Shown in pieces: positions 1 to 64,000 of a stretch of DNA of 64,000 nucleotides. The stretch is taken from positions 62,001 through 126,000 of the forward strand of contig JAIYBT010000008.1 of NCBI GenBank assembly GCA_027488395.1. Reading direction: 5' to 3'. The notes beneath the pieces are model-generated. The model was given only the letters and a program-made list of their open reading frames with translations, did not search any database and was not told the DNA's origin. Source of the stretch: Methylophilaceae bacterium (GTDB lineage Bacteria > Pseudomonadota > Gammaproteobacteria > Burkholderiales > Methylophilaceae). Position numbers and translations under genes: made by a program. How positions within the stretch are numbered: position 1 is the stretch's first letter; every line of letters starts with the position of its first letter.

Positions 1-72
1 GCAAGCTTACAACGGGCCTACGCGTAAAGTTTGCGTTACACTCTTTGTTTAATTTATTAAACGGTCACCATC

Positions 73-771
73 ATGCGGGTACTGATTGTTGAAGATGATT
101 TGATCATTGCCGATGGCTTGGTGCGGGCCTTAACCCAAGCACAATATGCGGTCGATCATGTGGCGGATGGCAAAGTTGCCTTGCGAGCCATACAAGAGGG
201 TGTGTATGATTTAGTCATTCTTGATTTAGGGTTGCCTGCCATGGATGGCATGGATATTTTAAGTCAATTGAGACAAACGCATCATCATACCCACGGACAA
301 TCCGTAGCGATTTTAATTTTGACTGCACGCGATGAACTGCACACGCGAATTAAAGCCTTGGATGTGGGCGCGGATGATTTTATGACCAAACCGTTTCATC
401 TCGAAGAACTCGAAGCGCGCGCACGCGCGTTGATTCGGCGCAGTAAACTTGGCAAAAACTTACCTCTGCAATGTGCCAATCTAAGCTTAGATATTGCCAG
501 TAAATTGGCAAGTATTCACGATCAAATGCTGCATTTATCTGCGCGTGAACTACACCTTCTTGAGACCCTAATGATGCGCATGGGCAAAATTGTCACCAAA
601 GAGCAAATCATGGAATCCTTATGTAATTGGGATAGCACGCTGGGCGACAATGCAATAGAAGTGTATGTGCACCGATTGCGTAAAAAAATTGATCCCAGTG
701 GCGCTAAAATCCGCACCATCCGAGGCTTGGGCTATTTGCTCGAGGCAGCGCAAGCACATCCCGTTGCATGA
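73..771 (+). CDS. OmpR-family response regulator (TctD/QseB-like)
   Basis: DNA-binding response regulator of 232 residues, usual length for the OmpR family. The N-terminal receiver carries the acidic pair near residues 8-9 (VEDD), the phosphoacceptor Asp51 (VILDLGLP) and the conserved Lys of MTKPF. The C-terminal winged helix contains the RxLHLLETL and VHRLRKKID-type motifs. Its stop overlaps the start of the next gene, a sensor kinase, in an ATGA arrangement, so the two are translationally coupled and form a cognate pair. The partner resembles TctE, which suggests control of a transport or envelope function, but no target gene lies beside it. The ATG at 73 is the only sensible start; bases 1-72 hold its leader and probable promoter. 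Confidence 0.93.
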   Translation: MRVLIVEDDLIIADGLVRALTQAQYAVDHVADGKVALRAIQEGVYDLVILDLGLPAMDGMDILSQLRQTHHHTHGQSVAILILTARDELHTRIKALDVGADDFMTKPFHLEELEARARALIRRSKLGKNLPLQCANLSLDIASKLASIHDQMLHLSARELHLLETLMMRMGKIVTKEQIMESLCNWDSTLGDNAIEVYVHRLRKKIDPSGAKIRTIRGLGYLLEAAQAHPVA

Positions 772-2201
772 TTGCCCGCGCACTCAAACATCAACTGCGG
801 TTGTGGTTATTGCTCACCATGTTAGTGGTATTAAGCATTTCCGCAGTGCTGTCTTACCGCCATGCGCAACACTATGCAACGCAGGCGTTTGATCAAGCCC
901 TCTTACGGACCGTACTCGCGCTGTCTGACGAAGTCGTGGTTGATGATCAACAGCATGTTCGTATCGAACTGCCCGATGTCGCGCAACGTTTACTCAGCTA
1001 TAACGATGGCGACCACCTGTATTTGCGTATCAATGCCCCCAATGGTCATTTGGTGGCTGGCGACACCACGCTACCGCTACCAAAGCGCTTGCCGCTAGGC
1101 AACCAACATGTTTTTTTTAACGCGCAACGGGCGGGCGAATCGATTCGTGGCGTGGTATTTGCACTGCCTACCAGCCTCGCCCAACATGCACCCATCATCT
1201 TGTTAGCGATGGCGGAAACAACAGTTAAACGCGATGCCATGGTGGCTGACATGGTGGAAGAAATCTTGGTACCACAGATTCTAGTCATGGTACTGGCGAC
1301 CATTGTGATTGAGTTGGGTTTATTTTTCGCCTTAAAACCGATGCAAGACCTGAAACAAGCCTTACATGAGCGCTCATCAAGGGACTTAAGTGCCCTCGAT
1401 ACCCAATCGACACCTTTGGAACTCAAGCCGTTGATTGAAGCGATGAATGGCCTGCTTGCGCGGGTTAAAGCCAGCGTCCAACAGCAACAACAATTTATTG
1501 CCGACGCCTCGCACCAATTACGCACCCCGATTGCGGGCTTGCAAACCCAAGCTGAATTGGCCTTGCGTGCCAATGATCCCCAAACACAACATGAAACACT
1601 GCGCTATTTACTGCAAAGTGCGACACGGTTATCGCATTTAATCCAACGCTTGTTATCCATGGCAAAAACGGATACCGCCACCAGCCAGTTTCAAACAGTC
1701 AGATTAATTAGCGTAATTCATGAGGTATGTGCGCGCTGGATAGGCGCTGCATCCGACAAACACATTACGTTAGATGTGGCCATTGAGACCGATGCAGATC
1801 AAGTATGGGGAGAAGCCATCCTGCTGGCAGAAATGCTCGGTAATTTAGTTGATAATGCCATTCAATATACGCCGACTGGTGGCACCATCACACTGCGATT
1901 GTGGCAGGCATCAGAGACGCTTTGTTTACAAGTCACGGATAGCGGCATCGGTATTCCCGTTACAGAGCAAGATCGAATCTTTGAACGCTTTCACCGCATC
2001 GACCCCAATGTCGGCAACGGCTGTGGCTTGGGTCTGGCCATCGTGGCTGAAATTTTGGCGCAACACGGGGCACAGATTGATTTATCAACGGGAGACAAGC
2101 ATCCAACGCAAAATACGCAGGGCAGTCAATTCACGGTAAAATTAACGCCTTATGTTCCCCAACCTACGCACCCAAGCCCTGCACCTACTCACCTGCCCTG
2201 A
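768..2201 (+). CDS. Sensor histidine kinase (TctE-like)
   Basis: Membrane sensor kinase of 477 residues. A first membrane segment lies at about residues 11-29, then a periplasmic domain of about 140 residues of the two-component-sensor N-terminal type, and a second membrane segment at about 168-190. The dimerisation domain has the phosphoacceptor His249 in DASHQLRTPI. The ATPase domain shows the N box (NLVDNAIQYTP), the D box (DSGIGIP) and the G box (GCGLGLAI). It starts inside the stop codon of the upstream response regulator, its certain partner. The C-terminal tail is Pro/Thr-rich and its coding sequence overlaps the next gene by 50 bases. The signal sensed cannot be read from the sequence. 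Confidence 0.93.
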   Translation: MIARALKHQLRLWLLLTMLVVLSISAVLSYRHAQHYATQAFDQALLRTVLALSDEVVVDDQQHVRIELPDVAQRLLSYNDGDHLYLRINAPNGHLVAGDTTLPLPKRLPLGNQHVFFNAQRAGESIRGVVFALPTSLAQHAPIILLAMAETTVKRDAMVADMVEEILVPQILVMVLATIVIELGLFFALKPMQDLKQALHERSSRDLSALDTQSTPLELKPLIEAMNGLLARVKASVQQQQQFIADASHQLRTPIAGLQTQAELALRANDPQTQHETLRYLLQSATRLSHLIQRLLSMAKTDTATSQFQTVRLISVIHEVCARWIGAASDKHITLDVAIETDADQVWGEAILLAEMLGNLVDNAIQYTPTGGTITLRLWQASETLCLQVTDSGIGIPVTEQDRIFERFHRIDPNVGNGCGLGLAIVAEILAQHGAQIDLSTGDKHPTQNTQGSQFTVKLTPYVPQPTHPSPAPTHLP

Positions 2202-2973
2202 TCCTGCCGAAAAATGTGCGGGCGTCAGCCAACTTTGGCATTGCATGCATGCTGGCAATGTCGTCATCGACCCCGCACTTCACCTCAACAGCACAGACTG
2301 TATCCCAGGACGTCCAAACCAGCCTCGCTTAGTGCCACCCAAAGACCTACAACGTCGGACCATGCAGACGGTGGCGGGCCGAGCGGCGTTAATTCACGCG
2401 CTCACCCATATTGAGTTTAATGCGATTAATTTAGCGCTGGATGCGGTTTGGCGATTTGCCAATATGCCAGTCGCTTACTATCAAGATTGGATGCAAGTGG
2501 CTAAAGAAGAAGCCTACCACTTTGGGCTATTAAGCGCGCACTTACAGCATCTAGGCTTTCATTACGGCGCATTTGATGCCCATAACAGCCTGTGGGAGAT
2601 GGTTGAAAAAACGCAATCGGACGTGTTGGCACGGATGGCGCTGGTACCGCGAACGCTAGAAGCGCGTGGCCTCGATGCCAGCCCACCCCTCAAACAAAAA
2701 CTTGCACAAGCAGGTGATCAAGCGGCCGCAGCAATCTTAGAGATTATTTTACGTGATGAAATTGGGCATGTTGCGATTGGTAATCGCTGGTATGGCTGGT
2801 TATGTGCACAACGAGGATTAGCACCCTTGCCGACGTTTGTGCAATTATGTGCCGACTATCAGGCGCCAACCTTAAAAGCACCCTTCAATATCCCCGCACG
2901 TCAGCAAGCTGGTTTCAGCCAAGCGGAATTGGCTTACTTGTGTGGGACAGCCAGCGAATTGACTAACGGGTAA
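2152..2973 (+). CDS. DUF455 ferritin-like protein
   Basis: Protein of 273 residues matching the DUF455 family of ferritin-like four-helix proteins. Candidate di-metal ligands are in [25 protein letters not shown] and [13 protein letters not shown], the spaced Glu/His pattern of ferritin-like folds. The family's biochemical role is not established; oxidation or tRNA-modification roles are only suggested by fold. The ATG at 2152 puts the usual N-terminal LRxxAL motif at the very start, which favours it although it overlaps the end of the kinase gene by 50 bases. The 3' end also overlaps the convergent infA by 11 bases, so this gene is squeezed at both ends. Confidence 0.85.
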
Positions 2974-3205
2974 ACGGTTTACGCGGCTCTAAATGTCTAA
3001 AGGTGATGCGGCCTTTGCCCATGTCATAAGGTGACATTTCTATCGTAATTTTATCGCCTGCCAAAATACGAATATGGTGCTTACGCATTTTGCCGCCAGT
3101 ATAGGCAATTAATTGATGGCCATTATCGAGCTTTACCCGATAACGCGCATCCGGCAGTATTTCCAACACAGAACCTTGCATTTCAATCAGTGCTTCTTTA
3201 GCCAT
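2963..3205 (-). CDS. infA: Translation initiation factor IF-1
   Basis: Initiation factor IF-1, 80 residues, an S1/OB-fold protein that binds the 30S A site during initiation. The sequence runs [19 protein letters not shown] and later [15 protein letters not shown], typical of IF-1. It is longer than the 72-residue E. coli form, with a C-terminal EPRKPFTR extension, as in the long-form IF-1 found in many betaproteobacteria. It lies outside a ribosomal-protein operon, so a second infA copy elsewhere in the genome is possible. The gene is convergent with the DUF455 gene and overlaps it by 11 bases. The cold-shock gene lies upstream on the same strand, separated by a terminator. Confidence 0.95.
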
Positions 3206-3221
3206 GAGGGCCTTTCTTCAG

Positions 3222-3252
3222 AAAATAAAAAAGCCCGGTCTCCCGGGCCTTT
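3222..3252 (-). terminator. Rho-independent terminator of the cold-shock gene
   Basis: Stem GCCCGG (3233-3238), loop TCTC, stem CCGGGC (3243-3248). On the minus strand it is followed by a T run (A-rich on the plus strand at 3222-3232). It sits directly after the csp stop codon and before infA, so it should separate the two transcripts. Confidence 0.88.
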
Positions 3253-3289
3253 CGGGTGGATTGCCTAAGCAATCCAATGAAGCTCACAC

Positions 3290-3496
3290 TTAGTCAAGGA
3301 TCTGAATGTTAGAAGCTTGTTTGCCTTTTGGGCCATTGGTTTCTTCGTAGCTTACGCGTTGATTTTCACGCAAACTTTTGAAACCTGCTGATTGAATTGC
3401 TGAGAAGTGCGCGAACAAATCATCGCCACCGTTTTCTGGTGTAATAAAGCCAAAGCCTTTTGAATCGTTAAACCATTTTACTGAACCTGTTGCCAT
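3290..3496 (-). CDS. Cold-shock protein (CspA family)
   Basis: Small 68-residue RNA chaperone with one cold-shock domain. RNP1 (KGFGFITP) and RNP2 (DLFAHFSAI) are both intact, giving the aromatic nucleic-acid-binding face. An AAGGAT ribosome binding site precedes the ATG at 3496. The roughly 260 bases upstream (3497-3757) contain no gene. In this family such a long leader often carries a temperature-responsive mRNA structure, but I infer that from family knowledge and did not fold it. Whether this copy is cold-induced or constitutive cannot be told from the sequence. Confidence 0.95.
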
Positions 3497-3757
3497 GTTG
3501 ACATCCTTTGAAAATAAATGAAGGGTTTCCCCCTGTAAGGGCGATGATCAAGATGGCGGGAAGTAACGATAGAACCGAAAAGATAACACCAGAGAACAAC
3601 TACACTACTTGAGCTTCGCAGTTTCGCACTATGCGCTAGATTGTTGAGAATAGCAAACACTATTTACAAATAAATCGAGTAGTCGTGAAATAAAAGCGCA
3701 AATTGTGATGGTTTGCAACGCAAATAGCGCAACCTTGCAATGATCGCCTGACCATCG

Positions 3758-4597
3758 CTACAACGTCAACAAATGCGCAACCCCTTCCAGCCCCACGATA
3801 TTAATGGCGTAGCGCGCTTGTTGTTGCACAATGGGCTTAGCATGATAGGCAACGCCGACTTCTGCTACCGACATCATGGTTAAATCATTGGCACCATCGC
3901 CAATGGCGATGGTTTGTTGCGCGGTTAATCCTAATTGATCACGCAGCTTGATCAGTTCGTCGGCTTTACGTTGCGCATCAATGATATCGCCCGAAATATT
4001 GCCAGTGAGTTTGCCATCGACGATTTCTAATGTATTGGCAACCGCGTAATCTAAGCCTAAGATGTTTTTTACATGCTCAGCAAAAAAGGTGAATCCACCC
4101 GACACCACCATGGTTTTAATGCCATGCGCTTGACAAGCTTCAATCCACGCATGGGCGCCAGGGTTAAACCGAAGGCGCTCATCAATCACCCGCTGCAATG
4201 CCGCTACTGGCAAGCCTTTTAATAAGGCCACGCGCTGACGCAAGCTGGCTGAAAAATCAAGCTCGCCACGCATAGCAGCTTCGGTGATGTCTGCCACTTG
4301 CGGCTTGATGCCCATCATATCGGCGATTTCATCAATACATTCAATCGCAATTAACGTCGAATCCATGTCCATTACACACAAGCCAAACGATGGCAGTTGG
4401 TGTTTATCTTGCACCACGCAGCAATCTATCGTTTGTTCGGCACAAAAGGTCTTTACAACATCCGCAACATCCCCCGCAACGGGTAAATAATACGCATGCT
4501 GACCCACTTGCATAAATTGGGTGTGCCCGCCAATCAATCCATGAATATGACTGAGATGCGCCATTTGGATGGCTGGGCCTTGAAGCACTAAACGCAT
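3758..4597 (-). CDS. serB: Phosphoserine phosphatase
   Basis: Last enzyme of serine biosynthesis, converting O-phosphoserine to serine; HAD superfamily. With the ATG at 4597 the protein has 279 residues and begins MRLVLQGPAI, as in other SerB proteins. A longer open frame reaching 4840 adds low-complexity sequence unlike the family and would run past the sucC start, so I reject it. Catalytic motif I is MDMDSTL (Asp77 nucleophile, Asp79), motif II is VVSGGFT, and motif III/IV is IGDGANDLTMM. The N-terminal third is the ACT-like region common in proteobacterial SerB. The gene is divergent from sucC with about 230 bases between them. Confidence 0.95.
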   Translation of the reverse strand: MRLVLQGPAIQMAHLSHIHGLIGGHTQFMQVGQHAYYLPVAGDVADVVKTFCAEQTIDCCVVQDKHQLPSFGLCVMDMDSTLIAIECIDEIADMMGIKPQVADITEAAMRGELDFSASLRQRVALLKGLPVAALQRVIDERLRFNPGAHAWIEACQAHGIKTMVVSGGFTFFAEHVKNILGLDYAVANTLEIVDGKLTGNISGDIIDAQRKADELIKLRDQLGLTAQQTIAIGDGANDLTMMSVAEVGVAYHAKPIVQQQARYAINIVGLEGVAHLLTL

Positions 4598-4828
4598 AAT
4601 ACATCCGCACATAAACAAAGCCTGATTATAACAGCGCGCATGCAATTGATTGATTACAACACAATAATGCGCATGTTTACGGCATTCACGTGGCTTGCGC
4701 ATGCTTGGTCGCAGGTGCTCTAGCGCCCTATCTGAACGGCACATATCGCGTTTTTTTACTGGTTCAGCTGGCGCACAAGCAGCATTTGCGCGAAAATAGC
4801 CGTTTCTTACATCAATGATAGATTTTTC

Positions 4829-5989
4829 ATGAATCTGCACGAATATCAGGCAAAACAGCTATTACAAAAATATGGCTTGGTAACCCCCGTAGGCTTAGTC
4901 GCCCAATCTGAAGAAGCAGCCGCTGCCTCCACCAAAGAAATCGGTGGCGAGGCATGGGTGGTGAAGGCACAAGTGCATGCAGGTGGCCGCGGCAAAGCGG
5001 GCGGCGTTAAAGTGGTGCATTCTGCACTCGAAGCACAAACAGTTGCAGGTAGCTTGCTGGGTAAACACCTTATCACCTATCAAAACGCGCCAGATGGTCA
5101 ACCTGTGCATCAAGTACTGGTGGAGCAAACCTTACCCATCGCGCGAGAATTATATGTATCGATGTTAGTAGACCGCACGCTTGAGCGTGTGGTGATGGTT
5201 GCATCGAGTGCTGGCGGCATGGATATTGAAGAGATTGCAGCCAGCCAGCCAGAACAAATCTTGCAAGAAGTCTGTGACCCACTGAATGGCTTAGTTGATT
5301 TTCAAGCGCGCAACTTAGCGTTTGGCTTAGGTTTAGTGGGTGATCAAATTGCCGCTTTTACTAAATTAGCAAAAGGTTTGTACCGATTATTTAAAGACAA
5401 TGATTTATCGTTATTGGAAATTAATCCGTTGGTGGTCACTGCAGACGGCAAATTGGTGGCGCTGGATTGCAAAATGACAGTCGACGATAACGCTTTATAT
5501 CGGCAAAAATATTTCGCTGAAATTCGTGATTGGTCACAAGACGATGCCAAAGAGGCGGAAGCGCACCATGCAGGCCTCAATTACATTGCCCTAAATGGCA
5601 ATATTGGTTGTATGGTCAATGGCGCAGGCTTGGCCATGGCAACCATGGATCTGATTAAATTACACGGTGGTATGCCAGCCAACTTTTTAGATGTGGGTGG
5701 CGGCGCTACCGCAGAAACCGTGACCAAAGCCTTTAAAATTATTTTGGCAGACCCACAAGTCAAAGCCATATTGGTCAATATTTTTGGCGGCATTATGCGC
5801 TGTGACATCATTGCGACGGGCATTATCACTGCGGTGAAAGAAGTGGGCATGACCATCCCCGTGATTGTGCGTTTAGAAGGGACCAATGTTGAACTCGGCA
5901 AACACATGCTCCGTGACAGTGGTTTAAATATTATCTCGGCAGATGGTTTAACCGACGCTGCCAAACAAGCCGTAGGGGCAGTCCAATAA
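4829..5989 (+). CDS. sucC: Succinyl-CoA synthetase, beta subunit
   Basis: ADP-forming succinate-CoA ligase beta subunit, 386 residues, full family length. It starts [12 protein letters not shown] with the ATP-grasp fold in the N-terminal half ([17 protein letters not shown]) and the CoA-ligase domain in the C-terminal half ([26 protein letters not shown]). It works with SucD as a heterotetramer in the TCA cycle; the sucD start codon overlaps its stop by one base. Malate thiokinase of serine-cycle methylotrophs is a close relative, but the overall match is to SucC. No sucAB lies nearby, so the window does not show whether the TCA cycle is complete. Confidence 0.93.
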
Positions 5990-6864
5990 TGGCTATTCTC
6001 GTCAATCAACACACTAAAGTACTCTGCCAAGGCTTTACTGGCAAACAAGGCACGTTCCATTCTGAGCAAGCGCTCGCTTATGGCACGCAGATGGTGGGCG
6101 GCGTCACCCCCGGCAAAGGCGGGCAACACCATCTGCAATTACCCGTATTTAATACCATGCGCGAAGCAGTGCGTGAAACACAGGCCAATGCCAGCGTGAT
6201 TTACGTCCCGCCCCCTTACGCAGCGGATTCAATTTTAGAGGCGGCTGACGCAGGCATTGATCTAATTGTGTGTATTACTGAAGGCATCCCAGTGCTGGAT
6301 ATGCTGAATGTGAAAGCAGCGCTAAAAGCCAATGGCACCAAACTGATTGGTCCCAACTGTCCAGGCGTGATCACCCCTGGTGAGTGCAAAATCGGCATCA
6401 TGCCTGGCAGCATTCATCAGCGCGGCAAAGTCGGCGTGGTCTCGCGTTCTGGCACCTTAACTTATGAAGCCGTGCACCAAACCTCTGCACTTGGTTTGGG
6501 TCAAACCACTTGTGTCGGCATTGGGGGCGACCCCATTAAAGGCTTAAATTTTATTGAGGTGTTAGCCCTGTTTGAACAAGACCCAGAAACCGAAGCAATC
6601 ATCATGGTAGGTGAAATTGGTGGTGGCGACGAAGAAGCGGCTGCGGAATATATCCGTCACCATGTAACGAAGCCAGTGGCGGCCTACATTGCGGGCCTGA
6701 CCGCACCCAAAGGTAAACGCATGGGCCATGCTGGCGCTATTATTTCGGGCGGTGCAGGCCGCGCTGAGGACAAAATTGCTGCCCTAGAAGCGGCAGGCTG
6801 TGTGGTGGCAGACTCACCTGCAGGCTTAGGTCAAGCGGTCGTTGCCGCGATGGCGAGGGCTTAA
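5989..6864 (+). CDS. sucD: Succinyl-CoA synthetase, alpha subunit
   Basis: Alpha subunit of succinyl-CoA synthetase, 291 residues. The CoA-binding Rossmann domain begins at the N terminus ([18 protein letters not shown]) and the phosphorylated active-site His is in [13 protein letters not shown] near residue 247. The [11 protein letters not shown] segment is also typical. Its ATG at 5989 shares a base with the TAA of sucC, implying coupled translation and equal stoichiometry. The signal-peptide ankyrin gene follows after about 30 bases and may share the transcript. Confidence 0.95.
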
Positions 6865-6895
6865 ACATCGTGTTTTGCACGCGCTTGGAGAACAA

Positions 6896-7882
6896 ATGAA
6901 ACGTACTCGATGGCTGTTGCACTGGCTTACCGCTGGACTCTTTAGCATTAGCCTTGTATTAATGAGCCCTCTGCACAGCATGGCCGCGCCCAACCCAGAC
7001 AGTGCCGATGTCAGCTACTTACTAATCGCTTCGTCCAAGGGTGATGTCGCCACCGTGACTGCGTTATTAAAAAGTGGCGCCAATCCGAATGTCACCGACA
7101 GTGAAAAACTCACGCCTTTAATGTACGCCGCACGTAAAAACAATGTTGCCGTGATACAAGTGCTGCTAGCCAACGGCGCTCACATCAACGGTATAGATGC
7201 GGGCGGTTGGACAGCCCTCATGTTTGCTGCCAAGAAAAATAATATTGATGCAGTGAAAACCTTGCTAGATCAAGGCGCAGATGTCAAAGTCAGGGATCCC
7301 GCTGGCTGGAGTGCCTTGGGACTCGCCGCAACCTCAGGGTTTAGTGAAATTGTAGGCTTGATGATCAGCCATGGCTTTGATGCCAACGTAAAAAGTAGCG
7401 ATGGTAAAACATTACTGATGTATGCCGCAAAAAGTGGCGATGTGCCTACCCTCACCAGCGTATTGGCTCATGGTGCAGATGCCAATTTGAAAGACAAACT
7501 TGGCACCTCAGCGCTGATGATTGCTGCGCGTGAGGGGCATACAGATGCCGTCAATTATCTGGCGCAACATGGTGCCAACTTAGCCATAGAAGATGAACAA
7601 GCTTGGACAGCGCTGACCTGGGCGGTGAAAAAAAACCAACCAGAGGTCGTTAAAGTGTTGCTCACACTGGGTGCAGATGCCAACCATGCGGACAGCCAAG
7701 GCACCCCACTGTTACATTTAGCCGTCAATAATAATGCTACCAGTGTGGTTGCATTATTGTTAAATCACCAAGCAAACGTTAAAACTCGTGATCAATACGG
7801 CCTCACTGCCTATGTGTATGCGCTCAAAGGACAAAACCCTGCCATCATCGAATTACTCAAATCCGCAGGGGGACGCTATTAA
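6896..7882 (+). CDS. Secreted ankyrin-repeat protein
   Basis: Protein of 328 residues made of a Sec signal peptide (residues 1 to about 31, ending HSMAA) and about eight ankyrin repeats. Repeats follow the TPLMYAARxxNxxVIQxLLxxGAxxN pattern and fill the rest of the chain. The ATG at 6896 is chosen because TTGGAG precedes it and it gives a clean signal peptide; an ATG at 6842 would disrupt this. Periplasmic ankyrin proteins are protein-binding scaffolds; the partner is unknown. It lies between sucD and nadE on the same strand, and the nadE frame begins about 28 bases downstream. No enzyme motif is visible. Confidence 0.88.
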   Translation: MKRTRWLLHWLTAGLFSISLVLMSPLHSMAAPNPDSADVSYLLIASSKGDVATVTALLKSGANPNVTDSEKLTPLMYAARKNNVAVIQVLLANGAHINGIDAGGWTALMFAAKKNNIDAVKTLLDQGADVKVRDPAGWSALGLAATSGFSEIVGLMISHGFDANVKSSDGKTLLMYAAKSGDVPTLTSVLAHGADANLKDKLGTSALMIAAREGHTDAVNYLAQHGANLAIEDEQAWTALTWAVKKNQPEVVKVLLTLGADANHADSQGTPLLHLAVNNNATSVVALLLNHQANVKTRDQYGLTAYVYALKGQNPAIIELLKSAGGRY

Positions 7883-7910
7883 CGTTGCAACGCCAACAAG
7901 TGCTGCATTG

Positions 7911-9495
7911 ATGCAGATCGCCATTGCGCAAATGAATAGCATGGTGGGTGCCATGCAAGACAATGCGCAACAGATTTTGGCCTATGCGCAACAAGCGTAT
8001 GCCCAAGGCGCACGTTTGTTAGTCACCCCCGAATTAGCTTTATGCGGTTACCCACCTGAAGATTTATTGTTTCGCGATGATTTCCATCAAGCCAATGCCC
8101 ACGCTTTGTCATGGTTGGCATCGGCATTACCCCCTGACATGGCCGTGCTGGTTGGTCATCCACAGCAAGCTGATGGCAACCGCTATAACGCAGCATCATT
8201 GATACATTCTGGCGCCATCCAAGGCACCTATTTCAAACATCATTTACCCAATTACAGTGTGTTTGATGAAGCGCGTTATTTTCAGGCGGGCGAACAAGCC
8301 TATGTGTTTGAATGGCAAGGCACCCAGTTTGGTGTATTGATTTGCGCCGATTGCTGGGAGCCTGGCCCTGCGCTCAAGGCCGCACAAGCTGGCGCCCAAG
8401 TCCTGATTGCGCTGAACGCATCGCCTTATCATATCGATAAACAACGCACACGTTACCAAGTGCTACGCGAGCGTATCAAAGAAACAGGCCTCGCCATGGT
8501 GTACGCGAATATGGTGGGTGGCCAAGATGAATTAGTCTTTGACGGCAGTTCGATGGTGATCGACGCCCAAGGCACTTTACTGCAAGAATTGCCTGCGTTT
8601 GAAAGCCAGTTAGGGTTTGTCTATTTTAAGCACCATATCCCGCAAGCAGGTCATATTTGCGCCCCATTAAGCCTTGAAGCAGCCGTCTATGCCGCACTTT
8701 GCTTAGGCCTCAAAGATTACGTGACTAAAAATGGTTTTCCAGGCGTGGTATTGGGCTTATCGGGTGGCATTGATTCGGCGCTCACGCTTGCCATTGCTGT
8801 AGACGCCTTAGGCGCAGCCAACGTTAAAGCGGTGATGATGCCCTCAACATTTACCGCCAATATCAGCATCAGCGATGCGCAAACCATGGCACAACGCTTA
8901 AACGTCACTTATAGCAGTTTGCCGATTCAACCAATGTATGATGCATTTTGTACCAGTCTAAGTGATGAGTTTGCTGGCACACAATTTGATACCACTGAAG
9001 AAAACCTACAAGCGCGCATTCGTGGCATGCTACTGATGGCCATCAGCAACAAATTTGGTAGTTTGGTTCTCACCACCGGCAATAAATCTGAAACGGCTGT
9101 GGGCTACAGTACGCTTTACGGCGATATGGCAGGTGGCTTTGCACTGATTAAAGATGTACCAAAAACCATGGTGTATCGCTTAGCGCGGTATTGCAACCGC
9201 GAGCACATCGTGATTCCTGAACGCATCATCACCCGTGCGCCCAGCGCCGAATTACGCGCGGATCAAACCGACCAAGATAGCCTCCCGCCTTACGACATTT
9301 TAGATGGCATTATGGCTGCTTATGTTGAGCGCGACTTGAGTGTGGCCGCAATCATTGATTTAGGCTACCGCCGCGAAGATGTGTTACGCGTCACCCGGTT
9401 GATTGATCGCAATGAATACAAACGCCGACAAGCCGCCGTTGGTGTGCGCATCACGGCGCGTGGCTTTGGCAAAGATCGCCGTTATCCGATTACTT

Positions 9496-9515
<20 letters not shown>
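7911..9515 (+). CDS. nadE: Glutamine-dependent NAD+ synthetase
   Basis: Makes NAD+ from nicotinic acid adenine dinucleotide with ATP and glutamine. The 534-residue product has two domains. The N-terminal nitrilase-type glutaminase has the Glu of TPELALCGYP, the Lys of YFKHHLPNY and the nucleophile Cys of ICADCWEPG. The C-terminal synthetase has the ATP pyrophosphatase P-loop GLSGGIDSAL and the TGNKSE motif. The start at 7911 (MQIAIAQMNS) fits the family; an upstream in-frame ATG at 7788 lies inside the ankyrin gene. The P-II gene glnB follows, which matters because P-II is known to regulate glutamine-dependent NAD synthetase in Azospirillum. Confidence 0.94.
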
Positions 9516-9904
<389 letters not shown>

Positions 9905-9920
9905 GCCGATCTCTTGTGGT

Positions 9921-9956
9921 AAAAAAACCGAGTGAACTCAGCACTCGGTTTTTTTA
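9921..9956. terminator. Bidirectional rho-independent terminator after glnB
   Basis: Stem ACCGAGTG (9927-9934), loop AACTCAG, stem CACTCGGT (9942-9949), flanked by an A run on the left and a T run on the right. It ends the nadE-glnB transcript on the plus strand. Confidence 0.9.
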
Positions 9957-10043
9957 TGTCTTACGTGATTGTAGACCGTTACAGGTGCAAGCTTAGCGAT
10001 GCACGGTTACCAAGTGATCGTATGTTAGGAAACAGAAATCCCT

Positions 10044-10394
10044 ATGACCTATCCATTATTAAAAACCATCGTATTACTGTGCATTGCCAATATATTTATG
10101 CTGTTTGCTTGGTATGGCCATTTAAAAACGCAGCAGCATCAGCCCTTGATCATCGCGATTGTATTGAGCTGGGGCATTGCGTTGATTGAGTATTGCTTTC
10201 AAGTGCCAGCCAACCGCATTGGCAACACCCAATTGAGTTTGGCGCAACTAAAAATATTACAAGAAGTGATTACCTTGGTCATGTTTGTGCCGTTTGCCGT
10301 GTTGTATATGCAACAACCACTTAAGTGGGATTACCTATGGGCGGGCGTGTGCATGTTAGGTGCGGTGTATTTTATGTTTCGCAGTGGCCTATAA
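10044..10394 (+). CDS. DUF486 membrane protein
   Basis: Small integral membrane protein of 116 residues of the DUF486 family, related to drug/metabolite-type small transporters. Four hydrophobic segments are visible at about residues 7-25, 34-52, 76-92 and 95-113. The family signature EYCFQVPANRIG is present after the second segment. Function is not established; the topology suggests transport or a membrane accessory role. It stands alone between the glnB terminator and the convergent kdsB gene, with only about 23 bases to the latter. Confidence 0.85.
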   Translation: MTYPLLKTIVLLCIANIFMLFAWYGHLKTQQHQPLIIAIVLSWGIALIEYCFQVPANRIGNTQLSLAQLKILQEVITLVMFVPFAVLYMQQPLKWDYLWAGVCMLGAVYFMFRSGL

Positions 10395-10417
10395 GACGGC
10401 CTGCATAAGTGAAATTA

Positions 10418-11167
10418 TCAGCGCTGTTGTTTGCTTGCAAAGTAAGCACGCACACGGGCTAAATCTTCTGGCGTATCCACACCGCCCTCTGGCGCTTCTG
10501 ACGTCACGGTCACTGCAATCGCATGTCCATGGTGTAACACCCGCAGCTGTTCTAATCGCTCGATGGTTTCAAGTGGCGACTCTGGCAACTGCGCATACGT
10601 CTTGAGAAAACCAACGCGATACGCGTAAATGCCGACATGTCGCAGCGCTTGAATGGGTTGACGCTCGGCATCATCGCGCGGAAAAGGAATCGGCGCGCGA
10701 CTAAAATACAAGGCTTGTTGCTTGGCATTGAGCACCACTTTCACCACATTGGGATTGGCAAAGCTATCGGTCTCATGCAATGGGTGCGCAGCAGTCGCCA
10801 TCACTGCGGCTGTATCTTGCGCCAAACATGCCGCTACTGCGTCAATTAACGCTGGCGTAATCAGCGGCTCATCGCCTTGCACATTCACCACAATGGCATC
10901 GTCTGACCATCCCATGCTAGTCGCCACTTCCGCAATACGGTCTGTGCCAGACGCATGGTCTGCACGGGTCATGACTGCGTGAAAACCATGTGCATGCACG
11001 GCCTCTACGATGGGCAGATGATCCGTGGCAATCACGCACTGCTTGGCCTGACTGTTGGCAGCTTGCAAGGCAACTTGCACCACCATGGGTTTGCCCGCAA
11101 TATCAAGCAAGGGCTTACCTGGCAAGCGGCTACTGGCAAACCTAGCGGGAATCACGACGTAAAACAT
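10418..11167 (-). CDS. kdsB: CMP-KDO synthetase
   Basis: 3-deoxy-manno-octulosonate cytidylyltransferase, activating KDO with CTP for lipopolysaccharide inner-core synthesis. The 249-residue product starts [20 protein letters not shown], the nucleotide-binding motif of the family, and has [10 protein letters not shown] for metal and sugar binding. A GTG three bases upstream is an alternative start. It is the last gene of a minus-strand envelope operon (lolC to kdsB), 17 bases after the Trm112-like gene. Confidence 0.95.
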
Positions 11168-11184
11168 CACTGCTGGCCTACTCG

Positions 11185-11367
11185 CTATTCCCGCAACTCG
11201 TGTTCTTCTAAACGACGCGCTTCGTCTTCCAACATCACGGGAATGCCATCGCGGATCGGGTAAGCCAAGCGTGCCGATAAGGACACCAACTCTTGGCTAG
11301 ATTTGTGATAAATCAAGGGGCCTTTAGTAACAGGACAGACTAATATTTCTAATAACTTTGGGTTCAT
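11185..11367 (-). CDS. Trm112-family protein (YcaR-like)
   Basis: Small protein of 60 residues, beginning [18 protein letters not shown], the typical Trm112/UPF0434 opening, and keeping the [13 protein letters not shown] segment. Only one of the usual zinc-ribbon cysteines is obvious, as is common in the bacterial short form. In eukaryotes Trm112 activates methyltransferases; the bacterial role is not settled. Its position between lpxK and kdsB is a conserved arrangement in proteobacteria. Its ATG overlaps the lpxK stop by four bases. Confidence 0.9.
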
Positions 11368-12377
11368 CGGTTATGCCCCTTTCGTTGGGTTAACAGGGAG
11401 ATCAGTTGCGCGTCTAATGATGGACCCGCTTGCATGGCCTGCAGTTTCGCAGTGACTGGCAAATACCATGCGTTGGCTAACGCAAACTGTGTACATTTTA
11501 CGGCATCTTTTTCTGTCATCACGATGATGGCATCGCCAACATCAGCAAAATCTTGCAAGGAGTAAGCATGATGGTCTGGAAACACCCGCGTTTTGATGGT
11601 GAGCCCGTATGCCATCAGTTGTTTAAAAAAACGCTGTGGATGACCAATGCCTGCAACAGCGACAATTGTTTGACCCACCAATGCTTGCGGCGGTATCTGG
11701 CGCTCACCATTTAGCGCAACCAAGCGATCCGCCGTCAGTTGCATGCTAAAACAAGGGATATCAGACTCCAACGGCATGAATGCACCTGCAACCACCAACA
11801 TATCCACATGTTTGAGCCTGTTTAGGCCTTCACGCAGCGGGCCTGCTGGCAACCTAGCACCGTTGCCTAAGCTATCGGTGTGCACCACTGCAATTTCAAT
11901 GCAACGTTTGAGCGCATAATGCTGCAAACCATCATCGCAGAGCATGACATCTGTGTTTGGATACGCTGTTAATAAGGCGAGCCCTGCCTCAACCCGATTG
12001 ACACCGACCCAAACAGGACAGCCAGCACGCTTGGCAAGCAATACTGGCTCATCACCGAATGTCATGGGATCTGCATCTGCAGTCACTATTCCAGCGCCTT
12101 GGCCGCCATAGCCACGACTGATAATCGCTGGGTGAAAACCCGCCGTGCGCAGGGCTGTCGCAAGCCATAGCACCAAAGGCGTTTTTCCCACCCCACCCAC
12201 CGAAATATTGCCCACCACAATCACTGGCACTGGCAACGCGGACGATTTAATCAGGCCGAGATGATAAGCAGTGCGCCGTAACCGCGCCAACAAGGCAAAC
12301 AGCCAACTCAGCGGTCTCAGGCCGTAATAGAGCCAAGCCCGACTTTGCCATTGCGACTCAACCCAAGCTTGCCACAT
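11364..12377 (-). CDS. lpxK: Tetraacyldisaccharide 4'-kinase
   Basis: Lipid A biosynthesis kinase that phosphorylates the 4' position of the disaccharide precursor to give lipid IVA. The 337-residue protein has an amphipathic N terminus for inner-membrane association and a Walker A motif in [13 protein letters not shown] at about residue 58. [11 protein letters not shown] is also characteristic of the family. Its start overlaps the msbA stop by one base and its stop overlaps the next gene by four, so the three genes are translationally coupled. Confidence 0.95.
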
Positions 12378-14131
12378 CAGTCGTCTTGAAATTGCTTGGT
12401 GTACAACTTATGGTAATAGCCTTGTTGCGCCATCAATGTCGCATGCGCGCCAGACTCAACGATTTGACCGTGGTCCATCACAAAAATACGGTCGGCATTT
12501 TCGATGGTGCTCAGGCGATGAGCGATCACGATGGTGGTGCGGCCTTGCATTAAGGTATCGAGCGCCGCTTGCACATGCAGCTCAGATTCAGTATCGAGCG
12601 CAGAGGTGGCCTCATCTAATAATAAAATCGGCGCATTTTTTAAAATCGCGCGAGCAATGGCGATCCGCTGCCGTTGTCCACCTGACAACCTCACGCCACG
12701 GTCGCCAATTTCGCTGTGTAAGCCTTGCGGCATTTGTTGGATAAATTCCCACGCATTGGCTGCTTTTGCGGCGGCAATGACATCCTCTTCACTGGCATGA
12801 CGCAACGCACCATAGGCAATATTATTCAATAAGCTATCATTGAATAACACAATATCTTGGCTCACCATCGAAAACTGCGCACGTAAATTTTCTAACTGAT
12901 AGTCGCGCACATCCACACCATCAAGCAACACGCGTCCAGCACTCCATTCGTAAAACCGCGGTAACACATTCACCAAGGTGGTTTTTCCACTACCAGAGCG
13001 GCCGACCAAGGCGATTTTTTCACCCGCTTCAATTTGAAACGATACTTGTTCTAGCGCGTTAGATTTGGCTTGCTGATAGCGCACACTGACTGCTTCAAAG
13101 GCAATCTGCCCCTGCGCACGCGCAAGTTGATAGGTGCCGGTGTTGCGCTCATTGTCTAAATCCATCAGCTCAAACATACTTTGCGCCGCTGCCAAGCCCA
13201 CTTGCAAATCCTCGTTGGCTGAGGTGATATGTTTAATCGGCGCAATCAACATCATCAACGCGCCTACAAACGCGGCAAATTCACCCACCGTAAATTTACC
13301 CAAGGCGTAATACACCACCAGCCCAAGCGCCAACGCAGACAGTACTTCAATCACTAAGCTATTGAGCCCAGAAATCCGTGCACTGCGCAGCTCTAACATG
13401 CGATTTTTGCCAACCACCGCCGAAAACCGTTCATTCTCAAAGCCTTGTGCGCCAAACACTTTGACGATACGCTGCGCAGCAATTGCTTCTTCCGCCGTTT
13501 TCGTAATTTCACCCACCGCTTCTTGTACACGTTTTGCATTTGCCCGCAATTTTGGTGTGGACCGTGTCAAATACAAACCCATGACAGGCGTCACAACGGC
13601 AAAAATGGCAGTCAGTTTCCAATCGAGGTACAACATATAGGCAATCAAGCCAATCACAGTAATCACATCACGGATCACATTCAGCGCCGAACGCGTCACC
13701 ACGATCGACAAACGTTCTGCATCGTAAGTCATTTTAGACACCAACAGACTATTGGCATTGGCATCAAAAAAACTGACTGGCAACATCATGAGCTTGCTGA
13801 ACAACTGCACACGCAACAACTCCACCACCCGCCGCGTCACCATTCTTAAACTGTAAATCGAAATAAACCCAGCAATCGCGCGCAAACTCATCAGGCCAAA
13901 TAACATCATCGGCAATACAAAGGCTGCCTCAGCAGATTGTTGCACAAAGCCCTCATCGGTGACTTTTTTGATCAGGGCCAAAAATGCAGTATTACTGAGC
14001 GCAAGGATGGCAGTCGCCATCATCGACGCCATAAAGTGATATTTATAGCGCCAAGCGTATTCGAACAAACGCCGATAAAGACGGCCAGGATTCTCGATGG
14101 GGGGGATGGGGGTTTTGTGTTTGCGCGCCAT
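12377..14131 (-). CDS. msbA: Lipid A flippase, ABC exporter
   Basis: Full-length half-transporter of 584 residues that flips lipid A-core across the inner membrane as a homodimer. Six membrane segments lie in residues 30-300. The nucleotide-binding domain has Walker A GRSGSGKTT at 377-385, the signature LSGGQRQR, and Walker B ILLLDEATSALD followed by the H-loop IAHRLST. Its location directly before lpxK supports MsbA over other type-I exporters. About 120 bases separate it from exbD upstream, so it may also have its own promoter. Confidence 0.95.
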   Translation of the reverse strand: MARKHKTPIPPIENPGRLYRRLFEYAWRYKYHFMASMMATAILALSNTAFLALIKKVTDEGFVQQSAEAAFVLPMMLFGLMSLRAIAGFISIYSLRMVTRRVVELLRVQLFSKLMMLPVSFFDANANSLLVSKMTYDAERLSIVVTRSALNVIRDVITVIGLIAYMLYLDWKLTAIFAVVTPVMGLYLTRSTPKLRANAKRVQEAVGEITKTAEEAIAAQRIVKVFGAQGFENERFSAVVGKNRMLELRSARISGLNSLVIEVLSALALGLVVYYALGKFTVGEFAAFVGALMMLIAPIKHITSANEDLQVGLAAAQSMFELMDLDNERNTGTYQLARAQGQIAFEAVSVRYQQAKSNALEQVSFQIEAGEKIALVGRSGSGKTTLVNVLPRFYEWSAGRVLLDGVDVRDYQLENLRAQFSMVSQDIVLFNDSLLNNIAYGALRHASEEDVIAAAKAANAWEFIQQMPQGLHSEIGDRGVRLSGGQRQRIAIARAILKNAPILLLDEATSALDTESELHVQAALDTLMQGRTTIVIAHRLSTIENADRIFVMDHGQIVESGAHATLMAQQGYYHKLYTKQFQDD

Positions 14132-14251
14132 GGCAAATTAAATCAAAGCGTCATGTCGATCACGACTATGACAGATGGATAAGCAGCGTTGGTTGCAGCA
14201 GGATGCTGGCAATACCGCCAAAAATGTGTCAATCACCAAGCCGCAATACCA

Positions 14252-14674
14252 TTAGCGGCCGGCTTGTGTTTCAAACGTAATATGGCTGTAATTGGCCATA
14301 CGCGCCGCTTCCATGATGTTTACCACCGATTGATGCGTCGCTTTCGCATCGGCGCTGATGACGATGGTCGGTTCTTTGCCGTTGGCTGTTTGCCCAACTT
14401 GTGTCATCGCCGCTGATAACGCGGCGACGTCGGCGCCTTTTGCATCTTTACCGTTAACTAAATAGCGGCCGGTGGCATCCACTTCTACAGTGATGGTGAG
14501 TGGTTTTTCTTGACTGGCACTGGCGTCGGCAGTGGGCAAATTAATTTGCAGTTCACTGGTGCGGGTGAAGGTCGCGCTGACGATTAAAAAGATGATGATC
14601 ACCAACAACACATCAATGAGCGGAATAAAATTAATTTCCAGCTCTTCGTCTCGTCTTCCGCGTTTAAAATTCAT
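14252..14674 (-). CDS. exbD: Biopolymer transport protein ExbD
   Basis: Proton-channel component of the TonB-ExbB-ExbD energy-transducing complex, 140 residues. A single membrane segment (residues about 16-38) carries the essential Asp in FIPLIDVLLVIIIFL, preceded by the family motif EINFIPLID. The remainder is a periplasmic domain. It lies 26 bases after exbB. No tonB gene accompanies the pair. In betaproteobacteria this exbBD pair is often found between comEC and msbA, as here. Confidence 0.92.
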   Translation of the reverse strand: MNFKRGRRDEELEINFIPLIDVLLVIIIFLIVSATFTRTSELQINLPTADASASQEKPLTITVEVDATGRYLVNGKDAKGADVAALSAAMTQVGQTANGKEPTIVISADAKATHQSVVNIMEAARMANYSHITFETQAGR

Positions 14675-14700
14675 GGCTATCTACTCTCAATACGCGCGTG

Positions 14701-15303
14701 TTAACGATCACCGTGAATAATTTCAACTAATTTGATCGCTTGTTGTTCCATGTCGACTAAAAAACTGTCGACTTTACTGCGGAAATAGCGATAGGTAATC
14801 ATGGCTGGCACCGCAACCACAATCCCTGCAGCCGTGTTGTAAAGCGCCACTGAAATACCACGCGCAAATTGCGCCACATCGTGACCACTGTTGGTAAATG
14901 AGCCAAATAATTCCACCATGCCGATCACCGTGCCTAATAAACCAAGTAAAGGCGCGATCGTGGCGATGGTGCCCAACGTAGGTAGGTATTGTTCCAACTG
15001 ATGCGCCACGGCACGGCCAGTTTCCTCAATGGCCTCTTTGGTTACTTCACGCGAGTGATTGGCGTTGGCCAAAGCACTGGCAAATACTTTTCCAAGCAGT
15101 GAGTGTTGTTCTAACCGCGCCAACGTTTCTTTGGTAATGCCGCCTTGAGTGAGCCAGTGCTGCACTTCTTGCAATAAGCGATCGGGGGTGACCACAGAGG
15201 CACGTAATGCCCAAAAACGCTCAACGATAATAGCGACCGCAATGATTGAAGCAAAAATTAGCGGCCAAATTGGCCAGCCTGCGGCTAAAATAATTTCCCA
15301 CAC
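14701..15303 (-). CDS. exbB: Biopolymer transport protein ExbB (MotA/TolQ family)
   Basis: MotA/TolQ/ExbB proton-channel family protein of 200 residues. There are three membrane segments: near the N terminus (LAAGWPIWPLIFASIIAVAI), and two after residue 100 (PTLGTIATIAPLLGLLGTVIGM and the segment around SVALYNTAAGIVVAVPAM). The start codon is GTG at 15303 with GGAG about eight bases upstream; a nearby ATG is out of frame. It pairs with exbD to power TonB-dependent uptake, or a related process, in the inner membrane. Confidence 0.92.
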   Translation of the reverse strand: MWEIILAAGWPIWPLIFASIIAVAIIVERFWALRASVVTPDRLLQEVQHWLTQGGITKETLARLEQHSLLGKVFASALANANHSREVTKEAIEETGRAVAHQLEQYLPTLGTIATIAPLLGLLGTVIGMVELFGSFTNSGHDVAQFARGISVALYNTAAGIVVAVPAMITYRYFRSKVDSFLVDMEQQAIKLVEIIHGDR

Positions 15304-15388
15304 AGCATATACTCCAGTTGAATTTAAAACTTTCGCTACTTTAGCCTTAAGTCAGGCTTTGGGCAAGGTCTGACACGTATCCATCCCC

Positions 15389-17851
15389 TTACCAAGCTGG
15401 GGTTTCCCAATAATGCGGGTCTACTTGCCGCCAAGGCGTCACATTGGGTTGCTGGCCTGATTCAAACGATAGCAACAGTGCACCATGTTGATCTGAACGA
15501 TACATTAGCGCATGGATGGCCTGATAACGCGCCATCACCTCGGGCTTGGGATGGCCAAAACGATTCAAATAGCCCAGTGTGGCAATGGCAATCCTGGGCT
15601 GAACCGCTTGCACAAAAGGCAGACTGGAGGAGGTTTTACTGCCATGATGCGGAATCGTCATCACTGTTGATGCCAGTGCTTGTGCCGCATGATCCACTAA
15701 CCATTGCTCGGCTTGCCGCTCGATATCGCCAGTGAGCAATATACTGCCATGGGCAGACGTTACTTTTAGCACACAGCTTTTTTCGTTATCTTTTTGATTG
15801 AATGCCCAATCATGGGTTGGTGCGAGGATATCAAAAACCACGCCATCCCACACCCAACGCTGCCCAGTGTGACACGCGATGGATGGGCCGGTGTGCAGAT
15901 TGGGGAGCGCTTGCATCTCCGAAAACAACGTAGCCTGCGGTGTCAACGAGCTTAAGATGCGCTGGACAACAACACCATTCACTACCGACAACATGCCGCC
16001 CACGTGGTCACTGTCATCATGTGAAATCACTACCATGTCTAGCGCACCCACCCCTAAATGACGCAAATAGGGCAATACAATACGTTGCCCTGCATCACTT
16101 TCTGTCCCATAACGCGGGCCAGCGTCGTAGAGCAACGCATGCTGCGCGGTTTGCACCAACACACTCAGCCCTTGACCCACATCCAACACATGCACCCGCA
16201 TTTGACCATGACTTAACGGCTTAGCGGTGGGCAGTGCAAGCGGGAGACAACACAGCAGCCCTGCCCATCGAAGCGGCCAACCGCGTGGCATTAAACACAC
16301 CAGCACGCCTACCATCGCCAATACCAGCGCCCAAGCAGGTGGCGTGGCTTGAAACCAAACGGGCATGTCGACCCCATGAAGCCAATGCAACAGATCCATG
16401 CAACGTGATAGTAACCAAGATGCCCATTGCAAAGGCACATCCATCGGCAACAATGCACCCATCATGGCTAAAGGCACAACGGCCAAACTGACCACAGGGA
16501 TCGCAATCGCGTTGGCCAGCGGCGACACTAACGATACCTGATTAAACAAGCTGATCAATACAGGCACAAATGCCAAGGTCATCACCCATTGCGACTGCCA
16601 CGCCTGTTGCCACCACTTGGCTACACCGAGGCGCCCGCCCATCGCCATGCCCAATACGGCAACTGCGCCAAACGACAGCCAAAAGCCTGGCGCCAATACC
16701 GACCAAGGGTCGATACACAGCACCACCCACAGCGCAGCGCACACGATCCATAAAAATGGCAAAGGTCGCTGCAGATAAAGCATGACTGCGACAGTGAGCA
16801 GCATGAATAAGGTACGTTGGGTGGGGATAGAAAAGCCAGCCAAGGCGGCATAGCCAATGGCGACCATGCTACCGCCCAGCGTCGCTGCCATGCGCGAGGG
16901 TAGATAAAGACCCCACCGAGGACGCAAGCGCCACACCCCCATCACCGACAGATAGCCCAATGACGCCAGCATCGTAATATGCAGGCCAGAAATGCTAATT
17001 AAATGATTAATGCCACTGTCCACAAACAGTTGCCAGTCTGCGCGACGAATCTGACTATCGTCACCGATCACCAAGGCCCTGATCACGGCACTCTCGGGTG
17101 TACGCCCTAATACACGCGCAATCCGCGCCCCGACCAATACACGGCCACGTGCAATGATGGTATCTAAACGCCAGACAAACGGCTGTAATTTCCGCATCGG
17201 CGCTTTGTTGACGATGGTCCCCATCGCACCAATGTGATTGGATAAACACCAAGCCGCGTAATCAAAGCCATGAGGATTGCGCGTAGCATGTGGCCGCTTA
17301 AAGCGGACAGTGAACTGCCAGCGTTCACCCGCAGCGAGCTGTGGTGATGACATCGGCGGAGGAAGCGGCGACGAGATCACGGCTTGCTGAGGTGTATGCA
17401 TGATGGGCTTGGGCGCAACCGCTTGCCGATAGCCGCTTTGGTACAGATGCAATCGCACATGACGTGGCACGGTACACGCTGTGGAAAAGTGACCCTCAAT
17501 CAAGGCATCCACATGCTGTCCAAGCGCATCTTGTTCTGGTACGCCAGTAATCACGGCTTGCACCACCAAGGGCTGTTGCTGACAGGCGATCGGTAAAGCT
17601 TCACTCAAACGCCACCAAGCACGGCCTTGCGCCATGACAAAGCCAAACAGGGCAACACATAGAATCAGACGGATATGCCGTGCGCAGGCCAATAATATAG
17701 GGATAGCATCACGCGCCTTTAGCCAAGGCACAGCGGCGACCGCCGTTAACACCCCAACACCCAATGCCAACAAAGTAGGCCATGCCCAAACAACGGCTTG
17801 CTGTTGAAACAGCCATACACCGAACAGCAAGCCTAGGGTGGCGCTCGGCAT
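15389..17851 (-). CDS. comEC: DNA uptake channel ComEC/Rec2
   Basis: Inner-membrane channel for single-stranded DNA entry during natural transformation, 820 residues. It has several membrane segments near the N terminus, an OB-fold-like DUF4131 region, the central ComEC/Rec2 competence domain (about residues 250-520), and a C-terminal metallo-beta-lactamase-like domain with VISHDDSDHVGGM and IPHHGSKTSS motifs. All three parts are intact, so it is probably functional. It lies 11 bases after lolD in an envelope operon. The window holds no other competence gene. Confidence 0.92.
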   Translation of the reverse strand: MPSATLGLLFGVWLFQQQAVVWAWPTLLALGVGVLTAVAAVPWLKARDAIPILLACARHIRLILCVALFGFVMAQGRAWWRLSEALPIACQQQPLVVQAVITGVPEQDALGQHVDALIEGHFSTACTVPRHVRLHLYQSGYRQAVAPKPIMHTPQQAVISSPLPPPMSSPQLAAGERWQFTVRFKRPHATRNPHGFDYAAWCLSNHIGAMGTIVNKAPMRKLQPFVWRLDTIIARGRVLVGARIARVLGRTPESAVIRALVIGDDSQIRRADWQLFVDSGINHLISISGLHITMLASLGYLSVMGVWRLRPRWGLYLPSRMAATLGGSMVAIGYAALAGFSIPTQRTLFMLLTVAVMLYLQRPLPFLWIVCAALWVVLCIDPWSVLAPGFWLSFGAVAVLGMAMGGRLGVAKWWQQAWQSQWVMTLAFVPVLISLFNQVSLVSPLANAIAIPVVSLAVVPLAMMGALLPMDVPLQWASWLLSRCMDLLHWLHGVDMPVWFQATPPAWALVLAMVGVLVCLMPRGWPLRWAGLLCCLPLALPTAKPLSHGQMRVHVLDVGQGLSVLVQTAQHALLYDAGPRYGTESDAGQRIVLPYLRHLGVGALDMVVISHDDSDHVGGMLSVVNGVVVQRILSSLTPQATLFSEMQALPNLHTGPSIACHTGQRWVWDGVVFDILAPTHDWAFNQKDNEKSCVLKVTSAHGSILLTGDIERQAEQWLVDHAAQALASTVMTIPHHGSKTSSSLPFVQAVQPRIAIATLGYLNRFGHPKPEVMARYQAIHALMYRSDQHGALLLSFESGQQPNVTPWRQVDPHYWETPAW

Positions 17852-17862
17852 GGCATTGCGGG

Positions 17863-18561
17863 CTAGCTTTGTGGCTGGCTTGACACTGCAATCGCTTGCA
17901 ACACCCCATCTTGCAAGTGAAATTGCCTATCCATGCGGGCCGCCAAGCCTAAATCATGGGTCACAACCACCAAAGCAGTGCCTTCCTCTGCTTGAATATT
18001 GAGCAACAGTTCAAACACATGGGCAGCTGTTTGACGATCGAGATTGCCGGTAGGCTCATCGGCCAATAAGCAACGTGGTTGCGTCACCAGAGCACGCGCC
18101 AGTGCTGCACGTTGACGCTCGCCGCCAGATAACTCGCCTGGCAAATGTGCCAAGCGATGGCTCAAGCCGACCAAGGTCAGATAATGTTGTGCCTGCTCCA
18201 GGGCTTGCCGACGTGGCATGCGCCGCACCATCAGCGGTAAAGCCACATTTTCAAGCGCTGTAAATTCAGGCAATAGATGGTGAAACTGATACACAAAACC
18301 CAAGTATTGATTGCGCATGGCACAACGCTCGGTTTCTGTCAGCGTTTGTAAAGGTCGCCCCAACCATTGCACATCGCCTTGCGTTGGGCTATCAAGTCCG
18401 CCCAACAAATGTAACAAGGTGCTCTTACCGCTGCCAGACGCCCCGACTATCGCCACATGCTCTCGCGCCGACACTTGTAAATCCACCCCCATCAATACCG
18501 AGGTTTCCAAGCCTGAATAAGTTTTGGTCAAGCCTTGGCACTGCAACACAATATTATTCAT
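17863..18561 (-). CDS. lolD: Lipoprotein release ABC ATPase
   Basis: ATPase of the LolCDE complex that extracts outer-membrane lipoproteins from the inner membrane and hands them to LolA. The 232-residue protein has Walker [10 protein letters not shown], the signature [15 protein letters not shown] and Walker [31 protein letters not shown] is typical of LolD. Its start overlaps the end of lolC by eight bases, so the permease and ATPase are translated together. Confidence 0.95.
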
Positions 18562-19855
18562 AACGTAGTGCCTCCGCTGGGTTCATTTTGGCTGCGCGCG
18601 CACTGGGATACAAGGTTGCGATTAAACTTAAGCAGATGGAAAGCACCACGATGGTGGTCACGTCGGACCACAATAATTTGGAAGGTAAATCACTGATGTA
18701 ATAGACATCTTTTGATAAAAATTGCACATGAAAGGTACGCTCAATCCAAGGCACCACCGTTTCAATGTTCAGTGCCAGCGCCACCCCGAGTACAGCGCCC
18801 GACAAGGTACCGATCAAGCCAATCAGCGTGCCTTGCACCACAAACAACCAACGAATTGCGCTGGGCGTCGCCCCCATCGTGCGCATAATAGCAATATCGG
18901 CGCGCTTATCAGTCACCGCCATCACCAAGGTCGATACGATATTAAATGCAGCCACCGCCACAATCAGCGCCAAAATAATAAACATGACACGCTTTTCTAG
19001 TTGAATCGCTTTAAAAAAGTTGGCGTGTTGCTGGGTCCAATCGCTGACATACACATTCGGGCCCAAGACGTTGGTCAATTGACGACTGACCCGGTCGGCT
19101 TGAAACAAATCATCCAATTTAAGCCGAATCCCAGACACCTGATCGCCCATGCGATACAGTTTTGCGGCATCCTCCAGATGGATCAAGGCCAGCCCTGCAT
19201 CATATTCGTACATGCCCACTTGGAATATGCCAACCACGTGAAATTGCTTAATGCGCGGGACCAACCCTGCAGGAGTGACTTGTCCTTGCGGCGCCATTAA
19301 TACCACTTTGTCACCGACACTCACACCCAGCGCCTGTGCCAAATCTGCGCCTAATACCATATTAAATTCGCCCGCTTTCAGCGATGCTAACTGCCCTTGT
19401 TTCATTTGACTGGACAAATCAGATACGTTGGCTTCTGCGGCAGGTAACACGCCCCGAATCAGCACCCCTTGTACTGCTTGATCATAGGTCAGCATGCCTT
19501 GCGCCATCACATAAGGGGCACTGCCTTCGATGCGACTGGCAAGGGTGGCTGCGGGAATCTGCACGATGCGCTGTTGCATGCCCTGCCAATTGGATAGCCC
19601 TGCTTGATAACTGCGTACCTCAATATGCGACGCGACGCCTAAAATCCGTTGCCGCAACTCGTCTTGAAAGCCGTTCATGACCGATAACACCACGATCAAT
19701 GCCATGACACCAAGAGCGATGCCGATCATACTGGTGAGGGAGATAAATGAAATAAAGTGGTTACGGCGCTGCGCGCGGGTGTAACGCCAGCCTATCCACA
19801 ATTCGTAAGGCAATCGTTGCGACCACTGCTGCGCTAATCTTGAAAAGTCATTCAT
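18554..19855 (-). CDS. lolC: Lipoprotein release permease LolC/LolE family
   Basis: Membrane subunit of the Lol exporter, 433 residues with the ATG at 19855 ([11 protein letters not shown]); an ATG six bases upstream is an alternative and the longer frame to 19942 is unlikely. One membrane segment lies near residue 35 after the [12 protein letters not shown] motif, followed by a periplasmic MacB-like domain and three C-terminal membrane segments. Only one LolC/E-type gene is present here, adjacent to lolD; a homodimer, or a second copy elsewhere, is possible. It is the first gene of the envelope operon. Confidence 0.92.
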
Positions 19856-20044
19856 GTGCATGCGAAGTATCTTAACAGTTTTAAAGTGCGGGACACAAAC
19901 CACCTTTAAAAGTCGCGCATCTTGCCAGCACTCATAGCCCATCGCGCTGAGGCACCTCTAGGCCAGCATGGATGCATGAACAGCCTTTATCATGCGACAC
20001 GCCACAAGTAAGCCGCCATCATACAAGGCGCAAGCCTTTCGCCT

Positions 20045-20104
20045 CGATACCATTTAGCACGATACCAGTTAACACAATACCATCTGACACGGTACCACTT
20101 AAAA
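20045..20104. repeat. Four imperfect 15-base tandem repeats
   Basis: Units start at 20045, 20060, 20075 and 20090: GATACCATTTAGCAC, GATACCAGTTAACAC, AATACCATCTGACAC and GGTACCACTTAAAAG. They lie in the gap of about 380 bases (19862-20245) between lolC and the 3' end of ppc, which otherwise holds no convincing gene. The period of 15 gives a short open frame with an IP-containing pentapeptide pattern, but that frame (19972-20154) has no ribosome binding site or family resemblance. Confidence 0.7.
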
Positions 20105-20245
20105 GGCTAAGCGCGATGCAACATACGCCATCAGCCGAGTATTGGCGTCATTGACAGGCGGGGCGCGATCAACATCTGATGCGTCACCCATCAATTCGCC
20201 GTCGCCCCAAGGTCATCTCCCCAAGCTGCGCTATGCGTGCAATCA

Positions 20246-23026
20246 CTACCCCGTATTACGTAACCCTGCGGCAATGCCATTGATGGTGAGCGGAATTGCC
20301 AGCTTTAGCTTTTCATCGTCTTCACCATTGCGATAGCGTTGAATCATCTCTACTTGTAAGTGATTTAACGGATCTAAATACGGCAGACGATCGCGGATGG
20401 ATTTTGCCAACACAGGCTGACTGGCTAACCGTTCTTGTGAGCCTAACAAGCCATTGACTGCCTCGGTGGTGAGATGATGTTCATGCGCAATCCGACTGAA
20501 AATTTCCTCACGTAACTGGCGATCTAGCAATAAATGGGCATAATGCCGCGCCACGATAAGATCGGTTTTGGCCAACACCATATCCACATTATTAATCAGC
20601 GTATTAAAAATCGGCCAGCCTAGCAGCATTTCCTGTAACAGCGCGGTGCGCGACGCCTTTAATTGCGGATCATGATGCAAAAACTGATGAATCGCACTGC
20701 CCAGGCCATACCAGCCCGGTAATAACAAGCGGCATTGTCCCCATGAAAATCCCCACGGAATCGCTCTTAAATCTTCAATCCGGCGTGTGGATTTTCGTGC
20801 CGCTGGGCGACTGCCTAAATTTAAACCAGCGATTTCGTCAATCGGCGTGGTATGGAAAAAATATTCTGCAAAGCCGGGCGTTTCATAGACCAAACTCCGA
20901 TAACTGGTCATGGCCGTGGCAGATAACGTTTCCATCACACTTTCAAAGCTGCGGCGTTTGGCAGGGTCGAGTTGATCTGCGGGAAACAACGTCGCATCCA
21001 ACGTCGCTGCAATTAAGGTTTCAAGATGTTTACGCCCTACCACAGGATCTGCATATTTATTGGCAATGATTTCACCTTGTTCCGTCAGGCGAATTTGCCC
21101 ATCCACCGTGCCTTGCGGTTGCGCCATGATGGCTTGGTAGGTAGGACCACCACCACGGCCCACGGTGCCGCCGCGGCCATGAAACAAACGCAGCTTGACT
21201 TTGGCTTGGTGAAATAACTCCACCAAGGAGATTTCTGCTTTATACAGTTCCCAATTGGAGGTTAAAAAGCCACCGTCTTTGTTGCTGTCCGAGTACCCCA
21301 GCATCACTTCTTGCTCATTGCCTTGGTAGCGAATGACATGGCGTATGCCGATTAAACTTAACCATTTACCCATGATCATTGGCGCATCGCGTAAGTCTGC
21401 AATCGTCTCAAACAAAGGCACAATGTTTAAATCTACTTGGATATAGGCCGAGCCCCATGCACCACGCAATAAGCCCGCTTCACGTTGCAATAAGGCGACC
21501 TCGAGCAAATCAGACAGCGTTTCAGTGTGCGAAATAATATATTGGCGCACCGTATGGTCGCCAAAGCGTTGACGCATGTCGCGCACCGCCTCAAGCACCC
21601 CAATTTCTTTATGCACTAATTCTGAATATTGCTGAAAAGGGGAAAACAATAAGCGCGGCTGCTTGAGTTCTTCGAGCAATACCTCAATTTTTTCTTGCTC
21701 GTTAAAACTGGTGTAATCAAAATCATAGCCCGCCTTGTGCAACAGCTCGCTGATCACAGCTTCATGCACATCCGACGATTGGCGAATATCGACGGAGGCT
21801 AAATGAAACCCAAAGGTGTTGATGGCTTTCATCAGCTTGCCTAAGCGAGGATAAATCAGGGCTTCGCCGTGATGTTGTTTCAGCGAATCCGCAATCAGTT
21901 GTAGCGGCGCTAACAACGCCTCTGGATGCTCAAACGGCAAGGTCTCTGCATGTTCTGACGACCAACCTGCATCGGGCAACAAGGTCGCGGCAGTGGCTAA
22001 AAAGCGGTCATACACACCATTTAATGCTAAGCGGTAGGGTTCATCTAACCGATGCGGCGATTGATCGCGTGAAGCCTTGCTGAGGGCTAACACCGCATCA
22101 CTCACCCCAACCAAGCGCGTAGAGACGGCCAGTTCACGTTTGAGTGCGGACAGCTCTTGCAAATAAAATTTAAACAAGGTGGCCGCTTGTAAGCGCACGC
22201 CTTCCCGTAAGGTGGTGCCATTAACGAAGGGATTACCATCGCGGTCACCACCAATCCAACTGCCCATGCGTAAAAAACTGGGCAGCTGGTAGGGGGCGGC
22301 TGCGGGCATTAACTGACCTAAATCGCGCTCTAAATCCTGCAACAACTCAGGAATCACATGGAGAAAAGTGCTTTCATAATAAGTGAGGGCATTTTCAATT
22401 TCATTGATCACCGTCAGCTTGGAAAACCGTAACATACGCGTTTGCCACAATGCACAGACCGCCCCTTGCAACAACATGCGGTTACGTGTGCGTTGGCTGT
22501 CAGAAATCAGCGGTCCGCGAGCCGACAGAAGCTCGGCAATGGTACGCTCAATATCCAACACACTTTTGCGTTGCACTTCGGTAGGATGTGCAGTCAACAC
22601 AGGTGACACCAGCGCACCTGCAAAAAATTGCATGATGGTTTCTGGCGCACAATTGGCCTGCGCCAAACAGTGTAAAGAGTGACTCAACATGCCAGGACTG
22701 GGGGTATTTTCTTGGCTGTTGGCTAATTGCTGAGCGTAAAGATCCTCTGCTAAATTGACCAAATGTTTGAAGTAACTAAACGCGCGCACCACGCACACCG
22801 TTTGCGCTGGCGTTAAGCCTGATAACAACTGCTCAAGCTGCAAGGAGGCGGCTTGATCATGGGTTTGATGCACTTTGAGTGCCGTTTGGCGTATGGATTC
22901 GATTAAGGCGAAGTCGTCTGCGCCAACCGTGTCATAAATAGCGGTATTGAGTAAGGCACTCAATAACGCGATATTGTCAGACAAGCGGGACTCAGCCGAA
23001 TCCACCACCGTCAAAGGCTGGTTCAT
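20246..23026 (-). CDS. ppc: Phosphoenolpyruvate carboxylase
   Basis: Carboxylates PEP to oxaloacetate, the anaplerotic reaction and, in methylotrophs, a CO2-fixing step feeding C4 acids. The 926-residue protein is full length. The catalytic His motif is in VLTAHPTEVQRKS near residue 140, the second active-site segment is RLFHGRGGTVGRGGGP, and the C terminus ends with the conserved family segment ending NTG. It is a single-gene unit on the minus strand. The 210 bases upstream (23027-23236) hold its promoter region and no gene. Confidence 0.96.
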   Translation of the reverse strand: MNQPLTVVDSAESRLSDNIALLSALLNTAIYDTVGADDFALIESIRQTALKVHQTHDQAASLQLEQLLSGLTPAQTVCVVRAFSYFKHLVNLAEDLYAQQLANSQENTPSPGMLSHSLHCLAQANCAPETIMQFFAGALVSPVLTAHPTEVQRKSVLDIERTIAELLSARGPLISDSQRTRNRMLLQGAVCALWQTRMLRFSKLTVINEIENALTYYESTFLHVIPELLQDLERDLGQLMPAAAPYQLPSFLRMGSWIGGDRDGNPFVNGTTLREGVRLQAATLFKFYLQELSALKRELAVSTRLVGVSDAVLALSKASRDQSPHRLDEPYRLALNGVYDRFLATAATLLPDAGWSSEHAETLPFEHPEALLAPLQLIADSLKQHHGEALIYPRLGKLMKAINTFGFHLASVDIRQSSDVHEAVISELLHKAGYDFDYTSFNEQEKIEVLLEELKQPRLLFSPFQQYSELVHKEIGVLEAVRDMRQRFGDHTVRQYIISHTETLSDLLEVALLQREAGLLRGAWGSAYIQVDLNIVPLFETIADLRDAPMIMGKWLSLIGIRHVIRYQGNEQEVMLGYSDSNKDGGFLTSNWELYKAEISLVELFHQAKVKLRLFHGRGGTVGRGGGPTYQAIMAQPQGTVDGQIRLTEQGEIIANKYADPVVGRKHLETLIAATLDATLFPADQLDPAKRRSFESVMETLSATAMTSYRSLVYETPGFAEYFFHTTPIDEIAGLNLGSRPAARKSTRRIEDLRAIPWGFSWGQCRLLLPGWYGLGSAIHQFLHHDPQLKASRTALLQEMLLGWPIFNTLINNVDMVLAKTDLIVARHYAHLLLDRQLREEIFSRIAHEHHLTTEAVNGLLGSQERLASQPVLAKSIRDRLPYLDPLNHLQVEMIQRYRNGEDDEKLKLAIPLTINGIAAGLRNTG

Positions 23027-23236
23027 GTTGCGTTCTCCTTCGCTTTTTTAAAGATACTAGCAACAACCAGTCCATCTTGATTTTTAAATTGACACCTTTA
23101 TAAATCAACTAGTTAGCAATGTCTTAGGTACTGCATGCACTATATTAATTAAGGTTGCGCACTGATTTGGCGCTCGTTATAGGCGTTGCGATGCCACACA
23201 AGTCGGCAGATCTATGCGCAACATCCATGCGCCAGT

Positions 23237-23527
23237 TCAATTTTTTGGAGATATTGGGTCGGAGGGTAATGCCTGTTGCAAAGCCGTTTGAATCGCGATG
23301 AGCTCTTCAGTGACCGTTTTAAAATCGTCAAACCGATGCCCTGCAACACGCGCATACCAATATTGGCTATTGGCGACATCGCCTTCCATTTTATGTAACA
23401 CCGCGTGTAACCAGTTTGCCATTGGGTCAACGTAGACTTGGGTCAAGCTGTGCGCAAGGTGCCAATCCCCCGCCAAGGCGGCAGCCACAGCGGGAAGTAA
23501 CGCAGCAGGGTCAGCGTGTGTGGTCAT
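23237..23527 (-). CDS. Conserved hypothetical protein, 96 residues
   Basis: Small soluble protein starting MTTHADPAALLP at the ATG at 23527. The core motif NWLHAVLHKMEGDVANSQYWYARVAG is rich in His, Trp and Tyr and resembles a small conserved hypothetical family seen in betaproteobacteria. I do not know its function. The gene begins four bases after the gloA stop on the same strand and is the last of the rsmD-coaD-ferredoxin-gloA series, so it is probably cotranscribed. A longer frame to 23611 overlaps gloA and is rejected. Confidence 0.7.
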   Translation of the reverse strand: MTTHADPAALLPAVAAALAGDWHLAHSLTQVYVDPMANWLHAVLHKMEGDVANSQYWYARVAGHRFDDFKTVTEELIAIQTALQQALPSDPISPKN

Positions 23528-23531
23528 GCCA

Positions 23532-23939
23532 TTACACGTTGACTGGATAGTCAATGGTACCTTTTTGGATAAACTCAATTTTGTAACCATCGGGATCTTC
23601 GACAAAGGCAATCACGATGGTGCCGTGTTTCATCGGACCTGCTTCACGCACTACCTTGCCGCCTTTGGCCTTGACGCGTTCGCAGGCTTGATACGCATCA
23701 TCGACCTCTAGCGCCATATGGCCATAGGCGGTGCCTAGGTCATAACTGGTTTTGCCATAATTGTAGGTCAGCTCAATCACGCTATGGTCATATTCGTTGC
23801 CATAACCAACAAACGCCAAACTAAATTCACCATCTGGATAATCTTGGCTTCGGATCAACTTCATGCCCAGCACTTGGGTATAAAAATCAATCGAGCGTTG
23901 CAAATCGCCAACGCGCAACATGGTATGTAAAATTCTCAT
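23532..23939 (-). CDS. gloA: Lactoylglutathione lyase (glyoxalase I)
   Basis: Detoxifies methylglyoxal by converting its glutathione hemithioacetal to S-lactoylglutathione. The 135-residue protein starts [20 protein letters not shown] and has the two beta-alpha-beta modules of the family. Metal ligands expected at His5, the Glu of VIELTYNYG, the His of [10 protein letters not shown] and the Glu of YKIEFIQ are all present. This pattern fits the nickel-type GloA of proteobacteria. The gene lies 35 bases after the ferredoxin gene. Confidence 0.95.
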
Positions 23940-23974
23940 CGTACTCTCCTTAAAAAGTGTCCAACCTGCAACCC

Positions 23975-24746
<772 letters not shown>

Positions 24747-24762
24747 TCATACACCGCTACAA

Positions 24763-25341
24763 TTAAGCGACATCGCTCAAGGGGGGTTCAATCAGCTGGG
24801 GGCGCAATACATGATAAAACACTTGCCCTGCACGGCCAGATTTCAATACCTGCCACTCGGCATCCGTATTGAGCGCATATTCCGCTTCCACATACAGCAT
24901 GCCAGTGTCCGTCATATGCTTAGCCAAATGTGGTAATAATTTGGGTATCCAGCCTTGACGGTAAGGTGGATCGCAAAAAATCACATCATAGCGCTGTGTG
25001 TTGTTGGCTAAAAATTGTAGCGCATCGATTTGCCGCACATCCGCAGCATGGGCCTGTAATTGTTGTTGATTCTGTTGCAACGCTTGAAACGGCAGCCGCG
25101 CCAATTCAATCATGGTGACGTGTTGCGCGTTGCGCGATAAGGCTTCAAACCCTAATGCGCCGGTACCTGCAAATAAATCGAGACAGATCTTACCCGTCAA
25201 GTCTTGGCCAAGCCAATTAAACAGGGTTTGTCGCACGCGGTCGGGCGTGGGCCGAAGGCCTTGTGCATCAGGAAACTTGAGCAATCGACTACGCCATTGC
25301 CCAGCGTTGATGCGTACTTGGTTAAGCGCGGGATTTTTCAT
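24763..25341 (-). CDS. rsmD: 16S rRNA (guanine-966-N2) methyltransferase
   Basis: SAM-dependent methyltransferase modifying G966 of 16S rRNA in the assembled small subunit. With the ATG at 25341 it has 192 residues and starts MKNPALNQVRINAGQWRSR. The SAM-binding motif DLFAGTGALGFEALSR and the catalytic motif FCDPPYRQG are present. A longer open frame to 25503 adds Cys- and Ser-rich residues unlike the family and covers a GC-rich structured segment, so I do not accept it. It shares its strand with coaD downstream. Confidence 0.93.
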   Translation of the reverse strand: MKNPALNQVRINAGQWRSRLLKFPDAQGLRPTPDRVRQTLFNWLGQDLTGKICLDLFAGTGALGFEALSRNAQHVTMIELARLPFQALQQNQQQLQAHAADVRQIDALQFLANNTQRYDVIFCDPPYRQGWIPKLLPHLAKHMTDTGMLYVEAEYALNTDAEWQVLKSGRAGQVFYHVLRPQLIEPPLSDVA

Positions 25342-25404
25342 ACACCGCGCCATTATAAAGCGATGTTGCAGTTTGTCGAAACACAGGCGCATCGATGAAG
25401 TACT

Positions 25405-25510
25405 GGGGGAGCACCCTCGTTCAGATCCTCCGCAGGCAGAGGATCGTGCTCGCCCAGTGGCGACCCCGCTCGATTGAACCACCTGGCGCGGGGTATGAGG
25501 CAATGTCGCC
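25405..25510. other. GC-rich intergenic segment with nested inverted repeats
   Basis: Between rsmD and the M16 peptidase gene lies a segment clearly richer in GC than its surroundings. It contains GATCCTC (25424-25430) with GAGGATC (25439-25445), enclosed by GAGCAC and GTGCTC. A second stem follows, ACCCCGC (25463-25469) with GCGGGGT (25488-25494), with GGCGAC (25459-25464) and GTCGCC (25505-25510) as a competing or outer pairing. Possible meanings are a structured RNA, a dispersed palindromic repeat or a decayed gene end. No terminator T run is present. Confidence 0.5.
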
Positions 25511-25551
25511 GAAACATCGCCGCCATCGCAATCCCAGTCTGGTAAGCTTAG

Positions 25552-26865
25552 TTAGTCCTCACCCACAACCACTGTCACCATTTGCTCGGGATGAATGCGG
25601 CGTTTAAATGCATCATGCACTTGCTGTGCGGTGACCGCCGCAATCTTGGCATTAAAGGTATCGAGGTAATCGAGGGGTAACTTGTAAAAGCCGATCACGC
25701 TGAGATACTCCAAAATTTTATTATTGCTATCGATTCGCATCGGAAAACCACCAATCAGGTTGGCTTTAGCATTATTAAGCTCTTCGGCGGTGACGCCTTT
25801 TTCAACAAAGGTACGCAAGGTTTGGTTGACTAAGTCCAGTGCCGCTTGCGTTTGTGTTTTTTTGGTTTGTAAGCCAATTTCGTAGGGGCCAAGCTCGGCC
25901 ATCGGCACGAAATAACTATACACGCTATACGCCAAGCCACGTTTTTCGCGCACCTCCTCGGTTAAACGCGAGACAAAGCCACCGCCGCCTAAAATATAGT
26001 TACCCACATACAAGGGAAAGAAATCAGGATCACCACGTTTGTTACCTGGCTGGCCAATCAATATATGTGATTGGGTGGCTGGGTGCGCGATTTTTTTCAT
26101 GACCGGCGCCGTCAAGGCGGGCACTGGCGGTAGGGCGGGGACGGCGGCCGATTGTGGCAAGCCTGCACTCAATGCTTCCGCCATTTGTTTGGCTTGTGCA
26201 ACGGTGAGATCGCCGATCACCGCAATGACCGCTGATTTAGCGGTGTAATGCTGTTGGTAAAACGCCTGCAAGGCCGCGGGTTGAATGGCCTGTACTGTCG
26301 CGACTTCGCCGCCCTCCTCTAAACGATAGGGATGGTCACCATACACTGCCGCCATAAAGGCTTTTTTGCTGATATTTTCTGGTTCAATGTCCGCTTCTTG
26401 CAAGCTCGCAACCACGCGTTTTTTCTCGCGTTCTAGCACCGCCATTGGAAAATCAGGTCGATGTAAAATGCTACTAAAGGTGGTTAGGGCCTTCTGATAT
26501 TCACTGGTTAAACTACGTAGCTTAAAACTGGCGCGATCCGCATCTAAACTTCCGCCTAACACCGCACCAATGTCAGCAAAACGATTGGTAATGGTTTCCT
26601 CATCCAAGCCGCCCGCGCCCAAAGTCATTAAATAATGGGTCATGGTGGCCGTGCCAGCAGTGGCGTTGGTATCCCGTGCATAGCCTGCTGCGAAGCTTAG
26701 GTTGAGATCAACAATCGGCAAATCATGACTCTCTACAAAATATACCTCGCTGCCATGGCTGGTGGTCCAGTGTTGAATATTTAACGCCGCTTCTCCGATC
26801 AGCGCCATGGATTGCAGGGTAAAACCAACGGTTAAAATACAGATTTTTTTGAGCATAGGGTTCAT
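25552..26865 (-). CDS. M16-family peptidase, non-catalytic partner
   Basis: Insulinase-like (M16) protein of 437 residues with an N-terminal signal peptide (MNPMLKKICILTVGF onward, cleaved near GEAA). The position of the zinc motif reads TATMTHYLMTLGAGG, so HxxEH is missing. It does keep the C-terminal R/Y pair region (REKRGLAYSVYSY) used for substrate binding. This is the pattern of the inactive half of a two-subunit M16 protease; the active half is encoded just upstream. The start at 26865 is chosen because it opens the signal peptide. Confidence 0.88.
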   Translation of the reverse strand: MNPMLKKICILTVGFTLQSMALIGEAALNIQHWTTSHGSEVYFVESHDLPIVDLNLSFAAGYARDTNATAGTATMTHYLMTLGAGGLDEETITNRFADIGAVLGGSLDADRASFKLRSLTSEYQKALTTFSSILHRPDFPMAVLEREKKRVVASLQEADIEPENISKKAFMAAVYGDHPYRLEEGGEVATVQAIQPAALQAFYQQHYTAKSAVIAVIGDLTVAQAKQMAEALSAGLPQSAAVPALPPVPALTAPVMKKIAHPATQSHILIGQPGNKRGDPDFFPLYVGNYILGGGGFVSRLTEEVREKRGLAYSVYSYFVPMAELGPYEIGLQTKKTQTQAALDLVNQTLRTFVEKGVTAEELNNAKANLIGGFPMRIDSNNKILEYLSVIGFYKLPLDYLDTFNAKIAAVTAQQVHDAFKRRIHPEQMVTVVVGED

Positions 26866-27022
26866 GTTGTTCCTCACGCGTAACACGCGTGCTTGTTATC
26901 AAGGGTTAATTCAATCCACATCACATATTGATTCGTTTGATCTTCATCACGTGAAAGACGTCGTCGATGGCGGCAAACGCGTTTATCCAATCAGCTTCAG
27001 CGCAATGCATCATCCACACCAC

Positions 27023-28441
27023 TTAGTGTTGATGTGGCCGCCCGACAGGGGCTTGATTAGGATCTAACGGCTGTGGATCTAAGCTAACCAGCGTCAGTTG
27101 ATCTGCAACCAAGTATTTTTTGGCCACTGCCACCACTTGCTCCGAAGTCACGGCCTTGATGCGATCTGCATTGTGCGCGAGCAAACTATGCGGATAGCCC
27201 ATGGTTTCTAACTGTCCCATCTGCATGCCTTGATAAAACATGGAGTCTCGTTTGTAAACATCTGCAGCAATCACCGAGGCTTTAATCCGATCGAGTTCTG
27301 GCTGGGTCACACCTTGCGTTTTTACCCGCTCAATTTCTGCCCAAATGGCTTTTTCTAGGGTGGCCACGCTGACGCCTTCGGAAGGCGAGGCTGCAATTTC
27401 AAAAATGGCTGATTGACCGCGGTTAGTGCTGTCATAGCCCGCACCAATATCCAAAGCAATCGCTTGTGTACGCACTAACTGTTGATTGAGTCTAGATGAA
27501 TCATTGCCACTTAAAATACTGGCCAACACTTCTAGCGCGTACGGTTCCCATTCGGCGGTCGAATACGCTTTACCATTTGTAAGAACAGGCGCTGGAAAGC
27601 CCATCACAAAATACGGTAATTTAGCAGGGGCTTTCACCACAGCGCGACGTTCACCCAGTTGCAATGGTTCGACCTGCGGTTTACGCGCAGGCATCGGTTT
27701 GGCGGTTAATTTACCAAAGGTTTTCTCAGCCAATTTAAATACATCCTGCGCCTTCACATCACCGACCACCACCACGGTTGCATTATTTGGCGCATACCAA
27801 GTGCGATACCACTCACGGGCATCGTCTGCCGTCATGTGGTCAAGATCATTCATAAACCCAACTACGGGCCGCGCATAGGGGTGGGCGCGATAAACCATGG
27901 CTTGAAATTGCTCAGCGACTTTGGATTGCGGTTTGTCTTCCGTCCGCCAGCGGCGTTCTTCTTTAACGACTTCGATTTCTTTGGCAAATTCAGCATCGGT
28001 AATTTGCAAATTGGCCATGCGGTCCGCTTCCAGCGTAAACGCTAACGGTAAATGCGATTTTTCCAACTGCTGAAAATAACAGGTGTAATCCATGCCAGTA
28101 AATGCGTTTTCTTTGCCGCCGGCAGCTGCAATTTGACGTGAAAACTGACCAGCAGGCACCGTTTTCGTGCCTTTAAACATCATGTGTTCAAGTACATGTG
28201 CCACCCCTGTTTTGCCGTTCACTTCATCTAAAGCGCCTGCTCGGTACCACACTTGCGAGACCACGACAGGGGCGCGATGGTCTTCTTGCACGATAATATT
28301 GAGGCCATTTTTAAGCGTTTTTTGCATGATGTCAGCCTGCGCGACGACAGGCGTGAGTGCGACCACACTGATGCTCAGGCCGAGTAACCAATGGCGTAAC
28401 CAAGGTTGAGAAAAACATTGTTTATTCATAGATGGGTTCAT
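27023..28441 (-). CDS. M16-family zinc protease, catalytic subunit
   Basis: Insulinase-like periplasmic metallopeptidase of 472 residues with a signal peptide ending near VVAQA. The inverted zinc motif HVLEHMMFKGT (HxxEH) is present with the downstream Glu in EVVKEERRWR, so it should be active. The second domain lacks a zinc site, as is usual. It is paired with the downstream HxxEH-less homologue, 157 bases away, likely forming a heterodimer for peptide degradation or quality control in the periplasm. An ATG 12 bases inside is an alternative start. It is divergent from ftsY. Confidence 0.92.
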   Translation of the reverse strand: MNPSMNKQCFSQPWLRHWLLGLSISVVALTPVVAQADIMQKTLKNGLNIIVQEDHRAPVVVSQVWYRAGALDEVNGKTGVAHVLEHMMFKGTKTVPAGQFSRQIAAAGGKENAFTGMDYTCYFQQLEKSHLPLAFTLEADRMANLQITDAEFAKEIEVVKEERRWRTEDKPQSKVAEQFQAMVYRAHPYARPVVGFMNDLDHMTADDAREWYRTWYAPNNATVVVVGDVKAQDVFKLAEKTFGKLTAKPMPARKPQVEPLQLGERRAVVKAPAKLPYFVMGFPAPVLTNGKAYSTAEWEPYALEVLASILSGNDSSRLNQQLVRTQAIALDIGAGYDSTNRGQSAIFEIAASPSEGVSVATLEKAIWAEIERVKTQGVTQPELDRIKASVIAADVYKRDSMFYQGMQMGQLETMGYPHSLLAHNADRIKAVTSEQVVAVAKKYLVADQLTLVSLDPQPLDPNQAPVGRPHQH

Positions 28442-28647
28442 GGATCACTGACTCGCGGCTAAAGGTACACAGATAATGAGGATGAAGGTTGAATAACTTT
28501 GCAATTAAGTTGGTTTGTATAGATAACCTGTTCGGACAGTCTCACCTTGGTTGAAGTTCGACACCATGTTAACAGTTGCGAGGGATAGCCGTGGCGATAA
28601 ACTGTGATTCGGCTTAAAATAGCGTCTACCTTATGTATTGATCCCTT

Positions 28648-29643
28648 ATGTTTAATCCTTTTGCCAAAAAACCCGCCGAGCCAGTTACCTCCCCTGCCCC
28701 CACCGAGGCAACAGGTTGGACACAACGCCTCAAACAAGGCTTGGCGAAAACCAGAGCCCAGTTAGGCGGGCAACTGAGCGCGTTATTTAGCGGTGGCAAG
28801 ATTGATGAACAGATTTATGAAGAATTAGAAACCATTTTATTGACCTCGGATGTCGGCATTCAGGCAACCACGCATTTACTCAAACAACTGCGCGCACGGG
28901 TGACACGACAAGCGTTAAAAGACACCCATGCGCTTAAACTTGCGCTCAAAGATACCCTGCTTGAGTTATTGCAACCGCTGGCGCAACCGATGACACTCGA
29001 TGCACAGCGTCCCTACGTGGTGATGATGGTGGGTGTCAATGGGGCTGGCAAAACCACCACCATCGGCAAACTGGCTAAATACTTGCAAGGGCAAGGCCAC
29101 AGCGTGCTGATTGCAGCAGGCGATACCTTTCGCGCCGCCGCACGGGAGCAATTACAAGTTTGGGGCGATCGTAACCAAGTCCATGTGGTAGCCTCTGAAA
29201 GCGGCGATCCCGCTGCAGTCATTTTCGATGCAGTCAACTCTGCCATTGCTAAAAAAATTGATGTGGTGATTGCGGACACCGCTGGCCGTTTGCCGACGCA
29301 ATTACATCTCATGGATGAAATTAAAAAAGTACAACGGGTCATCGACAAAGCCCTACCCGGCGCGCCGCATGAGATTTTGTTGGTCCTGGATGCCAACACC
29401 GGCCAAAATGCGGTGATGCAATTACAAGCATTTCACACCGCCTTGGGCATCACTGGCTTGGTACTGAGCAAACTCGATGGCACCGCCAAAGGCGGTGTCA
29501 TTGCTGGCATTGCCCATTTAAGCCAACAAACCACGCAACCGATACCGGTGCGTTTTATCGGCGTAGGGGAACAAATTGATGATTTAAGACCGTTTGATGC
29601 ACAAGCCTTTGTGGATGCGCTATTGGATGATGACGCGTCATGA
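28648..29643 (+). CDS. ftsY: Signal recognition particle receptor
   Basis: SRP receptor GTPase that docks ribosome-nascent chain complexes at the membrane. At 331 residues it is of the short A-domain type, with only about 30 Pro/Ala/Thr-rich residues before the N domain. The G domain has G1 GVNGAGKTTT, the G2/insertion region AAGDTFRAAAREQL, G3 DTAGRLP and G4 SKLDGTAKGG. It is the first gene of ftsY-ftsE-ftsX, in the usual proteobacterial order. Confidence 0.96.
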   Translation: MFNPFAKKPAEPVTSPAPTEATGWTQRLKQGLAKTRAQLGGQLSALFSGGKIDEQIYEELETILLTSDVGIQATTHLLKQLRARVTRQALKDTHALKLALKDTLLELLQPLAQPMTLDAQRPYVVMMVGVNGAGKTTTIGKLAKYLQGQGHSVLIAAGDTFRAAAREQLQVWGDRNQVHVVASESGDPAAVIFDAVNSAIAKKIDVVIADTAGRLPTQLHLMDEIKKVQRVIDKALPGAPHEILLVLDANTGQNAVMQLQAFHTALGITGLVLSKLDGTAKGGVIAGIAHLSQQTTQPIPVRFIGVGEQIDDLRPFDAQAFVDALLDDDAS

Positions 29644-29707
29644 TGCATCAAACTAAGCAGCCTAATCCACGATTGCCTTGTGTTGTGCGAGCACGCGAGT
29701 GAGTGAT

Positions 29708-30403
29708 ATGCAGCCCGCTACCGCCGCCATTGTGTTTGACCAAGTCAGTATGCGCTACCCAGACAGCGCGCATCTGTTTCGCCAAGTCAGCTTCGAAATT
29801 CAAAAAGGTGAGTTTATTTTAGTCAGCGGCCACTCCGGCGTTGGCAAAAGCACATTGCTCAAATTGATGGCGGGCCTGGTCAACCCGACCAGTGGCCACA
29901 TCATTTTGCAACAACAAGTGTTACAACAACTCAATCCAGCCGCGCTCCCCTATCTACGCAGACGCTTAGGGTTGGTGTTTCAAGACCATAAACTCCTGTT
30001 TGACCGCTCCGTGTTTGACAATGTGGTGTTGCCCTTACATATCCAAGGCATGACGGGCATTGAAGCTACGCGCCGCGTGCGGACCGCGCTGGAAAAAGTC
30101 GGCTTACAACATAAAGAAAAAGCCATGCCCATCACTTTATCGGGTGGCGAACAGCAACGCTTAGCGATTGCACGCGCGGTCGTCAGTCGGCCATCGATTG
30201 TGATTGCGGATGAGCCCACCGCAGGACTAGATCAAGCGGCCGCCTGGTCAATCATGCAATTACTGAAGGCCTTTAATGAGGTTGGGGTGACAGTGATCAT
30301 TGCCATGCATGACATGACGCAAGTCAGTGCCATTGCAGACCGCAGCTTGCATATCGAACAACAGTCTGTCACTGCCATGCCAGTGCAACGCGCAATTTTG
30401 TAA
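29708..30403 (+). CDS. ftsE: Cell division ABC ATPase FtsE
   Basis: ATPase of the FtsEX complex, which activates amidases at the septum. The 231-residue product has Walker A GHSGVGKST, the signature LSGGEQQRLAIARAV and Walker B IVIADEPTAGLD. The ATG at 29708 (MQPATAAIVFDQVS) is preferred over one 30 bases upstream because it gives a normal-length N terminus. The stop codon directly abuts the ftsX start. Confidence 0.94.
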   Translation: MQPATAAIVFDQVSMRYPDSAHLFRQVSFEIQKGEFILVSGHSGVGKSTLLKLMAGLVNPTSGHIILQQQVLQQLNPAALPYLRRRLGLVFQDHKLLFDRSVFDNVVLPLHIQGMTGIEATRRVRTALEKVGLQHKEKAMPITLSGGEQQRLAIARAVVSRPSIVIADEPTAGLDQAAAWSIMQLLKAFNEVGVTVIIAMHDMTQVSAIADRSLHIEQQSVTAMPVQRAIL

Positions 30404-31321
30404 ATGAACCCTATGACACGCTGGTTAAATCAACATCTATTAACCCTTCAACAAGTCAGTCGCCGTCTACGGCAACAATGGCTGAATAGCGCCATGATTT
30501 GTATCGTGATCGGCCTCACCGTCACCCTGCCAGGCTTAATCTTTGTCGGCATCCATCATCTACAACAAACGGCAAATCCGTTTAAACAACAGGCACAATT
30601 ATCCGTCTTTTTAAAAGCAGGCCTTTCAGCGAATACCTTGCAACGCCTGATTAACGAGAGTCAGCAATTGCCACACGTGCTTGAGGTCCGCTACGTCAGC
30701 AAGGAAGATGCGCTAAAACAACTCAGCGCACAATTAAGCACGCAAGCCTTAGTCAGTGATGGTGCCAGCAACCCATTACCTGATGCGCTCTACATTAGCC
30801 TGCAAGACACCGACCCCGCCGCCATCAAGCCGATACAAGCCGCCTTACAAGATCGGCCTGAAATTGATGAAATTGTGATCGACAGTCTGTGGATGCAACA
30901 ACTCCACGACACATTGACGCTGGTGAAACGTTTAGCCGTCATCTTTACCAGTTTACTGAGCGTGGCCATGGTCACGGTGATTAGCAATACGGTACGCATG
31001 CAAGTATTGACGCATCAAGCAGAAATTGAAGTGAGCCGCTTGATCGGTGCAACGCACAGCGATATCCGTCGTCCATTTTTATATTTGGGAAGCGCCTATG
31101 GCTTGGGTGGCGGTGTCATCGCATTTGTGAGTATTGATATCGTCATGCTGTGTGTTCAGCAACCTTTACAAGGCGTACTCCGCCATTTTCCCGAGCAAGC
31201 CAGCGGTTCACTGCAATGGATGGGTGTGAGCGGATTAGTGGTGTTAGTAAGCATCGGTTTAGGCTGGATCGCGGCTTTTATTGCGCTCATGCAACCTCGC
31301 CGATCAAGTACACCGTCTTAG
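30404..31321 (+). CDS. ftsX: Cell division protein FtsX
   Basis: Membrane partner of FtsE, 305 residues. It has four membrane segments: one at about 25-45, then an extracellular domain of about 130 residues (from NPFKQQAQLSVFLKAG to SLWMQQLHDT), and three near the C terminus. RLIGATHSDIRRPFLYLGS is the conserved cytoplasmic coupling loop. In many gammaproteobacteria rpoH follows directly; here rpoH is 23 kb away and repeats follow instead. Confidence 0.94.
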   Translation: MNPMTRWLNQHLLTLQQVSRRLRQQWLNSAMICIVIGLTVTLPGLIFVGIHHLQQTANPFKQQAQLSVFLKAGLSANTLQRLINESQQLPHVLEVRYVSKEDALKQLSAQLSTQALVSDGASNPLPDALYISLQDTDPAAIKPIQAALQDRPEIDEIVIDSLWMQQLHDTLTLVKRLAVIFTSLLSVAMVTVISNTVRMQVLTHQAEIEVSRLIGATHSDIRRPFLYLGSAYGLGGGVIAFVSIDIVMLCVQQPLQGVLRHFPEQASGSLQWMGVSGLVVLVSIGLGWIAAFIALMQPRRSSTPS

Positions 31322-31333
31322 CCTCAGATAAAT

Positions 31334-31429
31334 TTAGCCATGGCTAAATATTGCCATAGTTTAACTTTGCCATAGTTTAACTTTGCCATGGTTAAACTTT
31401 TCCAAAGCTAAACTTTTCCATAGCTAAAC
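31334..31429. repeat. Six 16-base tandem repeats after ftsX
   Basis: Units begin at 31334, 31350, 31366, 31382, 31398 and 31414, with consensus TTTGCCATAGTTAAAC. The third and second units differ at a single base. The first unit overlaps the perfect 16-base palindrome TTTAGCCATGGCTAAA (31333-31348). The array starts 12 bases after the ftsX stop within a gene-free stretch of about 400 bases (31322-31729). It does not encode a convincing peptide. It could be a binding array, a structured 3' element or a simple minisatellite. Confidence 0.85.
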
Positions 31430-31538
31430 ATTTTTTATACATCACGGTTTACTTTGAAAAGCGATGATTTTGTAATCAATTGCGCTGTACACCATGATCA
31501 TTCAACGCAGTCACACTTAGCAACACAATCTGTGCATG

Positions 31539-31570
31539 TTTTGCAGAGTCATGGCTCTTCATCTGCAAAA
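31539..31570. other. Inverted repeat in the ftsX-TPR intergenic region
   Basis: Nine-base arms TTTTGCAGA (31539-31547) and TCTGCAAAA (31562-31570) with a 14-base centre that itself can pair (AGAG with CTCT). It is not followed by a T run, so a terminator is doubtful. It lies midway between the 16-base repeat array and the next gene. Confidence 0.5.
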
Positions 31571-31625
31571 ACTACCGAACTGCGCGCGTATGCGACCACG
31601 ATTAAAACGCTAATCCATTGAATTA

Positions 31626-31697
31626 TTGACAAAAATTTCACTCTGTTGGATTGCAACGGAAGTGGCATCAAAGTTGCAACATAACCTAGGCATAGGT
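31626..31697 (+). promoter_or_regulatory. Probable promoter/operator region of the TPR gene
   Basis: A consensus -35 box TTGACA lies at 31626-31631, but no good -10 box is found at the right distance. Downstream are two inverted repeats: TTGCAAC (31651-31657) with GTTGCAA (31673-31679), and ACCTA (31684-31688) with TAGGT (31693-31697). This density of dyads just before the start suggests a regulated promoter or structured leader. Confidence 0.4.
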
Positions 31698-31729
31698 TTG
31701 TCACGTTAAACTTTATAGGGAGCACACAA

Positions 31730-32395
31730 TTGAAAAAATGGATGATCTTTGGATTGATGATGTTAGGATTGATGATGTTAGGCCTCACCGCCCATGCGGA
31801 AGACACCCTTCAAACCGACATTAGCAATTTGCAACATGCTTGGGCCAAAGCCAACTATCAAACAGCAAAAGACCAACAAGAATCCAGCTTTAAAGCCTTG
31901 GTTGACACCGCGCATCAGTTGAGTGAACGCCACCCTGACAGCAACGATGCCAAAATTTGGGAAGCGATTGTGTTAAGTGGCTACGCCAAAAGTATGGGGC
32001 CGTTACATCCAATCAATGCGTTAAAAGCCGCCGAGCAAGCGCGTGATTTACTGTTAGGCACCATCGCACGCGATCCATCTGCACAACACGGTTCCGCTTA
32101 CACCACCTTGGGTACTTTATATTTTAAAGTACCAGGCTGGCCAATCGGTTTTGGCGACAAGAAAAAAGCACAGCAATATCTGGAAAAAGCCCTACAAATC
32201 AATCCCACCGGCATGGATAGCAACTTCTTTTATGCGGATTATTTATACGGGCAAGCCGAGTATGAAGATGCCGTTGCGTTTTATCAAAAAGCGTTACAAG
32301 CCCCACCCCGTCCTGGCCGTGAAGATGCCGATGCTGGCCGCAGAAAAGAAGTTGAGGCAGGCTTAAAACAAGCTGAAAGTAAAGTCAGAAAGTAA
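31730..32395 (+). CDS. Periplasmic TPR-repeat protein, TTG start
   Basis: Protein of 221 residues with a Sec signal peptide ending AHA and tetratricopeptide-like helices. TPR-like units cover about residues 60-115 and 122-190 (SAYTTLGTLYFKVPG and NFFYADYLYGQAEYEDAVAFYQKALQ-type helices). Translation most likely starts at TTG 31730, which has AGGGAG seven bases upstream; an in-frame ATG at 31739 is the alternative. The signal peptide contains a direct duplication (LMMLG twice), from a 15-base DNA repeat. Function unknown; a protein-binding scaffold is expected. The outer-membrane barrel gene downstream is probably cotranscribed. Confidence 0.85.
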   Translation: MKKWMIFGLMMLGLMMLGLTAHAEDTLQTDISNLQHAWAKANYQTAKDQQESSFKALVDTAHQLSERHPDSNDAKIWEAIVLSGYAKSMGPLHPINALKAAEQARDLLLGTIARDPSAQHGSAYTTLGTLYFKVPGWPIGFGDKKKAQQYLEKALQINPTGMDSNFFYADYLYGQAEYEDAVAFYQKALQAPPRPGREDADAGRRKEVEAGLKQAESKVRK

Positions 32396-32428
32396 ATGCT
32401 TCTCCGCTGCAATGTAAGGTCTGCCACT

Positions 32429-32980
32429 ATGCGCCTCCGTGCCAATGGTAGCTTACTGTTACTGATGACTTTGATGACAAGCCACCCTGTCATGGCCGAG
32501 GGCTGGTACGCGGGTTTGAACCTCGGCATGGGCGTTGCCAACCTACGCACCCCCAACGGTACTGACCGCGATAGTCAAACCGTGCTGGGTGCACTGGTGG
32601 GCTATCAAGCCAATCCTTATTGGGCGTTAGAAGCGCAATATACGGGGATTGGGGAAGCCACTGACAATCTAGCAGGCAGTGTCAAAGCTGATGCCTTAAG
32701 CCTCACTGTGGTGGGCAGTCTGCCCATCAACGATAGCTTCAAATTATTGGCTAAAGTCGGCGTGGCCAATACCCAAACGACGGTATCTAGCCCACTGACT
32801 GGTGTGCGTGATGCGCGACGGACTGCAAGCTCAATCGGGCTAGGGGCTGAATACGCATTTGATAGCGCAATATCAATGCGCGTGGGTTGGGATTATTATG
32901 GTGCGCAAGTGGATACCGCCACAGGCAGCAAAGACTTTGGCACCTATGTCAGCAGTGTGGGCGTGGTTTACCGCTTCTAG
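32429..32980 (+). CDS. Small outer-membrane beta-barrel protein
   Basis: Protein of 183 residues starting at ATG 32429, with a signal peptide cleaved near PVMA-EGWYAG and a barrel of about eight strands. The chain ends with a terminal aromatic (YRF), the recognition signal for the BAM machinery. GWYAGLNLGMGVANL and GLGAEYAFDSAISMRVGWDYYG resemble the OmpA-like/Opa-like eight-stranded porin families. An ATG at 32396, adjacent to the stop of the TPR gene, would add 11 residues before the signal peptide. Probably an operon with the TPR gene. Specific function unknown. Confidence 0.85.
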   Translation: MRLRANGSLLLLMTLMTSHPVMAEGWYAGLNLGMGVANLRTPNGTDRDSQTVLGALVGYQANPYWALEAQYTGIGEATDNLAGSVKADALSLTVVGSLPINDSFKLLAKVGVANTQTTVSSPLTGVRDARRTASSIGLGAEYAFDSAISMRVGWDYYGAQVDTATGSKDFGTYVSSVGVVYRF

Positions 32981-33079
32981 TGGGTTGCGGTTGGTGGTGA
33001 TGGCAGGCCGCATGCAAACGGGGATGCATGGTGAATCACTTTGCATTCCCCGTATCGGCTAATCAATGCACCCAAAAGC

Positions 33080-34060
33080 CTATTTTGCGAGCGATAAAAT
33101 ACTCGATTTGCGGTGTTCATCATTGGGAAATACGCGGCCACTTACGATGCTATTAAAAATATGGATAAACACCACGCCAGGATCGCCTTTTTTATTTTTT
33201 GCACGGAAATAAGAATGGCCTTTGGGCGGGTCGTATAGCGTATTCACATCATCGCAATCTATTGCGTAGACATTTTTAGGCGTTTTATCCATATCCTCTG
33301 GCCCACTATGCCCCAATCGCCGCGAAGCCTCACCATTTTTAAGGTTAGAGACCTTGCTTGCACGCAACGCCAAATCATCCGAGGCAAAATACACCACCAC
33401 ATTGCGTGAACAATGACTGATCAGCTCACCCGCTTGCCCTTTGTGTAATGACTCATTGAGAATATCCGCCGCCACTAAAAAAGTGTTTCTAAACAATAAC
33501 GGCAAGCCTGCGGGTTGGTCATATTTATACCAGTTTGCCAGTGTTTCACGCAACACCCGATTCCCCATCGAATGCGCCAAAATATTAATCCGCTTTAAGC
33601 ACGGGTCTGCTTCTGGGTTCATTTCCGCATCACTGCGCCACTTCATAAATGCCTGCATCACCCGCGCAAACGCAAACGCACTCTGGTCGGCCGCTTTTTG
33701 ATCGTCCCAGTAATCTTTCACAATGCCTAAATCAGTATCACACGGCCAAATGAGCGGGATCACCAACACCTCCTTCGCTTTCTGCTTGTTACACAGCGCT
33801 TGAAACTCCTCCACGTTTTGAAACACATCCTCGGGCAGGTTAGAAAAACCATGGATATACAACAATACTTGGCGATACTGACTTGCTTTGATTTCGCTCA
33901 GTAAAGCCGCACTGCCGACTTCTTCGTACTTGCCTTTTTTATTGCGCCGGCAACAAAAAAAGCCGCGGCTCGAGGCATTATTTGTTAAATCAAATTCAAA
34001 ATTGGGATTCAGTTTAGGTTCGGTATTGACCTTGGGCAAACGGGTGGTGATAAACAGCAT
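33080..34060 (-). CDS. DUF900-family alpha/beta hydrolase
   Basis: Predicted hydrolase of 326 residues starting MLFITTRLPKVN at ATG 34060. The nucleophile elbow is ILAHSMGNRVLRETL, with Ser in the AHSMGN variant of GxSxG. The oxyanion-side motif VLLYIHGFSNLPEDVF is typical of DUF900 proteins. A possible acid is in VYFASDDLAL and the catalytic His could be in LGHSGPED or GHSYF. There is no signal peptide, so it should be cytoplasmic. The substrate is unknown. It stands alone, flanked by about 100 bases on one side and 380 gene-free bases on the other, which suggests an accessory gene. Confidence 0.78.
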   Translation of the reverse strand: MLFITTRLPKVNTEPKLNPNFEFDLTNNASSRGFFCCRRNKKGKYEEVGSAALLSEIKASQYRQVLLYIHGFSNLPEDVFQNVEEFQALCNKQKAKEVLVIPLIWPCDTDLGIVKDYWDDQKAADQSAFAFARVMQAFMKWRSDAEMNPEADPCLKRINILAHSMGNRVLRETLANWYKYDQPAGLPLLFRNTFLVAADILNESLHKGQAGELISHCSRNVVVYFASDDLALRASKVSNLKNGEASRRLGHSGPEDMDKTPKNVYAIDCDDVNTLYDPPKGHSYFRAKNKKGDPGVVFIHIFNSIVSGRVFPNDEHRKSSILSLAK

Positions 34061-34441
34061 AGCGAGCGCCTCCACGGTGTTAGAGATAGGTGTACTTCGT
34101 AAATCTGCACCCATCATACGAGGAAACACAGGCGATGAACATCCTTGATCCAGTTGAATGTTGATAGGGAATGTCTATACCAACCGCCATCACGCAGACC
34201 CATGCACAATCGCCGATTAAGCATATGTGTGCCCTTTAAAACACGGCAGCTCTCTGTAAACGATGGCCATGAATGTTCGCGCTGAAATACACCGTTAGCA
34301 TGTGTTGTGTCGTCATCTAAGCTGTAAACAGCGCGTTGTTGTTTGAGGTCATTGTTGGATGGTGTTTGATTACACCATTGACGCCACGAGGCACTTCAAC
34401 CTCAACTTGTATGTTGATATTGACGCCTGCACGCGCCCTTG
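34061..34441. other. Gene-free stretch between the DUF900 gene and the response regulator
   Basis: No open frame with family resemblance, RNA gene or mobile-element end is visible in these 381 bases. It holds a small dyad, ATGGTGT (34359-34365) with ACACCAT (34372-34378), downstream of the response-regulator stop codon; without a T run it is a weak terminator candidate. The DUF900 promoter should lie at the lower-coordinate end. Confidence 0.5.
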
Positions 34442-35374
34442 CTAAAACTTAATCTTAGAGGCCACCAACGAAGCCGCGGCTGTGCGCGTTTCCACCCCCA
34501 GCTTTTGAAATACGTGCTCCAAGTGTTTGTTGATGGTACGCGGGCTGGTGCCTAAAATTTCACCCACATCTTTGTTGGTTTTGCCTTTGACAATCCAATA
34601 CAACACTTCGGATTCGCGCTTGGTGAGTTGGAATAGTTTGCCTAAGACTTCGATTTGCGCTTCGTCGGAGTGCTCACGTAAGACCACCACCCATTGTTCC
34701 TCGCTGGTGCTGGCCACGGTTAAACTGAGACGGGCGTTGCCATGACTGACGTTGAGGCCGGGCATGGTTTGTTCACCACCTTGTTGTTGCATGCAGCTTT
34801 CTAGCCACTGATAAATCATAGGCGGTAGGCTGGGGGTGATGGCGTTAGCTTCTTTTGCGGCCCATTCGGCAAAGTAGGTTTGCAGGTATTGTTTGGCTAA
34901 GGGGGTTTGCCAAACCAAGCGTTTGTCGTCAGGCAAAATCGCAATGGTGGCTTGACCAAAGGCATCTAACGCCGAGGTCGCTTGTTGCATTTTGGTGGCA
35001 TTTTGAATGTGGGTGCGCAATCTGGCTAAGACCTCTGCCGGGCGCACAGGCTTGGTCACATAATCAACGCCGCCTGCATCAAACGCCATGGTGACGTGTT
35101 CAATTTCGGTCAGGCCTGTCATAAAAATCACCGGGATGTGTTGGGTTTCTGGCGCGGCTTTAATCCGTCGACAAGTGCCAAAGCCATCTAAGCCCGGCAT
35201 CATCGCATCCATTAAAATGACTTGCGGTTGCATTAAATGGGCCACTTGTAAGGCCATTTCACCCGAGTTGGCAACAAAAACCTGATAGCCAGACTCGTCT
35301 AGCGCGTCGTGCAGATAGGCCAAATTTTCTGGCACATCATCGACAATCAAGACGGTGTGGTTGGGACTGCTCAT
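34442..35374 (-). CDS. LuxR-type response regulator, partner of the permease-kinase
   Basis: Response regulator of 310 residues in three parts. The receiver (about 1-125) has the acidic pair VDDV, phosphoacceptor Asp56 in VILMDAMMPGLDG and Lys in YVTKPVRP. A central region of about 110 residues (TSALDAFGQATIAILPDDKRLVW onward) looks PAS-like but is not clearly assigned. A C-terminal LuxR/NarL helix-turn-helix (FQLTKRESEVLYWIVKGKTN to TRTAAASLVASK) binds DNA. Its ATG overlaps the stop of the upstream transporter-kinase gene in an ATGA arrangement, so the pair is cotranslated. Candidate targets are the fmd/urt/ure genes upstream on the same strand; this is inference. Confidence 0.9.
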   Translation of the reverse strand: MSSPNHTVLIVDDVPENLAYLHDALDESGYQVFVANSGEMALQVAHLMQPQVILMDAMMPGLDGFGTCRRIKAAPETQHIPVIFMTGLTEIEHVTMAFDAGGVDYVTKPVRPAEVLARLRTHIQNATKMQQATSALDAFGQATIAILPDDKRLVWQTPLAKQYLQTYFAEWAAKEANAITPSLPPMIYQWLESCMQQQGGEQTMPGLNVSHGNARLSLTVASTSEEQWVVVLREHSDEAQIEVLGKLFQLTKRESEVLYWIVKGKTNKDVGEILGTSPRTINKHLEHVFQKLGVETRTAAASLVASKIKF

Positions 35375-38300
35375 TTTGGGTACTCCTCAATCAAGCGCTG
35401 TAGTGTAGCAAAATCAAAGCGCTCTATCGCTTGTTGTAATGCATTGATCATGGTGTGGTGTTGTGGATGTTGTTTTTGCAAGGTCGCCATCACTTCGCGC
35501 ATCCCTTTCACATAGCCCATACGTGCAAATTGGGCTAAGTGATCCAGCAAAGCAGCGGGTAAAGGCGGGAGACCATCTGCCGTGGGGGTTTGAATGGGCG
35601 CTGGCGGCCCCATCATGGCAGTGGTTTGCAAGGAAATAGGTTGCGCATAGCGCCAAGTCAGTTGCAATTGTTGCCCGATCCAATCCAGTACCTCTTCAAG
35701 ATTGACGGGTTTGACAAAGAAATCTTGCGCGGGAATTTTGGCTTGGTTATCTAAGTTTTTATCGTATGCGTTGGCCGACAGGATGGCAATCGGCAAACTG
35801 GCTTGATGCACTTTGCGAATAATATACGCCGCCTCCCAGCCATCCATCAAAGGCATGGCCAGATCCATCAAAATCAAATCTGCGTTGATTTGTTGATACG
35901 AATTGACACAGACTTGGCCATTAGCGGCCTCAAACACATGAAAGCCTAGTGGCATTAAGGTATGTTTGAGCAATTCACGGTCGACGGCCTCGTTATCCAC
36001 CACCAAAATCGTTTTGCGCGGGCCCTCGTAACCGATGCGTTGACGGATTGATTTTTTAGCAAAGCCAGAGGTATCGCGGATTTGCGATAAAAATAATCGA
36101 ATTTCAAAACGCGTGCCATGGCCAACCACGCTATCAAAATGGATTTCGCCCCCCATCAGTTCGGTTAATAATTTGCTGATGGTGAGCCCCAAGCCCGTGC
36201 CACCAATGCCCACCGTGTCGGCAGCCGTGCCGCGTTCAAACGGCTCAAAGATTTTTTCTACCTCACCAGGGGCGATGCCAGGGCCGGTATCTTCAACATC
36301 AATGTGCGCAATTTCACGCGCATAGCTGACGCGGAATGTCACACTGCCGCGGGTGGTAAATTTCACCGCATTGCCTAAAATATTGACCAAAATCTGCATC
36401 AAACGCTTGTGGTCTGCACGCACATATTCAGGCAGATTGCCGACTTGCTCAAAACGAAATTGCAAGCCTTTGTTTTGTGCTTGAATTTCAAACATGCTGA
36501 CGATTTGCGTGATGAAATCAGGAAAATGTAAGGGCTTTAAATCAAACGCCATTTTGCCGCTTTCGATACGCGCAATATCCAGCGTGCTTTCAATCAGTGA
36601 GAGCAAATGTTCACCACCACGGCTGATGGTTTTAATCGCTTGTTTGCGGTGTTCGGGAATACTGGGGTCATTGGTGAGTAATTGCGCGTAGCCCAAAATA
36701 CTATTTAAGGGCGTGCGTAGCTCGTGACTGATGCCAGTGATGTAGCGGCTTTTGGCTTGATTGGCATCTTCGGCAATCAGGCGCGCTTTTTGTAACTGCG
36801 CATCGGTTTTTTTGTGCGATTCGATTTCCTCGAGCAACAAACCTGTTTGACGATTGGATTCTTCTTGCGCCACGCGCCGACTGCTGGAGGTGAGCACTAA
36901 CCACCACGCAACAATACCGCCTAAAAACAGCATGGCCACAAAAATTTTGAGATAGCCTAATCTAAAGTGGCGTAACAGTTCTGGATACTCACGGCCGATG
37001 GTCAATGCATCATGTAAGTAGATCAGGCCGATGGTGGCCCCAAACAGACACATGGCAATCACCATCAGCAATAAATAATGGGCAACGCCGCCATTGAGAT
37101 GTGGCCACCAGGTTTTGGGTAACAGTTTACGGTTGAGGGCCTCCCACTGTGCACTGAGCCGTGCTTTTGGTTTGCATGCATCATGACAACGCGCATCGAG
37201 GCAGCAACACAATGAGCAAATTGAGCCGCCATAGGCAGGGCAATGTGCCATGTCGTTGACCTCATAGTTACGCTCACAAATCACACACCGTTTCATGGTG
37301 GTTGGGATGCTGTATTCTGGCCGGGGTCTGGCTAAGTAATATTGCCCTTTGGTGAGCCACGCAATCAAAGGCGATAGCGCCAACGCAGTAAATAGAGAGA
37401 TAAACGTTGAGAAAGGTTGAATGGCCACGCCAAAGACGCCGGTATAGGCCATGATGGAGACGGCAGAAGCGGCGAACATGGCACCGACGCCGACAGGATT
37501 GATGTCATACAAATAAGCACGCCTAAACTCAATGCCCGCGGGGCTGAGGCCTAACGGTTTATTAATGACCAAATCAGCGACCACCGCTGCAATCCAAGCG
37601 ATGGCGATGTTGGCATACAAGCCTAAAATCTCCTCCAAGGCTTGAAACACATTGAGCTCCATCAACACAATGGCAATCATCACGTTAAACACCACCCACA
37701 CAATCCTACCTGGGTGGCTATGGGTTAAACGGGCAAAAAAATTGGACCATGCCAATGAACCTGCATAGGCATTGGTCATATTCACTTTAATTTGCGAAAC
37801 GCATACAAACAATGCGGTGACGGCTAGGGCGACTTCGTGGTGGCTAAACACATGCTCAAAGCCTACCCAATACATATGCGTTGGATTAACCGCTGAGCTC
37901 AAAGGCATATCGCGATTAAACACCAGATACGCCAGCAATGCGCCCGCCACCATCTTGAGCATGCCTAAAATCACCCAGCCTGGCCCTGCAAGTAATACCC
38001 CCAAATTCCAACGCCAACGATTGGCTTGGGTTTTTTCTGGCATAAATCTTAAAAAATCTACCTGCTCACCGATTTGTGGAATCAACGCTACACCGACAGC
38101 GGTAGCAGCGCCAAACATGGTCCAATTAAAGTGATCGCCACCTTCATGGATGCCAGCAAAAGTACTGAGCTTGGATAGCACGTCTGGGTCCATGTGGAAA
38201 ATCGCCACAAACGGTAAAAACATCAAGGCGACCCAAATCGGCTGCGTAATCAGCTGTATGCGGCTGATCAAGGTCACCCCATGCGTGACCAAGGGAATCA

Positions 38301-38817
38301 CAATCAACGCACTGACCAAATAGCCTAAGTACAACGGCAAATGAAAATACAACTCGAGCGCATAGGCCATGATCGCGGCTTCGAGCGAGAGCAAAATAAA
38401 GGTAAAACTGGCGTAAACAAAAGAAGAGATGGTCGAGCCGATATAGCCAAACCCTGCACCACGGGTGAGCAAATCCATGTCTAGGCCATATTTTGCGGCG
38501 TAGTAGCTGATGGGTAGGCCGGTGAGAAAAATAATCGCACCCACCGCCAAAATCGCCCAGATGGCGTTAGCAAATCCATAATTAATGGTGATGGTGCCGC
38601 CGATGGCTTCTAACACTAAAAACGAAATGGCCCCCAGCGCAGTATTCGACACCCGCAAAATAGACCATTTACGAAACGCCCGCGGCGTATAGCGCAAAGC
38701 ATAATCTTCAATGGTTTCGTTGGCGACCCAATTGTTATAGTCTCGGCGGACTTTGACAATCCGCTGTATTGGTTTTGGTTGCACGTGTGAAGCCAAATTG
38801 GTTGGTGCTGTGGACAA
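35371..38817 (-). CDS. NCS1 permease fused to a hybrid histidine kinase
   Basis: Fusion protein of 1148 residues. Residues about 40-500 form a complete NCS1 (purine/cytosine/allantoin-type) permease with about 12 membrane segments. Residues 511-548 hold nine cysteines (CVIC, CPAYGGSIC, CCC, CHDAC). Two further membrane segments follow (about 579-600 and 620-642), then a coiled coil, the dimerisation domain with phospho-His698 (ISHELRTPLNS), and the ATPase domain with DTGPGIAP and GGTGLGLTI. The receiver (about 936-1050) has Asp985 in LILMDLAMPLMDG, and the C-terminal 65 residues are helical. The start codon is TTG at 38817 with AAGGG upstream. The receptor may sense a nucleobase-like or small nitrogen compound through transport or binding. 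It neighbours the urea/amide genes but follows their terminator. Confidence 0.93.
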   Translation of the reverse strand: MSTAPTNLASHVQPKPIQRIVKVRRDYNNWVANETIEDYALRYTPRAFRKWSILRVSNTALGAISFLVLEAIGGTITINYGFANAIWAILAVGAIIFLTGLPISYYAAKYGLDMDLLTRGAGFGYIGSTISSFVYASFTFILLSLEAAIMAYALELYFHLPLYLGYLVSALIVIPLVTHGVTLISRIQLITQPIWVALMFLPFVAIFHMDPDVLSKLSTFAGIHEGGDHFNWTMFGAATAVGVALIPQIGEQVDFLRFMPEKTQANRWRWNLGVLLAGPGWVILGMLKMVAGALLAYLVFNRDMPLSSAVNPTHMYWVGFEHVFSHHEVALAVTALFVCVSQIKVNMTNAYAGSLAWSNFFARLTHSHPGRIVWVVFNVMIAIVLMELNVFQALEEILGLYANIAIAWIAAVVADLVINKPLGLSPAGIEFRRAYLYDINPVGVGAMFAASAVSIMAYTGVFGVAIQPFSTFISLFTALALSPLIAWLTKGQYYLARPRPEYSIPTTMKRCVICERNYEVNDMAHCPAYGGSICSLCCCLDARCHDACKPKARLSAQWEALNRKLLPKTWWPHLNGGVAHYLLLMVIAMCLFGATIGLIYLHDALTIGREYPELLRHFRLGYLKIFVAMLFLGGIVAWWLVLTSSSRRVAQEESNRQTGLLLEEIESHKKTDAQLQKARLIAEDANQAKSRYITGISHELRTPLNSILGYAQLLTNDPSIPEHRKQAIKTISRGGEHLLSLIESTLDIARIESGKMAFDLKPLHFPDFITQIVSMFEIQAQNKGLQFRFEQVGNLPEYVRADHKRLMQILVNILGNAVKFTTRGSVTFRVSYAREIAHIDVEDTGPGIAPGEVEKIFEPFERGTAADTVGIGGTGLGLTISKLLTELMGGEIHFDSVVGHGTRFEIRLFLSQIRDTSGFAKKSIRQRIGYEGPRKTILVVDNEAVDRELLKHTLMPLGFHVFEAANGQVCVNSYQQINADLILMDLAMPLMDGWEAAYIIRKVHQASLPIAILSANAYDKNLDNQAKIPAQDFFVKPVNLEEVLDWIGQQLQLTWRYAQPISLQTTAMMGPPAPIQTPTADGLPPLPAALLDHLAQFARMGYVKGMREVMATLQKQHPQHHTMINALQQAIERFDFATLQRLIEEYPK

Positions 38818-38862
38818 AAAATTACCCTTTGAATGAATCTAGCCAAATACTTAAAAAAAGTT

Positions 38863-38868
38863 TGTCAA
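38863..38868 (-). promoter_or_regulatory. Putative -35 box for the permease-kinase operon
   Basis: On the minus strand a perfect TTGACA lies 46 bases before the TTG start. No convincing -10 box is found at 16-18 bases, so if this is the promoter it is probably activator-dependent. The 34-base palindrome lies 24 bases upstream of it. Confidence 0.35.
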
Positions 38869-38892
38869 CATTATCGTAACCAACATTTTGCG

Positions 38893-38926
38893 ATCAATCA
38901 CTACGTTATTTAACGTAGTGATTGAT
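38893..38926. promoter_or_regulatory. Perfect 15-base inverted repeat upstream of the permease-kinase
   Basis: Arms ATCAATCACTACGTT (38893-38907) and AACGTAGTGATTGAT (38912-38926) are perfectly complementary, separated by ATTT. Neither side has a T run directly after it, so it is not an ordinary terminator. Its position, just upstream of the TTGACA box of the permease-kinase gene, suits an operator for a dimeric regulator. A cruciform or a back-up terminator for hupE is the alternative. Confidence 0.6.
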
Positions 38927-38949
38927 GCCCATTACAGGGCGTGCATGCG

Positions 38950-38976
38950 AAAAAAAACGGACACTTCACGTGTCCG
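38950..38976 (-). terminator. Rho-independent terminator of the urease operon
   Basis: Stem CGGACAC (38958-38964), loop TTCAC, stem GTGTCCG (38970-38976). On the minus strand it is followed by a run of eight T. It lies 53 bases after the hupE stop codon and separates the urease genes from the permease-kinase operon. Confidence 0.88.
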
Positions 38977-39028
38977 CATCTTAGCGTATTTTGTATTCGT
39001 CGCGCGCGCTATTGCGCTCGACCTTTGG

Positions 39029-39598
39029 TTACGTGTTAAACAGTGCCCAAACGCCTAACACCATCATCACCGCCCCAAGCCCATGGCTTACAACAAGTCC
39101 CCATTGTGGCTGCAAGCGTCCTACCACCCATCCCAATACCAATAAACCAGTGCTGGTCATCGCCATACCGATGAGCGGCAACAGATCCGTTCCTAATTCA
39201 AGTCCATGTAGATAGCCTTGCGCACTGGCGGTGATCACGACCACCCATCGTTGCATCAAGGAGGTCAGTCGCAATGACAGCAACAGCAATAAGCCCAACC
39301 CTAGCACACTCAGCAAGACAATATGTTCTGCCCAAGAAGCATGCAAACCCCAGAGGGCCGCCATACTCGCCAACAGCATCACGCCCATAAATAGCGGCGG
39401 CAATGGCCAGCCTTGTGCCGCAGGCAACCGCGCCGCCCAGAGCCCGATTGCGCACATCACCAACCAATGGTCCCAGCCCGTTAAAGGATGTAATAGTCCT
39501 GCTTGCAGGGTGCTATGTGCGAAGTGGCCAGGGTGTGCCCAAGCCAACGAAGCCGTCATGCTGATCCACAGCCCGACCAGTATTAAGATCTGTTTCAT
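39029..39598 (-). CDS. HupE/UreJ nickel permease-like protein
   Basis: Membrane protein of 189 residues of the HupE/UreJ family, thought to bring nickel (or cobalt) to urease or hydrogenase. It has a signal-like N terminus ending AWAHPGH and six hydrophobic segments. The metal-binding motif HPLTGWDHWLVM (HX5DH) is intact, and GYLHGLELG carries another conserved His. As the last gene of the urease operon, just before a terminator, UreJ is the more fitting name. It follows ureG by about 40 bases. Confidence 0.9.
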   Translation of the reverse strand: MKQILILVGLWISMTASLAWAHPGHFAHSTLQAGLLHPLTGWDHWLVMCAIGLWAARLPAAQGWPLPPLFMGVMLLASMAALWGLHASWAEHIVLLSVLGLGLLLLLSLRLTSLMQRWVVVITASAQGYLHGLELGTDLLPLIGMAMTSTGLLVLGWVVGRLQPQWGLVVSHGLGAVMMVLGVWALFNT

Positions 39599-39637
39599 GT
39601 GTGTTTTCCTTTCAATACAATCACTGGTGATGAACGC

Positions 39638-40291
39638 TTATAACATTAAGCCTTGCTTTTCGATAAAGCGCACTATCTCTTCCAACCCTTGCCCGACTTT
39701 TAAATTGGTAAAGATAAACGGTTTATCCCCGCGCATTTTTTTGGCATCGTGCGCCATGACCTCTAATGAGGCGCCCACCATCGGGGCTAAATCAATTTTG
39801 TTAATCACCAATAAATCAGATTTGGTAATGCCAGGTCCGCCTTTGCGAGGGATTTTCTCGCCCGCCGCCACATCGATCACATAAATGGTTAAATCGGATA
39901 ATTCAGGGCTAAAGGTTGCGGCCAAGTTATCGCCCCCACTTTCCACAAACACAATGTCTAAGGTACGAAAGCGCTTACTGAGCTGGTTGACTGCCTCGAG
40001 ATTAATCGAGGCGTCCTCACGAATCGCGGTATGTGGGCAACCGCCTGTTTCTACGCCAATAATACGCTCAGGGGCTAACGCTTGATGACGGGTTAAAAAA
40101 TCTGCGTCTTCTTTGGTAAAAATATCGTTGGTGACCACCGCAATGTCGTATACCTCACGTAAACGCTGGCAGAGCGCTAAGGTTAAAGCGGTTTTACCAG
40201 AACCAACAGGGCCGCCAATACCCACCCGTAATGGCTCTAGATATTCGCTGACTTCAGGGGTGGGCGTTGTAAATTGTGCGTGTATTTTCAT
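39638..40291 (-). CDS. ureG: Urease accessory GTPase UreG
   Basis: SIMIBI-class GTPase that delivers nickel to apo-urease with UreD and UreF. The 217-residue protein has the P-loop [11 protein letters not shown], the metal-binding CPH motif in [12 protein letters not shown], and base-recognition NKIDL. No His-rich N terminus is present. Its ATG overlaps the ureF stop by four bases, coupling the two partners that form the UreDFG complex. Confidence 0.96.
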
Positions 40292-40971
40292 GATCTAAAC
40301 AATCGACTATATTGGGTTTCGTGACGACACCCAGCAATGCTGAGCAAGGGATTAAAATTACTGATCTCGGCTTCAGGCAATGCCATGGCTTGCGCAACCA
40401 ACATTGGCAACTGCGCACCCAGCGTCAGCAATATTTTTTGGCCAGCCACTTGCCCCAAGGGCACGGCTTTCATGGTGGCACTGACTTGATTTTCTAACCA
40501 GCCCCAAGCATAGGCTTGCAGGGTATCGGCTAACGGAATTTGCCAGTGTTGCGCCAAGGCGGCATACACCAGTGGAAAACTAGGCGATGGCCATTGTGCA
40601 AGTGTTTGGCGCAACGACAGCGGCAAATCCTCTAGCGCCGTAACCAAGCGCACCAGCGAATAGCCCATCTGTTGGGTTTCCGCATAGGCTTCGGCGGTAT
40701 CGCGCCCCGCTAAGTAAAACGCCTGCCAAGACTGCACCGCATCAAAATCTTGCTGTTGCCACGCGCCATACAGTTGTTGCAACACGGGTAACTCAAAGCG
40801 GGCTTGGTAGTGCGTTAACACATCGCCTATCCAGGTGAGCGCCGTGGCTAAATCCTTGACCTCCCCCGACTCAATGCCCCATTCCAAGCCCTGCGAGTAG
40901 GTATAGGCCCCCACTGGCAGCATGGGGCTCGCCAATTGCAATAAGCGGCTTAATGCGAGGGCATCAGCCAT
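40288..40971 (-). CDS. ureF: Urease accessory protein UreF
   Basis: All-helical urease maturation factor of 227 residues that acts in the UreDFG complex and gates GTP hydrolysis by UreG. It starts [21 protein letters not shown] at ATG 40971, the standard N terminus, and includes [14 protein letters not shown] and the C-terminal [18 protein letters not shown] longer frame to 41172 lies wholly within ureE and is rejected. Its start overlaps the ureE end by eight bases. Confidence 0.93.
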
Positions 40972-41458
40972 GCTGCCGCCTGTTAGGTGGGCGTAAAAGC
41001 TGACTTGGCGCCTCGGCATCACCGTGGCGATGCCCGCCACCATAGGCGCCAGCTTCAGGTTCAAATGCAGCCAGTTCTGCTTGGACACTGACATGTAACC
41101 CAAGCAACATGGCTTGTAACACACTGTCTTGTTCCAAGCGTAACCAGCCATCGCCAATTTGCAGCGGCACATGCCGATTGCCTAAGTGGTAAGCGGCACA
41201 CATTAACTCACGCGTGGTGTTGGCGGTGACGCGCAGCACAGGTTCGAGCGCCGCCACAATTTGCACCACATAATCGCCCGTTTCAGCACCGACTAAATCA
41301 CCGCCGCGTAAAATCGTGCCCCGGTTTAAAAACAAGGCAGCCTCACGCCCCGAAGCCAAGGTCACGCGTAAGCGACTCTTTTGTCTTAACTCAAAAGGTA
41401 ATTCGAGTTGGTCATGGATCACGTCACTGCCCGCCATCCGCTCGGTTAAATGCATCAT
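40964..41458 (-). CDS. ureE: Urease nickel metallochaperone UreE
   Basis: Nickel carrier of 164 residues from ATG 41458 (a second ATG is three bases on). The N-terminal domain has QKSRLRVTLASGREAALFL and LRRGD-type RGGDLV. The C-terminal ferredoxin-like domain has the conserved YHLGNRHVPLQI with the interface nickel-binding His, and FEPEAGAYGGG. The tail GHRHGDAEA has only two His, so it lacks the long His-rich tail of some UreE. The longer open frame to 41593 overlaps ureC and lacks family similarity. It is cotranscribed between ureC and ureF. Confidence 0.92.
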   Translation of the reverse strand: MMHLTERMAGSDVIHDQLELPFELRQKSRLRVTLASGREAALFLNRGTILRGGDLVGAETGDYVVQIVAALEPVLRVTANTTRELMCAAYHLGNRHVPLQIGDGWLRLEQDSVLQAMLLGLHVSVQAELAAFEPEAGAYGGGHRHGDAEAPSQLLRPPNRRQHG

Positions 41459-41541
41459 AAGGATGACCGCCACTTGCTCGCTGCACACCATGGGTGATTG
41501 CAGTGCCGAATTAAGTAAAAAGAATGCATGGTTAAATAGGC

Positions 41542-43245
41542 TTAAAACAGAAAATAGCGTTGCGCCATCGGCAATACGGTCGCAGGCTCGCACACCAACG
41601 GCATGCCGTCCGCCAACACTTCATAGGTTTCAGGGTCGACCTCAATCTTGGGCAACCAGGTGTTATGGATCATGTCTGATTTTTTCACATGGCGGGTGCC
41701 TTTAACCGCGACCAAAGGCTTTTGAAGCCCAAGGGCCTGCACAGCAGGGTTTTGCAAAGCGGCTTGCGAGACAAACGTGATGGCGGTTTTTAAACCGCCA
41801 GCAAACGCACCAAACATCGGGCGATAATGCACAGGCTGGGGCGTTGGAATCGAGGCATTCGGATCACCCATAGCGGCGGCGGCAATCATGCCGCCTTTCA
41901 AAATGGTAAACGGCTTCACGCCAAAAAAAGCAGGCTTCCAAATCACTAAATCCGCCAACTTGCCCACTTCCACCGAGCCCACCACGTGCGAGATGCCATG
42001 CGTGATGGCGGGGTTCATCGTATATTTGGCAATGTAACGCTTGATCCGAAAATTGTCATTGCCTGGCGCATCTTCAGCCAAGGGACCGCGCTGTACTTTC
42101 ATTTTATGTGCGGTTTGCCAAGTGCGGATGATCACTTCACCGACACGGCCCATGGCTTGCGAATCCGAAGACATCATGGCGAACGCACCTAAATCATGAA
42201 AAATATCCTCCGCAGCAATGGTTTCACGGCGAATACGACTTTCAGCGAAGGCAATATCTTCGGCAATCGCTGGGTCTAGATGGTGACAGACCATCAGCAT
42301 ATCGAGATGCTCATCAATCGTGTTCACAGTAAAGGGACGGGTTGGATTGGTCGATGAAGGCAAAACATTGGCGTATCCTGCCGCCTTGATAATATCGGGT
42401 GCGTGTCCACCGCCTGCGCCTTCGGTATGAAAGGTATGAATCGTGCGGCCTTTAAAAGCGCCGATGGTGGTTTCAACAAAGCCTGATTCGTTCAGCGTAT
42501 CGGAGTGGATGGCGACTTGAATATCCATTTCATCGGCAACGCTTAAACAATTATCAATGGCCGCGGGGGTCGTCCCCCAATCTTCATGGAGTTTTAACCC
42601 GATCACCCCCGCCTCGACTTGCTCGCGCAAGGGTTGCGGCAGACTGGCATTGCCTTTGCCCAAAAAGCCGAGGTTCATCGGAAATGCTTCAGCGGCTTGC
42701 AACATCCGGTGTATATGCCAAGGCCCTGGCGTACAGGTGGTGGCAAAGGTGCCTGTCGCAGGGCCGGTCCCGCCACCAATCATGGTGGTCACACCAGACA
42801 TCAGCGCTTCATCGATTTGTTGCGGGCATATAAAGTGAATATGCGTATCAATGCCACCAGCGGTGATGATCATGCCTTCACCTGCAATAATCTCGGTACC
42901 CGCGCCAATCGCAATGGTGACACCGGGTTGAATATCTGGATTCCCCGCTTTGCCAATGGCAGCAATATAGCCGCCTTTAATGCCAATATCGGCCTTCACA
43001 ATGCCCCAATGATCCACAATCAGTGCATTGGTAATCACGGTATCGGCCACCTCAGCCGCCAGCCCTTGGCCTTGGCCCATGCCATCACGGATGACTTTAC
43101 CACCACCAAATTTGACTTCTTCGCCATAAATCGTGAAATCGTGTTCGACCTCTAGCCACAAATCAGTGTCGGCCAAGCGCATTTTATCGCCCACCGTGGG
43201 ACCAAACATTTCGGCATATGCGCGTTTATCGATATGAACTGTCAT
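41542..43245 (-). CDS. ureC: Urease alpha (catalytic) subunit
   Basis: Nickel-dependent amidohydrolase that hydrolyses urea to ammonia and carbamate. The 567-residue subunit is full length. Nickel ligands are visible in [11 protein letters not shown], the carbamylated Lys in GLKLHEDWG, His residues in [15 protein letters not shown], and the Asp in [11 protein letters not shown]. The flap-region sequence (MVCHHLDP) is also intact, so the enzyme should be active. It lies between ureB (45 bases upstream) and ureE. Confidence 0.97.
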
Positions 43246-43290
43246 GCGCTATCCTTACCTAGGCTTTGCTTAAAGCGATATTGATGTTGT

Positions 43291-43614
43291 TTATGCATGG
43301 CTTGCATCATCCAAGGCCCCCATGACGCGGCCAGAAAAGCCATACACTTGTCTGGCGCCTGCCAGTTTGACCAAGGCAACGGTGCGGGTTTGACCCGGCT
43401 CAAACCGCACGGCGGTGCCCGCAGCGATATTTAAACGGTAGCCATAGGCAAGGGCACGATCAAACGCTAGCGCATCATTGGTTTCATAAAAGTGGTAGTG
43501 TGACCCAACCTGAATGGGACGGTCACCCGTATTGGCGACATCTAAAGTGAGGGTCTCTCGACCCACATTCATAGCAATATTGCCATCGGCAATCCGCATT
43601 TCACCTGGAATCAT
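43291..43614 (-). CDS. ureB: Urease beta subunit
   Basis: Structural urease subunit of 107 residues. It starts [16 protein letters not shown] and includes the conserved [18 protein letters not shown] and [17 protein letters not shown] motifs. It forms part of the (alpha-beta-gamma)3 enzyme with UreA and UreC. As a separate gene from ureA it follows the usual bacterial arrangement, unlike Helicobacter, where the two are fused. Confidence 0.96.
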
Positions 43615-43685
43615 AAACGGCTTCCTTATTTGTTAGTATTGCATCAAGGGGCGCATACAAGCGGGTAGCGGCATCCCAATAAAAC

Positions 43686-43988
43686 TTATGGAATCGGATG
43701 ATGTACCGTGACTAATTTGGTGCCATCAGGGAAAGTCGCCTCCACCTGAATATCTGGAATCATCTCTGGCACGCCTTCCATCACCTCGTCGCGGGATAAC
43801 AATGTGGTGCCATAACTCATCAGTTGCGCCACGGTTTGACCATCCCGCGCGCCTTCCATGATGGCAGCGCTGATCAACGCGACCGCTTCTGGATAGTTGA
43901 GTTTTAAGCCTCGCGCTTTGCGCCGTTCTGCAACCAATGCGGCAGTAAAAATCAACAATTTATCTTTTTCTCTTGGGGTCAGTTCCAT
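43686..43988 (-). CDS. ureA: Urease gamma subunit
   Basis: Smallest urease subunit, exactly 100 residues from ATG 43988 ([18 protein letters not shown]), the canonical length. [24 protein letters not shown] and the C-terminal [16 protein letters not shown] are diagnostic. A GTG nine bases upstream is in frame but adds residues absent from the family. It sits 84 bases after ureD and 71 bases before ureB. Confidence 0.96.
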
Positions 43989-44072
43989 GACAATCACTTT
44001 TTATTAGAGGGTTCAATGCATGCGCGCATCCGTTTACAACGTTAAACGCTGCGTCACTTGCGCTGTGCCACA

Positions 44073-44942
44073 TCAAGTATTCCAAATGCGTGGCCGCTGA
44101 GCATCCCGTTCATCATACCAAGGGCGCAACAGTTGCCAACATTGTTCAAAATAATTTCTTGCTTGTTGTGAAGCCGCACCCACATAGCGGATGGCCAGCA
44201 CTTCGGGCAACGCGGTGATGCCAACCTTGGCGCCTACCACCTCAATCGCACGACATGCGGCGAGCATCTCTTCTGGCACCCTGCCCGCACACACCAAAAA
44301 AGTACCAAATACCGGTGCTTGCGCTAACCCAATCACGCTGGCCCGCAAGCCATCATCGGCACGCATCATTGCCCGCTCATGCCATATCCATTGGCCGGCC
44401 CGTGAAATGCGTTGTTGCAAAGCATAATGGCCCGAAGCCCACACTTCTTGTTGTGCTTGCCGACCCAAGCACACGATATCCCACATCGCAAGCTTGGCAT
44501 CATGGGCTAAGCTGATCTCGGCCTGAAACGCCACTTGCGCGGCATTAAACAAAATATTTTCTTGTGGCAACCACTCGAGCATACTGCCTTGCGCCAACGC
44601 AAACCTCAATTGCTGTGTGGCTTGCCCGCCATGCGCTTTATACCATTTACCCGCACCCGGGGTGGTGAGTAGTGCGCGCGCATGTGGATGGAGCGTCACA
44701 TTTAAGCGAAGCACATCCCCGCCAGCCACACCGCCGGGCGGATGCACAATCACGGCGTGACACACCGCTGGGCCCTCCGGATGCAAGGTTTTTTGTACCA
44801 CCAACGGCCCTTGATGCAAGCGATGCGACAAATAAGTGCCAGTGCTTCGATGGCTAAACGCCAGGGTTAATTCTGCATGCCATTGTTTACCTACAGGCAT
44901 CTCGGTTGTGGCATTCGGGGTTGGTATTGTTAGGTCATCCAT
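44073..44942 (-). CDS. ureD: Urease accessory protein UreD
   Basis: Urease assembly scaffold of 289 residues that binds apo-urease and recruits UreF and UreG. The conserved patterns HPPGGVAGGDVLRLNVTL, LTTPGAGKWYKA and EWLPQENILFNAA are all present. ATG 44942 (MDDLTIPTPN) is preferred to the GTG three bases before. It is the first ure gene; 267 bases without a gene separate it from urtE, so a separate ure promoter is possible. Confidence 0.94.
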   Translation of the reverse strand: MDDLTIPTPNATTEMPVGKQWHAELTLAFSHRSTGTYLSHRLHQGPLVVQKTLHPEGPAVCHAVIVHPPGGVAGGDVLRLNVTLHPHARALLTTPGAGKWYKAHGGQATQQLRFALAQGSMLEWLPQENILFNAAQVAFQAEISLAHDAKLAMWDIVCLGRQAQQEVWASGHYALQQRISRAGQWIWHERAMMRADDGLRASVIGLAQAPVFGTFLVCAGRVPEEMLAACRAIEVVGAKVGITALPEVLAIRYVGAASQQARNYFEQCWQLLRPWYDERDAQRPRIWNT

Positions 44943-45209
44943 CACAACACATCATGCCATAGCCTGAACTGCATGCACATTATTTTCAACGTCGTTTAAT
45001 CCCTGCCATGTTGCATAAAACGCTCATCACAACCCATTTCATACGCCAATTAACAGACGCCCACTTCCCTGCAGAAGATTGTGATCTAAGTCCTCTGGGA
45101 TACTTGGAGCATGAACGCCACGGCTGATGTTGTGAAGGGTGCCAAGATTGGCGCGTCCACCATGAAACGCACCAGTGCACGCCGCATTTCACAACGGCGT
45201 GCGGGTCTG

Positions 45210-45899
45210 CTACACGGACAAGTAACTTTTCACCTTGGCGGCATCGACGTTGCCGCGAGTATCTTCATGAATAAACTTACCTTTATCAATCACGATGATG
45301 CGGTCGGCCACTTCCATGGTAAAGCTCAAAACCTGCTCGGAAACGATGATGGTAATTTCACGCATTTTACGAATTTCGTTGAGCACTCTGGCAATGTCTT
45401 TGATGATGGAAGGTTGTATGCCTTCGGTGGGTTCATCCAGTAACAACACTTTTGGGTTGGTGACTAAGGCACGCGCAATCGCCAGTTGTTGTTGTTGGCC
45501 GCCTGATAAGTTACCGCCTTTGCGTTTACGCATTTCAAACAGCACAGGAAACAAAGCATAAATATCTTCCGGAATTTCACGCGTCACGGATTTCTCAAGG
45601 CCTGTTTCGATATTCTCTTGTACCGTCATATTAGGAAAAATCCAGCGTCCTTGCGGCACATAGGCCAAGCCTTTCATCACCCGTTCATGGGTGGCGGCAC
45701 CTTGTACATCAACGCCATCCACGGTGGCTTTGCTCGCTTTACTTGGCAAAATACCCATCAACGATTTAAACAAGGTGGTTTTGCCCATGCCGTTACGGCC
45801 CATAATCGCCAAGGTTTCATTTTTGTTGGCTTTAAAGTTTAGGCCATGAATGACTTGGCTTTGTCCATAACTTACTTGTAGGTTTTCAATTTCAAACAT
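45210..45899 (-). CDS. urtE: Urea/amide ABC transporter ATPase UrtE
   Basis: LivF-type ATPase of the urea transporter, 229 residues. Walker A is GRNGMGKTTLF, the signature LSGGQQQQLAIARAL, and Walker B VLLLDEPTEGIQPSI. EGIQPSII is characteristic of UrtE rather than of branched-chain amino acid LivF. It lies 33 bases after urtD and completes the five-gene transporter. The downstream 267 bases to ureD contain no gene. Confidence 0.94.
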   Translation of the reverse strand: MFEIENLQVSYGQSQVIHGLNFKANKNETLAIMGRNGMGKTTLFKSLMGILPSKASKATVDGVDVQGAATHERVMKGLAYVPQGRWIFPNMTVQENIETGLEKSVTREIPEDIYALFPVLFEMRKRKGGNLSGGQQQQLAIARALVTNPKVLLLDEPTEGIQPSIIKDIARVLNEIRKMREITIIVSEQVLSFTMEVADRIIVIDKGKFIHEDTRGNVDAAKVKSYLSV

Positions 45900-45932
45900 A
45901 ATAGGGGCTCCTAGACTGTCGTGTGCTGGCTA

Positions 45933-46676
45933 TCAATGACCCAAATACACTTCGATGACTTTTTCGTCGTTTTGCACTTTATCCATGCTGCCTTCGGCCA
46001 AAATTTTGCCTTGGTGTAGCACGGTGACTTTGTGCGCAATTTTTTTCACAAACTCCATGTCATGTTCAATCACAATCACGGAACGGTTTTGGCAAATGCG
46101 ATTGAGTAGCTCCGCAGTTTGATCGCGTTCTTTCGCACTCATGCCTGCCACTGGTTCATCGAGCATCAAAAGCTCAGGCTCTTGCATCAGCAGCATGCCA
46201 ATTTCCAACCATTGTTTTTGGCCGTGGCTAAGCAAGGCGGATTCCATGTCTAAAAAATCGGTGAGCATGATGTCGGCCGCCACTTTGCGCACTTGCTCCT
46301 CAACCGCTTTGGTGCGCTTAAAGGTGAGGCTGCCAAACACGCCACGGCCCTTGGGGTAGGACACCTCGAGGTTTTGATACACCGAGAGGTTTTCATAAAT
46401 GGATGGGTTTTGAAATTTTCGACCCACGCCTGAGCGTACAATTTCATGCTCAGACAGCTTGGTCAGCTCGGTATTTTTAAATTTAATCGAACCTGCGGTT
46501 GATTTGGTTTTGCCACAAATCAAATCGAGCACGGTGGTTTTACCAGCACCGTTCGGGCCCACCAACACGCGCAACTCGTTTTTATCGATATACATGGTGA
46601 GCTTGTCAACCGCCTTAAAGCCATCAAATGACACGGTTAAATCTTCTACCGCTAACACAAAATCGGTATTACTCAT
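45933..46676 (-). CDS. urtD: Urea/amide ABC transporter ATPase UrtD
   Basis: LivG-type ATPase of 247 residues. Walker A is GPNGAGKTTVLD and Walker B is LLMLDEPVAGMS. The signature motif reads LLSHGQKQWLEIGM, with SHGQ in place of SGGQ; this is normal for UrtD and helps tell it from LivG. The start lies two bases after the urtC stop, so the two are tightly coupled. Confidence 0.94.
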   Translation of the reverse strand: MSNTDFVLAVEDLTVSFDGFKAVDKLTMYIDKNELRVLVGPNGAGKTTVLDLICGKTKSTAGSIKFKNTELTKLSEHEIVRSGVGRKFQNPSIYENLSVYQNLEVSYPKGRGVFGSLTFKRTKAVEEQVRKVAADIMLTDFLDMESALLSHGQKQWLEIGMLLMQEPELLMLDEPVAGMSAKERDQTAELLNRICQNRSVIVIEHDMEFVKKIAHKVTVLHQGKILAEGSMDKVQNDEKVIEVYLGH

Positions 46677-46678
46677 GG

Positions 46679-47968
46679 TTAAGCTCCTCTTGCCGCAGGG
46701 GTGTTGACCACATTGGCTTGTTTGCTGGATGTTTTGGTGGTGGCTGCAACCTGGGTAGTGTTGGTTACAGCGCTGGTAAGTGCAGTTGCTTCGCTATCTA
46801 CCTCAGATGCACTTACCTCAAACTTTTTTGCCTCAGGCTTTTTTACATCAGACGTGCCTGACGCATCTTCCTTAGGTTTAAACCAACCGAATTTTTCAGC
46901 ATATTTGTTCCAGATGCCCGCCAAGCCATTTGGGAAGAACATCACCACCGCAATAAACAGTCCACCCATCAAAAATAACCACAACTCTGGGTAGGTTTCA
47001 GAGAACACGGTTTTGCCGTAATTCACCAATAACGTGCCGTATACCGCACCAATCAAGGAGGCACGGCCACCCACTGCACAGAAAATAATCATTTCAATCG
47101 AAGGCACGATGCCTACAAATGAAGGTGACATAAAGCCGACTTGCAAGGTAAACATGGCGCCACCGACCGCTGACAAAATGGCAGCAAAGCAAAATACAAA
47201 GATCTTAAAGTTGGAGACATCGTAGCCAGAGAAACGGACGCGCTCTTCCTTGTCGCGCATCGCCAATAACAACATGCCAAACTTACTGCTCATGATGTAT
47301 TGCGATAACACAATGGCACCAATCAATAACAAGCCATTGACGTAGTAAAGAATGTATTTGGCGCTATCGGTACGAATATCCCAACCAAGCATGGTTTTTA
47401 AATCGGTGATGCCATTGACGCCACCGGTGTAGCCTTGTTGCCCAACAATCAAAATGCTCAAAATCAGCGCCACAGCTTGGGTAATGATCGAGAAATACAC
47501 CCCGCCCACCCGCCGTTTAAACATGGCGTAGCCAATCACATAGGCAAATAAAGCAGGGATAGTTAGCACGGCAATGATCGTCAGCGGTAAGCTCTTGAAC
47601 GGCTCCCAAAACCAAGGCAAAGCAGTCAGTTGGTTCCAATCCATAAAGTCAGGGATACCTGGCGTGGATTGAATTTTGGTGCTGATCGGGTCTGAGGCTT
47701 CTAATTTGAGAAACATGGCCATGGCATACCCACCCAAGCCAAAGAAAATCCCTTGACCCAAACTGAGTACCCCACCGTGCCCCCATAACATCACCAATCC
47801 CACCGCAACAAACGCATAGGTGAGGTATTTACCAATTAAATTTAGGCGAAAAATATCCACCCCAAGCGGCAACACGATAAAGATGATGGCCGCTAACAAC
47901 GCCAAGCCCAGCACCCCTTCTTTGCCGCCCAGCACACGGCTGGTTGTCAATTTTTCCCATAGATTCAT
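46679..47968 (-). CDS. urtC: Urea/amide ABC transporter permease UrtC with C-terminal extension
   Basis: LivM-type permease of 429 residues. About ten membrane segments fill residues 15-350, including GHGGVLSLGQGIFFGLGGYAM and GGRASLIGAVYGTLLVNYGK motifs of UrtC. The start is set at ATG 47968 because GGAG lies eight bases before it; an ATG six bases upstream is too close to that site. The last roughly 60 residues are a hydrophilic, Lys/Ala/Thr/Ser-rich tail (from EDASGTSDVKKPEAKK on), longer than usual UrtC. The permease pairs with UrtB; in Methylophilus the equivalent system also carries short-chain amides. Confidence 0.92.
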   Translation of the reverse strand: MNLWEKLTTSRVLGGKEGVLGLALLAAIIFIVLPLGVDIFRLNLIGKYLTYAFVAVGLVMLWGHGGVLSLGQGIFFGLGGYAMAMFLKLEASDPISTKIQSTPGIPDFMDWNQLTALPWFWEPFKSLPLTIIAVLTIPALFAYVIGYAMFKRRVGGVYFSIITQAVALILSILIVGQQGYTGGVNGITDLKTMLGWDIRTDSAKYILYYVNGLLLIGAIVLSQYIMSSKFGMLLLAMRDKEERVRFSGYDVSNFKIFVFCFAAILSAVGGAMFTLQVGFMSPSFVGIVPSIEMIIFCAVGGRASLIGAVYGTLLVNYGKTVFSETYPELWLFLMGGLFIAVVMFFPNGLAGIWNKYAEKFGWFKPKEDASGTSDVKKPEAKKFEVSASEVDSEATALTSAVTNTTQVAATTKTSSKQANVVNTPAARGA

Positions 47969-48039
47969 TAACATTCTCCTCAGTTGATAGGGCGTACTTT
48001 GGTCAAACTTATACTTAAAAATGTGTGCAATTACCTAGA

Positions 48040-48957
48040 CTATTTGCGCAATTTAGAGGCAAACAAGCCTTCTGGTTTCACCATTAAAATACTGACAATG
48101 GCCAGCAAGGTAGTCACTTTACCCATCGAGCTGGTCATAAAGAATTGCAATACCGATTGCGCTTGGGCAATGCCGAAAGCAGAGGCGATGGTGCCGATAA
48201 TGCTGGCTGCGCCACCAAACACCACCACCATAAAGCTATCCACAATATAAAGTGTGCCAGTGGTTGGACCAGTGGAGGCAATGGTGGTAAAGGCCGCACC
48301 CGCAATCCCCGCAATGCCACACCCGAGGGCAAACGTAATACGGTCCACTTTTGCGGTGTTGATGCCCACAGCGCCTGCCATAGTACGGTTTTGAACGGTA
48401 GCGCGTACGCGCAAGCCCCAACGTGACTTAAACATAAAGGCATAGACGCCAAAGGTCACAAGCGCGGCCAGCGCCATCACAAACACGCCGTTAATTGGGA
48501 TATCAATATCCGGCGTCGGGTTGAACGAACCCAGCATCCACTCTGGCAACTCAGCACTGACTTCTTTCGCACCAAACGATGAACGGAAAATTTGTTGCAT
48601 GACGAGACTGAGGCCCCAAGTCGCCAACAGCGTATCAAGTGGGCGCTTATATAAATGTCTAATCATGATGAATTCGATAAAGTAACCGACGGCAAACGCC
48701 AGCACGAAGGCAATCAAAATAGCGAAAATAAAGTAGTAATTGGTAAAGCCATACGTTGCAGCCACTTTCGATAACATCACTGTGGTGTAAGCCCCAATTG
48801 TCATAAACTCGCCGTGGGCCATGTTGATCACACCCATTTGCCCAAAAATAATCGCGAGACCGAGCGCCATTAACAGCAACACCGTAAACATGCTCAAGCC
48901 AGAAAAGCCTTGCATGACGACAATATTGCCAATTTCTGCCATTGAATACCCAAACAT
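48040..48957 (-). CDS. urtB: Urea/amide ABC transporter permease UrtB
   Basis: LivH-type permease of 305 residues with about eight membrane segments. FGQMGVINMAHGEFMTIGAYT and FMVVVFGGAASIIGTIASAFG are characteristic of UrtB. There is no periplasmic DUF domain at the N terminus as found in some long UrtB proteins. AAGGAG precedes the ATG. It lies 179 bases after urtA, with a strong hairpin between them, and 71 bases before urtC. Confidence 0.94.
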   Translation of the reverse strand: MFGYSMAEIGNIVVMQGFSGLSMFTVLLLMALGLAIIFGQMGVINMAHGEFMTIGAYTTVMLSKVAATYGFTNYYFIFAILIAFVLAFAVGYFIEFIMIRHLYKRPLDTLLATWGLSLVMQQIFRSSFGAKEVSAELPEWMLGSFNPTPDIDIPINGVFVMALAALVTFGVYAFMFKSRWGLRVRATVQNRTMAGAVGINTAKVDRITFALGCGIAGIAGAAFTTIASTGPTTGTLYIVDSFMVVVFGGAASIIGTIASAFGIAQAQSVLQFFMTSSMGKVTTLLAIVSILMVKPEGLFASKLRK

Positions 48958-49092
48958 ATGGTCTCCTTAAAACACAACTTCTCAATCGGATTGCATGACT
49001 TGTGATGTGTCACGTCTTGCGTGTGTCCACCATCGGATGTGCCATGCCAACATCTAGCGCAGTGCACATCATTGGTGACACCTGTACCAAAC

Positions 49093-49113
49093 GGTAGCCG
49101 CACCGCGGCTACC
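49093..49113. other. Stem-loop between urtA and urtB
   Basis: Perfect nine-base arms GGTAGCCGC (49093-49101) and GCGGCTACC (49105-49113) with a three-base loop, 24 bases after the urtA stop. There is no T run, so it is unlikely to be a full terminator. Such hairpins after the binding-protein gene commonly protect the upstream mRNA and allow higher expression of the binding protein. Confidence 0.7.
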
Positions 49114-49136
49114 GCATGAACAGTCAAACGGTTAAA

Positions 49137-50381
49137 TTATTGATAACCTTTTGGAAATGGATCAGGTTTGATGTAATCAGAGGTATAGACCACTTTGGCT
49201 TGACCATCTTTGCCCCACTGACCGATACGCAATTTCGTAGTCAAGTGATGGTTGGTTTCTACCGTGACTGGACCTTCTGGTGCTTCTTTTAAGGTATAGC
49301 CTGGTAAGGCAGCTTGAACTTTGTCTACGTCAAAACTACCCGCACGCTCCACGGCCGCTTTGTATAACCATGGGCCCAAATAAGCCGCTTGTGTCACATC
49401 ACCAATCACCGCATCTTTACCCCAACGCTTTTTAAACGCTTCTACAAATTTCTTGTTTTCTGCGTTATCTTGCGATTGGAAATACTTCATTGCTGAGTAG
49501 AAACCAGCTAAGTTTTCACCACCAATGCCTAACACTTCATCTTCAGTCACTGAAATGGTCAACATGGTTTGTTTGCTAGAATTTAAGCCAGCTGCGTTTA
49601 ATTGTTTGAACCATGCCACGTTACTACCACCCACCACCGCAGCGTAAATCACATCCGGTTTTTTCAATTTGATTTTGTTGATCACAGAACCAAATTGGGT
49701 ATCACCCAAAGCGATGTACTCTTCGCCCACCACTTTGCCGCCCAAATGTTGCTCGATGTGTTTACGCGCAATTTTCATTGAGGTACGTGGCCAGATGTAA
49801 TCAGAACCAATCAAATAAAACGATTTGGCTTTTTTCTCTTTTGCAATCCAATCTAAGCCTGCCAAAATTTGTTGGGTGGCTTCTTGGCCTGTGTAAAACA
49901 CGTTTTTAGATTGCTCTAAGCCTTCGTAAAAAGTTGGGTAAAACAACAAGCCATTGTCTTTTTCAAACACTGGCAATGCAGCCTTACGTGATGCAGAAGT
50001 CCAGCAACCCATGACCGAAGCCACTTTGTCTTTTTCAAGTAATTTCTTTGCTTTTTCGGCAAAGGTTGGCCAGTCTGACGCGCCATCTTCTTGAATGATT
50101 TCAATTTTGCGGCCCAAAATACCACCCATGGCATTGATTTGCTCAATCGCCAACTTTTCAGCTTGGATAGAGCCTGTTTCACTGATGGCCATGGTGCCTG
50201 TTGCTGAATGCAAGATACCGACTTTCACCGTGGTATCCGTCACTGCCAAACCAGTGGTATTGACTTTTGCCGTTGGAAAATCAGCGGCAAAGGCGTAACC
50301 ACTGATCAGGCCTGCTGCCATCATGGCACCCATTAAAGCGCCACTGGTTTTAATAAAACCACGTCTATTTAAGCTACTCAT
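49137..50381 (-). CDS. urtA: Urea/short-chain amide binding protein (UrtA/FmdD type)
   Basis: Periplasmic binding protein of the transporter, 414 residues from ATG 50381. The N terminus has a twin-arginine type signal (NRRGFIKTSGALMG, cleaved near AFA). The mature part is a type-I periplasmic fold with VKVGILHSATGTMAISETG, DWPTFAEKAKKLL, CWTSASRKAALPVFE and YEGLEQSKNVFYTGQEA, all UrtA hallmarks. GGAG lies nine bases before the start. Because the formamidase genes lie directly upstream, the substrate could be short-chain amides as well as urea, as shown for FmdD of Methylophilus methylotrophus. Confidence 0.93.
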   Translation of the reverse strand: MSSLNRRGFIKTSGALMGAMMAAGLISGYAFAADFPTAKVNTTGLAVTDTTVKVGILHSATGTMAISETGSIQAEKLAIEQINAMGGILGRKIEIIQEDGASDWPTFAEKAKKLLEKDKVASVMGCWTSASRKAALPVFEKDNGLLFYPTFYEGLEQSKNVFYTGQEATQQILAGLDWIAKEKKAKSFYLIGSDYIWPRTSMKIARKHIEQHLGGKVVGEEYIALGDTQFGSVINKIKLKKPDVIYAAVVGGSNVAWFKQLNAAGLNSSKQTMLTISVTEDEVLGIGGENLAGFYSAMKYFQSQDNAENKKFVEAFKKRWGKDAVIGDVTQAAYLGPWLYKAAVERAGSFDVDKVQAALPGYTLKEAPEGPVTVETNHHLTTKLRIGQWGKDGQAKVVYTSDYIKPDPFPKGYQ

Positions 50382-50475
50382 ACGTTCTTCTCCTTGAAAA
50401 ATATATTTGCAATAAATCAATCGATTCAATCATTTGATGCATGTACTGTTTAGTCACCGATGCCAACGCAGACCA

Positions 50476-50826
50476 TCAGTGTCCGACCATCCACGGCCGG
50501 GCTGTTTTTTTGGTTTGCATTTGTAACGCAGGTTTGGCGTGTTCAGGATCGACTTGTTTTGCCTGTTTATCCGTTGACTTACACACATGCGTTCCAGTAC
50601 AACCACAACTTGAGCGCCTGCCACTTTTAGGTTCGTGCGCAGATTTCTCATTACGCTCATAGGCGGACCGTTGCAATTTGCTCATGATGGCCAGTTTTGG
50701 CACCGATAAAATACGCGGGCTGGTTGCCCCACAATCTGTACATTCAGCGGGCAAACTGGAATCACTCATTTTGCGTAGCGCGGTAAAAACGCCACATTGG
50801 TCACATTCATATTCATAAAGCGGCAT
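50476..50826 (-). CDS. fmdB: FmdB-type zinc-ribbon protein
   Basis: Small protein of 116 residues with an N-terminal zinc ribbon (MPLYEYECDQCGVF and ECTDCGATSPRIL, two CxxC knuckles) followed by a hydrophilic tail with another Cys cluster (SSCGCTGTHVC). The FmdB family was named from the Methylophilus formamidase cluster, where a regulatory role was proposed but is not firmly proven. It lies 46 bases after fmdA, matching the fmdA-fmdB order. It may bind metal or nucleic acid. Confidence 0.9.
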   Translation of the reverse strand: MPLYEYECDQCGVFTALRKMSDSSLPAECTDCGATSPRILSVPKLAIMSKLQRSAYERNEKSAHEPKSGRRSSCGCTGTHVCKSTDKQAKQVDPEHAKPALQMQTKKTARPWMVGH

Positions 50827-50872
50827 CTGCGTTTTCCTTTATTTCAAGCCAAGTGGATATTGACTCATCAAG

Positions 50873-52096
50873 TTATGAACACTTGGAGGTATCAAACCCT
50901 TGCGGTACTTCGATTTTTGGTCCATCGGCATTCGGACGAATGTCAAACTCAAAAATCTCGGTTGGGATCCACAAGGTGGCGCAAGCGTTTGGAATATCCA
51001 CAATGCCACTGATGTGTCCTTCCACTGGGGCCGTGCCTAAAATGGCGAGTGATTGCTCACCGCTATACCCAAATTTCTTCAAATATTCGATGGCGTTCAA
51101 ACAAGCTTGACGGTAAGCCACATGCACATCTAAATAATGTTGCTTGCCAGCCTCATCGACCGAAATGCCCTCAAAAATCACATAATCACGATAAGTCGGG
51201 GTAATCGGGCTTGGTTGGAAAATAGGGTTTTTGATACCGTACTTTTTCACGCCATCTTTAATCAGGCTGACTTTTAAATCTAAGTAACCGGCCATTTCAA
51301 TGGCGCCACAGAAGGTAATTTCGCCGTCGCCTTGGGAGAAGTGCAAATCCCCCATGGATAAGCCACCGTCTTTGACATACACGGGGAAATACACACGTGA
51401 GCCTTTGGTCAGGTTTTTGATATCACAGTTACCACCGTGGTCGCGTGGCGGCACGGTACGGCAACCTTCGAGGGCGGCTTGCTTGGCAGCTTCACCAGAC
51501 AATCTACCCATGACCGCGGATTTAGGCTCTGGCGGTAAGGCCAATGGCGGCACACGCTCAGGATCTGTTGCAATTAAGGCACCTTCACGTTTGTTCCAGG
51601 TATCTAACAACTCACGTGAGGGTAAACAACCAATCAAGCCTGGGTGCATGATGCCGGCATAACGTACTTTGGGAACATGGCGTGAAGTGGTGTACACCCC
51701 GTGGAAGTCCCAAATGGATTTTCTGGCCTCTGGAAAATGATCGACCAAAAAGCCGCCACCGTTTTCTTTGGCAAAAATCCCGTTAAAGCCCCATTGTGAG
51801 TCCTCAAAAGTGCCGACATCTAAAATATCAACTACCATTAAGTCACCTGGCTCGGCACCTTCAACCCCGATCGGACCGCTTAAATAGTGCACCTGTGTCA
51901 AATCCACATCACGCACATCATCTGCGCTATCGTTATTGCCGATCTGGCCACCGGTCCAATCCATACATTCCACACGGAACTCATCGCCTGGCTTGACCAT
52001 CGCCACCATTGGAAGGTCTGGATGCCAGCGGTTATGAATTTGGCCGTCTTGTTCCCACGGTTTTTTATCCAAATCCAGTTTTACGATTGTTTTCAT
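50873..52096 (-). CDS. fmdA: Formamidase
   Basis: Acetamidase/formamidase-family enzyme that hydrolyses formamide to formate and ammonia. The product has 407 residues from ATG 52096 (MKTIVKLDLDKKPWEQ). An ATG nine bases upstream directly abuts the AAGGAG site, so the inner one is preferred. The family signatures HNRWHPDLPMVA, ECMDWTGGQIGNNDSADDV, HYLSGPIGVEGAEPGD and RDHGGNCDIKNL are all present. In a methylotroph, formate from this reaction would feed formate oxidation and ammonia would feed assimilation. It lies between the porin and fmdB genes. Confidence 0.95.
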   Translation of the reverse strand: MKTIVKLDLDKKPWEQDGQIHNRWHPDLPMVAMVKPGDEFRVECMDWTGGQIGNNDSADDVRDVDLTQVHYLSGPIGVEGAEPGDLMVVDILDVGTFEDSQWGFNGIFAKENGGGFLVDHFPEARKSIWDFHGVYTTSRHVPKVRYAGIMHPGLIGCLPSRELLDTWNKREGALIATDPERVPPLALPPEPKSAVMGRLSGEAAKQAALEGCRTVPPRDHGGNCDIKNLTKGSRVYFPVYVKDGGLSMGDLHFSQGDGEITFCGAIEMAGYLDLKVSLIKDGVKKYGIKNPIFQPSPITPTYRDYVIFEGISVDEAGKQHYLDVHVAYRQACLNAIEYLKKFGYSGEQSLAILGTAPVEGHISGIVDIPNACATLWIPTEIFEFDIRPNADGPKIEVPQGFDTSKCS

Positions 52097-52137
52097 TACA
52101 CTCATCTCCTTATGAAGAAATGGTTAAAAAGCGTAGA

Positions 52138-53328
52138 TTAAAATTGCATTTGCAACGCGACTTTGAGGAAGTTGCTATCCACAATTGCAGTATTGTCTGA
52201 ATTTGGCCTGTCTTGTTTTCCATAAGTAGCAGTTATGACTGCGTTATAAGGTGCAATAACGTAATTTGTACCAATTTCAAAACTTTTGCTTGTTGCTCCG
52301 ACATTTCTGTTTACGCTCGAATTATCTGTTAATCCATCAGCATCAAATTTTTGATAACGGATAATTGGCATAAATTTTCCCCAACCAACCGGCTCGCTAA
52401 ACAAATATCCTAAGCCTGCAGAATAGGCATGACCTTGTTCGCCTAAAAATACATTGTCAGTATCGTAGTAGTAGTAAGCCGCTTCGGCAGAGAAGGTGCC
52501 CGGACCGACGTCTTTTTTCTCAAGCAGAAAATCGACGCTGTAAGATTTGTAATCGCCTGCTAACCCAGCACTTGAAACAGCACCATCTTTTTTAGTTCGA
52601 CCTGCAATACCAATCGAAAGAATATCTTTGGCACCAAAATAGTTACCTGTACCGTAGTAGCCAGGTTCCGCATCCCAGAAGTTGTATTGCACACGACCGG
52701 CATACATAAGCTTATCTTTAACAGCTGCAGAATCAGGAAGTGCACCTACACCACTCAAACGAAATGTTTTATCACCTTCAAATGCCCCTAAAGATACTGC
52801 TAAATGATCTTCCATAAAGCTAGTAACTATTGCTACACCCTCGTCACGACCAATTACACCACCGTTAAAACCATAACGTGATGCAATACCACTCCAGTAG
52901 CCACCACCCTGTGAATAATAAGGACCAGCCATATTGGCACGGTCACTTGGTGATAAGAAACGGCCTGCCCAAATGGCAATTTCAGGTGTTACTTGAAACT
53001 GTACGTTTGCATCAATTACTTGAATACCGCTTGCATTACCACCGCTAGGTGTCGCGATATCACGCTCTGTATTGAACATACCTTTAATGTATTTGTTAAA
53101 AGAACCTGACAAATAAATACGCGCGCTGTCTAGTGAGAAATCATTTGATCGGTCTGATCCACTGTTAGCAGCATCTTCAAATGAGCTATATCCTCCAATA
53201 AAGCCGAAACCAGCACTGATATATTTATCTTCACCAAAATTAATGGTGGCGCCTGCGTTGGCTAACTGTGCGGTTAAACCACAAGCCAAAGCGACTGCAA
53301 CACGTAATCCGTTCACCTTGAGTTTCAT
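52138..53328 (-). CDS. fmdC: Amide/urea-associated outer-membrane porin (FmdC-like)
   Basis: Porin of 396 residues with a signal peptide (MKLKVNGLRVAVALACGL, cleaved near ANA) and a beta-barrel ending in the BAM signal LQMQF. Repeated amphipathic strands with aromatic girdles are visible, for example VQYNFWDAEPGYYGTGNYFG and KFMPIIRYQKFDADG. AAGGAG precedes the ATG. It is the first gene of the block, and FmdC of Methylophilus methylotrophus is a porin in the equivalent place, so I infer entry of short-chain amides and urea. The sequence of this gene looks richer in A/T than its neighbours. Confidence 0.87.
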   Translation of the reverse strand: MKLKVNGLRVAVALACGLTAQLANAGATINFGEDKYISAGFGFIGGYSSFEDAANSGSDRSNDFSLDSARIYLSGSFNKYIKGMFNTERDIATPSGGNASGIQVIDANVQFQVTPEIAIWAGRFLSPSDRANMAGPYYSQGGGYWSGIASRYGFNGGVIGRDEGVAIVTSFMEDHLAVSLGAFEGDKTFRLSGVGALPDSAAVKDKLMYAGRVQYNFWDAEPGYYGTGNYFGAKDILSIGIAGRTKKDGAVSSAGLAGDYKSYSVDFLLEKKDVGPGTFSAEAAYYYYDTDNVFLGEQGHAYSAGLGYLFSEPVGWGKFMPIIRYQKFDADGLTDNSSVNRNVGATSKSFEIGTNYVIAPYNAVITATYGKQDRPNSDNTAIVDSNFLKVALQMQF

Positions 53329-53491
53329 TGTTAAAGCTCCTTTTCGCGTTAATTAAACTAAGTCATCGTTGATTAAACTTGCGCTCAGCTTAACGAGTGA
53401 TGGAGGTGTGACAAATACGTCAATTTGCGTACTGTTGCGGATTAGAAAATCCCGCTAGACTGCGCTTAACACATTTGAATCTGGACTGGCA

Positions 53492-54085
53492 ATGACTGTA
53501 TTGAAATACTGTTTGATATTAAGTGCGCTCGCACTCACGGCCTGCGGTGAGCTCTCTTATAAACGTGGTGGCACTGCGCAAGAAATCGAGCAAGCGCATC
53601 GCGCTTGTCGCGGTAGTGGCGATCAACTATCCAATTGTTTAAAGCAACACGGTTGGCAAACACCACAGATGGATGCGTTTGATCCATTATTTGCAACGGT
53701 ATCGGTCACTGATAACCGGCAAGGCTTACTAAGCGAATCCACACCGATATTGCAAGCATCAAAGGATGGGGCAGCAGCGGTTGCAGCATCAAAGTCTGGC
53801 CCCTTCACCACGCAAACCGCATCGCCTACTCAACTGGCTCAAGCGCCTTTACCATCCCCCACGTCGCCCACATCGACCGTCAACGATGGACCAGATACCG
53901 TTTACCAGATTAACTCGTGGTGGAAAATGGGCGCATTTCCAGAACAGTTAAAAAAAGATCAAACCAGTTGTGAAAAAAAATTAGGCAACGATTATCTGCC
54001 TGACTATGCAACTCAATCTTTTAAACGCGGGTTTGTGGCATGCATGCATACCTTAGGTTGGATGGCTGTGCGCGAGGTAAAGTAG
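53492..54085 (+). CDS. Putative lipoprotein, unknown function
   Basis: Protein of 197 residues with a lipoprotein signal peptide; the lipobox is LTAC with Cys18. The mature part has two small Cys- and Trp-containing segments, AHRACRGSGDQLSNCLKQHGW near the N terminus and CEKKLGNDYLPDYATQSFKRGFVACMHTLGW at the C terminus. They look like a duplicated module of the pattern C-x(n)-C-x5-GW. They are joined by a low-complexity Thr/Ser/Pro/Ala linker of about 80 residues. I do not recognise a family. It is divergent from the porin gene and ends at a terminator. Confidence 0.75.
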   Translation: MTVLKYCLILSALALTACGELSYKRGGTAQEIEQAHRACRGSGDQLSNCLKQHGWQTPQMDAFDPLFATVSVTDNRQGLLSESTPILQASKDGAAAVAASKSGPFTTQTASPTQLAQAPLPSPTSPTSTVNDGPDTVYQINSWWKMGAFPEQLKKDQTSCEKKLGNDYLPDYATQSFKRGFVACMHTLGWMAVREVK

Positions 54086-54121
54086 CTTCAGCCATCGCCC
54101 AACTTACAGCGCATCAAAGTG

Positions 54122-54153
54122 ATAAAAAACCAGTCTTTTGGCTGGTTTTTTAA
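54122..54153 (+). terminator. Rho-independent terminator after the lipoprotein gene
   Basis: Stem AAACCAG and CTGGTTT around a short T/G loop, with A run before and T run after (54124-54151), 37 bases past the stop codon. Confidence 0.8.
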
Positions 54154-54258
54154 TGTTTATGCTGCGCAATCGCTTGGTTAAGATGCCTTCGATCTTCGGC
54201 ATTCAACATATCGCTGCCACGCCGTTAAACAACGCCTGCGGCTGAACTTTTAGCAAAA

Positions 54259-54285
54259 CTAGCACTCTAGTGATTTGAGTGCTAA
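54259..54285. promoter_or_regulatory. CIRCE element (HrcA operator) upstream of rpoH
   Basis: CTAGCACTC (54259-54267), nine-base spacer, GAGTGCTAA (54277-54285). The CIRCE consensus is TTAGCACTC-N9-GAGTGCTAA, so 17 of 18 conserved bases match and the spacing is exact. The right arm runs into an extended -10 box. HrcA binding here would block rpoH transcription at normal temperature. Confidence 0.9.
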
Positions 54286-54288
54286 AAT
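54280..54288 (+). promoter_or_regulatory. Putative extended -10 box of rpoH
   Basis: TGCTAAAAT matches the extended -10 form TGnTAtaaT and overlaps the right arm of the CIRCE element. Transcription would begin near 54295, leaving a leader of about 20-25 bases. No clear -35 box is seen, which is usual for extended -10 promoters. Confidence 0.5.
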
Positions 54289-54312
54289 TATTGTTCTTGT
54301 TTTTGAAGGAGT

Positions 54313-55170
54313 TTGACTATCAACACGTTAACTTTACCTGTGATTGCCTCGGCGGACAGCCTAGATCAGTATCTACGTACCATTAAGCAGTTTCCGGTAC
54401 TCAGTGCTGAAGAGGAGTACACATATGCCACTCGCTTAAAGCAAGAGGGTGACTTAGAGTCCGCGCGTGCATTGATTGTTTCTCATCTTAGACTCGTCGC
54501 GAGCATTGCCCGTGGCTACAGTGGTTATGGTTTGCCGCAAGCAGATTTAATTCAAGAAGGTAATATTGGATTGATGAAAGCGGTCAAACGGTTTGACCCA
54601 GAACGTGGCGTGCGTTTGGTTTCGTTTGCCATGCACTGGATTAAGGCCGAAATCCACGAATATATCGTGCGTAACTGGCGTTTAGTCAAAACAGCGACCA
54701 CCAAAGCACAACGTAAATTGTTTTTTAATTTGCGCAGCATGAAACAAGGCTATGAAACCCTAAGCCCAGATGAAGTGTCGCGCATTGCCACCGAGTTGAA
54801 TGTAAAACCAGAAGACGTTTCCGAAATGGAGTATCGCTTAAATGGTCAGGAAGTGTCATTAGACGGCCCTGTTGACGATGACGGTGAAGAGTCCTACAAC
54901 CCGATTGCTTACTTAGAGGACGAGAGTCCAGAGCCGTCGCTACTACTCGAGCATTTACAAACAGAACAATTGCAAACAGAAGGCTTAAGTTTTGCATTGT
55001 CGCAGCTCGATGAGCGGAGTCGGCGTGTGTTGCAAGCACGCTGGTTAACCGAAGGCAGTGGGTTAACCTTGCATGATTTGGCTGCAGAATTTAGCGTTTC
55101 CGCCGAGCGTATTCGTCAAATCGAGCAAAAAGCCATGCAAAAAATTAAAACACTGATGCTCAGTGCTTGA
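54313..55170 (+). CDS. rpoH: Heat-shock sigma factor sigma-32
   Basis: RNA polymerase sigma factor directing heat-shock gene transcription, about 285 residues. Region 2 is shown by YSGYGLPQADLIQEGNIGLMKAVKRFDPERGVRLVSF, here split in reading, and the RpoH-box by RKLFFNLRSMKQG. Region 4 is in LTLHDLAAEFSVSAERIRQIEQKAM. The start is unclear. TTG 54313 is the first usual start codon after an in-frame TGA at 54304, but it is only one base from the AAGGAG site. The ATC at 54319 lies seven bases from it, the ideal distance. A GTG at 54340 is too far. A CIRCE element lies just upstream. Confidence 0.93.
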   Translation: MTINTLTLPVIASADSLDQYLRTIKQFPVLSAEEEYTYATRLKQEGDLESARALIVSHLRLVASIARGYSGYGLPQADLIQEGNIGLMKAVKRFDPERGVRLVSFAMHWIKAEIHEYIVRNWRLVKTATTKAQRKLFFNLRSMKQGYETLSPDEVSRIATELNVKPEDVSEMEYRLNGQEVSLDGPVDDDGEESYNPIAYLEDESPEPSLLLEHLQTEQLQTEGLSFALSQLDERSRRVLQARWLTEGSGLTLHDLAAEFSVSAERIRQIEQKAMQKIKTLMLSA

Positions 55171-55184
55171 TCCCTGCAGTACAT

Positions 55185-55214
55185 TAAAAAAGCCCCGATG
55201 TCGGGGCTTTTTTT
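55185..55214. terminator. Terminator between rpoH and the dynamin-like gene
   Basis: Perfect stem AGCCCCGA (55191-55198) and TCGGGGCT (55201-55208) with a two-base loop, flanked by A and T runs, so it can act on both convergent transcripts. Confidence 0.93.
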
Positions 55215-55259
55215 ATATGTGCTTGAAGGCTGTGTCATGTTAGCCAAGCAAGTTTGCAA

Positions 55260-57230
55260 TTAAGCCGCAACTTCTTGTGTTTCTACAATCTCATCACTTA
55301 ACGCTTGATTGATCTGCGCCTCAAAGCGGCTGAGCTCGGCCAATTGTCTTTGTATGGCTAAGTCCACTTGATTCAGTTCGGTGATCCGCTCTTCTAGCGT
55401 ATCCGTGGCTTGATAGATCCGTTTGATGCTTTCCAATCTGCGCTTCACTTGCATGTGATGTTCACGCATTTGGCTTTCCATCGGCGCGATGACCGCTTTA
55501 AGCCAACTTTCAGCATCACGGTTAGCAGCTTCATACTCTACGATGACATGACTGGCTAAGGTTTCAAAAAATTTACTGGTGAGCGTCAGTTTTTCATGAG
55601 CGATCATGTTGAACATGGTATTAAATTGATCGCGATACACAGTTTCAAGCTTGTTCAACCCTTTTAAATAGCGTGACGTGGAAAAAGGAGGGGGTGTTTT
55701 TTGCATCAAGCCATGCTCTTTGGCAAATTTTTCATACATGGCCTCCATCATTTTACGAATTTCAAGCACTTGAACATCTGCATTCATCATGCGCCGCTTT
55801 AAATCAAAGAAAAAGTCATCCATGGCTTGGCGTATGGTTTTGGTAAACACCGCTTTGACCATGGTTTCACGCGTGGTACGCACTTTTGATTTAAGCCCAG
55901 ACAAACCAATTTCTTCCAGCAACTGTTGCGATTGCACCGAGAACACACTGCGCATGGCCTGATAGCGTTGCCAGCCTTTTTCAAAATTGGCTTTGTCTTG
56001 TTTGACCTTCACCATCATTTGCGCAACCACGTCTTCGTTTTTACCTTGCAAGCACCGCAACTCTTCTGATTGGGCATGAACCCCTTTTAATCTGAGCGCC
56101 AATAAATCTCGGGTTTGTTGCATCAAAATGTTCACTTCATGCCGAATGCCCTCGCCGACAATCTCCCGCTTGGCGGGCATTAAGGCGTCCGTCAGTGTTT
56201 TTTCAAGTTGCAATAATCGACTTTTGAGTAATAACGGTTGATCCCCTTTTACTTTGGCAAACAAGCCTTTTTGTGCAGAGGTTGGCAAGATTTGATCACG
56301 GTGCATGCCCAATAAATCGGCAGTGGATTGCAACTGTTTGATCAGTTCAATTTCGATCTCATCATCCGATTTCAGCGCATCCCAAAGGCCATCAATTTTA
56401 TTGAGCACCGCCATGCGCCCTTTTTGTTTCCAGCGTTCACCGCTGATATAGCGACGCCAGACTTCCATTTCGGATTTAGTCACACCAGTATCTGCACCCA
56501 AAATAAACAATACCGCATGTGCATTGGGCAGCATGTTCATGGTGAGCTCAGGCTCTGCCCCGATCGCGTTCAGGCCTGGGGTATCTAAAATCACCAAGCC
56601 TTGCTTGAGTAAAGGATGCGGGAAATTAATCATGGCGTAACGCCAGCAGGGAATTTCGATTTGACCATCGGCCCCTACCAACATGCCGTCATCTTGCACT
56701 TCAGGATCGAACAAGCCTAAATTTTGCGCTTCTTCGATGCTGACGCGGCGGGTACGGCTGACTTCTTTAAAAGCCTCGACCATACTTTCACGAGAATAAG
56801 CATCAAACGCAATGGTAGACCATGCTTGGGGTAACCGCTTATATTCGGCAATGGTGATTTGTTGGTGATTGGTTTCGATCGGCAGCAAAGAGATACTGAC
56901 AGGGTTGCCGTGATCGAAGCGTAGCTCCGTCGGACACATGGTCGTTCGCCCCACGCCGGAGGGGAGCAATCGATGGCCATAGCCTGCAAAGAAAATAGCA
57001 TTGATTAACTCAGATTTACCACGAGAAAACTCGGCGACAAACGCAACCACTAATTTATCTTCACGTAAGCGGTTGAGCTGGTGATGAATGCGTTGCTCGG
57101 TTTCGGCGTCGCTCAGTTGCTTTTCCATCAACCAGTGTTGATAAGCCTCTAATACATCTCCTATGCCTTGTCGCCAGCGGGCGTAGCCATCAAATTGTAG
57201 GGCTAACTTATTGTTTTCCATAGAATGCAT
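55260..57230 (-). CDS. Dynamin-family GTPase
   Basis: Large GTPase of 656 residues. The G domain (about 55-330) has the P-loop region VVAFVAEFSRGKSELIN, where the usual first Gly is Ala66, then the Thr-containing switch GVGRTTMCPTELRF, the DxxG motif ILDTPGLNAIG and the base-specificity motif VLNKIDGLWD. The rest is long helices, rich in charged residues and probably a stalk, ending in coiled coil. No membrane anchor is evident. Bacterial dynamin-like proteins act in membrane fission or fusion or in stress and phage defence. Only one such gene is here, not the tandem pair often seen. An ATG at 57221 is an alternative start. Confidence 0.85.
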   Translation of the reverse strand: MHSMENNKLALQFDGYARWRQGIGDVLEAYQHWLMEKQLSDAETEQRIHHQLNRLREDKLVVAFVAEFSRGKSELINAIFFAGYGHRLLPSGVGRTTMCPTELRFDHGNPVSISLLPIETNHQQITIAEYKRLPQAWSTIAFDAYSRESMVEAFKEVSRTRRVSIEEAQNLGLFDPEVQDDGMLVGADGQIEIPCWRYAMINFPHPLLKQGLVILDTPGLNAIGAEPELTMNMLPNAHAVLFILGADTGVTKSEMEVWRRYISGERWKQKGRMAVLNKIDGLWDALKSDDEIEIELIKQLQSTADLLGMHRDQILPTSAQKGLFAKVKGDQPLLLKSRLLQLEKTLTDALMPAKREIVGEGIRHEVNILMQQTRDLLALRLKGVHAQSEELRCLQGKNEDVVAQMMVKVKQDKANFEKGWQRYQAMRSVFSVQSQQLLEEIGLSGLKSKVRTTRETMVKAVFTKTIRQAMDDFFFDLKRRMMNADVQVLEIRKMMEAMYEKFAKEHGLMQKTPPPFSTSRYLKGLNKLETVYRDQFNTMFNMIAHEKLTLTSKFFETLASHVIVEYEAANRDAESWLKAVIAPMESQMREHHMQVKRRLESIKRIYQATDTLEERITELNQVDLAIQRQLAELSRFEAQINQALSDEIVETQEVAA

Positions 57231-57460
57231 TGTCTAACGTGGATGATTGCTTTTTTACCGACTATGACCCAGGAAGCCGACTACCCTGCAAATGAAGCCA
57301 TGTAAAAATACCTATAATTCAACTATATACCGTTATTAATTCATAAATCAAATGAATTATCAACCATAAGCTTAAATGTTTGCAAGCAAGCGAGTGCTGC
57401 GTTCATCTGCTATCATGTTTATTCTAATGTTATCGGTCAATTTAGCGTGTTTCTTCAATC

Positions 57461-57850
57461 ATGAGCGGCCTTACTCCCAACACCCCATTGCCTACCCATA
57501 TCGAATTGCATCAGCGATCACGTTTACTCGAAGTGCACTTTGATAATCACACTGAATGCATGTTGTCTTGTGAATTTTTACGCCTTTATTCACCCTCGGC
57601 AGAGGTGCGCGGCCATGGTGCAGGACAAGAAGTGCTACAACTGGATAAAGAAAACGTAAATATCGTTGCGATTGAACCGGTAGGTCGATACGCAATCAAA
57701 CTTTTTTTTGATGATGGTCACGATACTGGTCTGTATTCATGGGACTACTTGTACTATCTCGCGCAGCATTATGAAAGCCTTTGGCAAGACTATATTAGCA
57801 AACTTGCCATTGCAGGCCATACCCGCAAGGAGCCGTTACATGCACACTAA
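57461..57850 (+). CDS. DUF971 protein
   Basis: Protein of 129 residues of the DUF971 family (related to the N-terminal domain of gamma-butyrobetaine hydroxylase). Typical features are [41 protein letters not shown] and [19 protein letters not shown]. The family is linked to iron-sulfur or quinone metabolism by neighbourhood, without proven function. The ubiE start lies inside its 3' end by 11 bases, so it is the first gene of a DUF971-ubiE-ubiJ-ubiB operon. Confidence 0.9.
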
Positions 57851-58652
57851 AGCGTCACCTTCTCAAGCGACTGATGCAGCTGGCACACAAGACACTGCCG
57901 CGGCGCACGGCACCACCCATTTTGGGTTCAATACCGTTGCAGAGGCTGAAAAACAAGCCAAAGTGGGCGAGGTATTTCACTCTGTAGCACACAAATATGA
58001 TGTGATGAATGATGTCATGTCTGCAGGCTTACACCGTATTTGGAAGCGTTTTACCGTGGATGTAAGCGGCGTCGGTCATGGCGACCGTGTGCTGGATATT
58101 GCGGGCGGTAGCGGTGATTTATCTAAGTTATTTGCGCACAAAGTAGGTACCGAATTAGCACATTTACCAGGCCAAGTCATTTTGACCGACATTAACGCAT
58201 CTATGCTCAATGTTGGCCGTGATCGCATGATAGACGCGGGGTTAAGCATTCCAGCCATGCAGTGTAATGCCGAATACTTACCGTTCGCGGATGCGCAATT
58301 TGATTGTGTGGTGGTGGCGTTTGGTTTACGCAATATGACACATAAAACGACGGCGTTATCTGAAATGTATCGTGTCCTCAAACCAGGTGGAAGATTACTG
58401 GTGCTTGAGTTTTCTAAAGTGTGGCAACCATTAGAAAAGTTATACGATTTTTATTCCTTTAAGTTATTACCTAAATTTGGCAAGTGGATTGCAAATGACG
58501 AACCCAGTTATCGTTATTTAGCGGAAAGTATACGCATGCATCCCGATCAAGAAACACTCAAAGACATGATGCATACTGCAGGCTTTAGTACAGTTGAGTA
58601 TTACAACTTGACTGCTGGCGTGGTCGCGTTGCACAAAGGGGTAAAACGTTAA
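57840..58652 (+). CDS. ubiE: Ubiquinone/menaquinone C-methyltransferase
   Basis: SAM-dependent methyltransferase of the ubiquinone pathway, 270 residues from ATG 57840. AAGGAG lies eight bases before this start; an upstream frame to 57708 lies in DUF971 and is rejected. The N terminus has a non-conserved Ala/Thr-rich stretch of about 25 residues, then the family segment [27 protein letters not shown]-binding [13 protein letters not shown] and the family motif [26 protein letters not shown] follow. It works with UbiJ and UbiB in the ubiquinone assembly complex. Confidence 0.95.
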
Positions 58653-58654
58653 TC

Positions 58655-59248
58655 ATGTTTAAACCATTGATTCAGTTGGTTTTAAAGCATTTAATGGCAC
58701 AAAACGCGTGGGCAGCCACGCAGCTGACTCCCTTTGCGCAACGCACCTTCACCATAGACTTTAAAGTGTCCCAAGTCACGCTGACCGTCTTGGAACACGG
58801 CGATTTGGTGATCGCTGCGGATACCGCCAGCGCGGATGCCATCATGCATTTGCCACCGAGTTTAGCATTGCGGCTGATCCGCCAAGATCCGCTTGCCATG
58901 CAACTGGTGAAGATTGAAGGTGATAGCGCCTTCGCGACAGAAATCGCAAAAGTGTTGGCTGGGATTCGTTGGGATATTGAAGGGGATCTTAGTCACATTT
59001 TGGGTGATGTGGCTGCCTATCAAATGGTGCAACTCAGTCAACAGACGTTTCAGCAGATGCGGCGTGGCAGCCAGCAACTATCAGAAATGCTGGTGGAATA
59101 CTGGCAAGAAGAGCGTCCTTTGCTTGCAAAAAAAGCTGGTGTGTTGCATTTCAATCAATCCGTGGACACCCTGCGCGAAGACTTAGCCCGCTTACAAGCC
59201 CGCGTGGACAAACTTGTAAACACCCCATCCCAGCAAGAAAGCACCTAA
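58655..59248 (+). CDS. ubiJ: Ubiquinone biosynthesis accessory factor UbiJ
   Basis: Lipid-binding SCP2-domain protein of 197 residues that holds ubiquinone intermediates for the Ubi enzyme complex. The SCP2 fold spans about residues 20-115 (VTLTVLEHGDLVIAADTASADAIMHLP). A C-terminal helical region with coiled-coil character (DTLREDLARLQARVDKL) follows. It sits between ubiE and ubiB with two-base gaps, the conserved order that identifies UbiJ although sequence identity in this family is low. Confidence 0.9.
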   Translation: MFKPLIQLVLKHLMAQNAWAATQLTPFAQRTFTIDFKVSQVTLTVLEHGDLVIAADTASADAIMHLPPSLALRLIRQDPLAMQLVKIEGDSAFATEIAKVLAGIRWDIEGDLSHILGDVAAYQMVQLSQQTFQQMRRGSQQLSEMLVEYWQEERPLLAKKAGVLHFNQSVDTLREDLARLQARVDKLVNTPSQQEST

Positions 59249-59250
59249 AC

Positions 59251-60807
59251 ATGCATTGGTTACGGTTTTTTAAAATTGTGCGGGTGTTGATCTGGTATCG
59301 TCTAGACGTATTCTTGGTTGGCAAAAGTAAACGTCTGCCGATTACACCAGTGCTTAACCTCCTGTTTTTCTGGCGCAAAGTAAGTGACGACAGGGCTACC
59401 CGCTTACGCCTAGCGCTTGAAAGCCTAGGCCCTATTTTTGTGAAATTTGGTCAGATGCTCTCAACACGGCGCGATTTGTTGCCTACAGATGTTGCAAATG
59501 AACTGACTAAACTGCAAGATCAAGTACCGCCATTTCCCTATGCGCAGGTGGAACGCATCATAGAAACCACCTTTGCCAAGCCGATTGACCAAGTGTATAC
59601 CCAGTTTGATCGTACGCCGATTGCGAGTGCCTCAGTGGCCCAAGTGCACTTTGCCAGCTTACCTAGCGGTGAATTGGTCGCGGTGAAAGTGTTGCGCCCC
59701 GGCATTGCTGAGATCATCGCTGATGATATTGCACTGTTACGCACCTTAGCGTGGTGGGTGAAACGTCTATCGAGTGAAGGCCGCCGATTAAAGCCTGATG
59801 AGATTGTGGAGGAGTTTGCGCGTCATACCGCACATGAGCTCGACCTCACCCTCGAGGCAGCACAATGCACGCAATTAGGCCGCAACTTCAGTGATCGTAG
59901 CTTATTGGTACCAAGTATTTATTGGGATTATTCGTTTCAGCATGTCATGACCATGCAACGCATGTTTGGCGTGCCGATTCGGGATACCGCAACCTTGCAA
60001 TCACACGGCATTGATTTAGCCAAACTCGCGCATGATGGGGTAGAAATCTTTTTTACCCAAGTATTTCGTGATGGTTTTTTTCATGCCGACATGCACCCTG
60101 GTAACATTCAAGTCGCGGTCAGTGGGCCAGACAAAGGCAAATTTATCGCGCTTGATTTTGGCATCATGGGCAGTCTTGCGCCTACGGACCAATATTATTT
60201 AGCTCGAAATTTTTTAGCGTTTTTTAATCGCGATTATCGCGACGTTGCAGTGGCCCACATTGAATCGGGCTGGGTCCCGAAAGACACCAATGTCGAAGCA
60301 CTGGAAACCGCAGTACGCGCCATTTGTGAGCCTATTTTTGACAAACCGTTAAAAGACATTTCATTTGGACGCACGTTATTAAGCTTGTTTCAAATGTCAC
60401 GTCGCTTTGGCGTGAACATTCAACCGCAATTGATCATGTTGCAAAAAACTTTACTCAATATTGAAGGCTTGGGGCGTGAGCTCGATCCCAATATTGATTT
60501 ATGGCAAAGCGCAAAACCATTTTTAAAACGCTGGATGAGTGAACAAGTGGGCTGGCGCAGTTTTGTCAATTCGCTTAAAAAAGAACTGCCGCATTGGATC
60601 AATCAAGCGCCACAAATGCCTCGCATGATGCACAGCTATTTAAACGAGCAAACACTTGCTGCAAAACAAGAACAATCTGTGTTGCCATTATTACTTGCAC
60701 AACAAGCCCAACTTAAGCGCTGGCAAACGTGGATGAGCCTTGGCGTGGCTGTATTAGTCATCATCCAACTCATTTGCTTGGTACTGATGTTGATGCAATC
60801 GCGGTAA
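59251..60807 (+). CDS. ubiB: Ubiquinone biosynthesis kinase-like UbiB
   Basis: ABC1/UbiB-family atypical kinase of 518 residues, needed for ubiquinone synthesis. The KxGQ motif is in FVKFGQMLSTRRD, the Ala-rich loop in IASASVAQVHFA, catalytic residues in FHADMHPGN and FIALDFGIMG. Two membrane segments close the C terminus (the last at about 496-515). It is the last gene of the operon and is followed by a terminator. Confidence 0.95.
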   Translation: MHWLRFFKIVRVLIWYRLDVFLVGKSKRLPITPVLNLLFFWRKVSDDRATRLRLALESLGPIFVKFGQMLSTRRDLLPTDVANELTKLQDQVPPFPYAQVERIIETTFAKPIDQVYTQFDRTPIASASVAQVHFASLPSGELVAVKVLRPGIAEIIADDIALLRTLAWWVKRLSSEGRRLKPDEIVEEFARHTAHELDLTLEAAQCTQLGRNFSDRSLLVPSIYWDYSFQHVMTMQRMFGVPIRDTATLQSHGIDLAKLAHDGVEIFFTQVFRDGFFHADMHPGNIQVAVSGPDKGKFIALDFGIMGSLAPTDQYYLARNFLAFFNRDYRDVAVAHIESGWVPKDTNVEALETAVRAICEPIFDKPLKDISFGRTLLSLFQMSRRFGVNIQPQLIMLQKTLLNIEGLGRELDPNIDLWQSAKPFLKRWMSEQVGWRSFVNSLKKELPHWINQAPQMPRMMHSYLNEQTLAAKQEQSVLPLLLAQQAQLKRWQTWMSLGVAVLVIIQLICLVLMLMQSR

Positions 60808-60840
60808 CCCCCTTTAAAACGTTAGATTGAATGTGATGAA

Positions 60841-60864
60841 AGCCTGTGATAACAGGCTTTTTTG
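60841..60864 (+). terminator. Terminator of the ubi operon
   Basis: Stem AGCCTGT (60841-60847), loop GATA, stem ACAGGCT (60852-60858), then a T run, 33 bases after the ubiB stop. Confidence 0.88.
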
Positions 60865-60943
60865 ACGTCAGAAACCACAGTAACCGCGGCAAAAATGCGG
60901 TGATGTGCATTACAATATTTGGATTATTTCAGGGAACGTCGAC

Positions 60944-62413
60944 ATGCTGATTTGGTTTGTAATTGCATATTTAATGATGTCTATCGGCATCGGCCTGTTT
61001 GCATCCACCAAAGTACACAATACCAAAGATTATGCGATTGCTGGCCGCCATTTGCCATGGCCAATCGTTACCGCAACAGTGTTTGCCACTTGGTTTGGTG
61101 CGGAGGCCGTGTTTGGTGTTTCAGCAACATTTGTGCGCGAGGGCCTGACTGGCGTCGCAGCCGATCCATTTGGCGCCAGTATGTGTTTAATGCTGGCTGG
61201 CGTGTTTTTCTCACGCAAGCTTTACCAACTCAACTTACTGACGTTGGGCGATTTTTATCGCATGCGCTATAACCGCACGGTGGAGATTTTAACCACGCTC
61301 GCTATCGTTATTTCATATATGGGCTGGGTCGCGGCACAAATTAAAGCCCTCGGTCTGATTTTCAATCTCATCACAGAGGGCGCCATCAGTGAATCTAACG
61401 GCATGATCTTAGGCACCGCCATCGTACTGACGTACACCACGTTGGGGGGGATGTTATCGGTGGCCATTTTAGATTTCATCCAAATGATTGTCGTCATTGG
61501 TGGGTTGTTATATATCGCCAATATCGTCTCTGCACAAACCGGCGGTGTAGGCACGGTGATTGCGCATGCCAACGCGGCGGGCAAATTACACTTCTTCCCG
61601 CAACAAGCTGACTGGAGTGTTTGGCTTACCTTTCTGGCAGGCTGGTTGACCTTAATGCTAGGTTCTATCCCACAACAAGACGTATTTCAACGGATTACAT
61701 CAGCGAAAACCGCCAATACTGCACTGTGGGGCTCACTATTGGGTGCCAGTATTTATTTCTGCTTTACCTTTGTACCCATGTTTATCGCCTACGCCGCCAC
61801 CATCATCGACCCTCAAATCTTTGGGGGATTAGTGGTGACCGATTCGCAACGGGTGCTGCCGACGTTAGTCCTCACCCATACGCCTTTATTGGCACAAGCC
61901 ATCTTTTTTGGTGCGGTGTTATCTGCAATCATGAGCTGCTCTTCTGCCACCTTACTCGCTCCGTCCGTCTCCTTTGCAGAAAACGTGGTAAAAGACTTTA
62001 TGCCGCACATGAATGATCGTGCATTTTTACGCTTGATGCGCCTGTGTTTAGTTGGCTTTGCCAGTTTGGTACTGTTATATGCCCTCAACTCCGAATCATC
62101 GATTTTTGGTATGGTAGAAAGCGCTTATAAAATCACCTTAGCCGGGGCGTTTGTCCCCTTGTTGTTTGGTGCATTTTGGAAACGGGCAACCAGTCAAGGA
62201 GCGCTTGCCGCCATCGTGCTTGGGGTAAGTAGTTGGGTCACCATTGAAATTTTATTGGGCGAAGAAAGCTTGGTGCCAGCGCAGCTGATCGGCTTGGTGA
62301 TAAGCGCAATCGCGATGATCGTCGGCTCACTATTGCCACAAAAAATTGGCGGTAGCCCAAGTAAGCCGCACGGCTTTTTGCATGAGCATGCGGCACATCC
62401 GCACGGCCATTAA
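60944..62413 (+). CDS. Sodium:solute symporter family protein
   Basis: Membrane transporter of the SSS (SLC5) family, 489 residues from ATG 60944, preferred because AGGGA lies eight bases upstream; an in-frame ATG at 60905 adds 13 residues. About 13 membrane segments are visible. Sodium-site segments such as TVFATWFGAEAVFGVS and SAIMSCSSATLLAPS are typical. The C terminus is cytoplasmic and His-rich (HGFLHEHAAHPHGH). The substrate is unknown; relatives move proline, pantothenate, carboxylates or sugars. It stands between the ubi operon and the convergent mutM. Confidence 0.9.
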   Translation: MLIWFVIAYLMMSIGIGLFASTKVHNTKDYAIAGRHLPWPIVTATVFATWFGAEAVFGVSATFVREGLTGVAADPFGASMCLMLAGVFFSRKLYQLNLLTLGDFYRMRYNRTVEILTTLAIVISYMGWVAAQIKALGLIFNLITEGAISESNGMILGTAIVLTYTTLGGMLSVAILDFIQMIVVIGGLLYIANIVSAQTGGVGTVIAHANAAGKLHFFPQQADWSVWLTFLAGWLTLMLGSIPQQDVFQRITSAKTANTALWGSLLGASIYFCFTFVPMFIAYAATIIDPQIFGGLVVTDSQRVLPTLVLTHTPLLAQAIFFGAVLSAIMSCSSATLLAPSVSFAENVVKDFMPHMNDRAFLRLMRLCLVGFASLVLLYALNSESSIFGMVESAYKITLAGAFVPLLFGAFWKRATSQGALAAIVLGVSSWVTIEILLGEESLVPAQLIGLVISAIAMIVGSLLPQKIGGSPSKPHGFLHEHAAHPHGH

Positions 62414-62442
62414 GCTACACAAAATGTGTACTAAGTAATGGC

Positions 62443-63282
62443 TTATGAGCGCGCTCTGGGCTGACAGCGCGGGCAAAAAAAAGTCGAGCGCTGGCCAAGT
62501 CGAATCGTTTGAATCAACTGCTGGCAGACTAAACAAGGGTCGCCAGTGCGCCCATAGACCGCATACGTTTGCTGAAAATAACCTGGATTACCGTCTGCAC
62601 CAAAAAAATCGCGTAAGCTACTGCCGCCCGCTGCCAGCGCTGCTTGCAAGGTGGTTTTGATATCTGCAACCAAGCGGGTGCATTGCGCCAAAGTCAACGC
62701 TTGTGCTGGCGTTTCTGGATGAATGCCTGTTTTAAATAAAGATTCTGAAGCGTAGATATTGCCAACACCCACCACCAAATGACCGTCCATGATGGTTGTC
62801 TTAATGGCTGCACTGCGCGTGCGCATGTGTTGGTACAAATAATCGCCCGTAAAATCGGCTGACAACGGCTCTGGCCCTAAGGCGGCAAGGAGCGCATGTT
62901 GTGATGCCTCACCAGACAACCACAATACAGCACCAAATCGACGCGGGTCACGCAAGCGAATCACGCGACCATCTTCAAACGCAATATCGACATGGTCATG
63001 CTTTTCTGCTGGAAAAAAACGCTCGAGCAAACATAAGCGACCAGACATGCCCAAGTGGAGTAACAGCGTGCCTCGCGTCGTACTGGCATCACCAATCTCG
63101 GCCAAAATATATTTGGCTCGCCGTGTCAATTGCAACACGTGTTGCCCGACTAAATGTTGTGCTAAATCGGCAGGGACAGGCCAACGTAAGCCATGATGGC
63201 GGACAGTGACCGATGCTATGCGTGCACCTGTGACAGGCAGCAAGCCTAGGCGGGTGACTTCGACTTCGGGTAATTCAGGCAT
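62443..63282 (-). CDS. mutM: Formamidopyrimidine-DNA glycosylase
   Basis: Base-excision repair enzyme that removes 8-oxoguanine and formamidopyrimidines. The 279-residue product has the N-terminal catalytic Pro-Glu (MPELPEVEVTRLGL), the Lys of RRAKYIL, the helix-two-turn-helix GVGNIYASESLF, and the C-terminal zinc finger CLVCQQ and FFCPRCQP with all four Cys. It is convergent with the transporter gene upstream in coordinates, only 29 bases away. The DUF4340 gene ends 22 bases before its start on the same strand. Confidence 0.96.
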   Translation of the reverse strand: MPELPEVEVTRLGLLPVTGARIASVTVRHHGLRWPVPADLAQHLVGQHVLQLTRRAKYILAEIGDASTTRGTLLLHLGMSGRLCLLERFFPAEKHDHVDIAFEDGRVIRLRDPRRFGAVLWLSGEASQHALLAALGPEPLSADFTGDYLYQHMRTRSAAIKTTIMDGHLVVGVGNIYASESLFKTGIHPETPAQALTLAQCTRLVADIKTTLQAALAAGGSSLRDFFGADGNPGYFQQTYAVYGRTGDPCLVCQQLIQTIRLGQRSTFFCPRCQPRARS

Positions 63283-63304
63283 GCTGACAGCGATTCAAAG
63301 ACGA

Positions 63305-64000
63305 TTATTTAAGATTAATTGGCGGATTGACCATGGTGAATCCGACATCGTTGCTGTAATGGTAGATCAGTCCTTCATCGGGACGCGCTAACAAGTATTC
63401 GGGCGATTCTTGCATTTTATCAAAGTGAATCTTTTGACCATTTCTTAATAGCACTTCAAACGATGGATACGTTTGGCGGCGGTCAGGCGTGTAGATTTCC
63501 ACCGCTTTGGCTTGGCTTTGTGCCCATGAAAAATCCATCCACTCGTTTAATTCATTTTGCGTGGGCTTGGCCTTGGCATCGTTGACGTGCCATTGTCCGG
63601 TGTCAGACAGGGTGACTTTCAGCGCATTGACTTCCCACTGTTCTAAATGGGCCAGATCAAAGCCGGCTAACTGTTTACGCTCAGCGGGCGCTAACGGCGA
63701 TTTGTCGACCATTTCAATGGGTTGGGTGGCCGCCGCTTCTCCGTATTGACCGCTCAACAAAAATACGGCATCGGCATAGCCCACATATTGTTCTTCGGTC
63801 ACTGGATTAAACGTGCCAAACGTAAACACATGCTCGCCCGCCTCTCCCGACAATGTCAGTTTAAGGCTAGGTTGATCTAAGCCGTACTTCGAAGGATCTT
63901 GCAGAGGTAACTTAGTCGCCGTGGTCGCTGCAATGATGGAAATAATGCGTTGCACCGATGGCTGATCTGCCCGCGATGCATATGGTTTACGCATCATCCA
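63305..64000 (-). CDS. DUF4340-containing protein, N terminus beyond the window
   Basis: The 3' part of a gene whose open frame reaches the window edge, so the start is outside. The visible 230 residues fit the DUF4340 family: a repeated strand pattern with YGLDQPSLKLTLSGEAGEHVFTFG and QYVGYADAVFLLSGQ. Such proteins are often membrane-anchored and linked to ABC-2 type transport or gliding-type operons; no partner is visible here. The function is unknown. It precedes mutM in the same direction and may be cotranscribed. Confidence 0.7.
   Translation of the reverse strand, partial: WMMRKPYASRADQPSVQRIISIIAATTATKLPLQDPSKYGLDQPSLKLTLSGEAGEHVFTFGTFNPVTEEQYVGYADAVFLLSGQYGEAAATQPIEMVDKSPLAPAERKQLAGFDLAHLEQWEVNALKVTLSDTGQWHVNDAKAKPTQNELNEWMDFSWAQSQAKAVEIYTPDRRQTYPSFEVLLRNGQKIHFDKMQESPEYLLARPDEGLIYHYSNDVGFTMVNPPINLK

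Follow-up and report, generated by a model that had tools for sequence, protein, structure and literature searches.

A predicted NCS1-type transporter fused to a hybrid histidine kinase is linked to amide and urea utilization genes in Methylophilaceae and other Pseudomonadota

Fusions of a transporter to a histidine kinase are already known. In the SLC5-STAC kinases CbrA and CrbS, as described in passages of two papers (PMC5715377, PMC7918813), a transporter is joined to a histidine kinase, which is of the hybrid type in CrbS, and CrbS acts together with a regulator of the LuxR family and an operator that is an inverted repeat. Ks-Amt5 is, according to part of PMC5764959, a nitrogen-compound transporter that has been turned into a kinase-coupled receptor, with its Amt transporter domain in a trimer. 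As for the genes under control, amide and urea use in Methylophilus was reported in the 1990s to be induced by formamide and urea, as stated in a section of a review (PMC10781810) that also places a putative positive regulator within the fmdCABDEF cluster of Methylophilus methylotrophus. A word search of the main text of this review found neither "two-component" nor "histidine kinase". No fusion of an NCS1 transporter to a kinase was recognised among titles and the first parts of abstracts in the open-licence PMC literature, which is no proof of absence. The NCS1 version described here is new, and its predicted target genes are unusually firm.

The fusion gene lies in a window of 64,000 nucleotides from a Methylophilaceae bacterium (positions 62,001 to 126,000 of contig JAIYBT010000008.1, assembly GCA_027488395.1); the window is the whole stretch of DNA that was analysed. 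A single open reading frame on the minus strand (35371..38817), with a TTG start codon, encodes a protein of 1148 residues. Its parts, all on the minus strand, are an NCS1-type transporter module with a predicted LeuT-type fold, assigned by comparison of folds and profiles (residues 20–500; 37318..38760), a cysteine module recognised in the AlphaFold2 model and the alignment (residues 511–548; 37174..37287), two extra membrane helices that in the AlphaFold2 model lead into a coiled coil and the kinase (residues 577–715; 36673..37089), the HisKA and HATPase_c domains with His698 (residues 688–910; 36088..36756) and a receiver with Asp985 (residues 937–1045; 35683..36009). The Pfam scan sets the domain borders at 688–754 for HisKA, 802–910 for HATPase_c and 937–1045 for the receiver, and thus finds in a single chain the three domains that define a hybrid histidine kinase. 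At E 1 it reports no other family on the protein, and the cysteine module lies between transporter and kinase. The next gene (34442..35374, minus strand) encodes a response regulator in which Pfam recognises a receiver and a LuxR-type HTH (GerE); its start overlaps the kinase stop in the sequence ATGA, with GAGGAG upstream. The single frame with all of these parts and the translational coupling of the regulator had both been claimed in a preliminary description of this DNA, and both were confirmed.

The whole-protein AlphaFold2 model has a mean pLDDT of 84.2. It predicts 12 transmembrane helices in the transporter module, with TM1 (53–62/68–80) and TM6 (232–243/248–256) broken, a small, strand-containing cysteine module and two long helices (577–610 and 614–715) reaching into the kinase. 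Mean conservation is 0.71 for the transporter module, 0.71 for HisKA, 0.61 for the HATPase and 0.47 for the extra membrane region. The protein is 1114–1312 residues long in 70 of 75 loci of the family, with start codons picked by script, and among these script-picked starts a TTG at the equivalent place is possible in several Methylophilus relatives. The frame is not a chance one, since the lengths are similar in 70 of 75 loci and average conservation is no lower in the transporter module than in the kinase core. The protein differs from CbrA and CrbS in carrying an NCS1-type instead of an SLC5 transporter and in having the cysteine module and the two extra membrane helices, with no PAS domain in the Pfam scan; the same scan found no Amt domain, unlike in Ks-Amt5.

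The identity of the transporter module was not obvious from sequence searches. PF02133 gave no match on the window's module even at E 10 and none on the 43 family members at E 0.1. A profile search of the PDB sequences at E 10 found no chain for the module, and phmmer gave no sequence proof of NCS1 membership; with an unfused relative as query, too, its output was noise. Because NCS1 is invisible to these methods, comparison of folds and of profiles was needed. The best 50 matches of the whole-protein model in a fold search were all kinases; residues 15–556 were therefore modelled separately (mean pLDDT 84.4, pTM 0.86). The first five PDB matches of this second model are entries of CodB (7qoa, E 1.3e-10, TM-score by target 0.79) and Mhp1 (2jln, 4d1a and 2x79). 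CodB and Mhp1 carry cytosine and hydantoins. They share the predicted fold of the module as its best PDB matches but are stand-alone transporters and only 17–19% identical to it in structural alignment, and PF02133 misses the module. SLC5 structures (sialic acid symporter, CHT1, NIS, SGLT2 and DUR3) appear further down the same list, the urea transporter DUR3 at rank 38. It had been claimed earlier that the NCS1 fold differs from the SLC5 fold of CbrA; this does not hold, since SLC5 structures match the same model. Judged by the predicted structure, NCS1 and SLC5 are different families of one fold, and the general fold of the transporter part is one that the fusion has in common with CbrA and CrbS. 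In a profile comparison with hhalign, the 40-member profile of the family matched an unfused permease (locus L127, genome G342) with 99.9% probability (E 6.6e-32, 28% identity, 438 columns). This permease is itself a member of PF02133 (Pfam E 5e-9, 35.9 bits against a cut-off of 23.5). The profile probability with an SSF protein of the window (PF00474, SLC5-type) was 1%, and no SSF family was found on the fusion in the Pfam scan. On the basis of the predicted fold and the profile homology to a PF02133 permease, divergent member of NCS1 is the most fitting name for the module; the earlier naming as NCS1-type was right, although Pfam does not see it.

The predicted 12-helix fold looks intact, with TM1 and TM6 broken, and the aligned members share many invariant polar residues. 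These features would suit a true transceptor, whose NCS1 module would remain a carrier of urea, an amide or another solute while the flux or the occluded state sets the kinase. This has been proposed for CbrA, whose SLC5 domain takes up histidine according to part of PMC13022988. We consider this unlikely, as a urea-family ABC importer is encoded beside the fusion in many loci, which makes a second importer less needed, and the Ks-Amt5 kinase has lost transport, as stated in part of PMC5764959. The permease moiety may act as a receptor or as a reporter of flux, and the ABC importer encoded next door favours a receptor over a transporter. The cysteine module offers another candidate for the sensing part. 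His698 and all eight cysteines (511, 514, 526, 534, 537, 538, 544 and 548) are invariant in 43 aligned members, for the cysteines including two members with a different kinase, as would be expected if this module sensed a metal or the redox state and the permease were a mere anchor. The higher conservation of the permease than of the extra membrane region, however, is what is expected of a part that keeps a site, and nickel sensing is hard to reconcile with the many clusters for which the stretches read show no urease genes. That the cysteine module senses in place of the permease is improbable; the module would most simply hold a structural zinc.

The genes neighbouring the fusion in the window form the same kind of amide/urea cluster as fmdCABDEF of Methylophilus methylotrophus, and all are on the minus strand. 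The first gene (52138..53328) encodes an fmdC-type porin, which matches an ExtI-type porin model with 95 bits, below the cut-off of 150, and no Pfam family. The name FmdC was inferred from the position of the gene and from the resemblance of FmdC to ExtI described in part of PMC5877670. It is followed by fmdA, encoding formamidase (50873..52105; NF045496, 794 bits, cut-off 500), a gene for an fmdB-type zinc-ribbon protein (50476..50826; PF09723), urtABCDE for an amide/urea ABC transporter (45210..50429; each above its TIGR cut-off), ureDABCEFG for urease and its accessory proteins (39638..44945; the starts of ureE and ureF are provisional) and a gene for a ureJ/hupE-type membrane protein (39029..39598; PF04955). 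In a consensus scan, a terminator-like hairpin with a T run (38977–38957, minus strand) was found after ureJ, between the ure genes and the kinase operon, and a promoter-like pair (38897–38870) before the kinase. These two elements suggest that kinase and regulator form their own transcription unit. The interval 38950–53500 holds 17 terminator-like sites against 17.8 in shuffles, so internal ends within the cluster are neither shown nor excluded.

The neighbourhood of the fusion was compared across 75 loci by tblastn with reference proteins from the window and from plasmids, at least 40% of the reference being covered. As this coverage lets in weak UrtD and UrtE matches to general ABC proteins, the count given here is a recount with identity thresholds from which UrtB–E were left out. 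In 73 of 75 loci, and in 60 of 61 outside Methylophilaceae, the fusion has urtA, ure, fmdA or amidase genes as neighbours; the loci without them are L126, on a contig of 4.8 kb, and L016 of M. aquaticus, with none in the 15.9 kb available. The 75 loci are not independent cases, because L022 and L101 denote one and the same place and there are several near-copies among the rest. The regulator gene adjoins the fusion in 71 of 75 loci and is absent at two contig ends (L014, L018) and in two loci with a variant kinase (L120, L124). Genes similar to fmdB are common in these clusters. The "Nitrilase" of the reference set proved to be an aliphatic amidase, so that the tree label "+AmiE+Nitrilase" stands for one gene type. 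The linkage to nitrogen-compound genes on which the preliminary description had staked its proposal is thus conserved. In 398 genomes of Pseudomonadota, FmdA (NF045496 over cut-off) was found in 40, of which 39 also carry the fusion, with G263 as the exception; it is absent from the other 14 of the 53 fusion genomes. Both genes are on one contig in 38 of these 39 genomes, 2.9–12.1 kb apart, and on two contigs in G260. UrtA over cut-off is present in 135 of the 398 genomes; counted from the E-values listed, these are 50 of the 53 with the fusion and hence 85 of the 345 others. Fisher tests, which ignore relatedness, give p values of 5e-41 for FmdA and 2e-23 for UrtA.

Since CodB and Mhp1 are the nearest folds, the signal could be a classical NCS1 substrate (hydantoin, allantoin, uracil or cytosine) that is broken down to urea or amides. 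This has little probability given that 39 of the 40 genomes with FmdA carry the fusion, and no breakdown gene for nucleobases, hydantoin or allantoin is named in the five annotated plasmid regions. As the signal, nucleobases and hydantoin are disfavoured; what the neighbouring genes suggest is urea or short-chain amides, between which linkage does not separate.

The divergent intergenic regions that separate the fusion from urt/ure genes, 51 in number and none from Methylophilaceae, were searched for a common control site. The commonest 5-base dyads of these regions assemble into one palindrome, ATACGTCA-N2-TGACGTAT, with the pattern TACGYN6RCGTA. A strict match is present in 34 of the 51 regions and in 24 of the 40 non-redundant ones, for which 300 shuffles gave 0.023 on average. 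The best dyad is shared by 14 of these 40 regions; in 40 shuffled sets the number never rose above 3. When the core CGTCAN2TGACG is counted as well, 29 of the 40 regions have a site. The remaining 11, without strict palindrome or core, belong mostly to urease-type clusters, some of which have a site elsewhere. The palindrome is absent from L120 and L124, the loci with another kinase.

The window contains the exact palindrome exactly twice, whereas 100 shuffles gave a mean of 0.10 and never two. The proposed operators are TACGTTATTTAACGTA (38902..38917), 84 bases before the start codon of the kinase gene, and TACGTCAATTTGCGTA (53416..53431), 87 bases before that of fmdC, which heads the fmdCAB-urt-ure genes. 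The palindrome at these two promoters is new here. With one mismatch allowed, the window has nine matches, a number reached in 6 of 100 shuffles; only exact sites were used, as this is no clear enrichment. The whole genome contains four exact sites, compared to 28 for the pattern read backwards as a control. Besides those at the kinase and fmdC, one site lies inside an open reading frame and one between two genes that we take to be fhcB-like and MOSC-like; both may be due to chance.

The 75 loci (1.48 Mb) contain 69 strict sites, of which 66 are located before the kinase, UrtA, FmdA or FmdC, two inside genes and one elsewhere; the numbers for two control patterns are 3 and 7. The count is partly circular because the 51 discovery regions are included. 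The following counts lie outside the discovery set. In Methylophilus (20 genomes with the fusion), all 19 loci examined have the site 100–151 bases ahead of the kinase match, and it lies upstream of fmdC in 21 of 22, the 22nd being a fragment that starts inside the gene. It also precedes a gene that had not been sought, amiE, which encodes an aliphatic amidase away from the cluster, in 5 of the 7 genomes carrying this gene, and a Tat-like gene of the FmdA/AmdA family in 3 of 4, the fourth being cut by a contig end. Conservation within one genus is partly shared ancestry. Nine stretches were read, chosen among the sites listed as consensus-like or recurring; apart from amidase genes, they comprised a site inside an open reading frame (L142), two sites at nirB, one of them inside the gene (L148), the fhcB/MOSC site described above and a known fmdC site.

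Sites before urtA were compared between genomes with and without the fusion. Among the best UrtA matches listed, 20 genomes without the fusion have no site upstream of urtA (0 of 20). The fusion genomes contributed 20 upstream regions of urtA, 17 of which are distant from the fusion. The site is present at the distant urtA in 4 of 4 genomes that have a urease-type sensor and in 0 of 13 that lack one, and at the urtA near the fusion in 2 of 3, with a relaxed form only in G456. In three genomes with both sensor types (G527, G374 and G395), the sites at the amide cluster are of the TACGTCA type and those at urtA of the TACGCC type, as though to keep two related regulators separate.

The palindrome might instead belong to a different regulator, such as a global nitrogen regulator or FmdB, with the kinase and its regulator merely travelling along. 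The frequency of fmdB-like genes in the clusters would agree with this, as would the putative positive regulator of the review cited above (PMC10781810, in part), which is probably FmdB. Against it stand the absence of the site at urtA in genomes without the fusion and at distant urtA genes in those without a urease-type sensor, its presence before the kinase itself in every Methylophilus locus examined, and the urea-type loci L105–L108 and L135, which have the site and no fmdB match in the stretch searched. Such an arrangement is improbable. Comparison gives good support to the earlier proposal that the fusion controls the fmd/urt/ure genes next to it, through linkage across Pseudomonadota, co-occurrence and the palindrome at the kinase, at fmdC and, in relatives, at distant amidase and urtA genes.

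The fusion is probably a sensor for a urea/amide diet, since in many bacterial groups its gene adjoins those for uptake and breakdown and a common DNA control site is found at both. We propose, as the quite probable reading of the gene comparison and the predicted structure, that it is a sensor kinase derived from a transporter, which responds to urea and short-chain amides and drives the fmd, urt, ure and amidase genes. We infer the ligand, the direction of control, the contact between regulator and palindrome and the signal path as follows. Urea or a small amide would bind in the central cavity of the NCS1-fold module, and the change in shape would pass through the cysteine module and the two extra membrane helices to the coiled coil and the kinase, which would autophosphorylate on His698. 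The phosphate would then pass to the LuxR-type regulator, the fused receiver (Asp985) acting as a modulator or sink. Direct transfer from His698 is assumed because no HPt family was found in the Pfam scan of fusion and regulator and the C-terminal helical part contains no invariant histidine in the 43 aligned members. The regulator would bind TACGYN6RCGTA before the kinase gene and before fmdCAB-urtABCDE-ure, in other Methylophilus also before amiE and the amidase-family gene, and would switch on its own operon together with uptake and hydrolysis of the inducer. Unlike in CbrA and CrbS, the targets would thus be amide and urea rather than histidine or acetate genes, and the motif examples printed for those systems differ from the palindrome.

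Two types of sensor were labelled by us as urea-type and amide-type from the genes in the stretches read. Amide clusters have a urtA 60–80% identical to that of the window, together with fmdA and often fmdB and amiE. Urea clusters have a urtA about 40% identical to it, often with urease, and clusters of a third type have urease and no urtA nearby. Residue 311, at the start of the helix between TM7 and TM8 and adjoining the invariant Pro312, differs between the types: all 18 urea-type sensors have Asp, whereas 32 of 39 amide-type sensors have Glu (Asp in 5, Gln in 2); in Methylophilaceae it is Asn in 4 of 5 and Glu in the other. This column was the best of 660 scanned for specificity. It is a lead only, because there are too few independent changes; the independent-pairs test yielded 3 pairs on starred branches, with a median p of 0.5 in the sign test. 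The cluster type switches four times on a quick tree without bootstrap and with long branches, and the AU test (p 0.06) does not clearly reject a single clade of three urea-type groups. A wider proposal, which we make tentatively and rate somewhat short of an even chance, is that an NCS1-fold receptor family unseen by Pfam serves as the dedicated urea/short-chain-amide sensor of Pseudomonadota. The family would be a near-obligate partner of FmdA, would have an operator and a regulon to itself and would exist in amide and urea versions that use different operator half-sites side by side in one genome and may be distinguished by the lid residue 311 (E, D or N).

These results provide a sensor and an operator, both open to testing, through which formamide and urea could induce the use of amides and urea, and the palindrome is a ready reporter. 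Like Ks-Amt5, the fusion would be a nitrogen-compound transporter turned kinase-coupled receptor; NCS1 would thereby join the short list of transporter families known in this role, which would make the step from transporter to receptor comparable across families. At E 0.001, 50 of 150 genomes of the window's family have fusion matches, at least three of them partial (G071, G146 and G121). The raw tally in the 398 genomes of Pseudomonadota was 317, which includes matches to the linker or kinase side only; hence 53 genomes were counted, 51 with a long match, G373 with a partial one of 586 residues and G385 with a piece of 50 residues. The fusion is also found in 535 plasmid records, 342 of them from Klebsiella, which probably include many copies of few plasmids. 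The family is thus widespread and yet often poorly named: the gene is annotated just as "ATP-binding protein" in 13 of the 30 plasmid matches listed.

Residue 311 of the fusion (window 37885-37887) is located directly N-terminal of the invariant Pro312. Among the compared sensors, this position is occupied by aspartate in the urea-type, mostly by glutamate in the amide-type, and by asparagine in most of the sensors from Methylophilaceae; the two type labels are our own and are based on the genes in the stretches around each fusion. The C-terminal part that follows the receiver (residues 1088-1145, window 35383-35556) is predicted to be helical, and neither a clear Pfam family nor a conserved histidine was found in it.

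Three genomes (G527, G374 and G395) each contain two sensors, one beside an amide cluster and the other beside a urease cluster. The half-sites of the palindrome TACGYN6RCGTA, the proposed operator, are unlike between the amide and urease clusters of these genomes. The plasmid collection search returned 535 plasmid records with the module, 342 of them from Klebsiella. In the single Klebsiella plasmid examined (L134), the module has urtABCDE and the genes for formamidase and aliphatic amidase next to it.

The kinase pair of M. aquaticus, which comprises the fusion gene and the adjoining LuxR-type regulator gene, has no ure, urt or fmd gene within the 15.9 kb searched (L016). The palindrome is retained in this organism (L016, G036) both at the kinase and at a distant fmdC. 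It is also present upstream of genes encoding PF03069 (FmdA/AmdA) family proteins at L145:3388-4872 and L149:3265-4737. The N-terminus of this protein is twin-arginine-like in our reading of the sequence, and the protein is possibly an exported amidase. In one Methylophilus genome (G048), a consensus-like palindrome is located about 90 bases upstream of the nitrite reductase gene nirB, at L148:2958.

Variant fusions of 885-894 aa, encoded at L120:8402-11056 and L124:8366-11047, carry the NCS1 and cysteine modules on a different, non-hybrid kinase. The strict TACG palindrome is absent from the 20 kb scanned at these loci. The variant gene is followed there by a gene for a receiver-HisKA-HATPase protein and then by fmdA and fmdB. 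The closest NCS1 relative without a fused kinase that the analysis identified lies at L127:9084-12468, where a carbon-nitrogen hydrolase gene (PF00795) comes after it.
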